Source: a bacterium SCSIO 12741
GTDB taxonomy: Bacteria; Bacteroidota; Bacteroidia; Flavobacteriales_G; Salibacteraceae
Assembly: GCA_024398055.1 (NCBI GenBank)
Contig: CP073749.1
Location: 2,108,594-2,172,593 of the forward strand
DNA length: 64,000 bases
Direction: 5' to 3'
Every line of letters starts with the position of its first letter. The stretch's first letter is position 1. Below are positions 1 to 64,000 of this stretch, piece by piece. The notes under the pieces were generated by a model. The model was given only the letters and a program-made list of their open reading frames with translations, did no database searches and had not been told where the DNA came from. A program made the translations under genes and the position numbers.

Positions 1-358
1 GGCGGCATCGAATGGTAATTTCGATTTTACCTCCTGGATATACCCAGGCTCCGGCATCATCATCGTAGGTAGGATCTGGAAAGGTTTTTACGTACATCTC
101 ACAATCTGGAAGATCGTCGTCACACTCTCCACATTTAAAGCGCTCCTTGGCACGTTCAAGGGCAATGGCTTTTGCTTTTTCGATAGCCACGTTTTTCATG
201 CTATCGGTTTCCGGGCCATAAATCAAAACGCGAACTCGGTTCAGAATAACCTTGGTGGTTTTCTCCTTGTTGCATTGAATGGTGGTGATGGCCTGTGCCT
301 CGGAGAAGCCCAAAAGGCATAGCATGGCCATGACCAAAAGAAATCTTGGATTAATCAT
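1..358 (-). CDS. secreted protein of unknown function, 3' part outside the window
   Basis: The frame stays open from an ATG at 358 leftwards to the window edge, giving 119 residues without a stop. The N-terminus (MINPRFLLVMAMLCLLGFSEAQA) is a clear Sec signal peptide with cleavage after AQA. The mature part has a Lys/Glu/Ala-rich stretch and at least five cysteines, including a CGEC pair near residue 77, so disulfides or metal binding are possible. No family recognised. It reads away from the terminator at 579-612 and is probably its own transcription unit. The C-terminus, and so any sorting tail, is not visible. Confidence 0.7.
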   Translation of the reverse strand, partial: MINPRFLLVMAMLCLLGFSEAQAITTIQCNKEKTTKVILNRVRVLIYGPETDSMKNVAIEKAKAIALERAKERFKCGECDDDLPDCEMYVKTFPDPTYDDDAGAWVYPGGKIEITIRCR

Positions 359-681
359 TGAATTATAGTTTAGTATAAGTGCCTACTGGATAGAGGGTTT
401 CGGCATTCCCTTGGCTACCAAACGATCCCCGATGCTAAACAAAAGTTGGGGTTGAAAATCATTGCCGAAATCTGGTGTCGCTCAATAGTCAGGATAAAAC
501 TATAATGGGTTCTGAATAAGGTCAAACGTAATTTTACGTGTTTTAAATCAGGTAGTTATACCTGTTGTTGCACGGCGCAAAAAAAACAGGCGCACAATCT
601 GCACGCCTGTTTCTTCCCGGTGAATCCGGGATTGGGTTATGATGAGCACCCATGGAGCAATAGCTCCTCAATAGAACGTCT
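359..681. other. intergenic region with a terminator
   Basis: This 323-base stretch holds the upstream region of the partial secreted gene at the left edge and the terminator at 579-612. A second small hairpin (CCCGG-TGAAT-CCGGG) lies at 616-630. No convincing coding frame and no TAnnTTTG box was found. Confidence 0.5.
579..612 (-). terminator. Rho-independent terminator of the 682-1077 gene
   Basis: Read on the minus strand, a 9-bp stem AAACAGGCG/CGCCTGTTT with an 11-base loop runs into a run of eight T. It lies about 70 bases after the stop codon at 682. Confidence 0.8.
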
Positions 682-1077
682 TTACATCCACTTGGCCAGA
701 AAGCGGCGGAAGTCTTGTTTTAATTCGTTGTACACCTTGTGGAAGCCTTCCATGTTGTCACGCATGGCTCCATGGTCTTCAAAGTGAACGTGATCTACCG
801 CAACGGGATGTTCTTTGGCAAATTCTGCCAATTCGTGTTCCTTCATTTTGATGCCGTGTAAGAACTCATCAATGTTTTGATTTTGAACAATAAACTGATT
901 CTGAAAATGCTCCACCTCACGAAGGAAGTCGTGGTCGGTATTCTTGGCGGTTACTTCTTCCAATCGGTTTTGCAGAAAGATTAATTCATCTTTACAAAAC
1001 TTGAGTTCTCGATTCCACATTTCATGTTCGAAATGAAGGTCTCCGATATATATGTTTTTCTTAACTGCAGTTTTCAT
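682..1077 (-). CDS. small cytoplasmic coiled-coil protein, unknown function
   Basis: A 131-residue protein with no signal peptide or membrane segment. It is strongly charged, rich in Glu, Lys, His and Phe, with heptad-like helices from about residue 18 to 85 and a histidine-rich stretch (HPVAVDHVHFEDH) near residues 90-102. This suggests an all-helical, possibly dimeric cytoplasmic protein. No family recognised. It is monocistronic: a strong terminator follows and a long non-coding region precedes it. An exact -7-type box (TAAATTTG on the minus strand, 1231-1238) lies about 155 bases upstream, without a clear -33 partner. Confidence 0.65.
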   Translation of the reverse strand: MKTAVKKNIYIGDLHFEHEMWNRELKFCKDELIFLQNRLEEVTAKNTDHDFLREVEHFQNQFIVQNQNIDEFLHGIKMKEHELAEFAKEHPVAVDHVHFEDHGAMRDNMEGFHKVYNELKQDFRRFLAKWM

Positions 1078-1492
1078 GATGTGTTTTTTTAAATGGATTT
1101 TTTAGCAATAAATGGACTATTAAAAAAAGGGTGGTTAGGCTGGTTTTAGCAGCTGCCCGATCGCTCAGGCTTCGTTGTCAATCGCTGATTATATATGGCT
1201 TTCATGACTTTGAATTGAACTTTGTATACCCAAATTTACGAGGTATTGGCTTCAGGAAATATGACTTCTGTCAGGATGGATAACGATTGATGTTGGCTTC
1301 CTGAATTAGGAGAAAATCAGGCCGATGACCTAGCTCCGTAACCCTGGAAGAGCCAAGCGCAAATCGGCCTGCAGAAGGGGTTAAATCACCTTCCTTTTCC
1401 TACAAGATAGATAGCCTGTTGTTGGATCTCAATATGGACTTAGAAAGAAGTGGGCTTAGCTTAGGATTTGGTCAGATTTCCCAAGAATTTGG
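1078..1492. other. long intergenic region with a stem-forming inverted repeat
   Basis: This 415-base stretch lies between the coiled-coil gene and the membrane glycosyltransferase gene, both on the minus strand. It holds the inverted repeat at 1318-1371 and one possible minus-strand promoter box (1231-1238). No protein-coding frame is convincing. Confidence 0.5.
1318..1371 (-). other. 9-bp inverted repeat, structured RNA or terminator
   Basis: CAGGCCGAT (1318-1326) and ATCGGCCTG (1363-1371) are perfect inverted repeats around a 36-base loop. The loop itself holds a GCTC/GAGC helix (1333-1336 with 1350-1353). On the minus strand the stem is followed by ATTTTCT, so it may end transcription of the glycosyltransferase gene. 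The large structured loop is unusual for a plain terminator. Confidence 0.5.
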
Positions 1493-2926
1493 TTATTGTC
1501 CCGACCGGCGATAAAGTCGGTTGCCCGTATTTGAATATTCCTTGATCAATTGCACTTCTCGAGGAAGTCCAACGGTGTCTCCTGGAATGACGTAAAAATA
1601 GTTTTGCTTAGCCGATAAGCCATCGCGATTGAAGGGAGAAGTAATGGCTTCAGGATCGGCTACACGGTAGAAGTTTAGGGAGGGTTCAAATAGCCAGGTG
1701 ATTCCAACATGTAAAGGAACAGGATCGTTGTATTGAGTCTGAAGTTCCTTAAAGGATTGGTAGACTTCCCGACTGTTCTCTTCGTACTTCCATTCCCGAG
1801 CCGAATGGGTATTTACCTGTAATGCAAAATTGAAAATCAAGCCGAACGCGATGATGACCGGTGGCCATTCTACAAGACGCTTAAACCGCTCGGGTAGAAC
1901 CGGCAGCACTTCATCCAAAAACAAGGCAATGAAGTAAAAGAAAAGGGGGTAGAAGTACAAAGCCGTTCGAAAACTCAATAGATTTCGGTCAAACAGGGCT
2001 GCTCCTACTACTTGCAGCAGCACGGTAAGAATCAGCCCGAGACTCACGAATGGAAACCAGAATTCTTTTCCCGTTTTAGCTTTTTTCAAATTCCAGATAG
2101 ACCAGGCACCGCCAACAAAAAACAAAAGGACCACGGTATACATAATGAGGTGTATCCAAAAGAGATCGACACCATCCGGAAAGATCATCAAAGCCAAGCT
2201 GAATACCGTTTGATAGACAAAGCTTTCTTTGGGACCGAAAAGGGTACCTGAAGAAATTAAAAACCTGAGTGGCTCATATAAGGTTAGAACCAGAGTGACC
2301 AAAAAGCCGAGAAGAGACCGGACAATCCATTTGTCCTTTTTTATCCACCCCCAAAGGAATAAGCAGCCGCCCAGGGGCAAATACAAATAGAGCAAAGTAA
2401 AGCTGGCCTCAATGGAAAGGAATGAGGCACCCAAGGCAATTATTAGGTGCTTCTTCTGAAGGTGGATCAGGTAAGCTCGCAGGTAATATAAGGCCGGAAG
2501 CAAAAAGGCCAACGATAGCCCGTAGCCTCTGGCCAAAGCGAAAAACTCCACCAGGTAGTGAATGCCGGTAAGGGCTACAAATAGAAAAATTCCATGGTAG
2601 CGATTACGTAACGATTGAGCCAGCTTAACTGCATACACGAGGTAAATGGCAAATCCGATCACATTGGGTATTCGAACCACCCAATCATCCACCCCAAAAA
2701 GGGATGAAAAGAACTTCATGCCCAGGGTATTCAGAATATGGTTGTTGGGCAATATGTTGCCCGTATTGTAACTGAATATTTCCAGATAGGAACGGTGAAC
2801 GTACCGCAGAAAACTAAAGGCCTCGTCGTGGGTAATAGGAATGGCGAAAAGCCGAATAATCACATAGGTCAATAAAGCCACACTGGCTGAGTAGTAAAAC
2901 CAATTTGCAACTTTACTGGGTGTCAT
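1493..2926 (-). CDS. GT-C type integral membrane glycosyltransferase (PMT/ArnT-like)
   Basis: A 477-residue protein with about ten hydrophobic segments and a short charged C-terminal tail. The acidic pair D34-E35 in ITHDEAF, right after the first membrane segment, and the NNHILNTL stretch at 61-68 match the first external loop of GT-C enzymes, where the DE pair binds the metal or activates the acceptor. Such enzymes move a sugar from a polyprenyl-phosphate carrier to a lipid or protein on the outer face of the inner membrane; donor and acceptor cannot be read here. It starts nine bases after the pheT stop, so the two are likely cotranscribed although unrelated. The exact subfamily is uncertain. 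Confidence 0.7.
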   Translation of the reverse strand: MTPSKVANWFYYSASVALLTYVIIRLFAIPITHDEAFSFLRYVHRSYLEIFSYNTGNILPNNHILNTLGMKFFSSLFGVDDWVVRIPNVIGFAIYLVYAVKLAQSLRNRYHGIFLFVALTGIHYLVEFFALARGYGLSLAFLLPALYYLRAYLIHLQKKHLIIALGASFLSIEASFTLLYLYLPLGGCLFLWGWIKKDKWIVRSLLGFLVTLVLTLYEPLRFLISSGTLFGPKESFVYQTVFSLALMIFPDGVDLFWIHLIMYTVVLLFFVGGAWSIWNLKKAKTGKEFWFPFVSLGLILTVLLQVVGAALFDRNLLSFRTALYFYPLFFYFIALFLDEVLPVLPERFKRLVEWPPVIIAFGLIFNFALQVNTHSAREWKYEENSREVYQSFKELQTQYNDPVPLHVGITWLFEPSLNFYRVADPEAITSPFNRDGLSAKQNYFYVIPGDTVGLPREVQLIKEYSNTGNRLYRRSGQ

Positions 2927-2935
2927 TAGATTCGG

Positions 2936-5383
2936 TTAGAGCTCCCCTGAACGCAACTTCACCTGAAGTTCGTGTACCAATCGACCGTAAATTTTCTTGA
3001 TCGCTTTGTCTACGACCTTATCGGTAAGCGTTTTGTCGGCATCCCGGAATTCAAACCCAATGGCGTAGGATTTTTCATTCGGCTCCAATCCTTTACCCTG
3101 GTAAACGTCAAACAGAAATACCCGTTCGAGAATTTTACGCTCGGTTTTCCAGGCAATCTCTTCAATCTGAGCAAAGTCGATTTTACGATCTACCAATAGA
3201 GCTAAATCGCGTCTTACAGATGGAAATTTGGGAATGTCTTTGAACTTAACCGCTTTTTTGGCGGCATAGGCAAAGAGTACGTCCCAGTTAATATCAGCGT
3301 GATAGACGGGTTGTCTAATGTCAAATCGTTTTTGGAATTCGCTGGAAACTTCTCCGATTTTAACCAAGGATTTGCCTCCAATTCGAAACTCCAAACCAAA
3401 GTTGAAGAGGGGAGAGTCAAGCTCTTTGCCTTGAAGGGCGTTCTCAGAAATTCCAAGGCGTTGCAGCAGGGCCATAACCAGTCCTTTAAGCTGGTAGAAA
3501 TCCGTTTTACTTCCGTCGCTATTCCATTGCTCGCCGCGCGTTTTTCCACATTGGAACAAAGCCAGGTGGCTCACTTCTTCGCGTTGATCCGGATATTGAT
3601 GGTAGGTTTTACCAAATTCCACCAATCTCAAATCCTGCTCATTGCGGTTTTGGTTCCACTGAATGGCTTCCAACCCATTCATCACCATGGATTGGCGCAT
3701 TACGTTGAGGTCAGAACTCAGGGGATTAAGAATCTTTACGGAGTGATCCTTGTTCCAATCTCCTTCCCACTCGTAGTAGTCAGCTTTGGTCAAGGAGTTA
3801 GACATCATTTCAGAGAATCCGTTGGAGGCAAGGAAGTTGAGGGCCAATTGACGGGTAGCATTGGCATCCGGTCTTTGGTGATGGCCCATGGAAGTGCGCA
3901 TCTGTTGCGGATCTTCAATTTCGTTGTATCCGTATACCCGAAGGATTTCTTCAATCACATCAATTTCACGGGTAACATCCACCTTAAAAGCAGGAACTTT
4001 CAAATCCAAACCGACAGATGAAGACTGAGTAATCTCAATCTCCAGATCCTTAAGAATGTGTTGGATCATATCCCGATCGATCTCTTTTCCAATCAGGCGA
4101 TCAACATTGGCATACCAAAGCTGGACTTCAAAGCCAGATTGAGGTTCAGGGTAAAGATCGGTGGTAAGCGATACTGATTCAGCACCGGCAATCTCTTGGA
4201 TCAATGCGGCGGCACGCTCAGCGGCAAAAACCGTAATTTCTGGATCAATTCCACGCTCAAAACGGAAGGATGCATCTGTATTTAGTCCGTGTCTCTTCGC
4301 TGTTTTTCTTACCCAAACCGGATTGAAATAAGCGGATTCGAGAAATACATTCTTGGTTTCTTCAGTCACTCCGCTGGTAAGGCCACCAAATACTCCAGCA
4401 ATGCACATTCCCTCATCGTCGTTGCAAATCATGAGGTCTCGAGCATCCAGTTTGCGCTCCACTTCATCCAGGGTAACAAATGGAGTGCCCTCTTCGAGTG
4501 GCTGTACCACCACTTTTTTGCTCGTGATTTTGTCCGCATCAAAAGCGTGCAGAGGTTGACCCAATTCGTGCAATACGAAATTGGTGATATCAACCACGTT
4601 GTTGATAGGATTCAATCCAATGGCCAGAAGACGTTTTTGTAACCAATCCGGAGACGGTCCAACTTTTACCCCTTCCAGGTAGATACCAGCATATCGGGGA
4701 CAAGCCTGGCTGTTTTTAATTTCGATTGAAATGGGGTTTTCTCCACTTCTTTCCAGGGCCGGAACCGTAGGAAGAGAAAGGGGACCGTGTTCTACTGAAA
4801 ACCGGTTAAAAACGGTAGCCAAATCACGAGCCACACCGTAATGAGACATGGCGTCTGCCCGGTTTGGCGTTAACCCAATTTCGAAAACGTAATCCGTTTT
4901 AAGTTCAAAGTACTCGGCGGCTGGCATTCCTACAGGAGCGTCGTCCTTCAATACCATGATACCGTCGTGCGATTCACCCAGTCCAATTTCATCTTCGGCA
5001 CAAATCATACCCTGGGAAACTTCTCCCCGAATCTTGGACTTTTTTATTTTAAAAGAATCTCCGTCTGGCGTAAAGAGTTCAGTGCCCACCAAGGCCACAA
5101 TAACCTTTTGTCCTTTGTCTACATTGGGTGCTCCACAAACGATGGGAAGAGGTTCGCTACCCACTTCTACCAGCACTTGAGTAAGGCTCAATTTGTCGGC
5201 ATTGGGGTGCTGTTGTTTGTCAACGACTTCACCAACAACGAGGCCTTGCAGCCCTCCACGGATTTCATCCACTTGCTCAATGCCTTCTACTTCCAGTCCG
5301 CAATTGGTCAGCAAATCACCTGTTTTTTCAGGGCTTTCGGTAAAGGAAAGATACTGCTGAAGCCAGTTGTAAGAGATCTTCAT
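2936..5383 (-). CDS. pheT: phenylalanine--tRNA ligase beta subunit
   Basis: An 815-residue protein of usual length for PheT, which pairs with PheS to charge tRNA-Phe in the cytoplasm. In order: N-terminal helix, tRNA-binding OB-fold (about 42-150, with VVGEVVDKQQHPNADKL), B3/4 editing domain (about 210-390, with ASFRFERGID), B5 domain, catalytic-like core (about 490-690) and the anticodon-binding FDX-ACB domain (last 100 residues, with FPSVRRDLALLV). No pheS lies next to it, which is common in Bacteroidota. The ATG at 5383 lies about 20 bases downstream of an exact promoter box. The membrane glycosyltransferase follows directly. Confidence 0.97.
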   Translation of the reverse strand: MKISYNWLQQYLSFTESPEKTGDLLTNCGLEVEGIEQVDEIRGGLQGLVVGEVVDKQQHPNADKLSLTQVLVEVGSEPLPIVCGAPNVDKGQKVIVALVGTELFTPDGDSFKIKKSKIRGEVSQGMICAEDEIGLGESHDGIMVLKDDAPVGMPAAEYFELKTDYVFEIGLTPNRADAMSHYGVARDLATVFNRFSVEHGPLSLPTVPALERSGENPISIEIKNSQACPRYAGIYLEGVKVGPSPDWLQKRLLAIGLNPINNVVDITNFVLHELGQPLHAFDADKITSKKVVVQPLEEGTPFVTLDEVERKLDARDLMICNDDEGMCIAGVFGGLTSGVTEETKNVFLESAYFNPVWVRKTAKRHGLNTDASFRFERGIDPEITVFAAERAAALIQEIAGAESVSLTTDLYPEPQSGFEVQLWYANVDRLIGKEIDRDMIQHILKDLEIEITQSSSVGLDLKVPAFKVDVTREIDVIEEILRVYGYNEIEDPQQMRTSMGHHQRPDANATRQLALNFLASNGFSEMMSNSLTKADYYEWEGDWNKDHSVKILNPLSSDLNVMRQSMVMNGLEAIQWNQNRNEQDLRLVEFGKTYHQYPDQREEVSHLALFQCGKTRGEQWNSDGSKTDFYQLKGLVMALLQRLGISENALQGKELDSPLFNFGLEFRIGGKSLVKIGEVSSEFQKRFDIRQPVYHADINWDVLFAYAAKKAVKFKDIPKFPSVRRDLALLVDRKIDFAQIEEIAWKTERKILERVFLFDVYQGKGLEPNEKSYAIGFEFRDADKTLTDKVVDKAIKKIYGRLVHELQVKLRSGEL

Positions 5384-5403
5384 GTTTCGATAATTAGAAG
5401 CCG

Positions 5404-5432
5404 CAAAAGTAAAGAAATAACCATGTATTCAA
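5404..5432 (-). promoter_or_regulatory. pheT promoter (Bacteroidota type)
   Basis: On the minus strand TTG (5432-5430) lies 18 bases before TACTTTTG (5411-5404), an exact match to the TAnnTTTG -7 box. A start near 5397 would give a leader of about 14 bases. Confidence 0.65.
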
Positions 5433-5446
5433 GAGTTGATAAAGGC

Positions 5447-5474
5447 TTGAGTAGAAGGAAAAACATTAATTTCG
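5447..5474 (+). promoter_or_regulatory. promoter of the glycine-betaine-type binding protein gene
   Basis: TTG (5447-5449), a 17-base spacer and TAATTTCG (5467-5474, one mismatch to TAnnTTTG). It is divergent from the pheT promoter; the two -33 elements lie only about 15 bases apart. Confidence 0.5.
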
Positions 5475-5505
5475 CTTACCTGAAAAAGAACTTGTTAGTC
5501 GCATC

Positions 5506-6363
5506 ATGAAAAAAGCCATATACCTCGCCATCAGCCTAAGCGTTTTGATCTCCCTAATTTGGGGCTGTAGCAGCCCTAAACCTTCGGCCATTGTTCTTGG
5601 GAATGAACAGTGGGCAGTGAGTCGCGCCCTGGCCTATATGACCAAAGCCGTATTAGAAGAAAAGGGCTTCAACGTTGAGATTAAAGATGAGGGAATCCAG
5701 AATATTTACCGCGGCGTTAATCAGTCGAAGATTGATGTTTTTATGGACGCCTGGCAATCTGGTCACGACGTTTACCTGTTTGAAAACAACCAAATGGAAG
5801 ATTTGGGACCCGTTTTTCAAGGTTGTCGTTTTGGTTTAGCGGTACCTAATTATTACCCCATTGATTCCATTTCACACTTGCTTGCTGATAGTTCTGTTTT
5901 TGGCAACGTTATGTACGGCGTGAAAAAAGATGCCGGGGTTATGATTGCTTCTCAAACAGCTTTGAATGGCTATGGATTGGACCCCAGAATTGTGGAAATG
6001 GAAGAGGATGAGTTGATGAAACAACTGCAATTGATGATTGATCAAAAGCAAAACTTCGTTACCGCAGCCTGGACGCCACACTGGAAAATGAAATTTTACG
6101 ACCTCAAGTTTTTGACCGATACTACCCATGTTTTTGATGAAACGGATCAAATTCATGCAGTGGCACGTCCTGGTTTTGAGAAAGACCAGCCCCGAGCGGC
6201 TGAAATCATTCGCAACATCTCCTTGACCGATGAGCAGATCACGGAATTGTTGATCCTTACCAAGGATGCCAGTACGCCAGAAGATTTAGGAAGAATTACC
6301 CGAGGATGGGTAAAGGACAACCAGGATTTGGTGAAATCCTGGACCGCAAATAGCGGATCTTAG
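5506..6363 (+). CDS. glycine betaine/proline-type ABC transporter substrate-binding lipoprotein (OpuAC family)
   Basis: A 285-residue protein with a lipoprotein signal ending IWGC (Cys21) and an OpuAC-like fold: NEQWAVSRALAYM near the start, VFMDAWQSGHD at about 78-88 and FVTAAWTPHWKMKF at about 183-196. The tryptophans in these motifs are where OpuAC/ProX proteins cage the quaternary ammonium group. The likely role is capture of a compatible solute for import. No ATPase or permease gene is nearby, so it is an orphan here. Its stop overlaps the convergent recG stop by four bases. The ligand (betaine, choline, proline betaine) cannot be decided. Confidence 0.85.
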   Translation: MKKAIYLAISLSVLISLIWGCSSPKPSAIVLGNEQWAVSRALAYMTKAVLEEKGFNVEIKDEGIQNIYRGVNQSKIDVFMDAWQSGHDVYLFENNQMEDLGPVFQGCRFGLAVPNYYPIDSISHLLADSSVFGNVMYGVKKDAGVMIASQTALNGYGLDPRIVEMEEDELMKQLQLMIDQKQNFVTAAWTPHWKMKFYDLKFLTDTTHVFDETDQIHAVARPGFEKDQPRAAEIIRNISLTDEQITELLILTKDASTPEDLGRITRGWVKDNQDLVKSWTANSGS

Positions 6364-8459
6364 CTGATCCGGCTCCAATTGGGGTGTTCGCGAATAAATT
6401 GCTTGAAGGCTTCTGCAATTTGCCTATTCGCTGGATCGGATAAGTCAGGATCTTTTTGAAGGAGTTGGTTAGCCGAATGTCGAGCTTGAATCAGCCAACT
6501 TTGATCTTTGGCCAAATCAGCAATCTTTAAATCCAATACTCCACTTTGTTGAGTGCCCATAATATCCCCTGGACCTCTTAATCTCAAATCTTCCTCCGCT
6601 ACCACAAATCCATCGGTGGTAGATGTCATCACCTCCATCCGTTTATCACTATCGGCTGAAAGTTTGTCTCCTGTCATCAGAATACAATAAGACTGATCAT
6701 TTCCCCGACCAACGCGACCTCGTAGCTGATGGAGTTGAGATAGGCCAAATCGCTCAGCACTTTCAATGACCATCACACTGGCATTGGGAACGTTAATTCC
6801 AACCTCAATAACCGTTGTGGCGATCAAAATATGGGCCTTCCCTTCTGAAAAGCGCTCCATCTCATAATCCTTGTCCGCTGGTTTCATTTTTCCATGTACC
6901 ACGGCTACCTGATATTGCGGTCGTGGAAAGGCACGGCTTACACTTTCAAATCCATCCATCAAGTCTTTGTAGTCCAGTTTTTCAGACTCCTTGATTAAAG
7001 GATAAACGATGTATACCTGACGACCTCGGTCAATTTCGCTGCGTAGAAACTGAAATACATTAAGCCTGGCCCGATCGGTGCGATGGATGGTTTTTACTGG
7101 TTTTCGGCCAGGGGGTAATTCATCAATTACGGAAACATCCAGGTCTCCATAGAGCGTCATGGCCAGTGTTCTTGGAATGGGAGTAGCCGTCATCACCAAT
7201 AAGTGAGGAGGGCGGGTATTCTTTTTCCAAAGCTTTGCTCGCTGGGCCACGCCAAAGCGGTGCTGTTCGTCAATGATGGCCAGTCCCAGGTTTTTGAATT
7301 GTACCCGATCTTCTATGAGTGCGTGGGTGCCAATGAGTAGGGCGATTTTTCCGTCGAGGGCTTCTTGCAGAATGAATTTGCGCTGGGCTGTTTTGGTAGA
7401 TCCTGTGAGTATGGCAACGGAAATGTCCATGCCCTGGAGCAACTCGGTAATGCCTTCGAAATGCTGGTTGGCCAAGATTTCTGTTGGAGCCATTATAACG
7501 GATTGGTAACCATTGTCCAGAGCCATTAAAACGGTCATAAGGGCGACCATCGTTTTTCCACTTCCCACATCTCCTTGAAGCAGACGGTTCATGTGTTGCC
7601 CCTTGCCTAAATCCTGCCTGATTTCCCGGAGCACTTTCTTTTGGGCACCCGTCAATTCAAAAGGCAGTTTGTTTTGGTAAAACTCATTGAAATTGTCTCC
7701 AATTACTTTGAATGGGAAGCCGAGAAATTTCTTTTTATGGGCCAGTTGAGTGCGCAGCAGTTGGAGCTGGATAAAAAAGAATTCATCAAATTTTAGCCGA
7801 GCCTGGGCCTTTTGGAGCCATTCCTGCGAATCTGGAAAGTGCAAGTGCCGAATGGCTTGTTTCCGAGGAATAAAGGTGTATCGTTCCCTGATTTCTTGGG
7901 ATAACGTTTCTGGGATAACGCTATACACTTGCTCGAGCAAAGCCCGCTGTAGTTTTTCAATACCACGGCTATTTAAACCTCGACCCGTCAGTTTTTCTGT
8001 GGTGGAATACACCGGCTGGAGTTGGGCATTGATCATCTTGGGAGCTTCGCTTACAAGGGTGATTTCCGGGTGCGCGATGTTGATTCTTCCTTTGAAAAAA
8101 TTGGGCTTGCCAAATACGATAAAATCAACGCCTGGCTTTAAGGACGATTGGATAAATCGTCCGCCTTGAAACCAGATTAAATCAATGGATCCTGTTTTGT
8201 CAAAAAATTCAGCGACCAAACGTTTCTGGCGAGGCTTACCCACATTTTCCACCCGACCGATGCGACCCTTCATTTGAATGAAGGAATGGTCTGGACCAAT
8301 TTCTCGGGCCGTGTAGTACCTCGATCGATCTACGTACCGAAACGGGTAGTACTGCAAGAGATCTCCAAAGGTGTGAATACCCAATTCTTTTTTGAGCAGC
8401 TCACCCCGTTTGGGGCCTACTCCTTTGAGGTATTCTATGGAGGTTGCCAGCAAATTCAC
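6360..8459 (-). CDS. recG: ATP-dependent DNA helicase RecG
   Basis: About 699 residues, normal RecG length. RecG remodels stalled replication forks and branch-migrates Holliday junctions. Visible parts: N-terminal wedge/OB domain (up to about 250, with DLIWFQGG), Walker A (GDVGSGKT), DEQH box (IIDEQHRFG), TATPIPRTLA, and C-terminal helicase motifs (VIEVGINVPNA, QLRGRVGRG). The frame could open at a TTG at 8477, but that TTG is part of the promoter -7 box. The GTG at 8459 gives the typical RecG beginning NLLATSIEYLKGVGPKR and is chosen. It is convergent with the binding-lipoprotein gene. Confidence 0.95.
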   Translation of the reverse strand: MNLLATSIEYLKGVGPKRGELLKKELGIHTFGDLLQYYPFRYVDRSRYYTAREIGPDHSFIQMKGRIGRVENVGKPRQKRLVAEFFDKTGSIDLIWFQGGRFIQSSLKPGVDFIVFGKPNFFKGRINIAHPEITLVSEAPKMINAQLQPVYSTTEKLTGRGLNSRGIEKLQRALLEQVYSVIPETLSQEIRERYTFIPRKQAIRHLHFPDSQEWLQKAQARLKFDEFFFIQLQLLRTQLAHKKKFLGFPFKVIGDNFNEFYQNKLPFELTGAQKKVLREIRQDLGKGQHMNRLLQGDVGSGKTMVALMTVLMALDNGYQSVIMAPTEILANQHFEGITELLQGMDISVAILTGSTKTAQRKFILQEALDGKIALLIGTHALIEDRVQFKNLGLAIIDEQHRFGVAQRAKLWKKNTRPPHLLVMTATPIPRTLAMTLYGDLDVSVIDELPPGRKPVKTIHRTDRARLNVFQFLRSEIDRGRQVYIVYPLIKESEKLDYKDLMDGFESVSRAFPRPQYQVAVVHGKMKPADKDYEMERFSEGKAHILIATTVIEVGINVPNASVMVIESAERFGLSQLHQLRGRVGRGNDQSYCILMTGDKLSADSDKRMEVMTSTTDGFVVAEEDLRLRGPGDIMGTQQSGVLDLKIADLAKDQSWLIQARHSANQLLQKDPDLSDPANRQIAEAFKQFIREHPNWSRIS

Positions 8460-8474
8460 CGTTGCAGTTTGCTG

Positions 8475-8509
8475 CAAAAATAAGGGTCACTGGCTTTGTG
8501 TAATTCAAA
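8475..8509 (-). promoter_or_regulatory. recG promoter
   Basis: On the minus strand TTTG (8509-8506), a 23-base spacer and TATTTTTG (8482-8475), exact to TAnnTTTG. It places the transcript start near 8468 and rules out the TTG at 8477 as start codon. Confidence 0.6.
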
Positions 8510-8542
8510 GAACAGAAAAGTGATTCACAAGAAAATGAAAAT

Positions 8543-8577
8543 AAAAAGAGGCCGACCCCGTAGGATCAAGCCCCTTC
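8543..8577 (-). terminator. Rho-independent terminator of P1
   Basis: On the minus strand AAGGGGC pairs with GCCTCTT (one G-U), with an inner GATCC/GGGTC helix, followed by a T run. It lies about 25 bases after the stop of the 8602-13503 gene. Confidence 0.7.
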
Positions 8578-8601
8578 CTTTCTGCTACGAAATAGTCGTG
8601 G

Positions 8602-11600
8602 TTACTCGGATTCTCTAAGCAGAGTAATAGTTCCTTTCTCTTTGATGATGGTTTGATCCAGGTCTCTGATTTTGAGTTCGATGACATAGAAGTAGGTTCC
8701 GTCAGTTTGTGGAGCACCTGCTTGGTTGTCTCCTTTCCAGATCGGATCTTCTAAGGTCAACTTCTTCACTCTTCTTCCCCAACGGTCGTAGATAAAACCT
8801 TCGATGTTGTAGAAGTCACGCTTAAACCATTCCTTCATCACCTCTTCTCCATCGGCACAGTAGCAGGTAGCTACTCCATTGCTGTTGGGTCCACATGGGC
8901 AGTCTTCTGCCGCTGGAGTGATGATCGACCACCAGTCGTTCATGCCATCACCAAAGTCTTCACCCTTTTTCGCTGGGGTAAATACGTTCGGGAACTTAGG
9001 CTTAACGCGCTGATCAATGTCCATATCGATTTTTATACTGTCTCTACAGCCGGCATCGTTTACAGCGACCAACCATACATCGTAGGCTCCAAACAAATCG
9101 TACTTCACTTTCAACTCTGATTCAGGACCAGGGTGAGAAGTATAACGTCCGTGTGGGTCATACTCATCCCAACGTGATAGGGTATCTGCTGTTCCAAAGT
9201 ATGGACCTGATGCAGTGTACCACTCAAAGTATCCGCCTCCGGATGAGGTGATGGTAGTATCTCCGTAGTTGCCTTGCTCGGTGATGTTTACATAAGTAAC
9301 TTCTTCACCGATAAACTTCTTGTCTACCCCTGCTGGATTGGTTCTGATATCCGCATTTGGATTACCATAAACCTTGTAAGGAATATTCTGGAATCCTCTA
9401 CCATCCACGCGGCTTACACACCCTGTGATGGTATCTACATAGCGGGCAAACACATAGTGCAATCCATTGCTGTTATCCAATCCTGGATATTCGAAAGTAG
9501 ATCCGGTATCATCTGGAAGAGTAGACAGTGTATCTACATACCACTCAACGATCAATCCGGCTGGAGCATCTTTTACAAACAATCCCTGAATGCTATCCCC
9601 TTGACAGAACACAAAACGCTCTTCCACTTCTGGTAGCTCAATTTGTGCACGGTGGATCACCTTGGCTGAGTCAAAGGACAAACAGCCATACTCAGGGTGA
9701 TTGGTCCGGTAGCGAACAGCAAACTGATACTTGATCGTACGCTCCTGTCCGGCAGGAATCTGACATGGACGGAATCGAGCAATGTGAGGAAGTGGCATCC
9801 ATGAACCTCCATCCCAGAAGTTAAAGGCTAAATCTTCTATCGCATTCGGCCATCCTGAACTGGCTTTATCACCATAGCTCAACAGAATGTCGTTTCCGGG
9901 AATACCCAACTTGGTATCTCCTGTTCCTCCGATATTGATCCCTTTGGCAACTAAGAATTTGAAGGTGTCCGTTCTAATCTTGTTTGCCTGGATATCACAG
10001 AAGTCGTTACAGTAGTACATGTCCAGAATATCAATCTCCGGTGCTTCTACAACCGTGATTGGAATAGTGGCGCTGTTTCCACAGAATCCAGTTTTCTCAA
10101 TCTTCAAGGTATAGCTACCCGTAGTTCCAAACAAAGCAGGATCAATCACACCACGTTGGGCGTCGATAATGGCGTTTGGCACTTCCAAACAACTCCAGAT
10201 TCCACCTTTTCCTTCTACATCTACCGTATCAATGACTGGGTTACTCAAACAGAAGGAGTAGTCCAGGTAAGGTATACCGTTGTGTAAAATACCGTTGTAG
10301 GTCGTATCCCAGCCTGGGTGTACAGGTATCTCAAAGGTATCGGTGTTCCAACAGCCTTTGAATACAGTGTAGGTAAATACGGCTGTATCTACTTTACCAC
10401 CCGAGGTGTTAAACTTAGTTCCATCGATGAAGTAAGCCATCTTTCCATTGGCATCTGGAATGGAGTCAACTCCATATCCTTTAAAGTATCCACCTGGAGT
10501 CTTGGCAATCAACTGCTGAAACGTAGTATCATTCCACAGGGCACACAAGCTATCCGGAGTTAACAATCCGGCATCTGGTTTTCCAACAATCGTTACCAGG
10601 TTACTGTCCTTATTGGCACAAGCATCTCCGGTTACTTCATAAACTACCCAGAAGGATCCTGTACCAGATACTTTAGGGTCCCAAAGTCCCAGGCGATTGT
10701 TGATGATGCCCGCACCAGACCAGTTACCACCTGGATTACTAATAGTAGGTGGTGTAGGAGAGGTGAATTGAATATATCCATTGTCGATACATTGAGGGTC
10801 AAGGGTATCTGGTTTTACGTCGTATTCATTCACCACTTTTACGGCTACATCGAGGGTGTCGGTACAAATTTGATAAAGCGAATCCTTTACAATAACCCGG
10901 TAGATAGGGGTAGTGGTCAAATTGACGTTAGCCACTGCTGAATCCAGGTTGGTTGCACCTACAAATCCACCATTTGGCTTAGGATTCCAGTCATAAGTAA
11001 ACAAGCTGGAGCGCATACCAGAGCATGACCCGAATTGAGTTCTCGGAATGGTTTGCTGGGGATATCCACCTGACATAGCACCATTGCCACAAGCTCCTGG
11101 CCTCCAATTCCATTGTTGAGCGTAATATCCGGATGCATCATAGGTCACCGGGTCAAAGGCCATTTCGTGATGACCTGCATACCCATTTTGGTTTTGCCAG
11201 CACACTTCAACGATAATGTTCGAATTTCCATCCCAGTTGTACTGGTTGTCAAATACGTGAGTGTTCCATCCGAGTGTAGGAATTACGGCCTTGGGTGAAA
11301 AGACCTCAAACAATTGATTGGTGAGGAAGTTGTTGCCGACATGTTCATTCAAGCTGGTACAACCCATTTTGATTGTAAAGTTGTTGAACGGTGTGTACTG
11401 CGGACTACCTGGAGATCCGTAGATTTTGGTAATCTCCCAAGCGATGGACGAAATAGGTCCGGCTTCCATTCCACGGGCTTTTAAGTCTGAAGCCAGATAA
11501 ATGAACTGTGCCTTGGCCGATGGGTTGTCACTACCATATACTACGGGTAGGTTAATGGAGTTAGCACCGTTTTTCAGAGAACCATTTCCACCAATATTGA

Positions 11601-13503
11601 AGTTCTTGGTCGTTCCCTGGCAAGGAAACTGAACGGTTCCACAAGGACCATAATCGATACTTCCCTGATCCACCCATAAATCGACTGTTCCATTCAAGCA
11701 GAGCAGGCTGTCGGATACCTTGGCTTGCATGTTCGTAGGAAAGGGTTGGGTGACTTTAACCCACATGCTGTCGGTTCGTTCACATCCCGCATCCGATACT
11801 ACTTGAACTTCGAATTTGGTGTCTTTTGTAATTCCGGTAAAGTTGGGATTCTTGAGCGTGTCGTCGTTCAAAGTACCATCTCCACTCCAAGTGTAGGAGT
11901 ATTTGAAATTGGGATTCGATGGGTTTACATCCAACTGGCCAGCCCCTGGATTACAGAGAAATAAATCGTTAGGCATATTCAAACTGAAGCTATCCACCAC
12001 ATCAATGACCAGGGTGTCAATTTTCTGGCAGGCGAGTGCAACAAAACAGCTTAATACCAAATCAGATTCTACGGTAAGGACCGTTTTTTGGGTCACTATA
12101 ATGCTGCCCGTTGCTCCGGTATCGTTGATGGTGGTGTCCGGGAAAAAGTTTACTCCCGTTAGAAGCGGATCGCCGCTGATGGATTTCCAGTCATAGACCT
12201 GGCCGCCAAAGGCCTTGAATTTGAAGGTGTCTCCTGCACATATGGTTTGGTCGGGACCAGCGCTGGTAGCGTTTCTCACGTGAATTTCGAATACAGAGAA
12301 TCCGTTTCCTGGAAAATCGCAGTTGTCGTCATCAAAAGCAATAAAAAAGTTCTTTACCGGGTTGTCACCAATAGTGGCAGTCCACTTAAACCGAACTATT
12401 TTTTTGTTTCGGGCCAATGGAATTTCAGTCATCTGAAGTCCTGGCATGGCCAGAGCCAGGTTATGCGTAACGTAAATGGAATCAAAATCTTGATCAACTA
12501 ATGTATCTTCCCATTCAATGGTTTCTCCTTGACACACCTCCAGGGCATACCGGCCAATTTTGGTCGCCTTGCCTTTGATGTTTGAAACCCCGCTAACGTC
12601 TTTGGGAACCTTGTTTGTACAGGTGTTTACCGAAAACTGAATTTCCCTTCGGGTTTGGCCCTTGAGCCTACCTGTACATCGTTCATATTCATAGACCCAA
12701 AAGGCTACAATAAATTCTCCCGTGGTTGTCGGTTTAAAAGAAATGAGCCCGGAAGATGGATCCATGGTGATACCAGGAATTGGCTTTTGAATGGTGTAAG
12801 GTGGTGTTGGGTTGGCTGGTGTATTCGGCCCATAATAAGGCTGGGTGAATGAGTATACTAAACTGTCCCATTCCTGATCGTAGGTTCCAATTCCGTAGAA
12901 AACATCCTGACCGACACAAACGGAGGGCATAGGCTTGGCTTCGTCGGCAAAAACAGGTGCACTGTTCTTGGGAAAATCCAAAGTGTTGAAGGTGGTTACC
13001 AAATGGATGGGGTTACCATTGGAATTGGGATAATTGACCGAGCCATTTCGGCAGCAAGGTGTGGTTGTGGTAAATACCCAGCTATTACACTGAGACAGGG
13101 TTACCACCATCTCAAAGGTGTAAAGCTCATATCCCTTAGCCCCATTGGCTGAGGAACAATTCGTTTGTCTTTTGCGGCATACATCCGAAACATCCTTGGC
13201 TCCATTGGGGGCAGGGCGCTCTCCTGGCCCCGGAACATAATTTACTTTGGGTAGATTGAAGTTCTGGGTAGCTCCTGAAGAAGAACAAGTAGCCGTTACG
13301 GCTTGAAATTGGTTATTGAACCCAGCACCACCACAATAGCGAATAATCCCAACCGTGATTCTATACTGGTAGGTATTGGGCGCTGTACCAGGCCCAACAT
13401 AGGTGTATTTAATGCTTCCTCCGGCAAAGTGAGAGGCTTCAGCCTCCATTCCGAAGAAGATCATCAGGCAAAGTAGCAGAGTGAGTTTGATGAATGATTT
13501 CAT
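8602..13503 (-). CDS. P1: giant T9SS substrate with SHxxGG N-terminal domain and CHU_C (type B) tail
   Basis: A 1633-residue secreted protein. A signal peptide (1-23) ends just before SHFAGGSIKYTYVGPG. The N-terminal domain (about 24-300) has paired cysteines (VSDVC near 110, TPCCRNG near 150). Ig/PKD-like repeats follow (DQTICAGDTF, then DPLLTGVNFFPD). A jelly-roll-like module (about 640-870) contains LGWNTHVFDNQYNWDG and VEVCWQN. A long region shared with the next gene holds FNFWDGGSWMPLPH. The last 135 residues (FPNVFTP ... FIYDRWGRRV ... DGTYFYVI) are the gliding-motility-associated CHU_C domain, a T9SS type B signal. It is likely exported across the outer membrane and displayed or released; function unknown. 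First of four neighbouring paralogs, with its own strong terminator. Confidence 0.9.
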   Translation of the reverse strand: MKSFIKLTLLLCLMIFFGMEAEASHFAGGSIKYTYVGPGTAPNTYQYRITVGIIRYCGGAGFNNQFQAVTATCSSSGATQNFNLPKVNYVPGPGERPAPNGAKDVSDVCRKRQTNCSSANGAKGYELYTFEMVVTLSQCNSWVFTTTTPCCRNGSVNYPNSNGNPIHLVTTFNTLDFPKNSAPVFADEAKPMPSVCVGQDVFYGIGTYDQEWDSLVYSFTQPYYGPNTPANPTPPYTIQKPIPGITMDPSSGLISFKPTTTGEFIVAFWVYEYERCTGRLKGQTRREIQFSVNTCTNKVPKDVSGVSNIKGKATKIGRYALEVCQGETIEWEDTLVDQDFDSIYVTHNLALAMPGLQMTEIPLARNKKIVRFKWTATIGDNPVKNFFIAFDDDNCDFPGNGFSVFEIHVRNATSAGPDQTICAGDTFKFKAFGGQVYDWKSISGDPLLTGVNFFPDTTINDTGATGSIIVTQKTVLTVESDLVLSCFVALACQKIDTLVIDVVDSFSLNMPNDLFLCNPGAGQLDVNPSNPNFKYSYTWSGDGTLNDDTLKNPNFTGITKDTKFEVQVVSDAGCERTDSMWVKVTQPFPTNMQAKVSDSLLCLNGTVDLWVDQGSIDYGPCGTVQFPCQGTTKNFNIGGNGSLKNGANSINLPVVYGSDNPSAKAQFIYLASDLKARGMEAGPISSIAWEITKIYGSPGSPQYTPFNNFTIKMGCTSLNEHVGNNFLTNQLFEVFSPKAVIPTLGWNTHVFDNQYNWDGNSNIIVEVCWQNQNGYAGHHEMAFDPVTYDASGYYAQQWNWRPGACGNGAMSGGYPQQTIPRTQFGSCSGMRSSLFTYDWNPKPNGGFVGATNLDSAVANVNLTTTPIYRVIVKDSLYQICTDTLDVAVKVVNEYDVKPDTLDPQCIDNGYIQFTSPTPPTISNPGGNWSGAGIINNRLGLWDPKVSGTGSFWVVYEVTGDACANKDSNLVTIVGKPDAGLLTPDSLCALWNDTTFQQLIAKTPGGYFKGYGVDSIPDANGKMAYFIDGTKFNTSGGKVDTAVFTYTVFKGCWNTDTFEIPVHPGWDTTYNGILHNGIPYLDYSFCLSNPVIDTVDVEGKGGIWSCLEVPNAIIDAQRGVIDPALFGTTGSYTLKIEKTGFCGNSATIPITVVEAPEIDILDMYYCNDFCDIQANKIRTDTFKFLVAKGINIGGTGDTKLGIPGNDILLSYGDKASSGWPNAIEDLAFNFWDGGSWMPLPHIARFRPCQIPAGQERTIKYQFAVRYRTNHPEYGCLSFDSAKVIHRAQIELPEVEERFVFCQGDSIQGLFVKDAPAGLIVEWYVDTLSTLPDDTGSTFEYPGLDNSNGLHYVFARYVDTITGCVSRVDGRGFQNIPYKVYGNPNADIRTNPAGVDKKFIGEEVTYVNITEQGNYGDTTITSSGGGYFEWYTASGPYFGTADTLSRWDEYDPHGRYTSHPGPESELKVKYDLFGAYDVWLVAVNDAGCRDSIKIDMDIDQRVKPKFPNVFTPAKKGEDFGDGMNDWWSIITPAAEDCPCGPNSNGVATCYCADGEEVMKEWFKRDFYNIEGFIYDRWGRRVKKLTLEDPIWKGDNQAGAPQTDGTYFYVIELKIRDLDQTIIKEKGTITLLRESE

Positions 13504-13670
13504 AGATATTGGATTAGTATTTGCTTGTTGCTTTTTAGACGCCTCTCGAGGAAGTGCGTTGCCTGATTTTTTAAAAAATATTTTTCTTAAGTTACTGAAG
13601 ATCAGAGCATTAAATCCCTGCCTCGCCCATAACGGTGCAAGTGGGATTATTCAGTAGCAGATAAGATGTA

Positions 13671-13701
13671 AAGGCACCCAATTCAAGAACTTGAGGGCGC
13701 C
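13671..13701 (-). terminator. probable terminator of P2
   Basis: GGCACCC (13673-13679) faces GGGCGCC (13695-13701) with one mismatch, and an inner TCAAG-AA-CTTGA helix sits in the loop. On the minus strand it is followed only by TTTAC, so the T run is weak. It lies 20 bases after the stop at 13721. Confidence 0.45.
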
Positions 13702-13720
13702 GCTGGGTCAGTGACCGGCT

Positions 13721-16700
13721 CTATTTTGAGCCAATCACGAGCTTTTCATATCGGGTAGATCCCCCCGACTCCATTCTAATCATATAATTCCCTGTAGGTA
13801 ATTCATGAGTTTCAATTAATATTTGGTGGTTGCTGTATTCTTTAGAGTCCAAATAAAAGAGCTGGACGCCAAGCATGTTGTACCCGGATATTTTCCATTC
13901 TTTAATCTCCGGATGTACACTTATCGTAAGGTGATCATAAGCCGGATTTGGAGCCAATCGCATCGACCACGGAGTGCCAAATTCTTCCATTATTGACGTG
14001 GTGGTATCACAATCTATTCGCGCAACGAAAGCAGAATCTGTAGAATAGCAGAGCGAATCTGGAATCGCACTGCGGTAGGCAATGGGGAATTGGTAGGAGA
14101 TTTTATTCTTTACTCCCACAGGTAAGTTGCATGGACGGTAACGTCCAATATGAGGCAAAGGCATCCAGCTTCCACCATCCCAAAAGTTGAATTGAACATC
14201 ATTGACCGCATTGGGCCATCCGGTTGCTTGTTTGGAGGCATAGCTCACCAGGGTGTCATTTCCAGGAACTCCCAATTGAATATCACCGGTTCCACCTGCA
14301 TTAATTCCCTTAGGTACGTAAAGTTTAAGGGTGTCTGTGAATAGCTGAAATGCGGGGTTATTACAAGAATCTTTACACCAGATTTTTCCTGCGATGGCAA
14401 TTTCAGGAGGACTAACTACGGAGATAGGAATGGTGTTGCTGCTCCCGCAAAATCCATTGTTTTCTACTTTGAGGGTGTAGCTTCCATCGATCAATAGACG
14501 AGGATCAAATACCCCGTTTTGAGGATCAACCATGGCGCTGGGCACTTCAATACAGCTCCATAGTCCATTACTTCCTCCTACTGCAAGCGAATCAGCGTGA
14601 TCGGCAGCTGTACAGAAGCTGTGTACTACGTAGGGAGTTCCCTGGTTCAACACACCCAAATAGGTGCTGTTCCACTCTGGAAGAATTCGCACGCCAACAG
14701 TGGTGTCGGTAACACAGGCATCATTAATTCGGTGTCTGATCCAAACGGTGTCTTCTGGATAGGTGATGGGGTGGTAGGCCGACCCGTCTATGTAGTAGAC
14801 TTTTCCGTTCGTTGTGAAGACGGAATCTACTCCGAGTCCACTCATATATCCTCCGGGAACAAACGGTGTCAGTTTGTTTTCAATGGTGTCCGCCGAGCCA
14901 ACGCATAAGGAGTCGGTTAATATTCTTCCGTCCGGATAATCCTTGACAACGGCCAAAACACTGTCCTGATTTGCACAGGCATCTCCCGTTACAGAGTAGA
15001 GAATCCAATGCGACCCTATTCCAGCAATTTTGGGGTTCCAAACGCCATGAATAGAATCGGTAATTCCTGCGCCCTTCCAAACTCCACCAGGGGTAGGAGC
15101 GGTTAGTTGAGAGGGAGCCCGATCAAAACAAACGGGGTTTATTGAATCAGGGGTAGCATTGTATTGCGATACCACGTGAAGGTTGAGATAAGAAGTGTCT
15201 TTACAGGCTGGATTTAAGCTGTCGGAGATCACAACGTAGTATTGTTGTGCGGTAGCCAGGTTCGCCTGTACCTGAACGCTGTCGCCGGTACTTCCGCCAA
15301 CAAAGCCACCACCTATTTTGGGATGCCAATCGTAGGTGTATCGGGTAGATCGCACTCCCTGGCAGGTACCAAATCGGGTTTGGGGTAGGTAGCCTATCGG
15401 AAATCCTGCGGAATAATTGGGCATAAGACAAGCCTTAGGATTCCAATTAAAAAGCTGGTAATAATAGCCAGAAGAGGCATAGTTGACTGCGTCAAAAGCC
15501 ATTTCATGATCATCTGCAATACCGGTGGTATTTTCCCAGCAAATCTCTACGTATAAATTGGATTGACCATCCCAGGCATAAGGATTGTCAAGGGTGTGGT
15601 CATTCCATCCTAATTGAGGTGTATAGGACTTTGGGGAATACACTTCAACTAAGCCGGTTGGAAAGGATTGACCCGTTATTGCCGAAGCCGAAGTACAACC
15701 CATGCGAATGGTAAAGTTGTTAAAGGCGGGATTTGCCGAAGCCATTTTTTTGATTCTCCAGGAGATCGAATTGATGGGCCCGGATTGCATTCCTCGATTC
15801 TTTAAATCTGCCGCGGAGTACATCAAAATGGTTTTACTGGAAATCTTATTCGAGGCATAAATCACTGGATAGTTTAGTGAACTTCCAGAATTATTTAGGT
15901 TTCCTGATCCAATGGTAATGGTTTGATTGTTTCCGTAACAGTGGGCGTTGGTTTGACACGAGTATTGCGGTGATCCCTTGTACACCTGCAAATCGATCGT
16001 TGCGGACTGACAGATAAGCGTATCAGATGCCATGGCTTTCATGCCTATTGGAAACAAGGGGTTAGGTTGAATCTGAATGGAATCTACTCGATGACAACCT
16101 GAATCGGAATACACTTCTACATGAAAGGTGGTAGGGGTGGTTATTCCACTAAAGGTGGGGTTGGCAACGGTATCAGAATTGAGTAAATCGGCAGGAGTCC
16201 ATCGGTAGGAATATCCTAAAGCAGGTTGTGAAGGAATCGCACTCAGGCTGCCGGATTGCGTATTACACAATACCTGGTTTGGCGAAGTGCTAAGGCTAAA
16301 ACTATCTTCGGGTTGAACCAGAATTGTATCGTATACGCTGCAGATCGGTGATAGGGAGTCGCATGTACTAAGGCGGTCAATTTTAACCTGGAGTAAAGTG
16401 TTTTGAGTAGGTTTAAATTTGATACTTCCGGCTGTATCCTGATTCAAGGTATCTGGAAAGAAATTGCTTCCAACAAGAAGAGGGTCACCTGAAAGACTGG
16501 TCCAGGTGTAGTGCACTCCACCCACGGCTTTTAGCTGAACACCACTTCCCTTACAGGCTTTTGGGTTACCGGTTATTTTAGCCCCTGGAAGAATGGCTAC
16601 TTCATGAACGGCATAATTTGTTCCGGGGTAATCGCATCGATCATCTGTAAATCGAACATGGAAAAACCGATTCCCAGTTTTCCCGATAATCGATACCGCG

Positions 16701-17782
16701 GGGATGGTATAAGTTACTAGGGCAATGTTGGAAGAGGGGTGGCTAACGGAATAATGAGCACCCGGTAAACGATCGGCTACATCACAATATACCCGAACTG
16801 AGTCGGAAGCATTAGCGTCTACAATCGAGTCGGAAAACGTAATCAGATTACCGTTGCAGGTTTCTACCTTAAAGTTGCTCTTCGAGGTGCCGTTGCTGAG
16901 GTTCATTTGACTGGTGATCAGCTCAGGAACACTATTGGTACCGATATAGGAAGAAAATTCAATTTCTCGAAGTACCTGGCCTTTTAGCTCACCACATTCG
17001 TCGTATTCTTTGATCCAGACTCCAGCCAAGAAATTACCAGAAACGGTAGTGTTGAAACTCATGATTCCTGTTGCTGTATCCAGCTTGAGTCCAAGTATAG
17101 GTTGCTGACAGGTATAAGGTGATTTTGGTGTTCCTATACAGGCCATTTCGTAAGTCAATTTGTCTCCATCGGGATCATAAGCCCCAATAGCATAGGAAAA
17201 GTTTTGGCCGGTGTAGATTACTTTTTTTGGAAGTGCCCAGTCATACAATCGGGGACTACTGTTTTTAGGGAACTTGTTTTTGTGTAAAGTGGCGGTGTAC
17301 GTTCCGGTATTTGAAGTTGTGTTTATACTTCCCGCACGGCAGCAGGGGGTGGTAAAGGTAAGGGTGAGCAGTTGAGCGGAACCCACGGTTATTTCTCCTT
17401 CAAACATATGCGACTCGACTCCTGAAACATTAGAAGTAGAGGCGCATCGAGAGCTTTTGGCCGAGCACAAATCGGTTATGTCGCGGTTTCCGAAATTTGC
17501 AGGACGCATTCCGGGTTTGGCAACATACACAACCCGATTTAGAGTATAGGTCGTTACGCTACTACCGGCGGTTGCCGTTAAAACTACATTGTTGTTCGTG
17601 AAATTGGCTCCGGCACAATCTCTGAAAATCTCAGCTCTAACACGGTACTTATGGGTACCAGGTACGGAGCCGGGACCAACATAATCGTACTGAAGAGCAC
17701 CGGAAGAAATGTGAGAGGCGTTTAGGGTAAAACAACCTGCAAAAAATAGGAAAACAGTAAGGATAAGATTAAGAGCTTTCAT
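13721..17782 (-). CDS. P2: giant T9SS substrate, paralog of P1, Por-type (type A) tail
   Basis: About 1353 residues from the ATG at 17782, which gives a clean signal peptide (MKALNLILTVFLFFAGCFTLNA). The frame reaches back to a TTG at 17809, which would spoil the signal. The mature protein opens SHISSGALQYDYVGPG. It carries the same N-terminal cysteine pattern, Ig-like repeats (SGDPLLVGSNFFPDT), jelly-roll-like module (LGWNDHTLDNPYAWDG, VEICWENT) and FNFWDGGSWMPLPH region as P1. The C-terminus differs: the last 79 residues (RLAPNPAYDHLTI ... PTGNYMIRM) are a Por secretion tail, T9SS type A, usually cut off and replaced by an A-LPS anchor. Function unknown; probably a cell-surface protein. Confidence 0.9.
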   Translation of the reverse strand: MKALNLILTVFLFFAGCFTLNASHISSGALQYDYVGPGSVPGTHKYRVRAEIFRDCAGANFTNNNVVLTATAGSSVTTYTLNRVVYVAKPGMRPANFGNRDITDLCSAKSSRCASTSNVSGVESHMFEGEITVGSAQLLTLTFTTPCCRAGSINTTSNTGTYTATLHKNKFPKNSSPRLYDWALPKKVIYTGQNFSYAIGAYDPDGDKLTYEMACIGTPKSPYTCQQPILGLKLDTATGIMSFNTTVSGNFLAGVWIKEYDECGELKGQVLREIEFSSYIGTNSVPELITSQMNLSNGTSKSNFKVETCNGNLITFSDSIVDANASDSVRVYCDVADRLPGAHYSVSHPSSNIALVTYTIPAVSIIGKTGNRFFHVRFTDDRCDYPGTNYAVHEVAILPGAKITGNPKACKGSGVQLKAVGGVHYTWTSLSGDPLLVGSNFFPDTLNQDTAGSIKFKPTQNTLLQVKIDRLSTCDSLSPICSVYDTILVQPEDSFSLSTSPNQVLCNTQSGSLSAIPSQPALGYSYRWTPADLLNSDTVANPTFSGITTPTTFHVEVYSDSGCHRVDSIQIQPNPLFPIGMKAMASDTLICQSATIDLQVYKGSPQYSCQTNAHCYGNNQTITIGSGNLNNSGSSLNYPVIYASNKISSKTILMYSAADLKNRGMQSGPINSISWRIKKMASANPAFNNFTIRMGCTSASAITGQSFPTGLVEVYSPKSYTPQLGWNDHTLDNPYAWDGQSNLYVEICWENTTGIADDHEMAFDAVNYASSGYYYQLFNWNPKACLMPNYSAGFPIGYLPQTRFGTCQGVRSTRYTYDWHPKIGGGFVGGSTGDSVQVQANLATAQQYYVVISDSLNPACKDTSYLNLHVVSQYNATPDSINPVCFDRAPSQLTAPTPGGVWKGAGITDSIHGVWNPKIAGIGSHWILYSVTGDACANQDSVLAVVKDYPDGRILTDSLCVGSADTIENKLTPFVPGGYMSGLGVDSVFTTNGKVYYIDGSAYHPITYPEDTVWIRHRINDACVTDTTVGVRILPEWNSTYLGVLNQGTPYVVHSFCTAADHADSLAVGGSNGLWSCIEVPSAMVDPQNGVFDPRLLIDGSYTLKVENNGFCGSSNTIPISVVSPPEIAIAGKIWCKDSCNNPAFQLFTDTLKLYVPKGINAGGTGDIQLGVPGNDTLVSYASKQATGWPNAVNDVQFNFWDGGSWMPLPHIGRYRPCNLPVGVKNKISYQFPIAYRSAIPDSLCYSTDSAFVARIDCDTTTSIMEEFGTPWSMRLAPNPAYDHLTISVHPEIKEWKISGYNMLGVQLFYLDSKEYSNHQILIETHELPTGNYMIRMESGGSTRYEKLVIGSK

Positions 17783-17933
17783 AGGACTGGCGTTTTGGTT
17801 AAGACGCAAAAAAAACGGCAGGGTTGATTATGAAATTGGAATTTCTGGCAAAAAATCTCAAGTAGAATCCCTAAGTAATTAGAAATTCTTTCAATGTAAG
17901 TGTTTGATGGTCAGTGTATTTTGGCTGTTATTT

Positions 17934-20900
17934 TTACCGCGATACCTGGAATGAAATTTCCAGGGGATTACCGTCAAGCATACCCACCAAACGGTAGTTT
18001 CCAATGGCTAAATGCTGAACATCCAATTCGATAATCTGCCCACTTTCGTCCTGATAAATGGAATACGACATGACCTGTTTTCCTTGCTCGTCCATAACCC
18101 AAAAAACACTCGGATTGTTAACCGCAAATGGAATCTCAATCACCATACGATCGCTGGTTGGATTCGGATAGGCCCGGATTTGTTTTTCAAGATCAATTTG
18201 GGTCATTCCTAAGCAGATCAATTCCACCATCACGTCAATCGTATCTGTTCGTTTACAGCCTTTAGCGTCCGTAGTGATCAATTGCAACGTGCCACTCTGA
18301 GTTTCAGTGATGACCTTTGAGCTTTTACCATTGCTCCATTGGTAGGTACTCCCCGGATTTCCAGCATCAATAACGGCAGGATTTCCGGTGCAACCAAGTA
18401 CACTATCTGGAACGGCCTTACTCGGAATGGGATTTACATAAAAAGAATAAACGGCTGAATTACCGCAGTATCCATTGCTATCCAATCGGATTGAATGTGT
18501 TCCAACTCCGGCCAAGTAAGGCTTGAAATGGGTTCCGTTTACCCCGGGTCCACTCCAGGTGCCTCCAGGATGTTTCGCTTGCAACATGACTGTAGAATCG
18601 TATTCACAGAACACACGGTTTCCGGTATAGGTTGTGTCAAACACCGGGTCAACGCGTACCTGGAAGGAGGTGTCTTTTACGCATCCCGCTGAGCTGATGG
18701 CCTTGTAGTAAACCGTGGTTTGATCCGGATGATTGTAGGTAGCCAGGAAGTCCGGGTGATGGGCGTTGAAATTTCCGGTCAGGGAGTCAACCGCTTTTCC
18801 ATAGAAGAATCCGGTGGGGTATTGAGCGATTAGCGCATTGATGGAGTCCCGCTCACAGAAAGGCCCGAAGGTGCTGATTGCAGCCACGGGGACTGGAGAT
18901 CCGGTAACGGTAAGCGTATCGTAATATTTACAACCCAAAGAGTCGGTTAGTGTGGCTACTACTTGCGTGGTGCCTTTAGGAACTGTGAAGGATACTTGGG
19001 CTAGAGTAGGATCTGCAAATCGTGCTGCTGGTATCCAGGAATAGGATGTGGGAAGGGTGGATTGATGACTTGATGTAAGCGTTAATACTTCAGATTCGCA
19101 ACTACTCGTGTCAGGACCAATGGACCATTTCGGATCTGGAAAAGAAATCAAGGTAATATTCGCCGTGTCCTTACACACACCTTCCTTGTACTGAACCGCA
19201 AGTTGGATGGTCGTGGTCTGCTGGACACCTGCCTTAGGGCTTGGTGATAATGAATCAGACAACACCGAAGTAGGTGACCAGGAGAATTGGTAGAGGTCCG
19301 AGGGATTTTGATTTAAGGTTTTGAAGGCCACCAAGGGGCGATGGTAATTCGATGCTTGGGAGACCATCTGACTGTTGCAAATGACCGGGGTAAAGTTGTG
19401 GTTATTGACGAGACTGCTTAAAAATTGGGTGGTGTCGTAATGAACAGTGGCATTTTTTCCAACCAAACCGAGCATGTCGTAACAGACTTCCACTACGATA
19501 TTTGAATTTCCATCCCATTGGAAAGCCTGATTGAAATTTAGGTAATTCCAACCTGTGGTCAGCGCCAGGCTTTGGGAGTAATGGTAGGTGGATAATCCTT
19601 GTCTCCAAGCCAACATCGAAGTATCGTTTACATGGCCAATCTTCAAACTGTAATCAGTGATTGATTGGAGTCCATGAGGATCTTTGATGGAAAAGCCAAC
19701 GGAGTAAATCTGATCCAGGCTATCTAACCCCAAAGCCAATAGATCGCTTTTCCGGTAGAGGTATTGCTGACGAGATTTTGAAATCGTAGTGCCAAACGGA
19801 CATGGCCAGGACCTGATACCTACACCATGGGACAAATTGGTAGGAGTATTTGCTGTAATTACAGGTTCAAGAAAATCCAATAAACTGTTTTCTCTCGGAT
19901 GCCCAAACGGTGATTGATTGGGGTCAAAAAGGTTAACCTTTAGGGGGACACTATCTCCCGAGCAGATTTGCTGCAACCCGGCTGAAATTTCCAAAGAATC
20001 CGGTTGGTGGAAAGTTTCCACTTGAATCGATTTCTCTTGAATGCATCCTTCATTGTTAGACACAATCGCGGTGTAAGTAGCAGTTAAGGAATCTCCAATG
20101 CTAGGGTTAGGCAAAGTGTCATTTGAAACCAAGTGACTCGGAGTCCATTTGTATTGGTAAGTGTAACCGCCAAGGTTGGGTTGGGCGGTCAAAGGAAAGC
20201 TTGTACCGTAGAAGCACAACGTGGTATCTGCACTGGTGTTCAGAGTGAATTTAGTGCCTGGTTTTATCCAAAATGTATCTCGTTTGGTAGTGGGTACACT
20301 GTTGCAGTTGAGGTATACCTTACCCGATAATTCAATTTGAGTGGGATTCATCACCCGAAAGTGGGCTTGAAAATTCGTATCGGTGGACGAGGTATCCAAC
20401 CAAACATTCTGTCCTAATCCCGAGAAAACCAGTGTATCACCGCTAATTCTCCTCCAGGAATAGTGATTGCTTCCGTAGGTTTTTATGGATATGGTGTCAC
20501 CCTGGCAATGCCTAAAGGTGTCGAGGGAGCCACCAAATTCAGTTTGCACCCCAACTCCATTATTGATGTAAATAGTATAGATCGTTGAACCTCTTCCGGG
20601 GTAGTTGCAGCGGTCGTCTGTAAAATCGGTGTGAAAGAAGGCCTTTCGAAAGATTTTAGTGGAACTCACGAAAAAGGTGTAGGTAGCCACAGACTGGTTT
20701 TTGCTAATGGATTTGATCGTCATGCTGCTTTGAGGAAATACGTCCTTCAACGAGCTTTTGAGGTAGACCGTGTCCGTAGAGTTGGGGTCGGTAAAGGTAT
20801 CCTTGAAACTATTCCAGGTGCCTTCTTCTACACGGATGGCATTGCTGGATAGCTGCGTAGCACCCATTCCGGTGAGGTTTGAAATGGACGAAGCAACGGG

Positions 20901-21851
20901 TTGATTATTGTTACAAATGTTGGCAATGAATTGGAAATCTCTCAGGGTCTGAGCCTTCCATCTGCCGGTACAATGCTCGTATTCCTTCACCCAATAAGCA
21001 ACTACTCGCTTACCCGCAGTGGTGGGTTTAACGGTGATCTTTCCAGTGAGGGTATCCAAGGAAAACCCTGCAGCCGGTTGGCGGTAAGTGAAGTTTCCTA
21101 CATAATTGGCACAAGTGTTGGCCCATTGTAAGGCACAAGCCAAATTGTAGGTCACTGAATCTTTATCGAGATCATAAGCGGCAACGCTGTAGTGACTGGT
21201 TTGGCCAACACAGACATTGGGTCGCGGTCTGGCTTCATCGGTAAAATTGGGCGAACTATTCGTTGGGAAATTGAGGTTGTCAAATCGTGTTTCCACCCAC
21301 ATGCCTCCGGAATTAATGTTGGAGTTAGCTGTATTTCTGCAGCATTGGGGTTGGAAGCCAAGCGTCCAAGAATTGCAATGCACGAGAGAGATGATTCCAG
21401 AAAATTTATAGCGAACAAAACCTAGGACGGTTCCTCCACGGCATCGGGTATTTGGGGTGCGATTTGGATCAAGTACTTTATCACAAACATCCGATACTTC
21501 TTCAGAAACCAAAGTCGTGGTTCCCGACTGATTGCTAATTCCTGCGTAGGGTCCTCCAAATGGGGCAGGAGTTGGGGCAACAAATGCGAGGTTGGCTAAG
21601 GTATAAGTTGTATTAATGTTGCGGCTACTGCATTTTGCAGTGACCATTGCTGAAGGTACGTTGTACTGCGCTCCAGAACAATCTCTCAACACGGATACTT
21701 CTATGTAGTAGTTGCTCGTCCCTATGAGTGAGCCGGGCCCGATGTACTTATATTTTATGGCACCACCCGCTACGTGGGAAGCACTTGCTGACACAGCAAG
21801 AAGTACCAAAAAACTCAATAGGGTAAAACGGTTTATTAGGTCAGACTTCAT
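17934..21851 (-). CDS. P3: giant T9SS substrate, tandem twin of P4, Por-type tail
   Basis: A 1305-residue protein with signal peptide (1-24, ending SASA) and then SHVAGGAIKYKYIGPG. The N-terminal domain keeps LRDCSG, VSDVCDK and QCCRNT cysteine motifs. Ig-like repeats follow, then a jelly-roll-like module (YLYRKSDLLALGLDSLD ... FQWDGNSNIVVEVCYD), repeats with FCERDSINAL and GGTWSGPG, and a type A tail in the last 81 residues (IRAYPNPTSDRMVIEIP ... LAIGNYRLVGM). It starts only 43 bases after the stop of P4, so the two are probably one transcript. No catalytic motif seen. Confidence 0.9.
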   Translation of the reverse strand: MKSDLINRFTLLSFLVLLAVSASASHVAGGAIKYKYIGPGSLIGTSNYYIEVSVLRDCSGAQYNVPSAMVTAKCSSRNINTTYTLANLAFVAPTPAPFGGPYAGISNQSGTTTLVSEEVSDVCDKVLDPNRTPNTRCRGGTVLGFVRYKFSGIISLVHCNSWTLGFQPQCCRNTANSNINSGGMWVETRFDNLNFPTNSSPNFTDEARPRPNVCVGQTSHYSVAAYDLDKDSVTYNLACALQWANTCANYVGNFTYRQPAAGFSLDTLTGKITVKPTTAGKRVVAYWVKEYEHCTGRWKAQTLRDFQFIANICNNNQPVASSISNLTGMGATQLSSNAIRVEEGTWNSFKDTFTDPNSTDTVYLKSSLKDVFPQSSMTIKSISKNQSVATYTFFVSSTKIFRKAFFHTDFTDDRCNYPGRGSTIYTIYINNGVGVQTEFGGSLDTFRHCQGDTISIKTYGSNHYSWRRISGDTLVFSGLGQNVWLDTSSTDTNFQAHFRVMNPTQIELSGKVYLNCNSVPTTKRDTFWIKPGTKFTLNTSADTTLCFYGTSFPLTAQPNLGGYTYQYKWTPSHLVSNDTLPNPSIGDSLTATYTAIVSNNEGCIQEKSIQVETFHQPDSLEISAGLQQICSGDSVPLKVNLFDPNQSPFGHPRENSLLDFLEPVITANTPTNLSHGVGIRSWPCPFGTTISKSRQQYLYRKSDLLALGLDSLDQIYSVGFSIKDPHGLQSITDYSLKIGHVNDTSMLAWRQGLSTYHYSQSLALTTGWNYLNFNQAFQWDGNSNIVVEVCYDMLGLVGKNATVHYDTTQFLSSLVNNHNFTPVICNSQMVSQASNYHRPLVAFKTLNQNPSDLYQFSWSPTSVLSDSLSPSPKAGVQQTTTIQLAVQYKEGVCKDTANITLISFPDPKWSIGPDTSSCESEVLTLTSSHQSTLPTSYSWIPAARFADPTLAQVSFTVPKGTTQVVATLTDSLGCKYYDTLTVTGSPVPVAAISTFGPFCERDSINALIAQYPTGFFYGKAVDSLTGNFNAHHPDFLATYNHPDQTTVYYKAISSAGCVKDTSFQVRVDPVFDTTYTGNRVFCEYDSTVMLQAKHPGGTWSGPGVNGTHFKPYLAGVGTHSIRLDSNGYCGNSAVYSFYVNPIPSKAVPDSVLGCTGNPAVIDAGNPGSTYQWSNGKSSKVITETQSGTLQLITTDAKGCKRTDTIDVMVELICLGMTQIDLEKQIRAYPNPTSDRMVIEIPFAVNNPSVFWVMDEQGKQVMSYSIYQDESGQIIELDVQHLAIGNYRLVGMLDGNPLEISFQVSR

Positions 21852-21894
21852 TGCGTTGGATTTAATTCAAAAATAAAGATTTGAAATTTTCCGA

Positions 21895-24800
21895 TTATCG
21901 CGATACCTGAAAAGCAATTTCTATCGGATTTCCATCAAGCATTCCAACTAATCGATAGCTTCCGATTGCCAAATGCTGAACATCAAGCTCGATATATTGG
22001 CCCTTATTTTGGTCAGCTATGGAATGACTCATCACTCGTTTTCCTTGGTTGTCAATGATCCAAAAAACGCCCGGGTTTTGAACCGTAAAAGGAATTTCAA
22101 TCACCATGCGATCGCTGGTAGGATTTGGATAGGCTCGAATTCGATTTTCAAGATCAACTTGAGCAACTCCGAGGCAGATTAATTCCACCATCACGTTGAT
22201 GGTATCGGTTCGCTTACAGCCTTGCGCATCCGTTGTGATCAACTGCAGTGTTCCGCTCTGTGTTTCGGTTATTACCTGAGAACTTTTTCCATTACTCCAT
22301 TGGTAGACACTTCCGGGGTTTCCAGCGTCAATGATGGCAGGGTTTCCGGTACAGCCCATTACGCTGTCTGGAACGGCTTTACTTGGCATTGGATTTACAT
22401 AGAAAGAATAGACTGCTGAATTGCCACAGTAGCCATTACTGTCAACCCTAATTTGATGAGTACCGGTTCCGGCAACATAAGGGCTAAAATGGGTTCCGCT
22501 TACTCCTGGACCGCTCCAGGTGCCACCAGGGTGTTTGGCCTGTAACATTACGGTAGAATCATTATCACAGAACATACGACTTCCGGTATAAGTGGTGTCA
22601 AATACAGGATCTACGCGTACCTGGAAAGAGGTGTCCTTTTCACAGCCAATTCCGCTTACTGCCTTGAAATTAATGGTGGTTAGATCCGGGTGGTTGTAGG
22701 TGGCCAAAAAGTCTGGATGATGGGCGTTGAAATTACCGGTGATGGAATCCACCGATTTTCCGTAGAAATACCCGCCTTGAAATTGAGCTTGTAAGGCGTT
22801 AATCGAGTCACGCTCACAGAATGGTCCAAAGGTGCTAATGCCTGCAATTGGTACAGGTGACCCGGTTACCACCAGGGTATCGAAATATTCGCATCCCAAG
22901 GAGTCCGTTAACTTGGCTATTACCTGGGTTTGTCCCGAAGGAACGTTGAAGGATACTTGAGCCAGGCTCGGATCTACAAATTGAGCTGCCGGGCTCCAGG
23001 AGTAGCTTGCTGGAAATGGTGATTGATGACTGGAAGTAAAGGTTAGTACTTCAGCCTCACAGGTGGCCGTATCTGGTCCAATTGCAAATTGAGGATCGGG
23101 AGAGGAGATCAACGTGATCTGTGCAGTATCTGGGCAAACTCCCTCTTTGTACTGAATGGCCAAGCCGATGGTGGTGTTTTGGGTAATGCCCGCTTTCGGA
23201 TTTGGAGCTAATGAATCAGAAAGAACATGGCTCGGTGTCCAGGTATAATCATAAAGGTAGGATGGATCATTTCTCATGGTCTTTAACGCAATCATTGGCA
23301 ACTGATACGCAGAACTTAGAGACAGCATTTGGTTGGTACAAATAGCGGGAGAAGAGGCTTGATTGGTTACGATGTTGCAGAGGTAACTGGTGACACCATA
23401 ATAGACAGCTGGGTTATTTCCGGTTACTCCATTTCGATCGTAACACACTTCTACAATAAGATTGGACTTGCCATCCCATTGGAATCCTTGATTAAAATTC
23501 AGGTAATTCCAGCCTACATGCAGAGATAGGTTTTGAGAATAATGGACTGCTGTAAGTCCTTGGTTCCAACCACTAACAGCCGTATCACTCGTAAGTCCGA
23601 TTTTCAAATTGTAATCGGGAATGGAGTTTACTCCGTGAAGGTCGCGTATCGCAAAGCCCAAGGAATAAATGAAATCCAAACTGTCTAAGCCCATGGCGAT
23701 CAAGTCGCTTTTTCGGTAGAGATATCGTTGCCTTGCTTTGGAGGTAAGCACTCCAAATGGACATGGCCAGGACGCTGCAGATTGAGCTGAAGACGTGTTG
23801 AAGGGTGTACCTGAAGGAGTTGCTGGCTGAAGTATGTGGAGCAAGCTGTCTTCCCGAGGGTGCCCAAAGGGAGATTGTGTCGGATCGAAGAGGTTAACGT
23901 TGATTTGGACACTGTCGCCAGCGCAAATATGCTGTGTGTTGGTTGTAAGAACGAGTGAATCTGAACGCTGGAAGGATTTAACGAAAACAGATTGGGTTTG
24001 AATACACCCTTCATTGTTTTCTACGGTTACGGTGTAGTTGGCACTCACTGAATCGCCTACCGTTGGAGAAGCAATCGTGTCATTGGAAACCAGATTGGAG
24101 GGTTCCCATTTATATTGATAGGTGTATCCGCTCAAATTGGGTTGAGCCGAAATTCCAAAACTCACTCCATCGTAACAGAGTGCGGTGTCTGAACTGGTGC
24201 TCAGGTTAAATCGAGTTCCGGGAATGAGCCAGAAAGTATCTTTTTTAAGGGTGGCAGTGTTGTTGCAAAAGAGGGTGGCCAGGGCGGAGACTTCCACTTG
24301 AGTGGGGTTTTGCACCTGGATGTGCGCCTGAAAATTCGTGTCGCCCGGCACCGTGTCCAGCCAAATATTTTGACCCGGGCCCGAAAACTTAAAGGTATCT
24401 CCTGAAATGCTTTTCCAAGTGTAGTGATCGCTCCCTGATAATTCAATCAAAGAAGTGTCTCCCGTGCACAGATTGAAGGTGTCATTGATTCCATGAATAT
24501 CGGCAAGCAAACCTCCGGCACCGTCAATAAGCAAGGTGTAGGTAGTGATGCCTTGGCCGGGAATATCGCACCTGTCGTCTGTGTACCTGGTTTGAAAGAA
24601 AATCTGTCTGGAGATCGCTAAGGAAGGCACAAAAAAGTTGTAGGTAGCTACCGATTGGTTTTTACTTAAGGAGGTAATGGTCATCGAACTTTGTGGGAAT
24701 ACATCTTTTAGTGTCGAGGTGAGGTATACCGTGTCAACCGTATTTGGATCGGTAAAGGTGTCTTTAAAACTGACCCAAGTTCCTTTTTGAACCTTAATCT

Positions 24801-25812
24801 TTCGATCGCCCAATCGGACGGCACCATTTCCGGTAAGTGCTGATACGGAAGCAAATTGAGCAGGTTTGTTTGCACAGAGATGAACATTAAATTGGAAATC
24901 CCGCAGCGTTTGAGCCTTCCATCTACCCGTACAACGTTCGTATTCTTTCACCCAATAGCCAATCATCCGTTTTCCTGCACTCGCAGGTGTTAAAGTGATT
25001 TCACCGGTAACGGTATCCAAATTAAAATTTGCCACAGGTTGCGTATAACTGAAATTGCCAACGTAGTTAGCACAGGCGGTAGGAGATGTTCTAACGCAAG
25101 CCAGGTTGTAGGTTATAGAATCATGCTCCTGGTCTTGCACGGCCACGCTGTAGTAACTCGTTTGACCAACACAAACATTAGGACGAGATCTTTGATCCTC
25201 CAAAAAATGGGGAGAACTGTTCGTCGGGAAATTCAGGTTGTCGAAACGAACTTCTACATACAGGTTAGCCGAATTGATATTGGCGTTACCCGTGTTTCGC
25301 CCACCCGTAATGGTGTGACCAAGGGTCCAATAGTTACATTGAGTTAAGGTGATGAGGCTTGCATACTTAAAGCGCATGTAGCCTTGAATCGTACCTCCTC
25401 TGCAGTTGGTTAAAGGATTCTGATTGGGGTTAAGTACTTTATCACAAACATCAGAGACTTCCTCAGCAACCATCGTCGTAGAACCCGATTGCTGGCTGAT
25501 TCCTACATAGGGACCTCCAAATGGAGTAGGTGTGGGGGCTACAAAAGGCAAATTACTGAGGGAGAAGTTGGTGACCGTTGATGAACCACTGCATTTGGCA
25601 GTGACTGCTGCTGTGGTCACGGTGTAGGCAACACCCGCACAATCTCTTAATACGCTTGCTTCAACATAGTATTGATAAGTTCCAGGGGTAGAACCTGGGC
25701 CAACATATTTGTATTTAATGGATCCTCCTGCCACATGGCCGGCAAATAGATCGATTGAGTTTAGGGTTAGTAGGCTGATTAATAAAAGGGTACAGGTAAG
25801 GATGGATTTCAT
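21895..25812 (-). CDS. P4: giant T9SS substrate, tandem twin of P3, Por-type tail
   Basis: A 1305-residue protein, exactly the length of P3 and near-identical to it in long stretches, especially the last 160 residues. The signal peptide ends LFA, followed by GHVAGGSIKYKYVGPG, so the usual Ser before His is Gly. The CC pair found in P1, P2, P3 and P5 is replaced by GG (TITGGRNTG). The jelly-roll-like module (YLYRKSDLIAMGLDSLD ... FQWDGKSNLIVEVCYD) and the tail (IRAYPNPTSDRMVIEIP) are intact. First gene of the probable P4-P3 transcript; about 270 bases of non-coding DNA lie upstream. Function unknown. Confidence 0.9.
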   Translation of the reverse strand: MKSILTCTLLLISLLTLNSIDLFAGHVAGGSIKYKYVGPGSTPGTYQYYVEASVLRDCAGVAYTVTTAAVTAKCSGSSTVTNFSLSNLPFVAPTPTPFGGPYVGISQQSGSTTMVAEEVSDVCDKVLNPNQNPLTNCRGGTIQGYMRFKYASLITLTQCNYWTLGHTITGGRNTGNANINSANLYVEVRFDNLNFPTNSSPHFLEDQRSRPNVCVGQTSYYSVAVQDQEHDSITYNLACVRTSPTACANYVGNFSYTQPVANFNLDTVTGEITLTPASAGKRMIGYWVKEYERCTGRWKAQTLRDFQFNVHLCANKPAQFASVSALTGNGAVRLGDRKIKVQKGTWVSFKDTFTDPNTVDTVYLTSTLKDVFPQSSMTITSLSKNQSVATYNFFVPSLAISRQIFFQTRYTDDRCDIPGQGITTYTLLIDGAGGLLADIHGINDTFNLCTGDTSLIELSGSDHYTWKSISGDTFKFSGPGQNIWLDTVPGDTNFQAHIQVQNPTQVEVSALATLFCNNTATLKKDTFWLIPGTRFNLSTSSDTALCYDGVSFGISAQPNLSGYTYQYKWEPSNLVSNDTIASPTVGDSVSANYTVTVENNEGCIQTQSVFVKSFQRSDSLVLTTNTQHICAGDSVQINVNLFDPTQSPFGHPREDSLLHILQPATPSGTPFNTSSAQSAASWPCPFGVLTSKARQRYLYRKSDLIAMGLDSLDFIYSLGFAIRDLHGVNSIPDYNLKIGLTSDTAVSGWNQGLTAVHYSQNLSLHVGWNYLNFNQGFQWDGKSNLIVEVCYDRNGVTGNNPAVYYGVTSYLCNIVTNQASSPAICTNQMLSLSSAYQLPMIALKTMRNDPSYLYDYTWTPSHVLSDSLAPNPKAGITQNTTIGLAIQYKEGVCPDTAQITLISSPDPQFAIGPDTATCEAEVLTFTSSHQSPFPASYSWSPAAQFVDPSLAQVSFNVPSGQTQVIAKLTDSLGCEYFDTLVVTGSPVPIAGISTFGPFCERDSINALQAQFQGGYFYGKSVDSITGNFNAHHPDFLATYNHPDLTTINFKAVSGIGCEKDTSFQVRVDPVFDTTYTGSRMFCDNDSTVMLQAKHPGGTWSGPGVSGTHFSPYVAGTGTHQIRVDSNGYCGNSAVYSFYVNPMPSKAVPDSVMGCTGNPAIIDAGNPGSVYQWSNGKSSQVITETQSGTLQLITTDAQGCKRTDTINVMVELICLGVAQVDLENRIRAYPNPTSDRMVIEIPFTVQNPGVFWIIDNQGKRVMSHSIADQNKGQYIELDVQHLAIGSYRLVGMLDGNPIEIAFQVSR

Positions 25813-26033
25813 AATGCTGGGACTTTAATTCAAAACTATGGATTTTAATGGGTGAACTTAGAGGGTTGCCTTCAGGTTGGTCGACTGCCAATTTATGAGG
25901 CTCACTGATTTGGATTAAGTTATTGTTAATCAGTTATTTGTAACTGCCTTCGAAAAATGAAAACAACGTGATTTATAAACCCGAAATAAAAAGAGGCTAA
26001 AGGAAATCGTAATTTGACAAATTCAAACTGGGC

Positions 26034-26045
26034 TTTTAGCTAAAA
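26034..26045. repeat. 12-bp perfect palindrome
   Basis: TTTTAGCTAAAA lies between the rsmI stop and P4. A GCTAAA/TTTAGC inverted repeat with 25995-26001 could form a weak stem. It may mark the 3' end of the rsmI transcript; there is no T run. Confidence 0.3.
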
Positions 26046-26080
26046 TACTACGGAAATGATTGCTAAACAGGGTATTTAGC

Positions 26081-26746
26081 TCATCCTACGCCGGCCAAAA
26101 CCACTACGATTTCACCTTTTACAGTCTTCTCGCTATAGTAGTCATGTACCTCTTGGAGGGTGCCTCGAACGGTCTCTTCATGAATTTTGGTGATCTCTCG
26201 AGAGACAGATACTTTACGCTCCGAACCAAAGATTTCGATGAACTGGTTCAAAGCTTTTACCAAGCGATGTGGTGATTCGTAGAAAACCATGGTGCGGGTT
26301 TCTTCCTGCAGGCTCAGCATCCTTTTTTGCCGTCCTTTTTTCTGAGGTAGAAACCCTTCGAATACAAATCGATCGCAAGGCAACCCGCTATTGACAAGGG
26401 CAGGGACAAAAGCAGTTGGACCAGGTAGCGTTTCAACTTCCAAATCCATTTCCACACAGGCACGAACCAAAAGAAATCCAGGATCGGAAATTCCGGGTGT
26501 TCCTGCATCGCTCACCAAGACCAGATTCTCCCCAGCGGCCAATCGATCCGTTACCCGATGGAGGGCTTTGTGTTCATTGTGCGCATGAAAAGCAACCAGC
26601 GGTTTACTGATACTGAGATGTTGAAGTAGCTTGGATGTTTGCCGGGTATCTTCTGCCAGGATAGCATCACATTCCTTCAGGCAGCGAATGGCTCTCAGGG
26701 TAATGTCTTCCAGGTTTCCGATGGGAGTCGGTACCAGGGTAAGCAC
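26081..26746 (-). CDS. rsmI: 16S rRNA (cytidine1402-2'-O)-methyltransferase RsmI
   Basis: A 221-residue SAM-dependent tetrapyrrole-methylase-fold protein that 2'-O-methylates C1402 in the decoding centre of 16S rRNA. It shows the family N-terminus VPTPIGNLEDITLRA (5-19), AEDTRQTSKLL (31-41), SDAGTPGISDPG (79-90) and FYESPHR. It is shorter than the E. coli protein because the C-terminal extension is missing, as is common. The start is a GTG whose G is the last base of the upstream TAG stop (TAGTG), so it is translationally coupled to the gene before it. Confidence 0.95.
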   Translation of the reverse strand: MLTLVPTPIGNLEDITLRAIRCLKECDAILAEDTRQTSKLLQHLSISKPLVAFHAHNEHKALHRVTDRLAAGENLVLVSDAGTPGISDPGFLLVRACVEMDLEVETLPGPTAFVPALVNSGLPCDRFVFEGFLPQKKGRQKRMLSLQEETRTMVFYESPHRLVKALNQFIEIFGSERKVSVSREITKIHEETVRGTLQEVHDYYSEKTVKGEIVVVLAGVG

Positions 26747-27660
26747 TAGAGGTACCTCCTTTCAATGATTTCGAGAAACCCTTGGGTTACTTCGTCCTCA
26801 TCATCCCATTTGTAGAGAGCACGGTACTTGGCATCAATCAACCTTTGGGCGTCAGAATAACTTTCCAGGTGATTGAATTCGTTTAAAGCCCGAACAAACT
26901 CTTCGCCGTCTCCATTAAAGAGCTCGTTGGCGTAGTAGAATCGTTCATTCAATCCGAAGGCCTGGCGTAAATCTTTAATCGGACTTCTGGCCAAGCGGTC
27001 AGCCAGGGTTGTTTCCTCGGGCTGAGATTCGTTGATAGAAGGCTGAGTAGAGATCTCAGGCTCAGCAGCCAATATCTCGTCAATAATCTCTTCGCGAGAC
27101 TCGGCAGTCAATTCTTCCGGAGCTTCTTCAGCGGTTTCTGAAACAGCTTCCTGTACCGGTTCTTCCGACACTTCTTCGGCTTCAAGCTCAATTTCTGGCT
27201 CTGGCTCCTCCTCAATTTCGATATGAGCTTCCACTTCAGTCGTCGAAACTTCGATAATCACCTCTTCCGGTTCTTCCACAGATTCTGATTCAATCACCGT
27301 TTCCTCAGAACTTGATTCCAAAGCAGGTTCTTCGGGATCATCTACCAAAACAGGAGGAGTGGAGGTTTTCTGATCCCGAGCCATGTCGGAGAAAATTTCC
27401 TCACTCATTTCCTCGGCCACCTGATGCTGAACCACACGATCCATCACCTCACGGTCTACCGATTTGTGAATAGCCGTTCCAAGAGTCGGGTTTTCTACGA
27501 AATAGCGAAATAGGATTAAGGCTTCTTCCAGCTCCAGAATGTAGTGCTGGTATTCTTCAATTTCGCGCAGGTCGTGACGTTCTTCCAACTTGGGAAGCAT
27601 GGAGAACTCCCGTTGAAGTCGTTCTATTTTTTTAGCCAGTTCGAGCGCTCTTGAATTCAT
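26746..27660 (-). CDS. conserved acidic-linker protein upstream of rsmI, unknown function
   Basis: A 304-residue cytoplasmic protein in three parts. A helical N-terminus (1-100) has a predicted coiled coil. A very acidic Glu/Val/Pro-rich linker (about 105-215), with E-E repeats and almost no hydrophobic core, is likely disordered. A conserved C-terminal globular segment (about 220-304: PIKDLRQAFGLNERFYYANELFNGD ... YKWDDEDE) resembles a module seen in many Bacteroidota proteins of unknown role. It is coupled to rsmI by the overlapping stop/start. An exact -7 box (TAAATTTG, minus strand, 27671-27678) lies 11 bases upstream, but its -33 partner is too close (13 bases). Confidence 0.7.
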   Translation of the reverse strand: MNSRALELAKKIERLQREFSMLPKLEERHDLREIEEYQHYILELEEALILFRYFVENPTLGTAIHKSVDREVMDRVVQHQVAEEMSEEIFSDMARDQKTSTPPVLVDDPEEPALESSSEETVIESESVEEPEEVIIEVSTTEVEAHIEIEEEPEPEIELEAEEVSEEPVQEAVSETAEEAPEELTAESREEIIDEILAAEPEISTQPSINESQPEETTLADRLARSPIKDLRQAFGLNERFYYANELFNGDGEEFVRALNEFNHLESYSDAQRLIDAKYRALYKWDDEDEVTQGFLEIIERRYL

Positions 27661-27783
27661 GAAGTAGCAACAAATTTATTTTATAAAATGACAAAGCATC
27701 GTAAATATTGCCTCTTTCTATTAACAAGAAGGATGCCGAGATCGGGAGCAAGGAAAATTTATGATTTAACTTGAACTTTAAAA

Positions 27784-27815
27784 TTGAAACCCTCCTTCTC
27801 CTTTTATTAGTTTTG
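27784..27815 (+). promoter_or_regulatory. tdk promoter, possibly giving a leaderless mRNA
   Basis: TTG (27784-27786), a 21-base spacer and TAGTTTTG (27808-27815), exact to TAnnTTTG. The expected transcript start falls at about 27821, on or next to the tdk ATG at 27822. Confidence 0.6.
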
Positions 27816-27821
27816 CCCCAC

Positions 27822-28418
27822 ATGTTTCTTGAAGACAAAATTACCAAAGAGCACAAAGTTGGCTGGATCGAAGTAATCTGTGGATCTATGTTTTCCGGAA
27901 AAACGGAAGAGCTTATCCGCCGTTTAAAAAGGGCCCAATTTGCCAAGCAAAAGGTCGAAATTTTTAAGCCGGCTGTAGATACTCGCTACGATGATGAGGA
28001 GGTGGTTTCTCACGATGAAAACAGCATTCCTTCAACGCCTGTCCCTTCTTCTGGCAACATTCTCATTTTGGCAAATGATGTGGAAGTGGTGGGAATTGAT
28101 GAAGCTCAATTTTTTGACGATAATCTTCCTCAAGTTTGCAATCAATTGGCCAATAGCGGTGTTCGCGTAATTGTGGCAGGGTTGGATATGGACTTTCAAG
28201 GTCGCCCATTTGGACCCATGCCTCATTTGATGGCCATTGCAGAATACGTAACCAAGGTGCATGCGATTTGTGTGCGTACCGGTAAGTTGGCCAACTTTTC
28301 TTACCGCACCAGTGAAGGGGAAAGTCTGGTGGAATTGGGCGCCCAGGAGAATTACATTCCACTTTCGAGAGAGGCTTATATGGAAGCCTTGAGCGAAGAC
28401 CAAAAGGAGGAAGAGTGA
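27822..28418 (+). CDS. tdk: thymidine kinase
   Basis: A 198-residue type II thymidine kinase that phosphorylates thymidine to dTMP in the salvage pathway. It shows the P-loop GSMFSGKT (21-28), DEAQFFD with the catalytic Glu region, and [14 protein letters not shown]. The frame extends upstream to 27771, but that part overlaps the promoter, so the ATG at 27822 is the start. The usual zinc site (two Cys pairs) is reduced: CVRT replaces CxxC, and the last pair reads PLSREAY, so zinc is probably not bound. The stop overlaps the alr GTG start (GTGA), indicating an operon. Confidence 0.93.
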
Positions 28419-29542
28419 AGCAACTCGCCTTGCATAAGACCAGGCAAACTGTCCTCGAAATTGACCTAAAGGCCATCCTCAAAAACTTTGATCATTTCCG
28501 CAATCAGGTAGGCCCTGAAACTTCCTTTGTAATGGTGATTAAGGCCTTTGCCTATGGAGCTGGTATTAAGCATATTGCCAAACTGTTTGAAGGTGAAAAA
28601 GTCGCCTACCTGGCGGTAGCTTGTGTGGATGAAGGGGTGGAACTCAAGGATGCTGGCATTACTCAAGAGATTATCATTCTCAATCCTGAGCGAGATGGTT
28701 ATTCCCAAATGATTGAATATGGCCTTCAACCGGTGCTGTATGATCTCGACTCCTTACAAGCTTTTTCAGAAGAATTGGCCGCTTTTCGATCCTATCACAA
28801 ACCTTATCCGGTCCACCTTAAGTTGGATACAGGGATGCATCGTCTTGGATTTGAAGAAAAAGACTTAAACCAGTTGTGTTCCTTTTTGATGAACAACGAG
28901 TCGATGCTGGTTAAAACGGTATTGTCGCACTTGGTGGCCAGTGATAAACCTGCCTTTGATGATTTTACCCAACAACAATTTCAGCTTTTCGAACGGCTTA
29001 CTTCCATATTAACCCAAACCTTGGGCTATGCTCCAAAACGACATATTCTCAATAGCGGTGGAATTGAACGATTTCCCAATCATGCCTACGAATTAGTTCG
29101 CTTGGGTATAGGGTTGTATGGAATTTCGTCGGATCAGGCCAATTTGCAGAATGTCTATACCTGGAAAACCAGAATTACTCAGCTAAAAGAGGTGAAAAAA
29201 GGGGACTCAGTGAGTTATAATCGTAGTTGGGTAGCCCAAAGAGATTCTAAGATTGCTGTCATTTTTGTCGGTTATGCAGATGGGTTAAACCGACGCTTGG
29301 GCAACGAAAACTGGAGCCTTCACTGGAAGGATAAGAAAGTGCCTATTGTGGGCGATATATGCATGGATTTGTGCATGGTAGATGTTACGGATGTTGCCGC
29401 AGAGATTGGGGATGAGTTGATTATTTTCAATTCTCAGCAAGAGGTCTATGACATGGCCAAGATTCTTGGCACCATTCATTATGAGGTTTTAACCGGTATT
29501 TCTAAGCGGGTTAAGCGGGTTTACCTGCCCGAAAAAAATTAA
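28415..29542 (+). CDS. alr: alanine racemase
   Basis: A 375-residue PLP enzyme that makes D-alanine for peptidoglycan. The PLP lysine is K43 in [28 protein letters not shown] and SYNRSW (catalytic Tyr region) are in place, and [12 protein letters not shown] and [12 protein letters not shown] mark the C-terminal beta domain. It is a stand-alone Alr, without the MurF fusion found in some Bacteroidota. The GTG start at 28415 overlaps the tdk stop by four bases, so translation is coupled. Confidence 0.95.
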
Positions 29543-29552
29543 GATCTGAATT

Positions 29553-29587
29553 TTGGCACACTTTTTTAAGCTCTTCCGTTATCTTTA
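29553..29587 (+). promoter_or_regulatory. possible promoter of the DUF3108 gene
   Basis: TTG (29553-29555) and TATCTTTA (29580-29587, one mismatch to TAnnTTTG) with a 24-base spacer, slightly long. It lies 13 bases before the ATG at 29601. Confidence 0.35.
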
Positions 29588-29600
29588 AAAAACCGGAGCT

Positions 29601-30449
29601 ATGAAGAAGTGGATTAGTAAGAGTAGTTGGATTCTTCTCCTGGTTGTTTTGGTTTCATTCGATCAGGAGCGGTATTTCGAAAAGGATAAAGTGGTCAACG
29701 ATCAGCCTGTTCCATTGGCAACAGCTTTTCAAAAAGGTGAATCGGTTACCTATTTATGCCATTATGGGTTGATTAAGGCGGGCGAAGCCACCTTAACGGT
29801 CACCAATGAAGATTCCCTAATCGATGGTCATCCCGTTTACCACATGGTGGGAATTGGAAAAACCTTGAGTGTTTTTGAGTGGTTTTATAAAGTTCGGGAT
29901 CGCTACGAGACTTATTTGGATACGAGCACCCTGGCACCGCGTAAGTTTGTTCGCCGGGTCAATGAAGGCGGCTACATCATCGATCGCGATTACCATTTTG
30001 TGCCCGAGGATAGCGTAGTCAATACCCAGCGCAAAGGAACCATCAAAACTCCGGCAGATGTTCAGGATATGCTGTCGTCGTTTTACTACCTGCGAGCACT
30101 CGATTTTACCCAAGCCAAAAAAGGTGATCTATACCGCATCAATGCCTTTATGGATTATGAGATGTGGCCCTTCTACGTTCGTTTTGAAGGGAAGGAAAAT
30201 CTGGAAATTGGAATGGGGGAGTTTGAATGCTACAAGTTCTCACCGGTGGTTCAAAAGGGGCGAGTATTTCGTTCCGATGAAGATGTAGAAGTATGGGTGA
30301 GTGCGGATGAGAACAAAATTCCCATTCTTGTTAAGGCAAAAATATTTGTAGGTAGCGTCAAGCTGGAACTTACCGGACACCAAAATCTAAAAGCAAAATT
30401 GGCTCGTCCGATCCCCGAAGAGTCAGAAAGTCTTTGGGATTGGTTTTGA
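29601..30449 (+). CDS. DUF3108 domain exported protein
   Basis: A 282-residue protein with an N-terminal hydrophobic signal (ISKSSWILLLVVLVSF). The rest fits DUF3108: GESVTYLCHYGLIKAGEATLTV near residue 45, a FEWFYKVRDRYETYLD segment, DVQDMLSSFYYLRALDF and a closing VWVSADENKIPILVKAKI. DUF3108 proteins are periplasmic or outer-membrane-associated beta-rich proteins of unknown role, thought to resemble LolA/LolB-like lipid-binding folds. The 3' end overlaps the convergent DUF6134-like gene by 27 bases. Confidence 0.85.
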   Translation: MKKWISKSSWILLLVVLVSFDQERYFEKDKVVNDQPVPLATAFQKGESVTYLCHYGLIKAGEATLTVTNEDSLIDGHPVYHMVGIGKTLSVFEWFYKVRDRYETYLDTSTLAPRKFVRRVNEGGYIIDRDYHFVPEDSVVNTQRKGTIKTPADVQDMLSSFYYLRALDFTQAKKGDLYRINAFMDYEMWPFYVRFEGKENLEIGMGEFECYKFSPVVQKGRVFRSDEDVEVWVSADENKIPILVKAKIFVGSVKLELTGHQNLKAKLARPIPEESESLWDWF

Positions 30450-31085
30450 GTTGGACGAATCGGTGTTAGAGGGTAATTCTTTGACGGAGGTTAAAGTCAT
30501 AACGAAATCCAATACCAGGTTTTCTACCACTCTTTTTTGCACCTGCCCATTGGAAATAAAATAATGCGTCGGATTGTAGCCATCCAGGTTCTCCACGTTG
30601 TATTGGCCGGTACTGGTGTAGTCTATCACTCCTCCATTGCCGTAAAGTTCAGCATAGCTGGTGTCTCCCTGACTTGGAATGTCATAAAACAAAGAGGAAC
30701 TTGAGGTTAAGTAACCTTGATGCTTGAAGGTGTGTAGCGATTCCTTTTTCTTATCATCGGTAAAGATTACGTTGTAGCCACCGTCCTTTCTCTGAGTATC
30801 TGTCGATTTTTTGAATTTACCGTTGACCAATACCGTTACGTTGCAGTGATTCAAGGTGTCTCTTAGGTAAAAAGCTTGACTGATGTATTTAACGGTGTAT
30901 TCCGAAAAGATAACGTCAAAGGTGACAAGGCTTTCGGAATAGAAGTAGGTGCTGTCTTCAGAAATGTAACGCTCAATGAAAAAATTACCAATGTCTTTAC
31001 CCGCTCCCGAAATGTTGAACTCCATTCGTTGAGCTTGCAATTCTGTGGCTATGCAAAAGCTTAGTATGGTTAGTAACAGCTTCAT
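30423..31085 (-). CDS. DUF6134-like exported protein
   Basis: About 220 residues from the ATG at 31085, which gives a signal peptide (MKLLLTILSFCIATELQAQ). The frame opens earlier, at 31148, but that part covers an exact -7 promoter box (31112-31119), so the later start is chosen. Mature features are an even beta-rich pattern: ISGAGKDIGNFFIERY, YTVKYISQAFYLRDTLN, VLVNGKFKKSTDT and a terminal NGQVQKRVVENLVLDF. The layout resembles DUF6134 proteins (small exported beta-rich proteins, role unknown). Assignment is from pattern memory and moderate. It is convergent with the DUF3108 gene. Confidence 0.6.
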   Translation of the reverse strand: MKLLLTILSFCIATELQAQRMEFNISGAGKDIGNFFIERYISEDSTYFYSESLVTFDVIFSEYTVKYISQAFYLRDTLNHCNVTVLVNGKFKKSTDTQRKDGGYNVIFTDDKKKESLHTFKHQGYLTSSSSLFYDIPSQGDTSYAELYGNGGVIDYTSTGQYNVENLDGYNPTHYFISNGQVQKRVVENLVLDFVMTLTSVKELPSNTDSSNSKPIPKTF

Positions 31086-31385
31086 TATTAAATGCTTCGT
31101 TCTGAGCTTGTCAAATTTACCGATTTTGATCAAACGATTTCGAGTCACCTATCGGCTTAGCAAGCGTTCCGTACTGCTAAATAAACCTAAAATGGGAAGA
31201 AATCGTATCCATCCAGGCCAATTCCTGAAAACTTCCGTTTCTTTGCACCGGTCAACGGTTCTATCCAGCTAAAAGCCAGGAAAATCGGGCTCAGGTATAA
31301 ACAAAAACCTGTTTACAACAAGGGGTATTTAAGGAGAGAAAAGGCCAATTAATTCCCCAATTTTGAGAAATCCCACCATAAATTA
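31086..31385. other. divergent intergenic region with promoter box and palindrome
   Basis: These 300 bases separate the DUF6134-like gene (minus) from the M23 peptidase gene (plus). TAAATTTG on the minus strand (31112-31119) is an exact -7 box for the former. A perfect palindrome TTTGATCAAA (31125-31134) lies just upstream of it and could be an operator. TTTCTTTG (about 31232-31240, plus) is a one-mismatch -7 box. Confidence 0.45.
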
Positions 31386-32654
31386 TTGAATTTGAGGTAT
31401 TTTCAACTTTTACTGATTGCTTTTGCGTCTCTGCTGCTGGGTACGGCTTGTCAAGACGATGATCAAATTGCTGATAGCTCCCTTCCGCCTGTGGAAGAAG
31501 AAGCTCCTGTTGTTCATATTGAATACGGCATTGAAACGGATTCATTTAAAGTGGTTAGAGGTGTGATCAATAAGAATGAGATGCTTTCTCACATTCTTTT
31601 GCAACACCACATTCCATGGCCGGAAATTGACCGCCTGGTAAAACGGGCTAAGCCGGTTTATGATGTTCGTAAATTGGCCAGCGGAAAGTCCTACACCATT
31701 CTCTGTAGCCAGGATTCGATTGACAAAGCCCAGTACTTTATCTACGATGCGAATGCAATCGATTACGTTGTTTTTGACCTGAGAGACTCCATGCGGGTTT
31801 ACAAGGGGCAGCGAGATGTACACTTGGTTAGAAAAGAAGTAGCTGGAACCATTCATTCCTCCCTGTACGAAACGCTAATGAAAGTGAAGGCGAGTCCGGC
31901 CTTAGCTATGGAGTTGAGCGAAATCTATGCCTGGAGTATTGACTTTTACCGCATTCAAAAAGGAGACCAGTTCAAGGTTATTTACTACGACAAATACGTG
32001 GAAGATACCCGTGTGGGAGTTGGACACATTGAAGCGGCCTTGTTTCAGCACCGCAAAGAACCGTTCTATGCATTTCCATTTGATCAGGATGGGCAGGTGG
32101 CCTTCTTTGATCAGGATGGAAAGAGCTTGAGAAAGGCCTTTTTGAAAGCACCCTTAAAGTTTGGACGAATTAGTTCTGGCTATTCCAATCGCCGCTATCA
32201 CCCGGTACAAAAACGCTGGAAGGCCCACCGCGGTACTGACTATGCAGCGCCTACAGGAACGCCGATTTTAGCGGTAGGGGATGGCGTTGTGATCGAAGCC
32301 CGGTACAAAAAGTTTAATGGCAATTACGTCAAGATTAAGCACAATGGAACCTACACGACCCAATACCTGCACATGAGCAAGTTTGCCAAAGGGATGAAAA
32401 AGGGTAAATACGTTCGCCAGGGTGATGTAATTGGTTACGTGGGTAGCACTGGATTGGCCACTGGACCTCATGTGTGCTTCCGTTTTTGGAAAAATGGAAA
32501 ACAGGTGGATCACCGTCGGGAAAAGTTACCCCCATCTTTGCCTATCAAAGAGGCCTACAAAGAGCAATTTGAAGCCCACAAGGATTCCATGAAAATTGAA
32601 TTGGATAATATCCCCTTTGCTACCGATAAGGAGCCTGAGCTAGCGGGATTCTGA
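31386..32654 (+). CDS. M23 family peptidase lipoprotein (LytM/lysostaphin-like)
   Basis: A 422-residue protein with a TTG start and a lipoprotein signal (LLLGTAC). The N-terminal two-thirds is a helical/OapA-like region seen in Bacteroidota M23 proteins (GVINKNEMLSHILLQHHI, IDFYRIQKGDQFKVIY). The catalytic domain (about 265-385) has HRGTDYAAPTGTPI (metal His and Asp) and GPHVCFRFW, where the usual HxH is HxC. These enzymes cut peptidoglycan cross-links in the periplasm; with an altered metal ligand the activity is uncertain. The 3' end overlaps the convergent deformylase gene by 15 bases. Confidence 0.88.
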   Translation: MNLRYFQLLLIAFASLLLGTACQDDDQIADSSLPPVEEEAPVVHIEYGIETDSFKVVRGVINKNEMLSHILLQHHIPWPEIDRLVKRAKPVYDVRKLASGKSYTILCSQDSIDKAQYFIYDANAIDYVVFDLRDSMRVYKGQRDVHLVRKEVAGTIHSSLYETLMKVKASPALAMELSEIYAWSIDFYRIQKGDQFKVIYYDKYVEDTRVGVGHIEAALFQHRKEPFYAFPFDQDGQVAFFDQDGKSLRKAFLKAPLKFGRISSGYSNRRYHPVQKRWKAHRGTDYAAPTGTPILAVGDGVVIEARYKKFNGNYVKIKHNGTYTTQYLHMSKFAKGMKKGKYVRQGDVIGYVGSTGLATGPHVCFRFWKNGKQVDHRREKLPPSLPIKEAYKEQFEAHKDSMKIELDNIPFATDKEPELAGF

Positions 32655-33281
32655 TTTCGGGTCAATTTTCTTTTCCCTTTCCGAGTTCAAGTGATCGGTA
32701 AACAGTATGCCGTTGAGGTGATCGATTTCATGCTGGAAAATCACAGAGGTAAATCCATCGACCGATTCCATATGTTTCTTGCCACTTAAGTCTAAGTACT
32801 CAACCACAATTTCCTGGGCTCGAAACACCATTCCCGTTTGATTCGGAATGCTCAGGCAGCCTTCTTTACCCAGCTGGGTAGAATCAGAATATTCCAAAAT
32901 TCTGGGATTCAGGTAGAAGCCAAAAGGGCTCCCTTCCTGATCAAAGCGCTGTACCAAGATCATTTGTCTGCTCAAACCGACCTGAGGGGCGGCGATGCCC
33001 ACGCCCATGTTCTTGGGGTCTTTTACAGTAACCAAGAAACGTTTGTGAAAGTAATGGATTAGGTTGCTGTCCTTTTCCAGATTAACGGGCTTAGCTACTT
33101 TTCGAAGCAGGGCAGAATCTTTGGGATTTGTGGTTAACCAAAGCCGCATGGGTTCATTCGGATTGCCACTCTCAATGAGTTGGCGCTCCTTTTTCTTTAG
33201 CGGCGATTTCTTTTGGGCCAATAAGGATCCACTCCAAATCAGAAGGGTAATCGATAAGAGTACGGTAGTCCTGCTGGCCAT
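32640..33281 (-). CDS. exported peptide deformylase-like protein
   Basis: A 213-residue protein. The domain from about residue 55 carries all three deformylase motifs: GVGIAAPQVG, EGCLSIP (metal Cys) and HEIDHLNG (two metal His and catalytic Glu). Unlike ordinary Def it has a signal peptide (MASRTTVLLSITLLIWSGSLLAQ) and a Lys-rich linker, so it should act in the periplasm, away from nascent chains. The substrate is unknown. It is probably a second deformylase, since a cytoplasmic Def is essential and none is in this window. It follows the coiled-coil membrane protein gene by eight bases, as an operon. Confidence 0.85.
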   Translation of the reverse strand: MASRTTVLLSITLLIWSGSLLAQKKSPLKKKERQLIESGNPNEPMRLWLTTNPKDSALLRKVAKPVNLEKDSNLIHYFHKRFLVTVKDPKNMGVGIAAPQVGLSRQMILVQRFDQEGSPFGFYLNPRILEYSDSTQLGKEGCLSIPNQTGMVFRAQEIVVEYLDLSGKKHMESVDGFTSVIFQHEIDHLNGILFTDHLNSEREKKIDPKSESR

Positions 33282-33289
33282 AATCGAAA

Positions 33290-34225
33290 TTAGCGAAGGG
33301 TAAATTCGGTTACGCCAATTTCATAGTCCTTGGCGTAGGCATGTACGATGTACTTACCAGGCTTAAGCTCTTTTTCGACATCTACTTCCCAGTAGAGGCA
33401 TACATCCACTTCCTTATTTTCGTAGAGCACTTCCTTTTTAACACTGTACAATCCTCTAACTCCTTCAAATTCGAACATGTTGTCCCTGTCGTCGCTCAAG
33501 GTTAATACCTGGCCTCCGGGAGATACGATTCTGACGTATACCATCATCTTTCCGGGCTTTGTCAGTTCATTTTCGTTGAGGGTAAAACAGGTTTTAATCT
33601 TATCTGTTTTGCTGGCCTTGTCCGTGCGTTTATGAATGGTGTTACTTTTCACCCTTTGCGCATAAGATTCCATGAAAACCGTATTCAGCTGCTCTCCGAT
33701 TTTCACTTTACTCTCCAGTCGTTTTTTCTCTTCGCTCAGATCTTTACTTCTCTGTCTTTCCTCACCCAGGTCCGTTTTAATTTGTTGGTTCTCAGCAATG
33801 AGCTCCTGGTTTGCCGTATTCAGTGAATCAATTGTATGGACAAATCCTTTCATCACCTTACGAAGGCTTTCGGTTTCCTTCTTGAGCTTGTAAATCGTCC
33901 AGTTTCCGTTCTTTACCTTTTGGATCAATTCCTCCACTTTGGCTTTTTCCATGTCCAATTCAGCTTTGATGCTGTCGTTGTCCACGGTTAAACTGTCGTA
34001 TTGGGCGAGCATTCCATAGAGTTCTTCTTCTACCTGGTTCTTCTCCGTATTGAGCTCCGTATTCTGACCGCTTAATGCCGTATTCTGGTCTTTGGCTTCC
34101 ATCAGAGCAAAGCCGAGGTAGAGGTTTCCAAAGAGCGAAAGGACGATCAATCCGATCAAGATTTTTTGGGTAGTGTTTGAAGATCCCGAAGGGGGCTGCA
34201 TATTTTCAGAACCTGAATTTTCCAT
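33290..34225 (-). CDS. single-pass membrane coiled-coil protein, unknown function
   Basis: A 311-residue protein with a short N-terminal polar tail and one membrane helix (about 21-43: KILIGLIVLSLFGNLYLGFAL). A long coiled coil follows (about 45-185), broken once near WTIYKLKKETESL. A C-terminal beta domain (about 205-311) contains TCFTLNENELTKPG and VCLYWEVDVEKELKPGKYIVHAYAKDYEIG. It is likely anchored in the inner membrane with coil and beta domain in the periplasm. This architecture recurs in Bacteroidota with no known function. It precedes the exported deformylase gene in the same operon and has its own promoter. Confidence 0.7.
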   Translation of the reverse strand: MENSGSENMQPPSGSSNTTQKILIGLIVLSLFGNLYLGFALMEAKDQNTALSGQNTELNTEKNQVEEELYGMLAQYDSLTVDNDSIKAELDMEKAKVEELIQKVKNGNWTIYKLKKETESLRKVMKGFVHTIDSLNTANQELIAENQQIKTDLGEERQRSKDLSEEKKRLESKVKIGEQLNTVFMESYAQRVKSNTIHKRTDKASKTDKIKTCFTLNENELTKPGKMMVYVRIVSPGGQVLTLSDDRDNMFEFEGVRGLYSVKKEVLYENKEVDVCLYWEVDVEKELKPGKYIVHAYAKDYEIGVTEFTLR

Positions 34226-34244
34226 ATTTTAGACTGCGTTTGTA

Positions 34245-34276
34245 CAAAAGTATTGAACTAGCTCCTTAACCTTAAA
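34245..34276 (-). promoter_or_regulatory. promoter of the coiled-coil/deformylase operon
   Basis: TACTTTTG on the minus strand (34252-34245) is an exact TAnnTTTG box, with TTT about 21 bases upstream (34276-34274). It lies 20 bases before the ATG at 34225. Confidence 0.5.
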
Positions 34277-34277
34277 C

Positions 34278-34958
34278 ATGCTGAAAGAAATTATTTCACT
34301 GTTCTTTCCACACCTCTGTGTAGGTTGTGAGGAACCTATCAACGACATCAAGCAACAAATATGCCTGAAATGCCGCTTTCAGATTCCTTTAACGGAGTTT
34401 GACCGGTTTTCGGATAATCCGGTAGAAAAATTATTGTGGGGAAAGGCTCCGGTGAAGGCGGCCACCAGTTATTTCTACTTTAAAAAGGATTCCTCTCTGC
34501 AAAAAGCAATTCACTCGCTCAAGTATGAAGGAAATCAACGTATGGGGCTTGAATTGGGGCAGTGGATGGGAGAGGGGCTTAAGGATAGCCCTCGGTTTCC
34601 CACGCCTGATTTTTTAATACCGGTGCCCTTGCATCGTAAAAAAGAAAAGACAAGAGGCTATAATCAGAGTGAGCTCCTGGCCCAGGGAATTAACCAGGTG
34701 ACTCATGTACCCATTCATACAGGCAATTTGATTCGATCGGTTCATACCACCTCGCAAACCCAAAAAGGACATTACGAACGGTTTGAAAATATGAGCACCT
34801 CCTTTCAGGTAGAGCACCCTGACAAGCTACAGGGTAAGAAAGTTTGGTTGATTGATGATGTGATTACAACTGGATCAACGCTGGCCGAATGTGCCACTGC
34901 TCTGGGTTCTGTTCAAAACATCGAAATTTTTGCGGTAACCGTGGCTGTGGCGTCCTAA
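34278..34958 (+). CDS. ComF family protein (amidophosphoribosyltransferase-like)
   Basis: A 226-residue protein with an N-terminal zinc-ribbon-like set of cysteines (CVGC and CLKC within the first 35 residues). A phosphoribosyltransferase domain follows, with the PRPP loop VWLIDDVITTGSTLAEC near residues 189-205. VPLHRKKEKTRGYNQSELLA is the typical ComF/GntX signature. ComF is linked to DNA uptake and recombination, but most bacteria carry it for reasons not settled. It is divergent from the coiled-coil gene. Confidence 0.9.
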   Translation: MLKEIISLFFPHLCVGCEEPINDIKQQICLKCRFQIPLTEFDRFSDNPVEKLLWGKAPVKAATSYFYFKKDSSLQKAIHSLKYEGNQRMGLELGQWMGEGLKDSPRFPTPDFLIPVPLHRKKEKTRGYNQSELLAQGINQVTHVPIHTGNLIRSVHTTSQTQKGHYERFENMSTSFQVEHPDKLQGKKVWLIDDVITTGSTLAECATALGSVQNIEIFAVTVAVAS

Positions 34959-34964
34959 TTGAGC

Positions 34965-34994
34965 TTGGCAATATCAAATAATGAGCTACTTTAG
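34965..34994 (+). promoter_or_regulatory. promoter of the orphan sensor gene
   Basis: TTG (34965-34967), a 19-base spacer and TACTTTAG (34987-34994, one mismatch to TAnnTTTG), 18 bases before the start at 35013. Confidence 0.45.
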
Positions 34995-35012
34995 CCTTTT
35001 ATTGAAACGCTC

Positions 35013-35978
35013 ATGCTGAAGGATTTTGCCAAAACGAGCCCTGTAACCTTTTTCGCACTCCCGTTGCTTATCATCGGGTTGCTGGTGCTCAGCTATTTTT
35101 TCTACAGTACTCTTTTGACCAACCAAATTGAGGCAAGATCTACGTACTTAAAAGGGCAGCTACAAGTAACTATAGATGGGGCTCACCGTCAGGTAGATGA
35201 GTTCCGTTCCGAAATTCCCTTTCTGTCTGAATTGGATGATTTTGGAGTGGTGTTTACCGGGGAAGATGAGGCGTCCAGCAAACTTCGCTTCCGCTTAAAA
35301 CGGCTGGTTAATCGCTACAACGACTTTATTGATACCCTCTACATCTACAATGATAGCTCCTATTATTACTTAGGGATTGATTCCAAAGGAACGGTAGCCG
35401 AAGGGTTTGGGAATTTGATTGACAATCAATTTCCGCTTCAGTTTACGCATAAAACCAAGGTAATTCACCTGGAAGGAAATCGCTCCTTAGCCATGATTCC
35501 GGTGTACAAGGAAGATGCGAAGGATCGAATCTACCTGGCCGTTGTTATTGATGTGTTTAACCTCATCAAGCTGCAAAGTGACAACCAGTACATTGGTGAC
35601 CATGGTTTCAAAATCATCTTTTCAGAAAATATGGGATTCCGGGAAGCCTCTCGGGGTGAAAAGGAGTTGGGGGAATTTATTCTTCAACGCAATCAACAGA
35701 CCAAAATCGTAAACTCACTCTTGGAACACAAGGGTGGTTCATTGCTCCACTCTTCGCTAAAACAACCGGATGTGATGTTAACGGTTTACGAACCGATTAA
35801 ACTATTCTCAGACCGTTATGGATTGATCTTCTCGGTTTCCGATCAGGATTTCTTGAAACCGGTTAAGGCCAAGCTTCAGGTGATCTTCATTTCCTTCTTT
35901 GCGATAATCGTGACGGTAATCGTCGTATTTATCATCAATCTTCGGGATGTCTCCCGAAATGCTTCGGAAAGTAATTAA
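35013..35978 (+). CDS. membrane protein with a periplasmic Cache/PAS-like sensor domain and no output domain
   Basis: A 321-residue protein with a membrane helix near residues 12-33, a periplasmic domain of about 245 residues and a second helix near 285-310. A cytoplasmic tail of only about a dozen residues follows. The periplasmic part alternates helices and strands as in double-Cache sensors (DTLYIYNDSSYYYLGIDSKG, RIYLAVVIDVFNLIKL, VYEPIKLFSDRYGLIFSV). In histidine kinases or chemoreceptors such a unit feeds a cytoplasmic output domain, which is absent here; the stop is followed at once by convergent thiL. It may act through a partner protein. Family assignment is inference from layout. Confidence 0.6.
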   Translation: MLKDFAKTSPVTFFALPLLIIGLLVLSYFFYSTLLTNQIEARSTYLKGQLQVTIDGAHRQVDEFRSEIPFLSELDDFGVVFTGEDEASSKLRFRLKRLVNRYNDFIDTLYIYNDSSYYYLGIDSKGTVAEGFGNLIDNQFPLQFTHKTKVIHLEGNRSLAMIPVYKEDAKDRIYLAVVIDVFNLIKLQSDNQYIGDHGFKIIFSENMGFREASRGEKELGEFILQRNQQTKIVNSLLEHKGGSLLHSSLKQPDVMLTVYEPIKLFSDRYGLIFSVSDQDFLKPVKAKLQVIFISFFAIIVTVIVVFIINLRDVSRNASESN

Positions 35979-37030
35979 CCCTCGTTTCGCTCGCCAAAGG
36001 CATTCCAGCCTTGTGCTTTGAGAGATACCAGCGTTCCAGCTTTGGTCACCAAATGGCAACCAGCGTTAGCATCTGTAATGTGTCCGATTACATGAAGCCC
36101 TTCAATGTCCTTGATCTTATCGTAATCATCAGGCTTAATGGTGAAAAGCAATTCATAGTCCTCTCCGCCATTCAAAGCCGCCATGGTTGGATCTAATCCC
36201 AATTCTTCAGCTGCCATAATCGTAGCCGGATCAATAGGAATTTTGTCTTCGTAGATTTGAACCCCTTTGCCGGATTGCGAAGTAATGTGAATGAGTTCAC
36301 TCGCCAAACCGTCGGATACATCAATCATAGCAGTGGGCTGAATGTCCACATCGTCGAGCACCTTTACGGCTTGAATACGGGCCTCAGGTTTTAGTTGACG
36401 TTCCAAAACATAGTCCTTGCCCTCTAAGTCGGGTTGAACCAGGGAATTGTCGCTAAAAATCTGTTTTTCGCGTTCCAGCAATTGAAGGCCAACATAGGCG
36501 GCGCCTAAATCACCACTTACGCAAACCAGTTCATTTTCTTTAGCCCCATTGCGGTAGGTTACTTTCTCTTTTGAAACCGTTCCCATGGCAGTCACGCTTA
36601 TGGTTAACCCGGAAAGAGAAGAAGTGGTGTCGCCACCAATCAAATCCACTTGGTATGCCTCACAGGCCTTGAGCATTCCACTATATAATTCCTCCAGAGC
36701 TTCAACAGAAAAACGGTTGCTCACCGCAATGGACACGGTAATTTGTTTTGGGGTTCCGTTCATGGCGTAGATGTCCGACAGATTCACGGCTACTGCTTTG
36801 TAGCCCAAGTGTTTTAACGGAACATACATTAAGTCAAAATGCACACCTTCGGTAAGCATGTCTGTACTCACCAAGGTCAATTCCTTACCTGTGTCAATCA
36901 CAGCGGCATCATCACCTACGCCTTTAATGCTTTCCTTGTGGTGCAGTTTAATAGGCTTAGTCAAGTGTTGAATCAATCCGAATTCCCCGAATTCTTCCAA
37001 CTCCGTGCGATTTTCCTGTGGATCCGTCAT
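35975..37030 (-). CDS. thiL: thiamine-monophosphate kinase
   Basis: A 351-residue ThiL of the PurM/SelD fold, which converts thiamine phosphate to the cofactor thiamine diphosphate with ATP. Motifs: KGVGDDAAVID near residue 37, STDMLTEGVHFDL, AVNLSDIYAMNG, DLIGGDTTSS and a C-terminal LNGGEDYELLFT. The ATG at 37030 lies about 17 bases downstream of an exact -7 box (TAGTTTTG, minus strand, 37047-37054), although no clear -33 element precedes it. The 3' end overlaps the convergent sensor gene by four bases. No other thi gene is nearby. Confidence 0.95.
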   Translation of the reverse strand: MTDPQENRTELEEFGEFGLIQHLTKPIKLHHKESIKGVGDDAAVIDTGKELTLVSTDMLTEGVHFDLMYVPLKHLGYKAVAVNLSDIYAMNGTPKQITVSIAVSNRFSVEALEELYSGMLKACEAYQVDLIGGDTTSSLSGLTISVTAMGTVSKEKVTYRNGAKENELVCVSGDLGAAYVGLQLLEREKQIFSDNSLVQPDLEGKDYVLERQLKPEARIQAVKVLDDVDIQPTAMIDVSDGLASELIHITSQSGKGVQIYEDKIPIDPATIMAAEELGLDPTMAALNGGEDYELLFTIKPDDYDKIKDIEGLHVIGHITDANAGCHLVTKAGTLVSLKAQGWNAFGERNEG

Positions 37031-37128
37031 AGCGCCAAATTTTTTGCAAAACTAATGAGTTGTTTGATCCTGGCTTCCGAGAAGGGTTAAAAACTTGGAA
37101 AACGCGTGGTTACCAGCTGGTGAAAAAT

Positions 37129-37160
37129 AAAAAAGGCTCGAAATTTTCGAGCCTTTTTCC
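37129..37160 (-). terminator. strong Rho-independent terminator of the 37218-38153 gene
   Basis: AAAAAGGCTCGAAA and TTTCGAGCCTTTTT pair almost perfectly around a minimal loop. On the minus strand the stem ends in a T-rich tail. It sits about 60 bases after the stop at 37218. Confidence 0.8.
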
Positions 37161-37177
37161 TGACCTCAAGCCACGAC

Positions 37178-37214
37178 TTAGTTTAAGGTTAACTAACAAC
37201 AGTTTAGTTTAAGG
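37178..37214. repeat. 11-bp direct repeat
   Basis: TTAGTTTAAGG occurs at 37178-37188 and 37204-37214, each followed by TTAAC (with three extra G in the second). It lies between the lipoprotein gene stop and its terminator; function unknown. Confidence 0.5.
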
Positions 37215-37217
37215 GGG

Positions 37218-38153
37218 TTAACGCAATGCATCTTCTCTGGCCGCCAATGCGGTGTCTATCACCATTGTGGGTGCAGACGATTCCAGGTTGTATAGGTTTT
37301 TAAAGGATTCATTTCCAAGTATCATTTCCAGGGTAGGTAAAGAGTCGTTGACCAGTTGGTTTACGGCGTTTGCAAATTCCAGCACGCTCATGTTTCCGGC
37401 AATTACTTCTTCGGCCAAAGCATCTTTTTGATTTCGTATGTTGTCTCTTACACGATTAAACCCGTTCATTTTTTCTTCCGAGAAATCATCACCGAGCAAT
37501 GACTTCATTTTGTTTTGACTAAAATCCTGGTCGTAGGCAGCCATCCTGGCCTCAACATTAATTGACTCCGCAGAACAATTGGCGACCCGGTCATTCCATG
37601 CCGATGCAGATTTGCCACCGTAGGTTCCATAAAGCAGGTGAGATAACCAATATCCCTTAGCTGCCGAAACGGTAAAAGGTGGAGTGGAATCGGTTGCAGA
37701 TGCCATCAATGTGCGGTTCGCCACCTGATGACATACTCCGTAGTGTGCGTAGAAACTCGTGATTCCTCCATGTGCATCCACATTGGATGTAGAATCATTG
37801 GGAGTGGTTATACATATGGCCATAACCAGATTCCCCTCTGGTGAGCCTAATAGGCGGGAGGAAGGGTCGGCATCGCCGGTTTTGTGACAAACACCCCAGC
37901 AGTACCAATATTTTTTTCCGTTTGAAGTGTCCGGTGGGCAAACTGAATTGGGATTGTAATTCATGACCCAAGTGTGGTCCAGAAACTTGGCATTATCTAA
38001 TGGTCGTGCGAAGGCATAAAGTGTATCGGGAGTCGTGGTTTCGATAGGATCTGCATTGGGAGGATTGTTAACAGCCTTTTCAGCGGAACGTTCACACGAG
38101 GTGAAAAAGCCTATCCCGGCAAGAAAAAATAGGGGTAGAATGAGCCTTTTCAT
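37218..38153 (-). CDS. lipoprotein of unknown function with Cys-His motifs
   Basis: A 311-residue protein with a lipoprotein signal (FFTSC, Cys20), so anchored in a membrane. After a short Pro/Thr-rich linker come HTWVMNYN, YWYCWGVCHKTGD (a CxxxCH pattern near residue 83) and HGGITSFYAHYGVCHQVANRTL near residue 128. These are spaced like a small Cys/His active or metal site. The C-terminal third (about 200-311) is helical with no cysteine. I do not recognise the family. The first motif recalls the rare CX3CH haem site, but only one such motif occurs. Monocistronic, with a strong terminator. Confidence 0.65.
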   Translation of the reverse strand: MKRLILPLFFLAGIGFFTSCERSAEKAVNNPPNADPIETTTPDTLYAFARPLDNAKFLDHTWVMNYNPNSVCPPDTSNGKKYWYCWGVCHKTGDADPSSRLLGSPEGNLVMAICITTPNDSTSNVDAHGGITSFYAHYGVCHQVANRTLMASATDSTPPFTVSAAKGYWLSHLLYGTYGGKSASAWNDRVANCSAESINVEARMAAYDQDFSQNKMKSLLGDDFSEEKMNGFNRVRDNIRNQKDALAEEVIAGNMSVLEFANAVNQLVNDSLPTLEMILGNESFKNLYNLESSAPTMVIDTALAAREDALR

Positions 38154-38326
38154 AATAGCTTAGTAATAATGGTAAAGCTATATTCCGTTAAAAATCTCGG
38201 AAATGCCAGCGTATAAATACGTGTTTTATGGCCGGGAACTACCTTTGCACTCGTAATGGCCAACATTTTGGGCGCTCTTTTGTCTAAATCAGGGGAGAAT
38301 TTATACCCAAAGCTAAGGAGATTTTC

Positions 38327-38342
38327 TACCTACTATTAGGTA
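38327..38342. repeat. TACCTA inverted repeat upstream of the SUF operon
   Basis: TACCTA (38327-38332) and TAGGTA (38337-38342) are perfect arms around CTAT. It lies 22 bases upstream of the larger palindrome at 38365 and could be a second regulator site. Confidence 0.4.
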
Positions 38343-38359
38343 TAAAATTTCAAGAAAAG

Positions 38360-38390
38360 TTTTTATTTAGAACAATTCTAAATAAATTTG
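38360..38390 (+). promoter_or_regulatory. SUF operon promoter
   Basis: A T tract at the -33 position (38360-38364) and TAAATTTG (38383-38390), exact to TAnnTTTG. The transcript start should lie near 38397, giving a leader of about 30 bases before the ATG at 38428. Confidence 0.6.
38365..38383. promoter_or_regulatory. palindromic operator overlapping the SUF promoter
   Basis: ATTTAGAA-CAA-TTCTAAAT: perfect 8-bp arms with a 3-base centre, filling the space between the -33 and -7 elements. A bound protein would block RNA polymerase. The shape resembles Fur/PerR-type 7-1-7 boxes, but the regulator is not known; no Rrf2/IscR or SufR gene is in the window. Confidence 0.55.
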
Positions 38391-38427
38391 CAAATCAGAA
38401 AAGGCGTGGCCTTTTGAAAGGTTTGAT

Positions 38428-38754
38428 ATGATAAAAGTATCAGAAGAAGCAAAGAACGAAGTGCTCCGATTGATGGAGGCTGATAAGATACCTCAAGGGT
38501 CATTGATTCGGGTAGGTGTAGAAGGCGGAGGGTGCTCCGGCTTAACCTATAAAATGAATTTTGATACCGAAATGAAAGAAGACGACAAAATCTTTGAGGA
38601 TAGAGGTATTAAAATCGCGGTGGACAAGAAAAGTTTTCTCTACCTGGCAGGAACAACCCTGGAGTATTCCAGTGGGCTTAACGGTAAAGGATTTTCTTTT
38701 AACAATCCAAACGCAAACCGTACCTGTGGGTGTGGTGAGAGTTTCGCGATTTAA
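38428..38754 (+). CDS. sufA: iron-sulfur cluster carrier, SufA/IscA family
   Basis: A 108-residue A-type carrier protein that takes an Fe-S cluster from the SufBCD scaffold and passes it to target proteins. The three cluster cysteines are visible: GGGCSGLTY near residue 36 and TCGCGESF near the C-terminus. The length is normal for HesB/IscA proteins. First gene of the SUF operon, just downstream of the operator-covered promoter; sufB follows after 22 bases. SufA, IscA and ErpA cannot be separated by sequence alone, so the name rests on the operon. Confidence 0.93.
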   Translation: MIKVSEEAKNEVLRLMEADKIPQGSLIRVGVEGGGCSGLTYKMNFDTEMKEDDKIFEDRGIKIAVDKKSFLYLAGTTLEYSSGLNGKGFSFNNPNANRTCGCGESFAI

Positions 38755-38776
38755 AAAGTAAGAAGGGTAGGCACTT

Positions 38777-40219
38777 ATGGGGCAAGATGAGATTCTAGAA
38801 GAACACATAAACTCAGATTACAAGTATGGTTTTGTAACCAACATTGAATCTGATAAAATTCCCAAAGGATTAAATGAAGATGTCATTCGACTCATTTCCG
38901 AGAAAAAGGAAGAGCCGGAATGGATGCTTGAATTTCGATTGAAGGCGTTTGAGCAGTTCAAAAAGATGACCGAACCGGAATGGGCTCATGTTCATTATCC
39001 AAAAATAGATTTCCAGGATATCCATTATTATTCGGCTCCAAAGCCAAAGAAGAAGTTGGATAGTTTGGATGAGGTGGATCCGGAATTGTTGGAGACCTTC
39101 AACAAACTGGGGATTTCTCTCGAAGAGCAAAAACGATTGACCGGTGTAGCCGTGGATGTTGTGATGGACTCGGTTTCGGTCAAAACGACTTTTAAAGAGA
39201 AGTTGGCCGAATTGGGTGTAATTTTCTGCTCTTTCTCAGAAGCCATTAAGGATCATCCTGATTTGATCAAAAAATACCTGGCTTCGGTAGTTCCAACGAC
39301 CGACAATTTTTATGCAGCGCTCAACAGTGCCGTATTTTCCGATGGATCTTTCTGCTACATTCCCAAAGGCGTTCGCTGTCCTATGGAATTGTCTACCTAC
39401 TTCCGAATTAATGAGGCGGGTACAGGGCAATTTGAACGGACTTTGATCGTGGCCGATGAAGGAAGTTATGTAAGCTATCTGGAAGGTTGTACCGCACCCA
39501 TGCGGGATGAAAATCAATTGCACGCCGCCGTGGTAGAAATTGTGGCCCTGGATAATGCTGAGGTGAAATACTCGACGGTTCAAAACTGGTATCCAGGTGA
39601 TAAAGAAGGAAAAGGTGGGATTTACAACTTCGTTACCAAGCGTGGCTTGTGTGCAGGTGTGCATTCCAAAATTTCCTGGACGCAGGTGGAAACAGGTTCT
39701 GCGGTTACCTGGAAATACCCGAGTTGTATTCTCAAAGGAGATTACTCGGTGGGTGAATTCTATAGTGTGGCTGTAACCAACAACTACCAGCAAGCGGATA
39801 CCGGTACCAAGATGATTCATATTGGTAAACACACCAAGTCTACTATTATCTCTAAGGGTATTTCAGCCGGAAAAAGCAACAACTCCTACCGTGGACAGGT
39901 AAGAATAAATAAAAGTGCAACCCAAGCCCGAAACTTCTCTCAATGCGATTCGCTCTTGATTGGAAGTACTTGTGGAGCGCATACCTTCCCCTACATCGAG
40001 ACCCACAACAGCTCGGCCAGGGTGGAGCACGAGGCAACCACTTCGAAGATTGGTGAAGACCAACTTTTCTATTGCCAGCAACGGGGGATAGAAATGGAAA
40101 AAGCCATCAGTCTAATCGTAAATGGTTACTGCAAAGAAGTACTAAATCAACTGCCTATGGAATTTGCTGTGGAAGCGCAGAAATTGCTGGACATTTCACT
40201 CGAAGGTTCTGTAGGGTAA
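38777..40219 (+). CDS. sufB: Fe-S cluster assembly scaffold subunit SufB
   Basis: A 480-residue core subunit of the SufBC2D scaffold on which Fe-S clusters are built. It shows the long family pattern: [44 protein letters not shown] and [12 protein letters not shown]. The SufD-like beta-helix follows, then the C-terminal [33 protein letters not shown] with the conserved acceptor cysteine region. Second gene of the operon, 13 bases before the unknown gene at 40233. Confidence 0.97.
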
Positions 40220-40232
40220 TACAATCAAAACC

Positions 40233-40766
40233 ATGGAAGTAAAAGCAGGCACAAGAATAAACCACGATCGATACGGAGAAGGAATTGTAAGCCACAGTAG
40301 CTTGAGTTCATTTACCGTTATGTTTAAGCGTGGTGGCGAGTTGGAGTTTAGCCGACTTACAGAGGAATTCGAAATTTTGGATGAAGAAGCCTCCGAAAAC
40401 AGTGCCCCAGTTCAATTGACCTTAAACGATATGACCGGCCTTTTGAAACAGGTTTTGGAAGAGCACAATGGCCTGCTCGAGCCTGTGGAAATGGGAGAAA
40501 AATGGGATGGTGGTACCTTGGTATTGCAACCCGGAGATTCCAGCCTAAAACCCAAAGAAATTCCAATCGACACCTTTTTTCATAAAATAGTGATGGTTCG
40601 CGATCGCTTGAGAGTGTTGGAGCAGCAAATCAATAGCAACTCCACTTTAGCTGATTCTGAAAAAGTACAGATGCAGCAATACATTACTCGTATTTATGGA
40701 AGCCTAACCACTTTTAATGTCCTATTCAGGGACAAAGACGATTTTTTTAAAGGAACGGGAAAGTAA
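40233..40766 (+). CDS. unknown protein inside the SUF operon, Tudor-like N-terminus
   Basis: A 177-residue cytoplasmic protein between sufB and sufC with 13- and 9-base gaps, so surely cotranscribed. Residues 5-50 (GTRINHDRYGEGIVSHSS ... FTVMFKRGGELEFSRLTEEFEIL) look like the small beta-barrel at the C-terminus of UvrD/PcrA helicases, a Tudor-like fold. The middle is variable and acidic. The C-terminal 65 residues (FFHKIVMVRDRLRVLEQQIN ... YITRIYGSLTTFNVLFRD) are helical. No cysteine is present, so it does not bind a cluster itself. It is not part of the canonical SUF set. Function unknown. Confidence 0.75.
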   Translation: MEVKAGTRINHDRYGEGIVSHSSLSSFTVMFKRGGELEFSRLTEEFEILDEEASENSAPVQLTLNDMTGLLKQVLEEHNGLLEPVEMGEKWDGGTLVLQPGDSSLKPKEIPIDTFFHKIVMVRDRLRVLEQQINSNSTLADSEKVQMQQYITRIYGSLTTFNVLFRDKDDFFKGTGK

Positions 40767-40775
40767 GAATACAGC

Positions 40776-41531
40776 ATGTTAAAGATTGAAGACTTACGAG
40801 CGGAAATTGATGGCAAGGAAATCCTGAAAGGATTGAACCTGGAGGTGAAGCCTGGAGAGGTTCATGCCATTATGGGGCCGAATGGATCAGGTAAAAGTAC
40901 ACTGGCATCGGTTCTTGCCGGAAGAGAAGAATATGAAGTTACAGGTGGCTCTATTTTGTTTGAAGGAAAAGACCTCCTGGACTTGGAACCTCATGAGCGG
41001 GCAGCTGAAGGGGTATTTCTTGCATTCCAATACCCGGTGGAAATTCCAGGAGTGAGTAACATCAACTTCTTGAAAACGGCCATCAATGAAATCAGAAATT
41101 ACCACGGCCAGGAAAAAATGGCTGCGAAGGATTTTCTGAAATTGGTGAAGGAAAAGAAAGAACTGGTTGAGCTAAGTGGAAACCTGGCCAATCGCTCGGT
41201 AAACGAGGGATTCTCCGGTGGAGAAAAGAAAAGAAATGAAATCTTCCAAATGGCAATGCTTGATCCCAAGTTGGCCGTGTTGGATGAAACTGACTCTGGG
41301 CTTGATATCGACGCGCTGCGCATTGTGGCTAATGGAGTGAATAAAATTAAGGACGATTCCAAAGGCGTTGTGGTTATTACGCACTACCAGCGTTTGTTGG
41401 ATTACATCGTACCTGATTATGTACACGTATTGTACAAAGGTCGGATCGTAAAATCGGGTACCAAAGAATTGGCTTTGGAATTGGAAGAAAAAGGGTACGA
41501 TTGGTTAAAGTCGGAGGCAGTTGCCGGATAA
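40776..41531 (+). CDS. sufC: Fe-S cluster assembly ATPase SufC
   Basis: A 251-residue ABC-type ATPase that drives conformational change of the SufBC2D scaffold. Walker A is GPNGSGKS near residue 35. The Q-loop sits in [11 protein letters not shown] and the signature is [14 protein letters not shown]. Walker B is [16 protein letters not shown], with the SufC-typical DETDSGLD, and the H-loop is [12 protein letters not shown]. Length and motifs are normal. It follows the unknown gene by nine bases, and sufD starts four bases after its stop. Confidence 0.97.
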
Positions 41532-41535
41532 GTTT

Positions 41536-42768
41536 ATGGCAGAAACGGTTACACCAAAGAAAAAAGCAGCCTTTCACGAAGGAGGCGCTTTTCAGTTCGC
41601 CGAGACCGGGTCTGAATGGCACAATCAAGCCCAACAGGCTTTGGCTTCATTAAGTTTTCCGAGCTCCAGAGAGGAGTATTGGAAGTATTCTCGGGTTTCT
41701 AAAATCAAGCAACTTGAGCTGGAGCGTTCCGATCAGGAAAAAGCTACTCAGGAAGATGTTGCTTTTGACTTGGTTTTCAGAAATGGAAGCCTGGTACACA
41801 ATGGACTCACCCTTTCTGAGCTCGAAGTAGAAGAGCATAATCAGATCTGGCAAAGCATCGGGCAATTGGAAGATCACTATTTCCTGGCTTTGAATGCTGT
41901 GGCTATGACTGCAGGAATTTCCATCAAAGTTCCCGCTGGATTGCAATTGGCTCATGCCATCAAAATCAAGGTGGAATCTTCGGGGCAGCAAAAAGTGGCT
42001 CAACCGCGTATTTCCATTTTATGGGAAAAGGGTTCGCACGCTGACTTTGTTTTTGAATACAGTCAGAATAACGGTGCATTGTGCTTGACAAACCTCGTTG
42101 TAGACGGAGAAATGAAGGCCAATGCAAGCGGTTCGGTAAATCAATTGCAACAGCCTGGTGAGCAGAATTACCTGATTACCCAAATTGATGCGACTCAAGA
42201 AAGAGATAGTCGGTTGGAGATGAATACTTTGTCCATTAACGGAACATTCATTCGAAACAACATCAATGTTCTTTCCGGTGGGGAAAATTGCGAAACCGTA
42301 ATGAACGGTATTTACCTGCCAAAAGGTGAGGAACATATGGATAACCACACATTTGTGGATCATGCCTACCCACATTGCCGTTCGGAAGAGAATTATAAAG
42401 GCGTACTAAACGATCGCTCTTCCGGCGTATTCAATGGAAAAGTAATGGTGCGTCAGGATGCCCAGAAAATTGAGGCATTTCAGAGCAATCAAAATATTCT
42501 CTTGTCCGATGATGCTGGAGTGAATTCAAAACCCGAATTGGAAATTTATGCAGACGATGTACGCTGTAGTCATGGATCCACTACCGGGCAATTGGATGAA
42601 GAACCTTTATTCTACTTGCAGTCCAGAGGAATCCCTGCCGATAAAGCCAAGCAGCTTTTGGTAGAGGCCTTTGTATACGAGGTGATTGGCCGAATGAGCG
42701 TTGGAGATTTCAAAGCTCAGGTTCAGGAAGTATTGGAAAAAAGACAAGAAGAGGAACTAAACCGATGA
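41536..42768 (+). CDS. sufD: Fe-S cluster assembly scaffold subunit SufD
   Basis: A 410-residue SufD, partner of SufB in the scaffold. The N-terminal helical part (EEYWKYSRVSKIKQL) is followed by a beta-helix with NGIYLPKGEEHMDNHTFVDHAYPHCRSEENYKGVL. The histidine of NHTFVDHA is the conserved site near the cluster assembly interface. The C-terminus reads YFLQSRGIP-like (FYLQSRGIPADKAKQLLVEAF). The frame could start with a TTG at 41521, overlapping sufC; the ATG at 41536 is preferred. The stop overlaps the sufS ATG (ATGA). Confidence 0.95.
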   Translation: MAETVTPKKKAAFHEGGAFQFAETGSEWHNQAQQALASLSFPSSREEYWKYSRVSKIKQLELERSDQEKATQEDVAFDLVFRNGSLVHNGLTLSELEVEEHNQIWQSIGQLEDHYFLALNAVAMTAGISIKVPAGLQLAHAIKIKVESSGQQKVAQPRISILWEKGSHADFVFEYSQNNGALCLTNLVVDGEMKANASGSVNQLQQPGEQNYLITQIDATQERDSRLEMNTLSINGTFIRNNINVLSGGENCETVMNGIYLPKGEEHMDNHTFVDHAYPHCRSEENYKGVLNDRSSGVFNGKVMVRQDAQKIEAFQSNQNILLSDDAGVNSKPELEIYADDVRCSHGSTTGQLDEEPLFYLQSRGIPADKAKQLLVEAFVYEVIGRMSVGDFKAQVQEVLEKRQEEELNR

Positions 42769-43997
42769 ACGAAACAATGGCCTTCCCCATAGAAAAAATC
42801 CGAGAGGATTTTCCTGCCCTTCATCAGCAGGTTAATGGCCATGACTTGATTTACCTGGATAATGCCGCTTCGGCGCAGAAACCCCAGGTAGTGATTGATA
42901 CTCTAAAGCACTACTACGAGCAAGAACACGCCAATATTCACCGGGGTGTGCACCACTTGAGTGCAGCTGCTACGGATAAATATGAGCTTTCAAGAGAAGC
43001 CGTTAGACAACATTTGAATGCGGAGCATAGTCACGAGATTGTGTTTACCCGGGGAACTTCGGAAAGCATCAATTTGGTGGCCTACAGCTTTGGAAAAGCC
43101 TTTGTTCAAGAAGGCGATGAGATCATCGTTTCGGCTCTGGAACACCACTCTAATTTGGTGCCCTGGCAAATTCTCTGCGAAGATAAAGGAGCTACTCTCA
43201 AGGTGATTCCGATGACTTCTACCGGAGAGTGGGATATTGAAAAGGTGGAAGAACTGTTTAGTTCCAAAACCCGATTGGTTGCCGTAAGTCACGTTTCCAA
43301 TGCTTTGGGAACGGTAAATCCGGTGGAAAAAATTATCGCATGGGCTCATGAACGTGACGTTCCTGTTTTGTTAGATGGGGCTCAGGCTGTACCTCACATG
43401 AAAGTAGATGTACAGCAGTTGGATTGCGATTTTTACGCTTTTTCTGCCCATAAGGCCTATGGTCCTACTGGTGTGGGCGTGCTTTACGGAAAAGAAAAAT
43501 GGTTGGATCAAATGCCTCCCTATCAAGGTGGAGGAGAAATGATCAAAACCGTGACCCTCGAAAAATCAACGTGGAACGAACTGCCTTTCAAGTTTGAGGC
43601 GGGAACCCCACACATTGCCGGAGGAATTGCGTTGAAGTCTGCTTTGGAATACATGAACAAGGTGGGACTCGAAGAAATAGCCTCTTACGAAGACCAGTTG
43701 CTGCAGCGAGCTGTTAGTCATCTTTCCGAAATGGACGGAATTGATTACTACGGAACCGCTTCCCACAAAGCAGCTGTATTATCCTTTCTGTTAACCGGAG
43801 TCCACCCTTACGATGTAGGTGTTATTCTTGATAAGTTGGGAATTGCTGTGCGTACGGGACATCATTGTACCGAGCCCATTATGCAGTACTTTGGTATTCC
43901 TGGAACCGTTCGGGCTTCTTTTGCGTTCTACAATACTTTTGAAGAAGTAGATCGTTTTGCAGAAGGGCTGAAACGGGCACAAAGAATGTTGAGTTAA
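42765..43997 (+). CDS. sufS: cysteine desulfurase SufS
   Basis: A 410-residue group II cysteine desulfurase, the sulfur donor of the pathway. It releases sulfur from cysteine as a persulfide. The PLP lysine is in SAHKAYGPTGVG and the active cysteine is in RTGHHCTEP. IHRGVHHLS, FTRGTSESIN, ALEHHSNLVPW and DGAQAVPHM are also present. The start overlaps the sufD stop (ATGA); a second in-frame ATG four codons later (MAFPIEKIR) could also be used. sufE follows after 19 bases. Confidence 0.97.
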   Translation: MNETMAFPIEKIREDFPALHQQVNGHDLIYLDNAASAQKPQVVIDTLKHYYEQEHANIHRGVHHLSAAATDKYELSREAVRQHLNAEHSHEIVFTRGTSESINLVAYSFGKAFVQEGDEIIVSALEHHSNLVPWQILCEDKGATLKVIPMTSTGEWDIEKVEELFSSKTRLVAVSHVSNALGTVNPVEKIIAWAHERDVPVLLDGAQAVPHMKVDVQQLDCDFYAFSAHKAYGPTGVGVLYGKEKWLDQMPPYQGGGEMIKTVTLEKSTWNELPFKFEAGTPHIAGGIALKSALEYMNKVGLEEIASYEDQLLQRAVSHLSEMDGIDYYGTASHKAAVLSFLLTGVHPYDVGVILDKLGIAVRTGHHCTEPIMQYFGIPGTVRASFAFYNTFEEVDRFAEGLKRAQRMLS

Positions 43998-44016
43998 AGA
44001 TCAATATAAAAGAGAG

Positions 44017-44433
44017 TTGAGCATACAAGAAGCACAAGAGGAATTGATCGAAGAGTTTGCTCTTTTCGAAGATTGGATGGAAAAGTACGAGTACATCATT
44101 GATCTGGGTAAAGACTTGGCTCCGATTGACGAAGCCAATCGAATGGAAGAGAATCTGGTAAAAGGATGCCAGAGTCAGGTTTGGTTAGCAGCTGATTTCG
44201 ATGGAAATCAACTCACTTTTCAGGCCGATAGCGATGCCATCATTACCAAGGGAATAGTAAGTATGGTTACCCGTGTGCTTTCGGGACATACTCCCCAGGA
44301 AATTGTAGATGCCGAATTGTTTTTCGTGGATCAGATTGGTTTAAAGGAGCATTTGTCGCCCACCCGGTCCAACGGATTGGTGTCGATGATAAAAAAGATA
44401 AAGGCCTACGCGCTGGCCTATTCAATGGCTTGA
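44017..44433 (+). CDS. sufE: sulfur acceptor protein SufE
   Basis: A 138-residue SufE that takes the persulfide sulfur from SufS and hands it to SufB. The acceptor cysteine lies in EENLVKGCQSQVWL near residue 51. RMEENLVKGC and SRSNGL-like (TRSNGLVSMIKKIKAYA) are family marks. The start is a TTG at 44017 with a purine-rich AAAAGAGAG before it; no ATG fits. The end lies in TTGATCATG, three bases before the next ATG. Confidence 0.95.
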   Translation: MSIQEAQEELIEEFALFEDWMEKYEYIIDLGKDLAPIDEANRMEENLVKGCQSQVWLAADFDGNQLTFQADSDAIITKGIVSMVTRVLSGHTPQEIVDAELFFVDQIGLKEHLSPTRSNGLVSMIKKIKAYALAYSMA

Positions 44434-44435
44434 TC

Positions 44436-44747
44436 ATGGATAAGAAACAACTTGAAAATACCATCATTGAGGTTTTAAAAACCTGTTATGATCCGGAGAT
44501 TCCGGTGGATATTTATGAATTGGGATTGATCTATGATATTTCGATCGACGATCAGGCCAATGCCAAAATCATGATGACCTTGACTTCGCCTAACTGTCCA
44601 GTGGCCGAATCCCTTCCTGTAGATGTGGAAGAGAAAGTGGCTGGAATTAGTGGTTTAGCTTCGGCTAAGGTCGAGATTACCTTTGACCCTCCTTGGGAAA
44701 AGGATATGATGAGTGAAGAAGCTCAATTGGAATTAGGATTCATGTAA
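44436..44747 (+). CDS. MIP18/DUF59 family Fe-S assembly protein (SufT-like)
   Basis: A 103-residue protein of the MIP18 (DUF59) family, which helps mature Fe-S proteins. It shows YDPEIPVDIYELGLIYDI, the TSPNCPVAESLP segment with the conserved cysteine, and a terminal VEITFDPPWEKDMMSEEAQLELGF. The ATG at 44436 is chosen over a TTG at 44430 that overlaps the sufE stop. It is a SUF operon member. Confidence 0.92.
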   Translation: MDKKQLENTIIEVLKTCYDPEIPVDIYELGLIYDISIDDQANAKIMMTLTSPNCPVAESLPVDVEEKVAGISGLASAKVEITFDPPWEKDMMSEEAQLELGFM

Positions 44748-44757
44748 ATCGTAGCTG

Positions 44758-45264
44758 TTGGACGAGATTGTAAACAGAGTAGCAAAAAGCGGATTAATCA
44801 CCTTTGATCTGGAGACCTTGTGGCCGGAGCGTGAGGTGGTGGAATACGACTTGGCTCAAAACCTGTGGCAGGGATTGGTGCTTCGGGAAAAAGAGTTTCG
44901 CGACTTTGTCAAAAATCATGACTGGTCCACTTTTCAAGATCATCACGTCGGTCTTCTCTGCTCGGCGGATGCCATCGTCCCTTCGTGGGCCTACATGTTA
45001 TTGACCACAGCATTGGAACCTTATGCCGCTTCCGTTGAATTTGGGGAAAAGGAGAAGGTGACACATCGCAAGGTGCTCCAAGCGATTGAGCAATTGAATG
45101 AAGCCGATTTTAAAGATGCTCGGGTGATTATTAAAGGCTGTGGAGACCGGGAAGTTCCCATGGATGTATGGGTAGCTATCACGGCTCGGCTAAAACCCTG
45201 GGTGAAAATCCTAATGTACGGAGAGCCATGTTCTACCGTTCCTGTCTATAAGCGGAAGGGCTAA
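44758..45264 (+). CDS. DUF2480 family protein
   Basis: A 168-residue cytoplasmic protein matching the Bacteroidota-specific DUF2480: NRVAKSGLITFDLETLWPE at the start, DHHVGLLCSADAIVPSWAYMLL near 60-82, and ARVIIKGCGDREVPMDVWVAIT with KILMYGEPCSTVPVYKR at the end. The three C-terminal-half cysteines (SADAIVP region, KGCG and EPCST) are conserved in the family. Its role is unknown, but the family is usually found at the end of the SUF operon, as here, which suggests Fe-S metabolism. The start is a TTG at 44758, ten bases after the previous stop. Confidence 0.9.
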   Translation: MDEIVNRVAKSGLITFDLETLWPEREVVEYDLAQNLWQGLVLREKEFRDFVKNHDWSTFQDHHVGLLCSADAIVPSWAYMLLTTALEPYAASVEFGEKEKVTHRKVLQAIEQLNEADFKDARVIIKGCGDREVPMDVWVAITARLKPWVKILMYGEPCSTVPVYKRKG

Positions 45265-45326
45265 ACCCGTTCGTTTTCCAGATTCAACCGGTTATTTATT
45301 ACCAGCCAAACTCAGCTAATTTTAGA

Positions 45327-45361
45327 TTGTTCATGTTTTTGAAATGTTCTAATTTGAACAT
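45327..45361 (+). promoter_or_regulatory. promoter and palindrome upstream of the two-component pair
   Basis: TTG (45327-45329), a 20-base spacer and TAATTTG (45350-45356), one base short of TAnnTTTG. A perfect inverted repeat ATGTTC-TAATTT-GAACAT (45344-45361) is centred on it, ending 11 bases before the ATG at 45373, which suggests autoregulation. Confidence 0.45.
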
Positions 45362-45372
45362 CCATTCACGCC

Positions 45373-47568
45373 ATGAATTCGCTTTCACACATATCTCTGG
45401 TCGGATGGCTTTTGTTGTTGGCTATTCCTTATGCCCAAGGGCAAGAGTCGCTCTTTACCCCATTTGGTAAGGACGATGGGATGGTGAGCAATAAAGTCTT
45501 TGACATTGAAGACGATGCCAATGGAAATCTCTGGTTTGCTACTGCCAATGGGGTGGCTAAGCTGGAAGGATTTGAATTCAAAAATTACGGCATTGAAAAT
45601 GACTTTGGCGAGGAAGAATTGGTTGGGTTTACTACTTCTCCTGAAGGTGAATTGTGGTGCTATTCTTCCGAAGGTAAGGCCTACTGCCTGAAGAATGGAA
45701 GTTTTAAGGGGATTGCTCTTAACAACCAGTTGGCACAACAGGTATCCGCCCGGATCATCAACAGTATGGTGGTGGACAAAGGGCGTAATGTGTGGATTAG
45801 TACCGTGATTGGCGGTGGGCTCTGGAGAGTAGATTCACGGTCGAAGACAGTGGAAAATGTAGCGCATCTACTGACGGCCAAAAATGGTTATTTCATCCGC
45901 GAAATTGAACCCGGTTACTACGTATATGGATCTTCTCCAACGGTTGACGGTGACGATGAAGTAGTGCTTATGGCCGAGATGGCTGGAAAGAAAATGGAAA
46001 TTCCACTCTCGGGAAAAACCAGTTTTGGAAAGAGCTGTTTTCTGAAATTAGAAGGAAGTGGATTCCTGTTTGCCACGGGAACTGAAATGGTTCACTTCAA
46101 CGCCAATGGAGTTTTAGCTCGACTTTTCGTAGAAAAAAATATTGAATCCCTTTTGGAAGATAGCGAAGGGAAAATATGGATCGGTATGCAACAGGGTGGT
46201 GTGCTTTGTTTTCCTACGGGTGATATTTCCTCCATGAACCGAATCGAATATTTGGGTCGAAAGTCAATCACATCTATTAAAGAAGACCGAAGTAGAAACC
46301 TGTGGTTTGGAACTGCAAACAACGGTGTTTTTCACTTCAACCTCAACCCTCAAATAGTGTACTCCCAGCCCGTCTTGTCTCAGGGCGGAGACACCACAAC
46401 CATTCGGTCTTCACAAGCCGTTCGGTTGGATAATCCCTCAGCCAGTTTGGCCCTGGGGGCAAATTTGAGAGATACCTTTCCGCCTCAAGTATTTTTTAGC
46501 AGTGTTCGTATCAATAACATCGACACGCTGGTGCAAGGTGAATACCAATTGCAGGCGGATCAAAATTTTCTGGAAATAAGCTTCGTAGGTAGTTCTCCGG
46601 GTAATCCATCCGGTTTATTTCAATACCGCTACCGAATGGAAGGAGTGGACAAAAAATGGATTTACACCAGCTCCAATCGGGTGCAGTATACCATGTTACC
46701 TCCGGGCTTGTACAACCTCCAGGTAGAGGCCATGAACAAAGATGGTATTTGGGGTAGAGAGCCGGCCGAATTAGGTTTCGTGATTCATCCTTTCTATTAC
46801 CAGACCTTTTGGTTCAAAGCTTTGATGGTATTGCTGGTGATTCTGGTAATAGGAACAGGCATCATAATATATGTCCAAAACCTCCGAAGCCGGGTTAAGC
46901 AACGGAGTCAAATTGATAAGAAAATTGCTGACCTCGAATTGAAGGCTTTGAGGGCACAAATGAACCCTCATTTTATCTTTAATACCCTCAGTTCTATTCA
47001 GCATTATGTATCTGCCAACAACACCGAGGAAGCCCTTCGCTACTTGTCCAAGTTCGCCAAACTCATGCGGGTTATCCTGGACAACAGCAAGCGTAAAGAA
47101 ATTCCTATAAAAGACGAGTTAAAGGCTATTACCCTCTACCTGGATTTGGAAAAATTGAGGTTCAAGGAGAAGTTTGACTATTCCATTATCGTAGACGAGG
47201 CTTTAGATACCCATTATGATCTGATCCCTTCCATGCTCATTCAGCCCTATTTGGAAAATTCCATTCTCCACGGCATCATGCACAAAGAAGGGAAAGGGCA
47301 CATTGATGTGGGGCTCGTTCGGCAAAACGGACACATTATTTGTGTGGTTGAAGACGACGGAATCGGCCGTAAAAAGGCAGGCGATATACAGAAGAACAGG
47401 AACAAAAATTATAAGTCAGCGGGAATGTCCATTACCCGGGATCGACTGGAGATTATCAATCAGGTGAATGAAAGTAATCTGAGTGTAGAAGTCGAAGACC
47501 GGGAGAATGAATCAGTATCCGCTACAGGCACCCGGGTAAAGATATTTATACCCTTTAAAAACAACTGA
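45373..47568 (+). CDS. sensor histidine kinase with beta-propeller sensor and Y_Y_Y domain
   Basis: A 731-residue membrane kinase. A signal peptide (1-24) is followed by a propeller region with a few blades (NGNLWFATANGVAKLEG, GKIWIGMQQGGVLCF, SRNLWFGTANNGVFHF). A Y_Y_Y domain comes next (about 400-470: YRYRMEGVDKKWIYTSSN ... LPPGLYNLQVEAMNKDGIWG), then one membrane helix near 483-505 and a LytS-type kinase. The phosphorylated His lies in AQMNPHFIFNTLSSIQ, with the ATP-binding CVVEDDGIGRKKAG. It is shorter than the hybrid kinases of polysaccharide loci and has no receiver. The LytTR regulator follows after two bases and is its likely target. Signal unknown. Confidence 0.93.
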   Translation: MNSLSHISLVGWLLLLAIPYAQGQESLFTPFGKDDGMVSNKVFDIEDDANGNLWFATANGVAKLEGFEFKNYGIENDFGEEELVGFTTSPEGELWCYSSEGKAYCLKNGSFKGIALNNQLAQQVSARIINSMVVDKGRNVWISTVIGGGLWRVDSRSKTVENVAHLLTAKNGYFIREIEPGYYVYGSSPTVDGDDEVVLMAEMAGKKMEIPLSGKTSFGKSCFLKLEGSGFLFATGTEMVHFNANGVLARLFVEKNIESLLEDSEGKIWIGMQQGGVLCFPTGDISSMNRIEYLGRKSITSIKEDRSRNLWFGTANNGVFHFNLNPQIVYSQPVLSQGGDTTTIRSSQAVRLDNPSASLALGANLRDTFPPQVFFSSVRINNIDTLVQGEYQLQADQNFLEISFVGSSPGNPSGLFQYRYRMEGVDKKWIYTSSNRVQYTMLPPGLYNLQVEAMNKDGIWGREPAELGFVIHPFYYQTFWFKALMVLLVILVIGTGIIIYVQNLRSRVKQRSQIDKKIADLELKALRAQMNPHFIFNTLSSIQHYVSANNTEEALRYLSKFAKLMRVILDNSKRKEIPIKDELKAITLYLDLEKLRFKEKFDYSIIVDEALDTHYDLIPSMLIQPYLENSILHGIMHKEGKGHIDVGLVRQNGHIICVVEDDGIGRKKAGDIQKNRNKNYKSAGMSITRDRLEIINQVNESNLSVEVEDRENESVSATGTRVKIFIPFKNN

Positions 47569-47570
47569 TT

Positions 47571-48329
47571 ATGAAAAACGACAACATTCGAGTGATCATC
47601 GTAGACGATGAAGAAGGTGCAAGAGAATCACTGACCAACCTATTGGAAAAATACGTTGACGACGTTAAGATTATTGCTAAGGCAGAATCCATTGCTTCGG
47701 CCATGGAAAAAATCAATAAATACAAACCCGATTTGGTGTTTTTGGATATTGAAATGCCCTTTGGTTCCGGATTTGAACTATTGGAACGCATGCAGCCCAT
47801 TGACTTCAATATCATTTTTGTCACTGCCTACGACCATTATGCCCTCAAGGCGATTAAGTTTTCGGCGCTCGATTACCTGCTGAAGCCAGTGGATATTGAT
47901 GAGCTAAGAAAGGCGGTAGACAAGCATCGCGAAACCCGGGAAGCTGCACCTGCAGAAAGCTACCAGAATCTGGTCGAAAATCTACGTTCCGAGTCCACCG
48001 AAAGAAAGTTGGCAATTCCCGATAGTAACGGTATTATTTTCGTGAAAATCAGCGATATAATTCGTTGTGAGTCCGATGGGAATTACACCCGAATTTTTCT
48101 GAAAACAGGCAAAAAAATCCTGGCTTCCAAAACCCTGGGTGAATACGAGTCATTGCTGGAAAATGAATATTTCTACCGCGTTCATCGAAGCCATTTGATT
48201 AACCTGCAACACATCAAAAAATACCTCAAAGGTGAAGGTGGATATGTAGTTATGTCCGACGATTCCAAAGTAGACGTTTCGCGAAGAAAGAAGTCCGGCT
48301 TCATGGAAATGTTGGCCGAAATAAACTAG
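47571..48329 (+). CDS. LytTR family response regulator
   Basis: A 252-residue regulator. The receiver domain (1-120) has the acidic pair D12-D13, phosphoacceptor D59 in LVFLDIEMP, and Lys in YLLKPVD. The LytTR DNA-binding domain (about 150-250) shows IIRCESDGNYTRIFLKTGKKILASKTLGEYE and FYRVHRSHLINLQHIKKYLKGEGGYVVMSDDSKVDVSRRKK. It binds as a dimer, usually to repeats near promoters. It forms an operon with the kinase upstream (two-base gap). Confidence 0.96.
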   Translation: MKNDNIRVIIVDDEEGARESLTNLLEKYVDDVKIIAKAESIASAMEKINKYKPDLVFLDIEMPFGSGFELLERMQPIDFNIIFVTAYDHYALKAIKFSALDYLLKPVDIDELRKAVDKHRETREAAPAESYQNLVENLRSESTERKLAIPDSNGIIFVKISDIIRCESDGNYTRIFLKTGKKILASKTLGEYESLLENEYFYRVHRSHLINLQHIKKYLKGEGGYVVMSDDSKVDVSRRKKSGFMEMLAEIN

Positions 48330-48659
48330 TTCAGAGTCGAGTCACGAGAAGCGAGAATCGAGGGGTGTGTTTTTATGACCGCGTCTCTTTCTCGCCTCTC
48401 GCTGCACTTCTGAATATCCCCCATCCTCATTCTCGTCTTCGTCCTCAAACGCTCCACCCGCCCTCGCATCTCGAGTCCAGCATCTCGCTCCTCGAATCCC
48501 GTCCTCGCTCTCGTCCTCGCATTTCGAGTCTCGCCTCTTCAAAAGCCGTTTAATCAAGACTGCTTACCGCTTATTTCCTAAACCCCTACGGTCGCCATTT
48601 TCCCAATTTTTCGGCCCTCCAAATAGGTAGTTTTACCTGGATTTTAAATTGCACAGGCC
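48330..48659. other. 330-base intergenic region holding a CT-rich repeat patch
   Basis: This stretch separates the LytTR regulator from the giant surface-protein gene. It is mostly the repeat patch at 48332-48548. Near its right end TAGTTTTA (48628-48635) is a one-mismatch -7 box for the gene at 48660. A GGTAGTTTTACC hairpin overlaps it. Confidence 0.5.
48332..48548. repeat. CT-rich degenerate repeat with GA-rich left arm
   Basis: The left arm is GA-rich (GAGTCGAGTCACGAGAAGCG and on to about 48364). The rest is CT-rich, built from loose copies of CTCG with motifs such as CTCGCATCTCGAGTC, CTCGCATTTCGAGTC, TCTCGTCCTCG and CCTCGAATCCC. The GA arm is partly complementary to the CT part, so a long imperfect hairpin is possible. 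Composition is unlike any neighbour and no frame is plausible. Confidence 0.65.
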
Positions 48660-51600
48660 ATGAAAAAACTCAACATTGCACTTTTGATTTGCCTCCTTTG
48701 TACAGGAGAACTTTTGGCTCATATTGATAAACCTACTGGTACACGTGGAGGGAAAAAGCCTCAATCGAGTCTGGCAGCCAACTGCGCGCCATCTTCTTCA
48801 TTTGCCGAATTGAATATCAATAACACCCGGGCGATGATTCAAACTGGTGGTGATATGTGGTGGGACTTTACCAATGCCCAGTACGAAATTCCGAAGAATT
48901 CGGGTCACACGGCTTTATTTGCTGGAGCGCTCTGGTTGGGTGGGCGTGATATCTCCGGTCAGCTTAAAGTGGCTGCTCAGCGTTTCCGTGGTACAGGAGT
49001 AGATTTCTGGACCGGTCCGCTTAGCACTGTTGATGCTGAAATTGATCAAGTAACTTGTGCAGATTACGATGGTCATTACATAACAACAAGAAATGAAGTA
49101 GCTCAATTTGCTGCCTGGTATGAAGCCGGACAGGAAGATGCATTGAATGGAACTAACAAGCAGGCGACACTTTTCCCTGATTACTCCATTCCAAGAAGTA
49201 TCATCGATTGGCCAGCTCACGGACGGAACTTTGAGCCTTACAACGAAGACTATTACCTGGCACCTTTCGTAGACCGCGATGGTGACGGAAACTATAACCC
49301 CGCTCAAGGGGATTATCCCGCTTACGATTTGAACAATGCCTCTGACTGTAAGGCTAAGATCATCAACATTTTTGGTGACCAAAACTTGTGGTGGGTATTT
49401 AACGATAAAGGAAACGTTCACACAGAAACTGGTTCTGGAGCCATTGGTATGGAGATCCGCGCTCAGGCATTTGGATTTGCTACCAACGATGAAGTGAACA
49501 ACATGACATTCTACAACTACGAGTTGATTAACCGTTCAACCTTTACCTTGACCGAAACTTACTTCGGACAGTGGGTAGATGCTGACTTGGGATGTTCTCA
49601 GGATGACTACGTAGGTTGTGATGTTCAACGTGGATTAGGATTTGCCTACAACGGTGACAACCTTGATGAGGATTGCCGTGGTGCAACTGGATATGGATCC
49701 ATTCCTCCAGCTATTGGTGTTGACTTCTTCCAAGGGCCATTCCAGGATCCTGATGGAAAAGATAACCCCCTTACCTTGAACTACTCTGAAGCCTTGGCTC
49801 AAGATGGTATTCCTTACGCTGGTATCGGTATTGGATATGGTGATGGAGTTATTGACAACGAGCGTTTCGGAATGAGAAAATTCTTGTACCACATCAACGA
49901 TCCATCCAACGTTCGTGGAGACCCCAACAACGGTGTTGAGTACTACAACTACTTGCGTAGTATCTGGAGAGATGGTTCTCGTATGGTATACGGTGGTACA
50001 GGTCACGTTGGATCCGGCGGATCTATTCAGGCCGACTACATGTTCCCTGGAGATACTGATCCAGTAGGATGGGGTACAGGTGGAAATCCACAACCCAACT
50101 GGACAGAGGTAACTGCTGGTAACACTAAAGGTGACCGTCGATTCATGCAGAGTGCTGGTCCATTTACTTTGGAGCCAGGTGCGGTAAACAACATTACAGT
50201 CGGTGTAGTTTGGGCACGTGCAACCAATGGTGATCAGAATGAGTCTGTTGAAGTAATGCGTAAAGCAGATGATAAGACTCAGGCTTTGTTTGACAACTGT
50301 TTCCAGCTGTTGAACGGTCCTGATGCTCCGGACTTAACGATTCAAGAGTTTGAAAACAGATTGGTTCTTTACCTAAACAATACAATCGTTTCCAACAACT
50401 ACAACGAAGAATACGAAGAGCAGGATCCGACGATCATTCCTCCAGATTCTTTTGGAACAGGTGCTGACAAGTACGCTCCTACTGCTGACGAGATCAAAGA
50501 ATTTAAGACCTACCGTTTCCAGGGATACAAAATTTACCAGATCGTTGACAATACTGTTTCTCCATCCGACTTGGATAACATTGAGAAAGCTCGTTTGATT
50601 GCTCAGGTGGATATTAAAGACAGTGTATCTCGATTGACCAATTTTTACTTCGACTCTGATTTGGGAGTGGAAGTGCCAAAACTGGAAGTAGACGGCGAGA
50701 ACGAGGGTATTCGTTCTTCTTTCGAAATTACCCAGGATGTTTTTGCAGAAGGTGATAACAAGTTGATTAACAACAGAGCCTACTACTTCATGGCGATTGC
50801 TTATGCCTATAACGGAAACTCCGTAGACAAACCTTATTTAGGTAGCCGTCAGTCTCCTACCGGAGCTATTTTGCCTATTCAGGGTATTCCTCACCGCATT
50901 ACCATGCAGAACGGAGGTACAATCCTCAACTCTAAGTACGGAGATGGAGTAGTTCTGACCCGCGTGGAAGGAACCGGTAACGGAGGTAACTTCCTGGATC
51001 TTTCTGAGACTACCATCGAAGAGATTTTGGAAAATGGAAAAGCGGATGTTCTTACCTATGAAAGAGGTGAAGGCCCTGTTAACCTGAAGGTAGTAGATCC
51101 ACTGAATGTGAAGAAAGGTGAGTACACCATCTGGTTTAAAGATACGGCTACTCCTGGTGACTTGACCGATGCTTACTGGTTGATTTCCGGAGATCAGTTA
51201 AAGGATACTCTACGTGCCACTCGTAGCATTGAAATTGGAAGCGAAATTCTACTTCCGGAATTAGGCTTAAGTATGAATATTGGTCAGGTAGGTGCTCCTG
51301 GATCGAAGGAGAATCTGGCTACCGATATGGGAGTGATTAGTGCTGAGGTTGTATTCAGTAACCCAAGCGATCCTTGGTTGTCTGGCGTGCCTGATCAGGA
51401 TGGATTCTCTCAATTTAACTGGATTTTAAGTGGTACACAATCGACTCAAGACGAGGCTGGAACTCCGGCTGATGAATCTGCTTACGATGATTGGAACTAC
51501 TGGCAACGCGAAAGATCCGATGGGTCCTTTACCAAGAATGGTCAAGGAATGGATGATGGACAAGTTTTTGAAGGGCTTATCGAAGGTGGAGTAGCTCCAT

Positions 51601-53132
51601 TTAGAATGACTGCCTGGAAGTCACCTTCAGGTCCAGTACCTGGATTCTTGAATGCCAATGTAGAAGGTACGGTTCAGCGTTCTAAAAACCTTTGGAAGTA
51701 CGACAACCGTAAGATTACGGACAGGTATGGTAATGATAGTGTTTGGTATCAATCCGTTGATGAATTGAACCAGAACAACCTGCTACACAGTGTGAACGTG
51801 GTATTTACCAATGATGAGTCCAAATGGACCCGCTGTCCGGTATTTGAAATGAGCAACTCCGCATCTGAATCAGAAGGTGGGGTAGTGATTCGCGGTCAGC
51901 TTCGTGATGCTCCTTCTGTTGATAAAGCTGGAAATTCGGCTGCTGAAGGTGCTGCACCATCGACTGATCCAAATGATCCCGCTTACATTGGTGGACGTGG
52001 TATGGGATGGTTCCCTGGTTATGCGATCGACCTGGAAACAGGTGAACGTTTGAACATGGCTTTCTCAGAAAACTCATACCTCATTGCTGAGAATGGACGC
52101 GATATGTTGTGGAATCCAACCTCTTCTTTGGTTGAAGGCCCACAAAACGAATTCCGTGCAGGGGGTATCCACTACGTATATGTATTCCGCAACAATGCCG
52201 TGGACGATGAAGTATTGCCTTATGGAGATTTTCCTGCAGGTGCTGCTTTTAACCCTCAATTGAACTTTATGTACAACCACGCAGCAAACCGGATGCCGGC
52301 TTATGATGCAGGCGCATGGATATACGAAAAAATGAAAGATGTGCGCGGTGTATTGGATGATTCAAACGCCGACGACGTGGATAAAATGAACCGCGCTTCT
52401 CAGGTGTTCCATGCCGGAATGTGGACTCTTTTCCCACGTTTGAATGAGAACCATAAATTGTTGACCTCTGATGTTACCGTAAAGCTGCGGGTTAATGTTC
52501 CTTATCAGAACTTAGGTGCTGGTGAAGAGTACTTGAGCCATGGCGATAAGCTGGAAGTAGGAAAAGAGTACTACGTGTCAGCAGGACCTGTTAAGCACGT
52601 TATTGATACGGCAACGGATTCTATCTGGTACCGAGGAGATGTATTTAGAGCGGCCTCTACAGAGTTTGGCTTGGAGTACGCTGACGGTCGTCCAGGAAAT
52701 GACTCTACCAATGTTTTGATGGGTGAATTGCTTAATGCTGGTCGTCCGTTGTATAACTTCTCAACGAATGATCTGGCACCGAGCTTTAACAATTCTGAGT
52801 TGCTCGCTTCTGCTCTGGATGATATTCGAATAGTACCTAATCCTTACTATGCCTACTCTCGCTACGAGACGGATAAGATTGATACTCGGGTACGAATCAT
52901 TAACCTGCCAAGAACAGTAAATGTGAAGATTTATACCGTTAATGGTACGCTCGTAAGAACCTTAAAGAAAGATGATGACTCCATTACCTTCCTGGAATGG
53001 GATTTGAAAAACCAGTCCAGAGTGCCCATTGCATCTGGAGTATATGTTATCCATGTAGAAGCTCCTGGAGTAGGAGAGAAAATCCTAAAATGGATGGGTG
53101 TAATGCGCCCGGTAGACCTGGATAACTTCTAA
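48660..53132 (+). CDS. giant T9SS-type surface protein, Bacteroidota family of unknown function
   Basis: A 1490-residue protein with a signal peptide ending LLAH (about 1-21). A conserved N-terminal block follows (FAELNINNTRAMIQTGGDMWWD, NSGHTALFAGALWLGG, SGQLKVAAQRFRGTG, DFWTGPL), seen in large Bacteroidota secreted proteins. The region from about 190 to 430 is rich in Asp and Gly and has DRDGDGNYNP, a calcium-binding-like loop. The last 110 residues (IRIVPNPYYAYSRY ... VNVKIYTVNGTLVRTLKKDD ... SGVYVIHVEAPG) are a T9SS type A-like tail, so it should be exported to the surface. Function unknown. Monocistronic, with a strong terminator. Confidence 0.85.
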   Translation: MKKLNIALLICLLCTGELLAHIDKPTGTRGGKKPQSSLAANCAPSSSFAELNINNTRAMIQTGGDMWWDFTNAQYEIPKNSGHTALFAGALWLGGRDISGQLKVAAQRFRGTGVDFWTGPLSTVDAEIDQVTCADYDGHYITTRNEVAQFAAWYEAGQEDALNGTNKQATLFPDYSIPRSIIDWPAHGRNFEPYNEDYYLAPFVDRDGDGNYNPAQGDYPAYDLNNASDCKAKIINIFGDQNLWWVFNDKGNVHTETGSGAIGMEIRAQAFGFATNDEVNNMTFYNYELINRSTFTLTETYFGQWVDADLGCSQDDYVGCDVQRGLGFAYNGDNLDEDCRGATGYGSIPPAIGVDFFQGPFQDPDGKDNPLTLNYSEALAQDGIPYAGIGIGYGDGVIDNERFGMRKFLYHINDPSNVRGDPNNGVEYYNYLRSIWRDGSRMVYGGTGHVGSGGSIQADYMFPGDTDPVGWGTGGNPQPNWTEVTAGNTKGDRRFMQSAGPFTLEPGAVNNITVGVVWARATNGDQNESVEVMRKADDKTQALFDNCFQLLNGPDAPDLTIQEFENRLVLYLNNTIVSNNYNEEYEEQDPTIIPPDSFGTGADKYAPTADEIKEFKTYRFQGYKIYQIVDNTVSPSDLDNIEKARLIAQVDIKDSVSRLTNFYFDSDLGVEVPKLEVDGENEGIRSSFEITQDVFAEGDNKLINNRAYYFMAIAYAYNGNSVDKPYLGSRQSPTGAILPIQGIPHRITMQNGGTILNSKYGDGVVLTRVEGTGNGGNFLDLSETTIEEILENGKADVLTYERGEGPVNLKVVDPLNVKKGEYTIWFKDTATPGDLTDAYWLISGDQLKDTLRATRSIEIGSEILLPELGLSMNIGQVGAPGSKENLATDMGVISAEVVFSNPSDPWLSGVPDQDGFSQFNWILSGTQSTQDEAGTPADESAYDDWNYWQRERSDGSFTKNGQGMDDGQVFEGLIEGGVAPFRMTAWKSPSGPVPGFLNANVEGTVQRSKNLWKYDNRKITDRYGNDSVWYQSVDELNQNNLLHSVNVVFTNDESKWTRCPVFEMSNSASESEGGVVIRGQLRDAPSVDKAGNSAAEGAAPSTDPNDPAYIGGRGMGWFPGYAIDLETGERLNMAFSENSYLIAENGRDMLWNPTSSLVEGPQNEFRAGGIHYVYVFRNNAVDDEVLPYGDFPAGAAFNPQLNFMYNHAANRMPAYDAGAWIYEKMKDVRGVLDDSNADDVDKMNRASQVFHAGMWTLFPRLNENHKLLTSDVTVKLRVNVPYQNLGAGEEYLSHGDKLEVGKEYYVSAGPVKHVIDTATDSIWYRGDVFRAASTEFGLEYADGRPGNDSTNVLMGELLNAGRPLYNFSTNDLAPSFNNSELLASALDDIRIVPNPYYAYSRYETDKIDTRVRIINLPRTVNVKIYTVNGTLVRTLKKDDDSITFLEWDLKNQSRVPIASGVYVIHVEAPGVGEKILKWMGVMRPVDLDNF

Positions 53133-53151
53133 AATCGAAATGATTGTGAGT

Positions 53152-53194
53152 AAAGGCCCGTACTCCTGATTGTGTTCAGGTGCGGGCCTTTTTT
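53152..53194 (+). terminator. Rho-independent terminator of the 48660-53132 gene
   Basis: AAAGGCCCG and CGGGCCTTT form a 9-bp stem; the loop is about 22 bases and a T run follows. It sits 20 bases after the stop, in the gap before the convergent hydrolase gene. Confidence 0.8.
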
Positions 53195-53231
53195 ATGCCT
53201 TCTGATTAAGGAAATGAGAAATCTCCGGTTC

Positions 53232-54026
53232 TTACCGGCAGCGGGTGCAGAATTTGGTGAGGATCTGCAATGATTCTTCGGGGCTTTCAAGATGCCCCAT
53301 GTGTCCCGATTCTTTGACGACCACGCCTTCCACATCTTCAGATATGTTCATTTGCTCCTGTAGATCCTGGAGGTTAAAAACGGGATCCCACCTGCTTGCC
53401 ACAAAAAGAATAGGGTAGGGCGGAAAGCGTAGCATGATTTCACGATTCGGCCTTCGTTTCATGCCCTCAAGTGCCGCGATGATTCCTTGAACTGGAAATT
53501 GAAGTGCTTCGTTTTTAGCTGCTGTAATCTCTGCTTTCAACGGACTTCTGAACTTATGCCTAAACAACAACGGGATGGCGGCTCGGATAAAAGTCTTTGG
53601 GTTCGTTTTTACCAATTCTATCGCTCGATCGCGATTGGCTTTCTTTTCATCCGAATCCCCTTTAGCAGAGCTATGAAATAAGCAGACTCCTTTAATGATA
53701 TCAGGATACAAATCGGCCAAGGCCAGTGCCACATATCCACCCATAGAGTGACCAATGATTACCGCTTTTCGAAGACCAATTTCGTCCAAAACGGCTTTGA
53801 CGGCGCCCGCCATCAAATCCATGGTATGGATGTATCCCAGACAATCAGATTCACCATGTCCGGGAAGATCTATGGTGATGACCTTAAATTTTTTAGACAA
53901 TTCGGGGACCATCCCCTTCCACATGCTCGAGGATTCCAGAAACCCATGCAGCAACACCACATTTAGGCCGGATCCGGAAACGGAATACGATATACGACTG
54001 TTTCGGTAGCTAACGGACGTGGCCAT
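53232..54026 (-). CDS. alpha/beta hydrolase
   Basis: A 264-residue alpha/beta-hydrolase fold protein. The oxyanion-hole motif HGFLESSSMW lies near residue 25, the nucleophile serine is in GHSMGGYVALAL near residue 93 and the closing histidine is in ESGHMGHLESPE near residue 242. DLPGHGES is also present. No signal peptide, so it is cytoplasmic. Substrate unknown; esterase, lipase or C-C hydrolase cannot be separated. The ATG overlaps the stop of pepP (TAATG), so the two are coupled. Confidence 0.9.
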   Translation of the reverse strand: MATSVSYRNSRISYSVSGSGLNVVLLHGFLESSSMWKGMVPELSKKFKVITIDLPGHGESDCLGYIHTMDLMAGAVKAVLDEIGLRKAVIIGHSMGGYVALALADLYPDIIKGVCLFHSSAKGDSDEKKANRDRAIELVKTNPKTFIRAAIPLLFRHKFRSPLKAEITAAKNEALQFPVQGIIAALEGMKRRPNREIMLRFPPYPILFVASRWDPVFNLQDLQEQMNISEDVEGVVVKESGHMGHLESPEESLQILTKFCTRCR

Positions 54027-55318
54027 TAAGCATTCATCAGTTCTTCAATGTGATCGGCTTCGATCGGAATGTCACCCATTAGATTTTTCGGTGCGCCAGA
54101 TTCCTGAACGACCAAATCATCCTCAATTCGGATGCCCAGATTCTCTTCAGGAATGTAAATGCCAGGTTCACAAGTGAACACGTTTCCAGCTTGCATAGGC
54201 TCGGTCCAAGGACCAACATCGTGCGTATCTAACCCAATGTAATGGGAAGTGCCATGCATAAAGTACTTTTTATAAGCTGGCCAGGCAGGATCCTGGTTTT
54301 TGATATCTGTCTGATCAATCAATCCCAATCCAAGCAATTCGCTTTCCATTAACTTGCCCACTTCTACGTGGTAGTCAGTTAGGTAAGTGCCTGGAACGAG
54401 TAATTGCTCAGCTGCTTTTTTTACACGGAGAACAGCGTTGTAAACATCCTTCTGGCGTTGCGTAAATCGGCCATTCACCGGGAAGCAACGCGTTAAGTCG
54501 GATGCATAATTGGCGTACTCAGCACCAAAATCCATGAGGATTACATCCCCATCCTTACATTGCTGGTTGTTCTCGATATAGTGCAATACACAAGCATTGA
54601 ATCCAGAGGCAATAATGGGGGTATAAGCAAATCCTTTAGAGCGATTGCGAACAAACTCATGGAGGATTTCGGCTTCAATTTCATATTCCCAAACGCCAGG
54701 TTTCAAAAAGTTGAGAACGCGTTCCACACCCTTGTGGGTAAGGTTACAAGCCGTTTGCATCAACTCAAGTTCTTCAGGTTCCTTCACCGAACGGATTTGG
54801 TGCATAATGGGAGCTGACTTGCGCATTTGATGAGCTGGATACTCCGCTTTGCACTTCTCAATGAAGCGATCTTCTCGAGTTTGCATTTCTGTATTAGCAC
54901 GGAGGTGCTCATTGGTGTTAAAATAAATGGAGTCAGCCTGGGCCATCATGGCTTTGAAGTGGCGATCGAAATCCTGCAACCAAAAAACATTTTTGATTCC
55001 AGAGGTTTCAAAGGCCGTTTCTTTGGTAAGCTTTTCGCCTTCCCAGATTTTAATCAATTCCGAAGTTTCTTTCAAAAAGAGTACTTCACGGTAGTGTTCT
55101 TCATGGGCATCCGGAAACAAGACCAAAATGCTTTCTTCCTGATCTACACCTGATAAATGAAAGATGTCGCGGTGCTGCGTGAAGGGCAAAGTACTATCGG
55201 CGCTTACCGCAAAAATGTCGTTGCTGTTAAACACGGCAAGAGAACGGGGCTCCATTTGCTCTACGAACTTTTTACGATTCTTAATGAACAGATTTTTGGA
55301 GATAGGAAGATATTTCAT
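54026..55318 (-). CDS. pepP: aminopeptidase P (Xaa-Pro aminopeptidase), M24 family
   Basis: A 430-residue enzyme that removes N-terminal residues before proline. The N-terminal AMP_N domain (1-150: RDIFHLSGVDQEESILVLFPD) is followed by the pita-bread catalytic domain. The two-metal site is visible: DFGAEYANYASDLTRCFP (Asp pair), GTSHYIGLDTHDVG (His), EPGIYIPEE (Glu) and IRIEDDLVV (Glu). Length matches the family. The ATG at 55318 lies 26 bases downstream of an exact -7 box (TATTTTTG, minus strand, 55344-55351). First gene of the pepP-hydrolase pair. Confidence 0.96.
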   Translation of the reverse strand: MKYLPISKNLFIKNRKKFVEQMEPRSLAVFNSNDIFAVSADSTLPFTQHRDIFHLSGVDQEESILVLFPDAHEEHYREVLFLKETSELIKIWEGEKLTKETAFETSGIKNVFWLQDFDRHFKAMMAQADSIYFNTNEHLRANTEMQTREDRFIEKCKAEYPAHQMRKSAPIMHQIRSVKEPEELELMQTACNLTHKGVERVLNFLKPGVWEYEIEAEILHEFVRNRSKGFAYTPIIASGFNACVLHYIENNQQCKDGDVILMDFGAEYANYASDLTRCFPVNGRFTQRQKDVYNAVLRVKKAAEQLLVPGTYLTDYHVEVGKLMESELLGLGLIDQTDIKNQDPAWPAYKKYFMHGTSHYIGLDTHDVGPWTEPMQAGNVFTCEPGIYIPEENLGIRIEDDLVVQESGAPKNLMGDIPIEADHIEELMNA

Positions 55319-55509
55319 GGTAAACGTATTTGATTAAGAGGGCCAAAAATAGCACACCAGAGCCAAAAAGACCCCGAAAGTCGCTACGGATTTAATCTCA
55401 GAAGAATCATTTGGAAAATGGATAAGCACAGTAAAGTGGTTTTTAGGAAAAGCCTTTAAACATTCCAAGTTATTTAGATTCATTCCAAACAATATTATTT
55501 GTTAATAGA

Positions 55510-55543
55510 TTGTATTTCCAGAACCACGTAGCGTATAAATTTG
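55510..55543 (+). promoter_or_regulatory. sdhCAB promoter
   Basis: TTG (55510-55512), a 23-base spacer and TAAATTTG (55536-55543), exact to TAnnTTTG. The transcript should begin near 55550, about 23 bases before the sdhC ATG at 55573. Confidence 0.65.
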
Positions 55544-55572
55544 TCCCTTCTAAACACGTGAAATTTACTGTT

Positions 55573-56253
55573 ATGTCGAGTGTAAAAGGAATGACTTCGA
55601 TAACCAGAAAGATTCTGATGGCTTTGTCCGGTTTCTTTTTGTTGATTTTCTTGTTGCAACATTGCGCTATTAACATGCTTTCGGTCATTTCGCCGGACAT
55701 GTTTAATGAGGTGTCCCACTTCATGGGAACCAATCCTTTGGTTCAATTCGCCCTTCAGCCGGTATTGGCTTTTGGAGTTTTCTTCCACATTGGAATGGGG
55801 ATGGTTCTGGATATGAAGAACAAAGGAGCCAGAAAGGTGAAATACGCGATGAACCGCCCGAGTGAAAATGCGAACTGGATGTCTCGCAACATGGTGATTA
55901 CCGGATTAATGGTGTTGGCCTTTTTGTTGTTACACTTCGTTGATTTCTGGATACCTGAGCTTAACACCAAATTTATCGTGGGTGATATGTCAGGACTTAA
56001 TGCCCATGGGGAATTCCGCTACTGGGAAGAGCTTCACCACAAATTTGCCAATCCAATCTGGACGGCCTTGTACAGTGTGGCTTTCGTATTTCTGTCATTG
56101 CACTTAATGCATGGTTTTCAATCGGCTTTTCAATCCGTGGGATTCCGCCACAGCCGTTACACTCCCATGCTTCAAAAATTAGGAAACATCTATGCAATCG
56201 TAATTCCCGCCGGATTTATCCTGATTGCAGTCTATCACTTTATTAACGCTTAA
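55573..56253 (+). CDS. sdhC: succinate dehydrogenase cytochrome b subunit, B-type
   Basis: A 226-residue single-chain membrane anchor with five hydrophobic segments, typical of B-type succinate:menaquinone oxidoreductases with two haems b. Membrane-located histidines fit haem ligands: LLQHCAINM, VFFHIGMGM, LLLHFVDFW and LHLMHGFQSAFQS. The frame opens back at a TTG at 55510, but that is the promoter -33 element, so the ATG at 55573 is the start. First gene of sdhCAB; sdhA follows after 18 bases. Confidence 0.93.
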   Translation: MSSVKGMTSITRKILMALSGFFLLIFLLQHCAINMLSVISPDMFNEVSHFMGTNPLVQFALQPVLAFGVFFHIGMGMVLDMKNKGARKVKYAMNRPSENANWMSRNMVITGLMVLAFLLLHFVDFWIPELNTKFIVGDMSGLNAHGEFRYWEELHHKFANPIWTALYSVAFVFLSLHLMHGFQSAFQSVGFRHSRYTPMLQKLGNIYAIVIPAGFILIAVYHFINA

Positions 56254-56271
56254 TCGGAAAATCAGAAGATT

Positions 56272-58274
56272 ATGACAAAATTAGATGCTAAGATTCCAGA
56301 AGGGCCCATTGCTGATAAGTGGACCAATCATAAGAATAACATCAATGTAGTTAATCCGGCGAATAAGCGTTTGATTGATGTGATCGTTGTAGGAACCGGA
56401 TTGGCCGGTGGAGCAGCAGCTGCGTCATTGGCTGAGTTGGGTTACAATGTAAAAGCATTTTGCTTTCAGGATTCTCCACGAAGAGCACACTCTATTGCAG
56501 CTCAAGGGGGATTAACGCAGCAAAAAATTACCAAAATGATGGTGACTCTACTTACCGATTGTTCTACGACACGGTAAAAGGAGGAGACTACCGGGCTCGT
56601 GAAGCGAACGTCTATCGCTTGGCGGAGGTATCGGCCAACATTATTGACCAGTGCGTGGCTCAAGGGGTTCCTTTTGCCCGTGAATATGGAGGTCAGTTGG
56701 ATAACCGTTCATTTGGTGGAGTATTGGTAAGTCGTACTTTCTACGCCAAAGGACAAACCGGACAGCAGTTGTTGCTCGGAGCTTATTCGGCCATGTCTCG
56801 CCAGATTTCCAAAGGGAAAATCACCATGTACAACCGTCACGAAATGCTTGACGTGGTTGTGGTGGATGGCAAGGCTCGTGGAATTATCGCACGTGACCTG
56901 GTTACCGGAGAAATTGAAAGACATTCAGCCCACGCTGTAGTGATTTGCTCGGGTGGTTATGGAAATGTTTTCTTCCTTTCCACGAACGCGATGGGATCGA
57001 ATGCTACTGCTGCCTGGAAGATTCACAAGAAAGGAGCTTACTTCGCAAATCCATGCTACACCCAAATTCACCCGACCTGTATTCCACGTTCGGGAGATCA
57101 CCAATCCAAATTGACTTTGATGTCAGAGTCTTTGAGGAACGATGGTCGAATCTGGGTTCCTAAGAAGATGGAAGATGTGGAAGCGATCCGTGCCGGAAAG
57201 CTTAAGCCTACCCAAATCAAAGAAGAAGATCGGGATTACTACCTCGAAAGAAGATACCCCGCCTTTGGTAACCTGGTTCCACGTGATGTGGCCTCTCGTG
57301 CTGCCAAAGAGCGATGCGATGCCGGATATGGAGTAAATAAAACAGGTGAGGCCGTTTACCTGGACTTTGCTTCCGCCATTATGCGCTATGGAAAGGAGAA
57401 AGCCCACGTAGAAGGGATGCACAATCCAAGCGATGAAAAAATTCGTGAGTTAGGGGAAAAAGTGGTTGAGGCCAAATACGGTAACCTCTTCCAGATGTAC
57501 GAGAAAATCGTAGATGAAAACCCTTATAAAACCCCAATGATGATTTACCCAGCGGTTCACTATACCATGGGTGGAATCTGGGTAGATTACAACTTGATGA
57601 CCACCATTCCTGGATGCTATGCTTTGGGAGAGGCTAACTTCTCAGATCACGGAGCTAACCGTTTGGGAGCTTCTGCACTGATGCAAGGATTGGCCGACGG
57701 TTATTTCGTCATTCCTTACACCATTGGTGATTACCTGGCCAATGATATTAGAACAGGACCTATTGCCAATGACTCTCCAGAATTTATGGAGGCCGAGAAG
57801 GAAGTAAAAGATCGATTGAACAAGTTCATCAACAACAACGGAAAACACTCGGTTGACTACTTCCACAAGCGTTTAGGAAAAGTGATGTGGGATAAAGTAG
57901 GAATGGCTCGAAACGAAAAAGGCTTGAAAGAAGCCATCGAAGAGATTCGTAAGATTCGCGAAGAGTTCTGGGCCGACGTTCGTGTTCCTGGGGACTTGAA
58001 CAGCTTTAACCCTGAACTGGAAAAAGCCGGTCGTGTTGCCGATTTTCTGGAGCTTGGAGAGCTTTTCGCCATGGACGCACTTGAGCGTACAGAAAGCTGT
58101 GGAGGACACTTTAGAGAAGAATCTCAGACGGAAGAAGGGGAAGCCCTTCGCGATGATGAGAACTTTGCCTACGCCGCCGCTTGGGAATACAAAGGTGATC
58201 CTAAAGATGCCGTGGTGCACAAGGAAAACCTTGAATTCAAGGATATTGAACTGAAACAAAGAAGTTACAAGTAA
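56272..58274 (+). CDS. sdhA: succinate dehydrogenase flavoprotein subunit, with an apparent 1-base frameshift
   Basis: Together the two frames encode a complete SdhA of about 667 residues, normal for B-type enzymes. The first part (56272 on) holds the FAD fold [13 protein letters not shown] and the covalent-FAD histidine in [11 protein letters not shown]. The rest (up to 58274) continues [16 protein letters not shown] in the -1 frame, with [27 protein letters not shown] and [12 protein letters not shown]. The break is at the run of five G at 56506-56510; a sixth G would restore one frame. Read literally, the first frame stops at 56577. A sequencing or assembly slip is likelier than a dead gene, as sdhC and sdhB are intact. 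Confidence 0.9.
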
Positions 58275-58303
58275 TAGCTACTGGCTACCTAATAGTTTGA
58301 ATT

Positions 58304-59053
58304 ATGGATTTAACACTGAAAATCTGGAGACAAAAAAACAAGGATGACAAGGGAAGCCTGAAAACGTATCAGGTAAAAGACGTTTCACCTGACTCTTCTT
58401 TTCTGGAGATGTTGGACGTGCTAAACGAAGACCTTGTTAATCAAGGGGAAGACCCAGTAGCTTTTGACCACGACTGCCGCGAAGGAATTTGTGGAATGTG
58501 CTCACTCTACATCAACGGGGAAGCTCACGGTCCTGACCGTGCGGTAACCACTTGTCAGTTGCACATGCGTAAGTTTAAGGATGGAGATACCATTTACATT
58601 GAGCCTTGGAGAGCGAATGCTTTTCCAGTAGTCAAAGACTTGGTAGTAGATCGTTCTTCATTCGATCGCATTATTCAGGCAGGGGGATTTGTGTCTACCA
58701 ATACTTCAGGAAATACCTTGGATGCAAATGCCATTCCGGTGCCTAAGGAAGATGCTGATAAAGCATTCGACGCGGCTACTTGTATTGGTTGTGGTGCATG
58801 CGTTGCTACCTGTAAGAATGCTTCGGCCATGCTGTTTGTATCGGCAAAAGTTTCTCAGCTATCACTGCTTCCTCAAGGTCAAGTAGAGAAAAACGAACGT
58901 GTATTGAATATGGTCAATCAAATGGATCTGGAAGGATTCGGAAACTGTACCAATACCGGAGCTTGTGAGGTAGAATGTCCAAAGGGAATTTCGCTCGAGA
59001 ATATTGCTCGAATGAACAGTGATTTCCTAATGGCCAGCCTCAAAAAAGGATAA
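58304..59053 (+). CDS. sdhB: succinate dehydrogenase iron-sulfur subunit
   Basis: A 249-residue SdhB. The [2Fe-2S] cysteines are in [16 protein letters not shown] and TTCQLHM. The [4Fe-4S] and [3Fe-4S] clusters are ligated by [13 protein letters not shown] near residue 160 and [15 protein letters not shown] near residue 210. It passes electrons from the flavin in SdhA to haem and quinone in SdhC, on the cytoplasmic face of the inner membrane. Last gene of sdhCAB; the aminotransferase gene follows after 27 bases and may share the transcript. Confidence 0.96.
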
Positions 59054-59080
59054 TCGGGTAAACCCTAAAACACCCTACTT

Positions 59081-60241
59081 ATGAAGCCTGATTTTAACGG
59101 GAACATCAGGTCTAAACTGCCTCAGGCAGGAACCTCCATCTTTACGGTGATGTCAGCCCTATCGGCTGAGCACAAGGCCATTAATTTATCTCAGGGTTTC
59201 CCTGATTTTGAAGTGGATCCACAGCTCATTAAGTCGATAAATAAGGCCATGAAGTCTGGGCACAATCAATATGCCCCGATGCAGGGCTTGTTGTCATTGA
59301 GAGAGAGAATTTCAGAAAAAGTCGAGAAGCTTTACGGAAGAAGCTATCATCCGGATACTGAAATTACCATTACCGCAGGAGCTACTCAAGCCATTTATTC
59401 GGCCATTACCGCAGTGGTAGGAGAGGGTGATGAAGTGATTTTGTTCACTCCGGCCTACGATTGTTACGCACCAACCATTAAGCTCAATGGAGGAACGCCG
59501 AAATACATCCAACTTAAATCGCCAGACTTTCGCATTGATTGGGAAGAGGTGAAGCAGGCGGTGAATTTCAAAACCAAGCTCATCATCATTAATACCCCAC
59601 ATAATCCTTCTGGAACCATTTTGAGTCAGGAAGATATGCAGGCCCTTGAAAAAATAGTTTCAGGAACCGATATTCTGATCCTCTCCGATGAGGTGTACGA
59701 ACACATTATTTTTGATGGGATAGAACATCAAAGCGTTGCTCGTTATCCAGGTCTTGCGGAAAGAAGTTTTGCCGTGTATTCTTTTGGTAAGACTTTTCAC
59801 GCAACCGGTTGGAAAATGGGCTATTGCCTGGCTCCCTCCTTCTTAATGGAGGAGTTTAGAAAGATCCATCAGTTTCAAGTATTCGCTTGCAATCACCCCG
59901 TTCAGTATGGATTAGCTCAATACCTGGAAAACGAGGAGAACTACTTAAATGTGGCTCCAATGTACCAGGAAAAACGGGATCTCTTTTGTGAGCTATTAGA
60001 AGACTCAAGGTTTGTTGTAAGACCCTCTCAAGGGACCTACTTTCAGTTGTTGGATTACTCCCAAATATCGGATGAAGAGGATGCTGAATTAGCGGCAAAA
60101 TGGACCGAAGAATTTAAGGTTTCGTCCATTCCTGTTTCCGTTTTCTACCACAATCCCATTCAGAATAAGGTGCTGCGATTCTGTTTTGCCAAACAGAATG
60201 AAACCCTGGAGCAGGCAGCCAAAATCCTTCGGAAAATATAA
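59081..60241 (+). CDS. methionine aminotransferase (YbdL/KYAT-type), PLP-dependent
   Basis: A 386-residue class I aminotransferase. It shows INLSQGFPDFEV near residue 38, TITAGATQAIYSA, NTPHNPSGT and SDEVYEHI. The PLP lysine lies in YSFGKTFHATGWKMGY near residue 238. FQVFACNHPVQYG is a mark of the glutamine-transaminase K/YbdL group, which transaminates methionine, aromatic keto acids and often uses glutamine. The next gene, an omega-amidase, starts two bases after the stop. That supports salvage of 4-methylthio-2-oxobutanoate with glutamine as donor. Confidence 0.9.
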   Translation: MKPDFNGNIRSKLPQAGTSIFTVMSALSAEHKAINLSQGFPDFEVDPQLIKSINKAMKSGHNQYAPMQGLLSLRERISEKVEKLYGRSYHPDTEITITAGATQAIYSAITAVVGEGDEVILFTPAYDCYAPTIKLNGGTPKYIQLKSPDFRIDWEEVKQAVNFKTKLIIINTPHNPSGTILSQEDMQALEKIVSGTDILILSDEVYEHIIFDGIEHQSVARYPGLAERSFAVYSFGKTFHATGWKMGYCLAPSFLMEEFRKIHQFQVFACNHPVQYGLAQYLENEENYLNVAPMYQEKRDLFCELLEDSRFVVRPSQGTYFQLLDYSQISDEEDAELAAKWTEEFKVSSIPVSVFYHNPIQNKVLRFCFAKQNETLEQAAKILRKI

Positions 60242-60243
60242 GC

Positions 60244-61026
60244 ATGAAAAATCTTCGAATAGCGATTCTACAAATCACGCTCGACTGGGAAGAGCCTCAG
60301 AAGAATAGGGATCGCATTCAAGGGTATTTTGAAAAGCTGGAAGGGGAAAAGCTCGATGTAGCTGTACTTCCGGAGATGTTTACCACGGGTTTTACCATGA
60401 ACGCCCAGGGAGTAGCTGAGCCGGAGGACGGACCAACGCTTCAGTGGATGAAGACCCAGGCCGAAAAACTGAATGCCGCAGTAACGGGAAGCCTTATTGT
60501 AAAAACGACGGAAGGATACTTTAATCGGCTCTATTGGGTAACTCCGAAGGGAGAAGTAAGTCATTATGACAAAAGGCATCTGTTTCGCATGGCAGGAGAG
60601 GACAAGGTTTTCGCTTCCGGGAGTCAGAAGCTTGTGGTTAGCTGGAGAGGCTGGAGAGTTTGTCCTTTGATTTGTTACGACCTTCGTTTCCCCGTGTGGA
60701 GCCGATCTCGAGAGGATTACGACCTGTTGATTTACGTAGCAAATTGGCCGGCAGCTCGCCGAAATGCCTGGAAGGTGTTAAGTCAAGCACGGGCCATTGA
60801 GAACCTATCGCCCTTAGTCGCCGTGAATCGAGTGGGGGAGGATGGAAACGGAATATCCTACGCAGGCGACTCAGCAATTTATGATGCTAAGGGAGAATCC
60901 TTAACTCAAGTTAAGCCTCATGAGGAAGAGGTGGCTATTGCAGAGATCGATGCTGAAGAGTTGCTTCGATTCAGAGAGAAGTTTCCCGCTCATCGGGATG
61001 CTGACGGTTTTACTCTGCAGGAATAA
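60244..61026 (+). CDS. omega-amidase (YafV/NIT2-like), nitrilase superfamily
   Basis: A 260-residue carbon-nitrogen hydrolase. The catalytic triad is visible: Glu in AVLPEMFTTGF near residue 42, Lys in YDKRHLF near residue 106 and Cys in PLICYDLRFPVW near residue 140. NWPAARRNAWKVLSQARAIEN is typical of the YafV branch. These enzymes hydrolyse 2-oxoglutaramate or 2-oxosuccinamate, the keto acids left after glutamine or asparagine transamination. It is tightly coupled to the upstream aminotransferase, and the 3' end overlaps the convergent lipoprotein gene by 17 bases. Confidence 0.9.
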   Translation: MKNLRIAILQITLDWEEPQKNRDRIQGYFEKLEGEKLDVAVLPEMFTTGFTMNAQGVAEPEDGPTLQWMKTQAEKLNAAVTGSLIVKTTEGYFNRLYWVTPKGEVSHYDKRHLFRMAGEDKVFASGSQKLVVSWRGWRVCPLICYDLRFPVWSRSREDYDLLIYVANWPAARRNAWKVLSQARAIENLSPLVAVNRVGEDGNGISYAGDSAIYDAKGESLTQVKPHEEEVAIAEIDAEELLRFREKFPAHRDADGFTLQE

Positions 61027-62629
61027 TCCATTCAAGTTCTTTGTCCCATCCTTCTTTTATCTCAATTTGTCCGGAGAAGTAGATTACTTTTTCAGGTTGT
61101 TTTCTTGGGATGAAAGTTCCCGGATCCCATTTGCCATTCTGGTTGTCATCAAAGATCATTTTGATGCGGTAATTGCCAGGCTCCAGATTGGGATAATTTA
61201 GATTTCCTTCTCCAGATAGCTTGTCCTGTCTGTAGAGAATTTCATCCTTCTCATCTCGCAATTCCACTAAGGTGCTTTTTCCGGAAAGTCCCAAAATTTT
61301 CAACTTAAGACTGGCGTACTGAATAGCGCTTTTGGTCTGAAAGTTTAGTTCAAGCGAATCATGACTAAATCCCACTTGATCAACTAAAGAGGAGTCTACC
61401 AAAACAAATTGGTAGCGCATGTCTTCCTGAAGCTTGTGTTCTACTTTCAGTTTAAATTCATCCTCTTGAATAAGGTTTACCTGAAGGGTGTCTTTTCCTT
61501 CGATGAGAGTGGCTGTTAGATTTTCAACTTTCTTCAAGGGTGCTGAAGACCGAAGGTAGAGCGGAGCAAAATACTTGGCCACATTTTTTGACGTGTTAAG
61601 GCTCAAATCCAGATTCAACTCGTTTAGTTCGGCCTTCTTTTCTGGTAAATCAGGTCGGGCCAATTGAAAGGTATCGAGCGCATTTCCATTGTCCCAAATT
61701 TCCAAAGTCATGCTATCCGTAGTCCAGTCCTGAGGACGGTACCACAGTTGGAGGCTGTCTTTTTTGGAGTTCCAAATTTTGAGAAATGGAGGTTTGGAGC
61801 CATCATCCAAAAATTTGATTTCCGGAGTTTTTGCCGGTTTGCTGAATATCACATCTATTTTACCGTAACGACTTACTTCGGTAGAAATCACATACTGCTG
61901 CCCCAAATCTTCCTGAAATAAGGCGATGGAATTACCCGTATCCGATTGATTTTGAGTTGATATTAGTTCTGATGAGAAGCCGATCCATTCATTGGGCAGG
62001 TCGTATAGGTAGTTGTTGTTCTGATCGATTAGGGCAAACATCTGATAGGTGCCTTCCTTCAAATGAGTCAGCTCAAATTGGCCATCAGGTTTTACCTTAG
62101 TATAATAGTAGGGGCGCTCAAGAGCTGGAATGGAATCGTCTTCTTGCTCATAGAGCATGACCAGAACATTTTCTGGTGGCGCAAGGGTAAAGGCGTCTTT
62201 AACATTTCCACTTACACTTGCCGAATCCAGGTAAGGTCCGGTAGAGAATACAAATACATTGGAGTCCAGAACATTTCCTTCTCTAAAGTCTACAATTCCT
62301 TGTCCAAGATTAAAGGTGTAGGTCGTGTTCGGTTTTAAGGAATCATCAAAGGAGATGATCAATGATTTCTTACGAATCTTAAATTCAGGGTTTTTCTCCA
62401 AAGGAGGCGAGACAATGAGTTCTTGTCCCAAATTACTTTGCTTAACGTATTCGTCAAAAGTCAAAATAACTGAATTGCCCACGTAATTGGTGCTCTCATT
62501 GAGCGGCTTGCTTTTAGAGATTCCAGGAGGAGTAGTGTCCTTATCGCCACCGGTAGGCATTGCTTGTTGGGCGCAACTGGTAGCGAAAAGGGCTAAAGCC
62601 GAAAGCCACAAAAGCGATAAATTATTCAT
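61010..62629 (-). CDS. lipoprotein with SbsA-type Ig-like domain, unknown function
   Basis: About 539 residues from the ATG at 62629, which gives a lipoprotein signal (LSALALFATSCAQQ). The frame reaches back to 62704 through implausible sequence. TGGDKDTTPPGISKSKPLNESTNY opens an SbsA Ig-like domain (about 25-135: ILTFDEYVKQSNLGQELIVSPPLE, TYTFNLGQGIVDFREGN). A middle part has KEGTYQMFALIDQNNNYLYD, and the C-terminus reads GNYRIKMIFDDNQNGKWDPGTFIPRKQPE, a cargo-type beta domain. Widespread in Bacteroidota, role unknown, likely outer-membrane anchored. The ATG overlaps the upstream reductase gene by eight bases. Confidence 0.85.
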   Translation of the reverse strand: MNNLSLLWLSALALFATSCAQQAMPTGGDKDTTPPGISKSKPLNESTNYVGNSVILTFDEYVKQSNLGQELIVSPPLEKNPEFKIRKKSLIISFDDSLKPNTTYTFNLGQGIVDFREGNVLDSNVFVFSTGPYLDSASVSGNVKDAFTLAPPENVLVMLYEQEDDSIPALERPYYYTKVKPDGQFELTHLKEGTYQMFALIDQNNNYLYDLPNEWIGFSSELISTQNQSDTGNSIALFQEDLGQQYVISTEVSRYGKIDVIFSKPAKTPEIKFLDDGSKPPFLKIWNSKKDSLQLWYRPQDWTTDSMTLEIWDNGNALDTFQLARPDLPEKKAELNELNLDLSLNTSKNVAKYFAPLYLRSSAPLKKVENLTATLIEGKDTLQVNLIQEDEFKLKVEHKLQEDMRYQFVLVDSSLVDQVGFSHDSLELNFQTKSAIQYASLKLKILGLSGKSTLVELRDEKDEILYRQDKLSGEGNLNYPNLEPGNYRIKMIFDDNQNGKWDPGTFIPRKQPEKVIYFSGQIEIKEGWDKELEWIIPAE

Positions 62630-63101
62630 GAACCGGTAGTTTATCAGACAACAAGGTTGCCACCCTTTCCAAATAGGATTGATCCGTTTGATCGAAGTGA
62701 TCAAATTCGCGGCTGTCTACATCTAGTATAAGGCTAACCTCTCCATTGTGGTCCAATACAGGTACAACGATTTCAGAATTTGACTCAGCACTACAGGCAA
62801 TATGTCCGGGGAATTGGTGCACGTCAGGAACCACAAGCGTGGCCTTTTGAGCCCAGCTTGTCCCGCATACCCCTTTTCCAAAAGAAATTCGGGTGCATGC
62901 TACCGGACCTTGGAATGGTCCCAGTACCAGTTGACGATTTGAAGGGGTTTCTTCTACCCGGTAGAATCCAACCCACCACCAGTTAAAGGTTTCTTTGAGT
63001 GCGGCCGCTACATTAGCCAAATTGGCCATGAGGTCATTTTCGTCTGAAATTAAACCCTCTATCTGAGCCAGGCACAAGTCGTATTTTTCCTTTTTAGACA
63101 A
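62622..63101 (-). CDS. msrC: free methionine-(R)-sulfoxide reductase (GAF domain)
   Basis: About 159 residues of GAF fold in the fRMsr family, which reduces free methionine-R-sulfoxide. Family marks: LANVAAALKETFNWWWVGFYRV, LGPFQGPVACTRISFGKGVCGTSW and FPGHIACSAESNSEIVVPVL. The catalytic and resolving cysteines are the three in PVACTR, GVCGT and HIACSA. The frame could open at a TTG at 63170; the TTG at 63101 gives the normal family length and start and is preferred. It is coupled to the downstream lipoprotein gene. Confidence 0.88.
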   Translation of the reverse strand: MSKKEKYDLCLAQIEGLISDENDLMANLANVAAALKETFNWWWVGFYRVEETPSNRQLVLGPFQGPVACTRISFGKGVCGTSWAQKATLVVPDVHQFPGHIACSAESNSEIVVPVLDHNGEVSLILDVDSREFDHFDQTDQSYLERVATLLSDKLPVHE

Positions 63102-63341
63102 GCGCCAAAAATAAAGTAATCCGTCAAGCAATGTGGTATCCTTAAAGGTTTGTATTAGCGGGTTTTGCAAACAATAGGGCTAATGATCTGAAATTGGGAA
63201 TGTTGGGGCGATTGGCGAGCTAAAAATCGATTACTAAAAAATGTTATTTTAGCAGGCTTGAAAAAAGTTTAAAAAAATAGGCAACCCTTATATAAAAGGT
63301 TCGTCATTTTGGTTGAGTAAACTAATGCAAATACGTAAGCT

Positions 63342-64000
63342 ATGAAAAAAATCGTAGGAATCTTGTTCGGAATATTCGCCCTCCTGGCCTTTACTCCGGA
63401 CCTAAATGCCTCTCACGTATCGGGTGGTAGTATCAAGTATACTTATGTTGGTCCAGGTGCACAGCCGGGTACCCATCAGTATAAAATTACCGTCGGAATT
63501 ATTCGTGACTGTTCCGGGATTAGTTATGGTGCCAATACCCAGGTGGTAACGGCGAGATGTACCTCTTCGGGTGCTACCCAGACCTATACCCTGAATAAAG
63601 TAAATTATGTTTCTAAACCTGGAGAACGTCCTGCCAACAATGGTGCCAAGGATGTATCTGACGTTTGTCGAAACAAAGCTTCTCGTTGTAACTCCACCAC
63701 CGGACCGGATGGATACGAGTTATATACGTACGAAGGAATTGTTACGCTGGGGCCATGTAATAGTTGGGAATTTGGAACGCTTACACAGTGTTGTCGAAAT
63801 GCCATGGCAAACTTTACGGCATCCACAGCTTACCTACGAACCTTTTTCAATACGTTAGACTTCCCGGTAAATAGTGCGCCGCACTTTGCCGATGAGGTGA
63901 AACCGATGCCTTCCGCTTGTGTGGGCCAGGACGTGTTCTACGGACTGGGCACATCGGATACAGCCTTTGGAGGTGACAGTTTGGCTTACGTTTTTGCCTG
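63342..64000 (+). CDS. P5: fifth member of the giant SHxxGG family, 3' part outside the window
   Basis: The frame is open from the ATG at 63342 to the right edge (219 complete codons). A signal peptide (MKKIVGILFGIFALLAFTPDLNA) is followed by SHVSGGSIKYTYVGPG. The cysteine pattern matches P1-P3: IRDCSG, VTARCTS, VSDVCRNK, LGPCNSW and TQCCRN. NTLDFPVNSAPHFADEVKPMPSACVGQDVFYG is closest to P1. It lies on the opposite strand and about 50 kb from P1 (38 kb from the cluster edge). Upstream, a near-palindrome AACCCTTATATAAAAGGTT spans about 63283-63301; no clear -7 box was found. The sorting tail lies outside the window. Confidence 0.88.
   Translation, partial: MKKIVGILFGIFALLAFTPDLNASHVSGGSIKYTYVGPGAQPGTHQYKITVGIIRDCSGISYGANTQVVTARCTSSGATQTYTLNKVNYVSKPGERPANNGAKDVSDVCRNKASRCNSTTGPDGYELYTYEGIVTLGPCNSWEFGTLTQCCRNAMANFTASTAYLRTFFNTLDFPVNSAPHFADEVKPMPSACVGQDVFYGLGTSDTAFGGDSLAYVFA

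Follow-up and report, generated by a model that had tools for sequence, protein, structure and literature searches.

Bacteria frequently change their sticky surface proteins by swapping or copying parts between sister genes, and most of what is known about cargos of the type IX secretion system (T9SS) comes from a handful of pathogens and a single gliding model. A described case that combines the two is the RgpA/Kgp/HagA group of Porphyromonas gingivalis, T9SS substrates whose modular parts are near-identical between paralogues and re-combined among them; their diversity has been proposed to arise by gene conversion or allelic exchange (PMC5266723). The parts concerned are small repeated adhesin domains of ~160 aa (CAD, DUF2436) inside protease or HagA genes (PMC5266723). 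The four giant genes of bacterium SCSIO 12741 considered here (P1-P4, Table 1) belong to a family that is re-combined in a comparable way, but in which a whole head or a whole stalk is exchanged between protease-free giants in arrays, and the domains of the two groups are unrelated by Pfam and NCBIfam. The mosaics of P1-P4 are a variation on the known theme of gingipain/HagA domain shuffling rather than a new system.

Three other systems invite comparison. SprB, the gliding adhesin of Flavobacterium johnsoniae, binds SprF (PMC9143113); it is a giant T9SS surface protein, and a SprB-type gene adjacent to sprF shares the N-terminal domain of P1-P4, which themselves have neither SprB repeats nor an adjacent sprF and end in mostly type A-like tails. 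Flavobacterium psychrophilum carries cell-surface T9SS proteins (TIGR04183) with near-consecutive locus tags (THC0290_0171, 0174, 0175, 0176 and 0186), but these have a leucine-rich-repeat (LRR) fold, and the available part of that account reports no head/stalk mosaics (PMC5682007). TANFOR polymorphic toxins are likewise large proteins of Bacteroidota that share a conserved domain at the N-terminus and are linked to T9SS (PMC7073777), but they have toxin domains at the C-terminus, where P1-P4 have T9SS tails. In Pfam and NCBIfam scans P1-P4 matched neither a TANFOR model nor any toxin family.

The array and its family

A preliminary description of the window, by which we mean the whole 64,000-nucleotide stretch that was analysed, placed four giant genes in a row on one strand, and these are indeed a real cluster of full-length paralogues (8602-25812, minus strand). 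All six pairs align with E values of 1e-79 or better over at least ~1190 columns, far beyond chance, and P1-P4 are homologous across nearly their entire length, including the N-terminal 300 residues on which the preliminary description had staked the existence of a family. The start of P2 is called at a TTG; an ATG nine codons further in, at 17782, fits better and is likely the true start. No Bacteroidetes-type promoter was recognised 5' of P1, P2, P3 or P4, matches to that promoter across the window numbered 2 observed against 2.4 expected, and the count of terminators in the window was at chance level. A search for plasmid carriage of the family gave no match.

Table 1. Positions in the window of the array genes, their parts and their neighbours
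Feature	Position	Strand	Remarks
P1	8602..13503	-	1633 aa; type B (CHU_C) tail; closest paralogue P5
P2	13721..17809	-	1362 aa; 43% to P1 over 1282 aa; type A tail
P3	17934..21851	-	1305 aa; 67% to P4
P4	21895..25812	-	1305 aa; paralogue of P3
P5, 5' part	63342..64000	+	1632 aa; runs past the window to genome position 2176833; conversion partner of P1
recG	6360..8477	-	array flank; likewise flanks a six-gene array in relative G017
alanine racemase	28415..29542	+	flank on the other side; common to G017 and G002
P1 head domain 1	12946..13434	-	predicted orphan Ig-like sandwich; AF2 pLDDT 85.2, pTM 0.81
P2 head domain 1	17243..17716	-	two of the conserved cysteines missing
P3 three-module head	20535..21779	-	415 aa; AF2 pLDDT 85.7, pTM 0.82
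P4 N-terminal module	25201..25740	-	GGR where CCR expected
P1 residues 1004-1633, homogenised tract	8602..10494	-	98-100% to P5; synonymous differences 1-5%
P1 CHU_C (type B) T9SS sorting domain	8665..8820	-	35.3 bits, cut-off 27
P2 type A T9SS sorting domain (Por_Secre_tail)	13733..13951	-	38 bits, cut-off 27
P3 type A tail	17988..18170	-	22.8 bits, under cut-off 27
P4 type A tail	21949..22131	-	24.2 bits, under cut-off 27

As had been supposed, the shared N-terminal domain (residues 24-300) is described by no Pfam or NCBIfam model, and this holds for P1-P4 as well as for five more divergent proteins of the family; P1-P4 match no enzyme family in the same scans; no paper naming the domain or these arrays was found in the open-access literature. 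The search of relatives that had been proposed found the domain in 59 of the 60 nearest related genomes, at 1-21 copies each, in proteins of ~350 to 4900 aa and very different content, where it follows a signal peptide. Outside the class there were only weak partial matches (best E 7e-6), which we judged not to be the domain, and a phylum-wide range was set aside. Arrays occupy two conserved places, recG-array-alr and carboxylase-beta-array-Ig-lipoprotein, and other genera hold the same array at the same locus. The domain is a module that genomes of this class commonly carry in several copies, and the idea of a system special to this window finds no support.

Heads and tails

Each of P1-P4 begins with a hydrophobic leader (assigned by eye; a putative signal peptide) that stops just ahead of the opening, [SG]HxxxG...Y..GPG. 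The stricter form [SG]HxxGG occurs in P1, P3, P4 and the fifth gene, P5, so that the SHxxGG opening attributed to all four holds for three, P2 reading SHISSG and being recognised, nonetheless, through its alignment. The cysteine motifs, said to be the same and in the same order throughout, are not invariant (P1 has RYC for RDC; for P2 and P4 see Table 1). Structure prediction with AlphaFold2 covered the head region (module 1 of P1 and three modules of P3) and returned an Ig-like sandwich for the shared domain, although the structural matches of module 1 are background only (FetP/P19, Ig and TCR constant domains, best Z 7.5) and Foldseek gave nothing below 0.001; we take this predicted module as an Ig-like sandwich for which no specific relative was found, not as a new fold. 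Module 3 of P3 (model residues 289-409) is predicted to be cadherin-like, with a likeness well clear of background and protocadherin EC4 as its best match (Z 11.3; PDB 6bx7, rmsd 2.4, 111 residues), and would have its fold in common with cadherin and protocadherin EC domains more widely, a likeness at 11% identity that carries no sign of descent or of homophilic binding. By sequence, P3 has no relatives among solved structures (best E 0.24), and the Ig-like modules that had been described are only just detectable (Ig_7 in P1, 27.5 bits against a cut-off of 27.3). Ig and cadherin folds are equally common in structural or enzyme-associated proteins and in adhesins.

T9SS tails had also been ascribed to all four proteins. 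Those of P3 and P4 score under the cut-off, and the sorting domain is therefore firm for only two of the four. The genome encodes the corresponding machinery, with PorU at 1287 bits, SprA_N at 554 bits and GldJ above cut-off, as well as PorP/SprF genes at 12 places. By analogy with studied species, a type A tail would be joined to lipopolysaccharide via PorU/PorV, and a type B tail would attach to a PorP/SprF-like barrel. The N-terminal domain also heads a SprB-repeat giant that lies 11 bp ahead of sprF, both here and in G005, a relative of another genus. SprB repeats (PF13573) are present in P6, P7 and Q1.

Exchange of heads and stalks

The N-terminal domain had been taken as the constant element and the rest as variable, a view that segment identities, pS profiles and trees all contradict. 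Over residues 1-600, P1 and P5 are 55-66% identical and saturated at synonymous sites (pS 0.64-0.92), whereas their last 630 residues are near-identical, pS falling to 0.01-0.05 across residues 1004-1603; this tract, as read from the two sequences, was homogenised recently. It stops at the gene end, and the 3' flanks are unrelated. An internal tract with pS of 0.04-0.14 is likewise found between P6 and P7, which lie 1.07 Mb apart. In distant pairs, similarity is highest over the first 300 residues (P1/P3, 41-46% vs 22-28% elsewhere); close pairs peak C-terminally, rising from 62-66% to 79-88% in P3/P4 and from 40-44% to 46-55% in P1/P2.

In relatives the exchange runs both ways, a stalk being shared under different heads and a head on different stalks. 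Exactly identical tracts occur in two draft metagenome bins: a pair of genes in G017 agrees at every position of the C-terminal 2931 nt but only at 43-61% in the N-termini, and a pair in G022 shows no difference across 1481 nt of head, its stalks being 32-48% identical. In the conserved three-gene array, heads group by genome (a position-3 clade is rejected, p-AU 0.0014) while stalks group by position (same-genome pairs are rejected, p-AU 1e-6 and 7e-34). The head identities behind this incongruence are 85-94% in G017 and 62-79% in G005. Intragenic tracts of near-zero pS between otherwise saturated paralogues, together with incongruent trees, are the pattern by which surface protein families diversified by gene conversion are recognised, and this family shows both. 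In G001, which has the least saturated array, head pN/pS is ~0.14-0.23, and therefore speaks of purifying selection with no sign of positive selection.

Runs of G in the assembly of the window genome contain indel errors. For P6, P7 and the SprB-type gene, slippage at such runs as a means of phase variation was rejected as a first explanation, because the adjacent housekeeping carboxylase subunit has the same one-base G-run deletion.

What the family may do

We think it probable, if by no means certain, that P1-P4 are T9SS surface adhesins, encoded at two conserved loci and varied through segmental gene conversion that exchanges a head of ~500 and a stalk of ~1000 residues; adhesins had been named earlier beside matrix and gliding components, and the present results favour them as the likeliest class. 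The family would then be a multi-copy set of T9SS-exported, multi-domain proteins at the cell surface. A disulphide-rich head of ~500 residues, with an orphan Ig-like domain followed by cadherin-like sandwiches, would bind a ligand and would be borne on a stalk of ~600-1200 residues of Ig-like and other beta modules, while the C-terminal tail would export the protein and tie it to the outer membrane. The genes, in tandem arrays, recombine with one another within coding sequence: gene conversion can set one stalk onto differing heads (as in P1/P5) or one head onto differing stalks (as in relatives), so that heads, stalks and anchors are re-combined while copies are retained, and selection may favour the resulting variation.

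The convergence of paralogue heads within a genome would also be expected if heads had to interact, as in a structural matrix or S-layer-like stalks that coat the cell or form filaments, with the head as a self-assembly or cap domain and gene conversion keeping the heads of one cell mutually compatible. Many copies per genome, long beta-modular stalks and purifying selection all suit such a matrix, but P1/P5 and the G017 pair show the reverse, divergent heads on one stalk, and the domain also heads a SprB-type protein, a known adhesin class; we regard a matrix as unlikely. It is more doubtful still that P1-P4 are gliding adhesins proper, riding the T9SS/Gld motor like SprB and driving gliding. 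The genome does have GldJ, SprA and SprF-like genes, a SprB-type giant with the family head and SprB repeats in P6 and P7; P1-P4, however, contain no SprB repeats at E 1, three of the four have a type A-like tail, a kind that is anchored covalently, and the window holds no match to PF11751 (PorP/SprF), the nearest lying at genome position 2209492 beside the SprB-type gene. The position of the domain directly after the signal peptide, in proteins so different in length and content, could point to a secretion or folding aid for the periplasmic handling of very long T9SS cargo rather than to a function at the surface. We hold this to be very improbable, as many T9SS cargos do without the domain (CHU_C tails at ~40 places in the genome vs ~10 domains) and heads are not only exchanged but, in close pairs, also diverge more rapidly than the stalks. 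That the mosaics are collapsed or chimeric repeats of the assembly, as exactly identical tracts in draft bins and the G-run errors might suggest, can be dismissed almost entirely, given that the window genome is a single contig in which the tracts are 97-100% identical with scattered differences, and that the tree incongruence is based on non-identical sequences.

There is also a small chance of an undescribed combinatorial display in the class, in which gene conversion sets one conserved family of heads on stalks of varied length and on both T9SS anchors (type A, LPS-linked, and type B, PorP/SprF-linked), including a SprB-type motile adhesin. If so, a cell could present one binding head both on a fixed and on a moving support, or a variety of heads on a single support. 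Because the domain is tied to the SprB/SprF gliding adhesin pair, a role in binding would be testable in a culturable gliding species. For a very common, uncatalogued domain there is now a predicted fold, together with its range, its place in the genome and the way it evolves, and the trading of heads and stalks among giant paralogues bears on their annotation, on orthology and on the reading of 'conserved' parts as functional.

Family members and genomic setting

The four giant paralogues of the window (P1-P4) are separated by gaps of 43-217 bp on the single 5.10 Mb contig of the host genome, of which the window spans 2108594-2172593, with thymidine kinase and alanine racemase (alr) genes on the far side of the methyltransferase gene. 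The preliminary description had an apparently constant N-terminal domain with the same ordered cysteine motifs (RDC-like, VSDVC-like, CCR) preceding a variable remainder. In single pairwise alignments homology runs along the protein length (P1/P2 43% over 1282 aa, P3/P4 67% over 1282 aa, P1/P3 28% over 1218 aa); the motifs are mostly there but not fixed, with RYC in P1, GGR in P4 and two cysteines missing from P2. A tail for type IX secretion (T9SS) is clear in P1 (type B, CHU_C) and P2 (type A), while those of P3 and P4 score below the cut-off. P1 also carries a module ('...YLASDLKARGM..ISSI....NNFTIKMGCTS...GWN.H.FDN.Y.WDGNSN.IVEVC'), common to the same part of P2-P4 and to SprB-type Q1, without a Pfam match.

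Searching the genome with the P3 head found nine places and a profile search twelve, including P7, 1.07 Mb away; in none of P1-P7 and Q1-Q3 is the N-terminal domain matched by a Pfam or NCBIfam model. The head profile matches 59 of the 60 nearest genomes, several times in most, opening ORFs of about 350-4900 aa. In an even phylum sample, strong matches (E <= 1e-20) occur in 23 other genomes, all of the same class, with weak partial matches only outside it; the head is therefore a module met commonly across the class rather than one peculiar to the window. The closest named relatives are Flavobacteriales/Crocinitomicaceae metagenome bins. Going by the listed profile matches, at least 13 further genomes have adjacent copies with P1-P4-like spacing. 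At the recG-array-alr site there are four genes in this genome and six in the related genome G017, and at least two family genes adjoin alr in G002. At a second site, flanked by the genes for a carboxylase beta subunit and an Ig-like (Big_5) lipoprotein, G022, G017 and G005 have three genes each, and the present genome has P5-P6.

Features of the family and its surroundings
Feature	Coordinates	Description
recG	window 6360-8477	borders P1-P4
P1-P4	window 8602-25812, minus strand	head to tail, between recG and methyltransferase gene
P1 module	window 10894-11706	P1 residues 600-870
Secreted protein	window 48660-53132	1490 aa; PorZ/type A-like tail below cut-off; N-terminal domain unrelated to P1-P4
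P5	genome 2171935-2176833	starts at window 63342; P5, then P6, just past window edge
P6	genome 2176971-2182198 (L010 5472-10699)	frameshifted
Q1		SprB-repeat giant; more distant member
Q2		720 aa, PKD + CHU_C; more distant member
Q3		902 aa, CHU_C; more distant member, opening only loosely similar
SprB-repeat giants with family head, PorP/SprF directly after	L051 649-13784 (genome 2197148-2210283); L054 4863-18813	two genera
CHU_C array	genome 3013206-3023785	four tails ~3.4 kb apart, ORFs 1112-1130 aa (CHU_C scan); a further tandem array, also regular in spacing, encoding type B T9SS proteins
G001 tandem	L044 2697-16305	three copies

Exchange of heads and stalks

Trees were built from the three-gene arrays of G022, G017 and G005, with G025 and window copies (P6 joined across its frameshift for this alignment only). 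For residues 75-540, both neighbours of each genome group together (support 96-100) and a single group of position-3 genes is rejected (p-AU 0.0014), whereas for residues 600-1540 the position-3 genes group (100/100) and same-genome neighbour grouping is rejected (p-AU 1e-6 in G017, 7e-34 in G005). The change-over, near residues 500-600, defines the boundary between head and stalk.

The proportion of synonymous differences (pS, per 100-residue step, saturated near 0.7-0.9) between P1 and P5, which face opposite ways some 50 kb from each other, is 0.64-0.92 for residues 1-600, takes intermediate values up to 1003, and is 0.01-0.05 from there to the end; similarity stops at the gene, with unrelated 3' flanks. 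P6 and P7 share a 98-99% tract within genes otherwise at 65-88%. Two neighbours in G017, with heads 43-61% identical, then agree at every one of 2931 bases; two in G022 agree at all of 1481 head bases, ahead of stalks 32-48% identical. Protein constraint alone does not account for synonymous divergence this low, which argues for recent copying between paralogues as the straightforward reading. Because copy number, orientation and flanks were kept, we infer gene conversion as the mechanism. That paralogues exchange heads and stalks is nearly certain. The G001 copies, 90-96% identical overall with heads more diverged than stalks, offer a good natural setting for testing whether exchange continues.

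Predicted structure and probable role

Given 22 relatives, AlphaFold2 models the P3 head (415 residues) as all beta (pLDDT 85.7, pTM 0.82), its third module resembling protocadherin domains (Z 11.3; 2.4 A over 111 residues, at 11% identity). The P1 signature module alone (163 residues, 24 relatives) is predicted as an Ig-like sandwich (pLDDT 85.2, pTM 0.81), with structural matches at background only (best Z 7.5; Foldseek none below 0.001). The predicted fold is compatible with, though not diagnostic of, a binding or cap domain.

By association, the best functional lead for the head is Q1, which joins it to a type B tail and 20 or more SprB repeats, a PorP/SprF gene starting 11 bp later; G005 has the same gene order, with an intact 4347-aa SprB-type gene. 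The pairing, seen in two genera, marks a candidate gliding adhesin locus. SprB of F. johnsoniae is a moving gliding adhesin bound to SprF (PMC9143113), and PorU, SprA and GldJ are encoded in the window genome. Unlike SprB, P1-P4 have neither SprB repeats nor an adjacent sprF.

Frameshifts occur in P6, the P7 5' end (L012), the SprB-type gene (L051 near 4300 and 5080) and the carboxylase beta subunit (L010 near 11110); in P6, P7 and the carboxylase they consist of one base deleted at a G run. Phase variation is disfavoured since a housekeeping gene is also affected, and assembly errors are the most likely explanation.

Most likely, then, the family comprises adhesin-like proteins that would be exported by T9SS and anchored at the cell surface, conversion among arrayed paralogues reshuffling head and stalk units. 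T9SS export is highly probable; adhesion is the somewhat favoured role, its main rival being that these are structural or matrix stalks. In P. gingivalis, T9SS adhesin domains are already known to be reshuffled (PMC5266723), and giant T9SS adhesins are known from SprB. Against the literature searched, what is new is an uncatalogued head family with two conserved array sites, and the exchange of whole heads and whole stalks in both directions.
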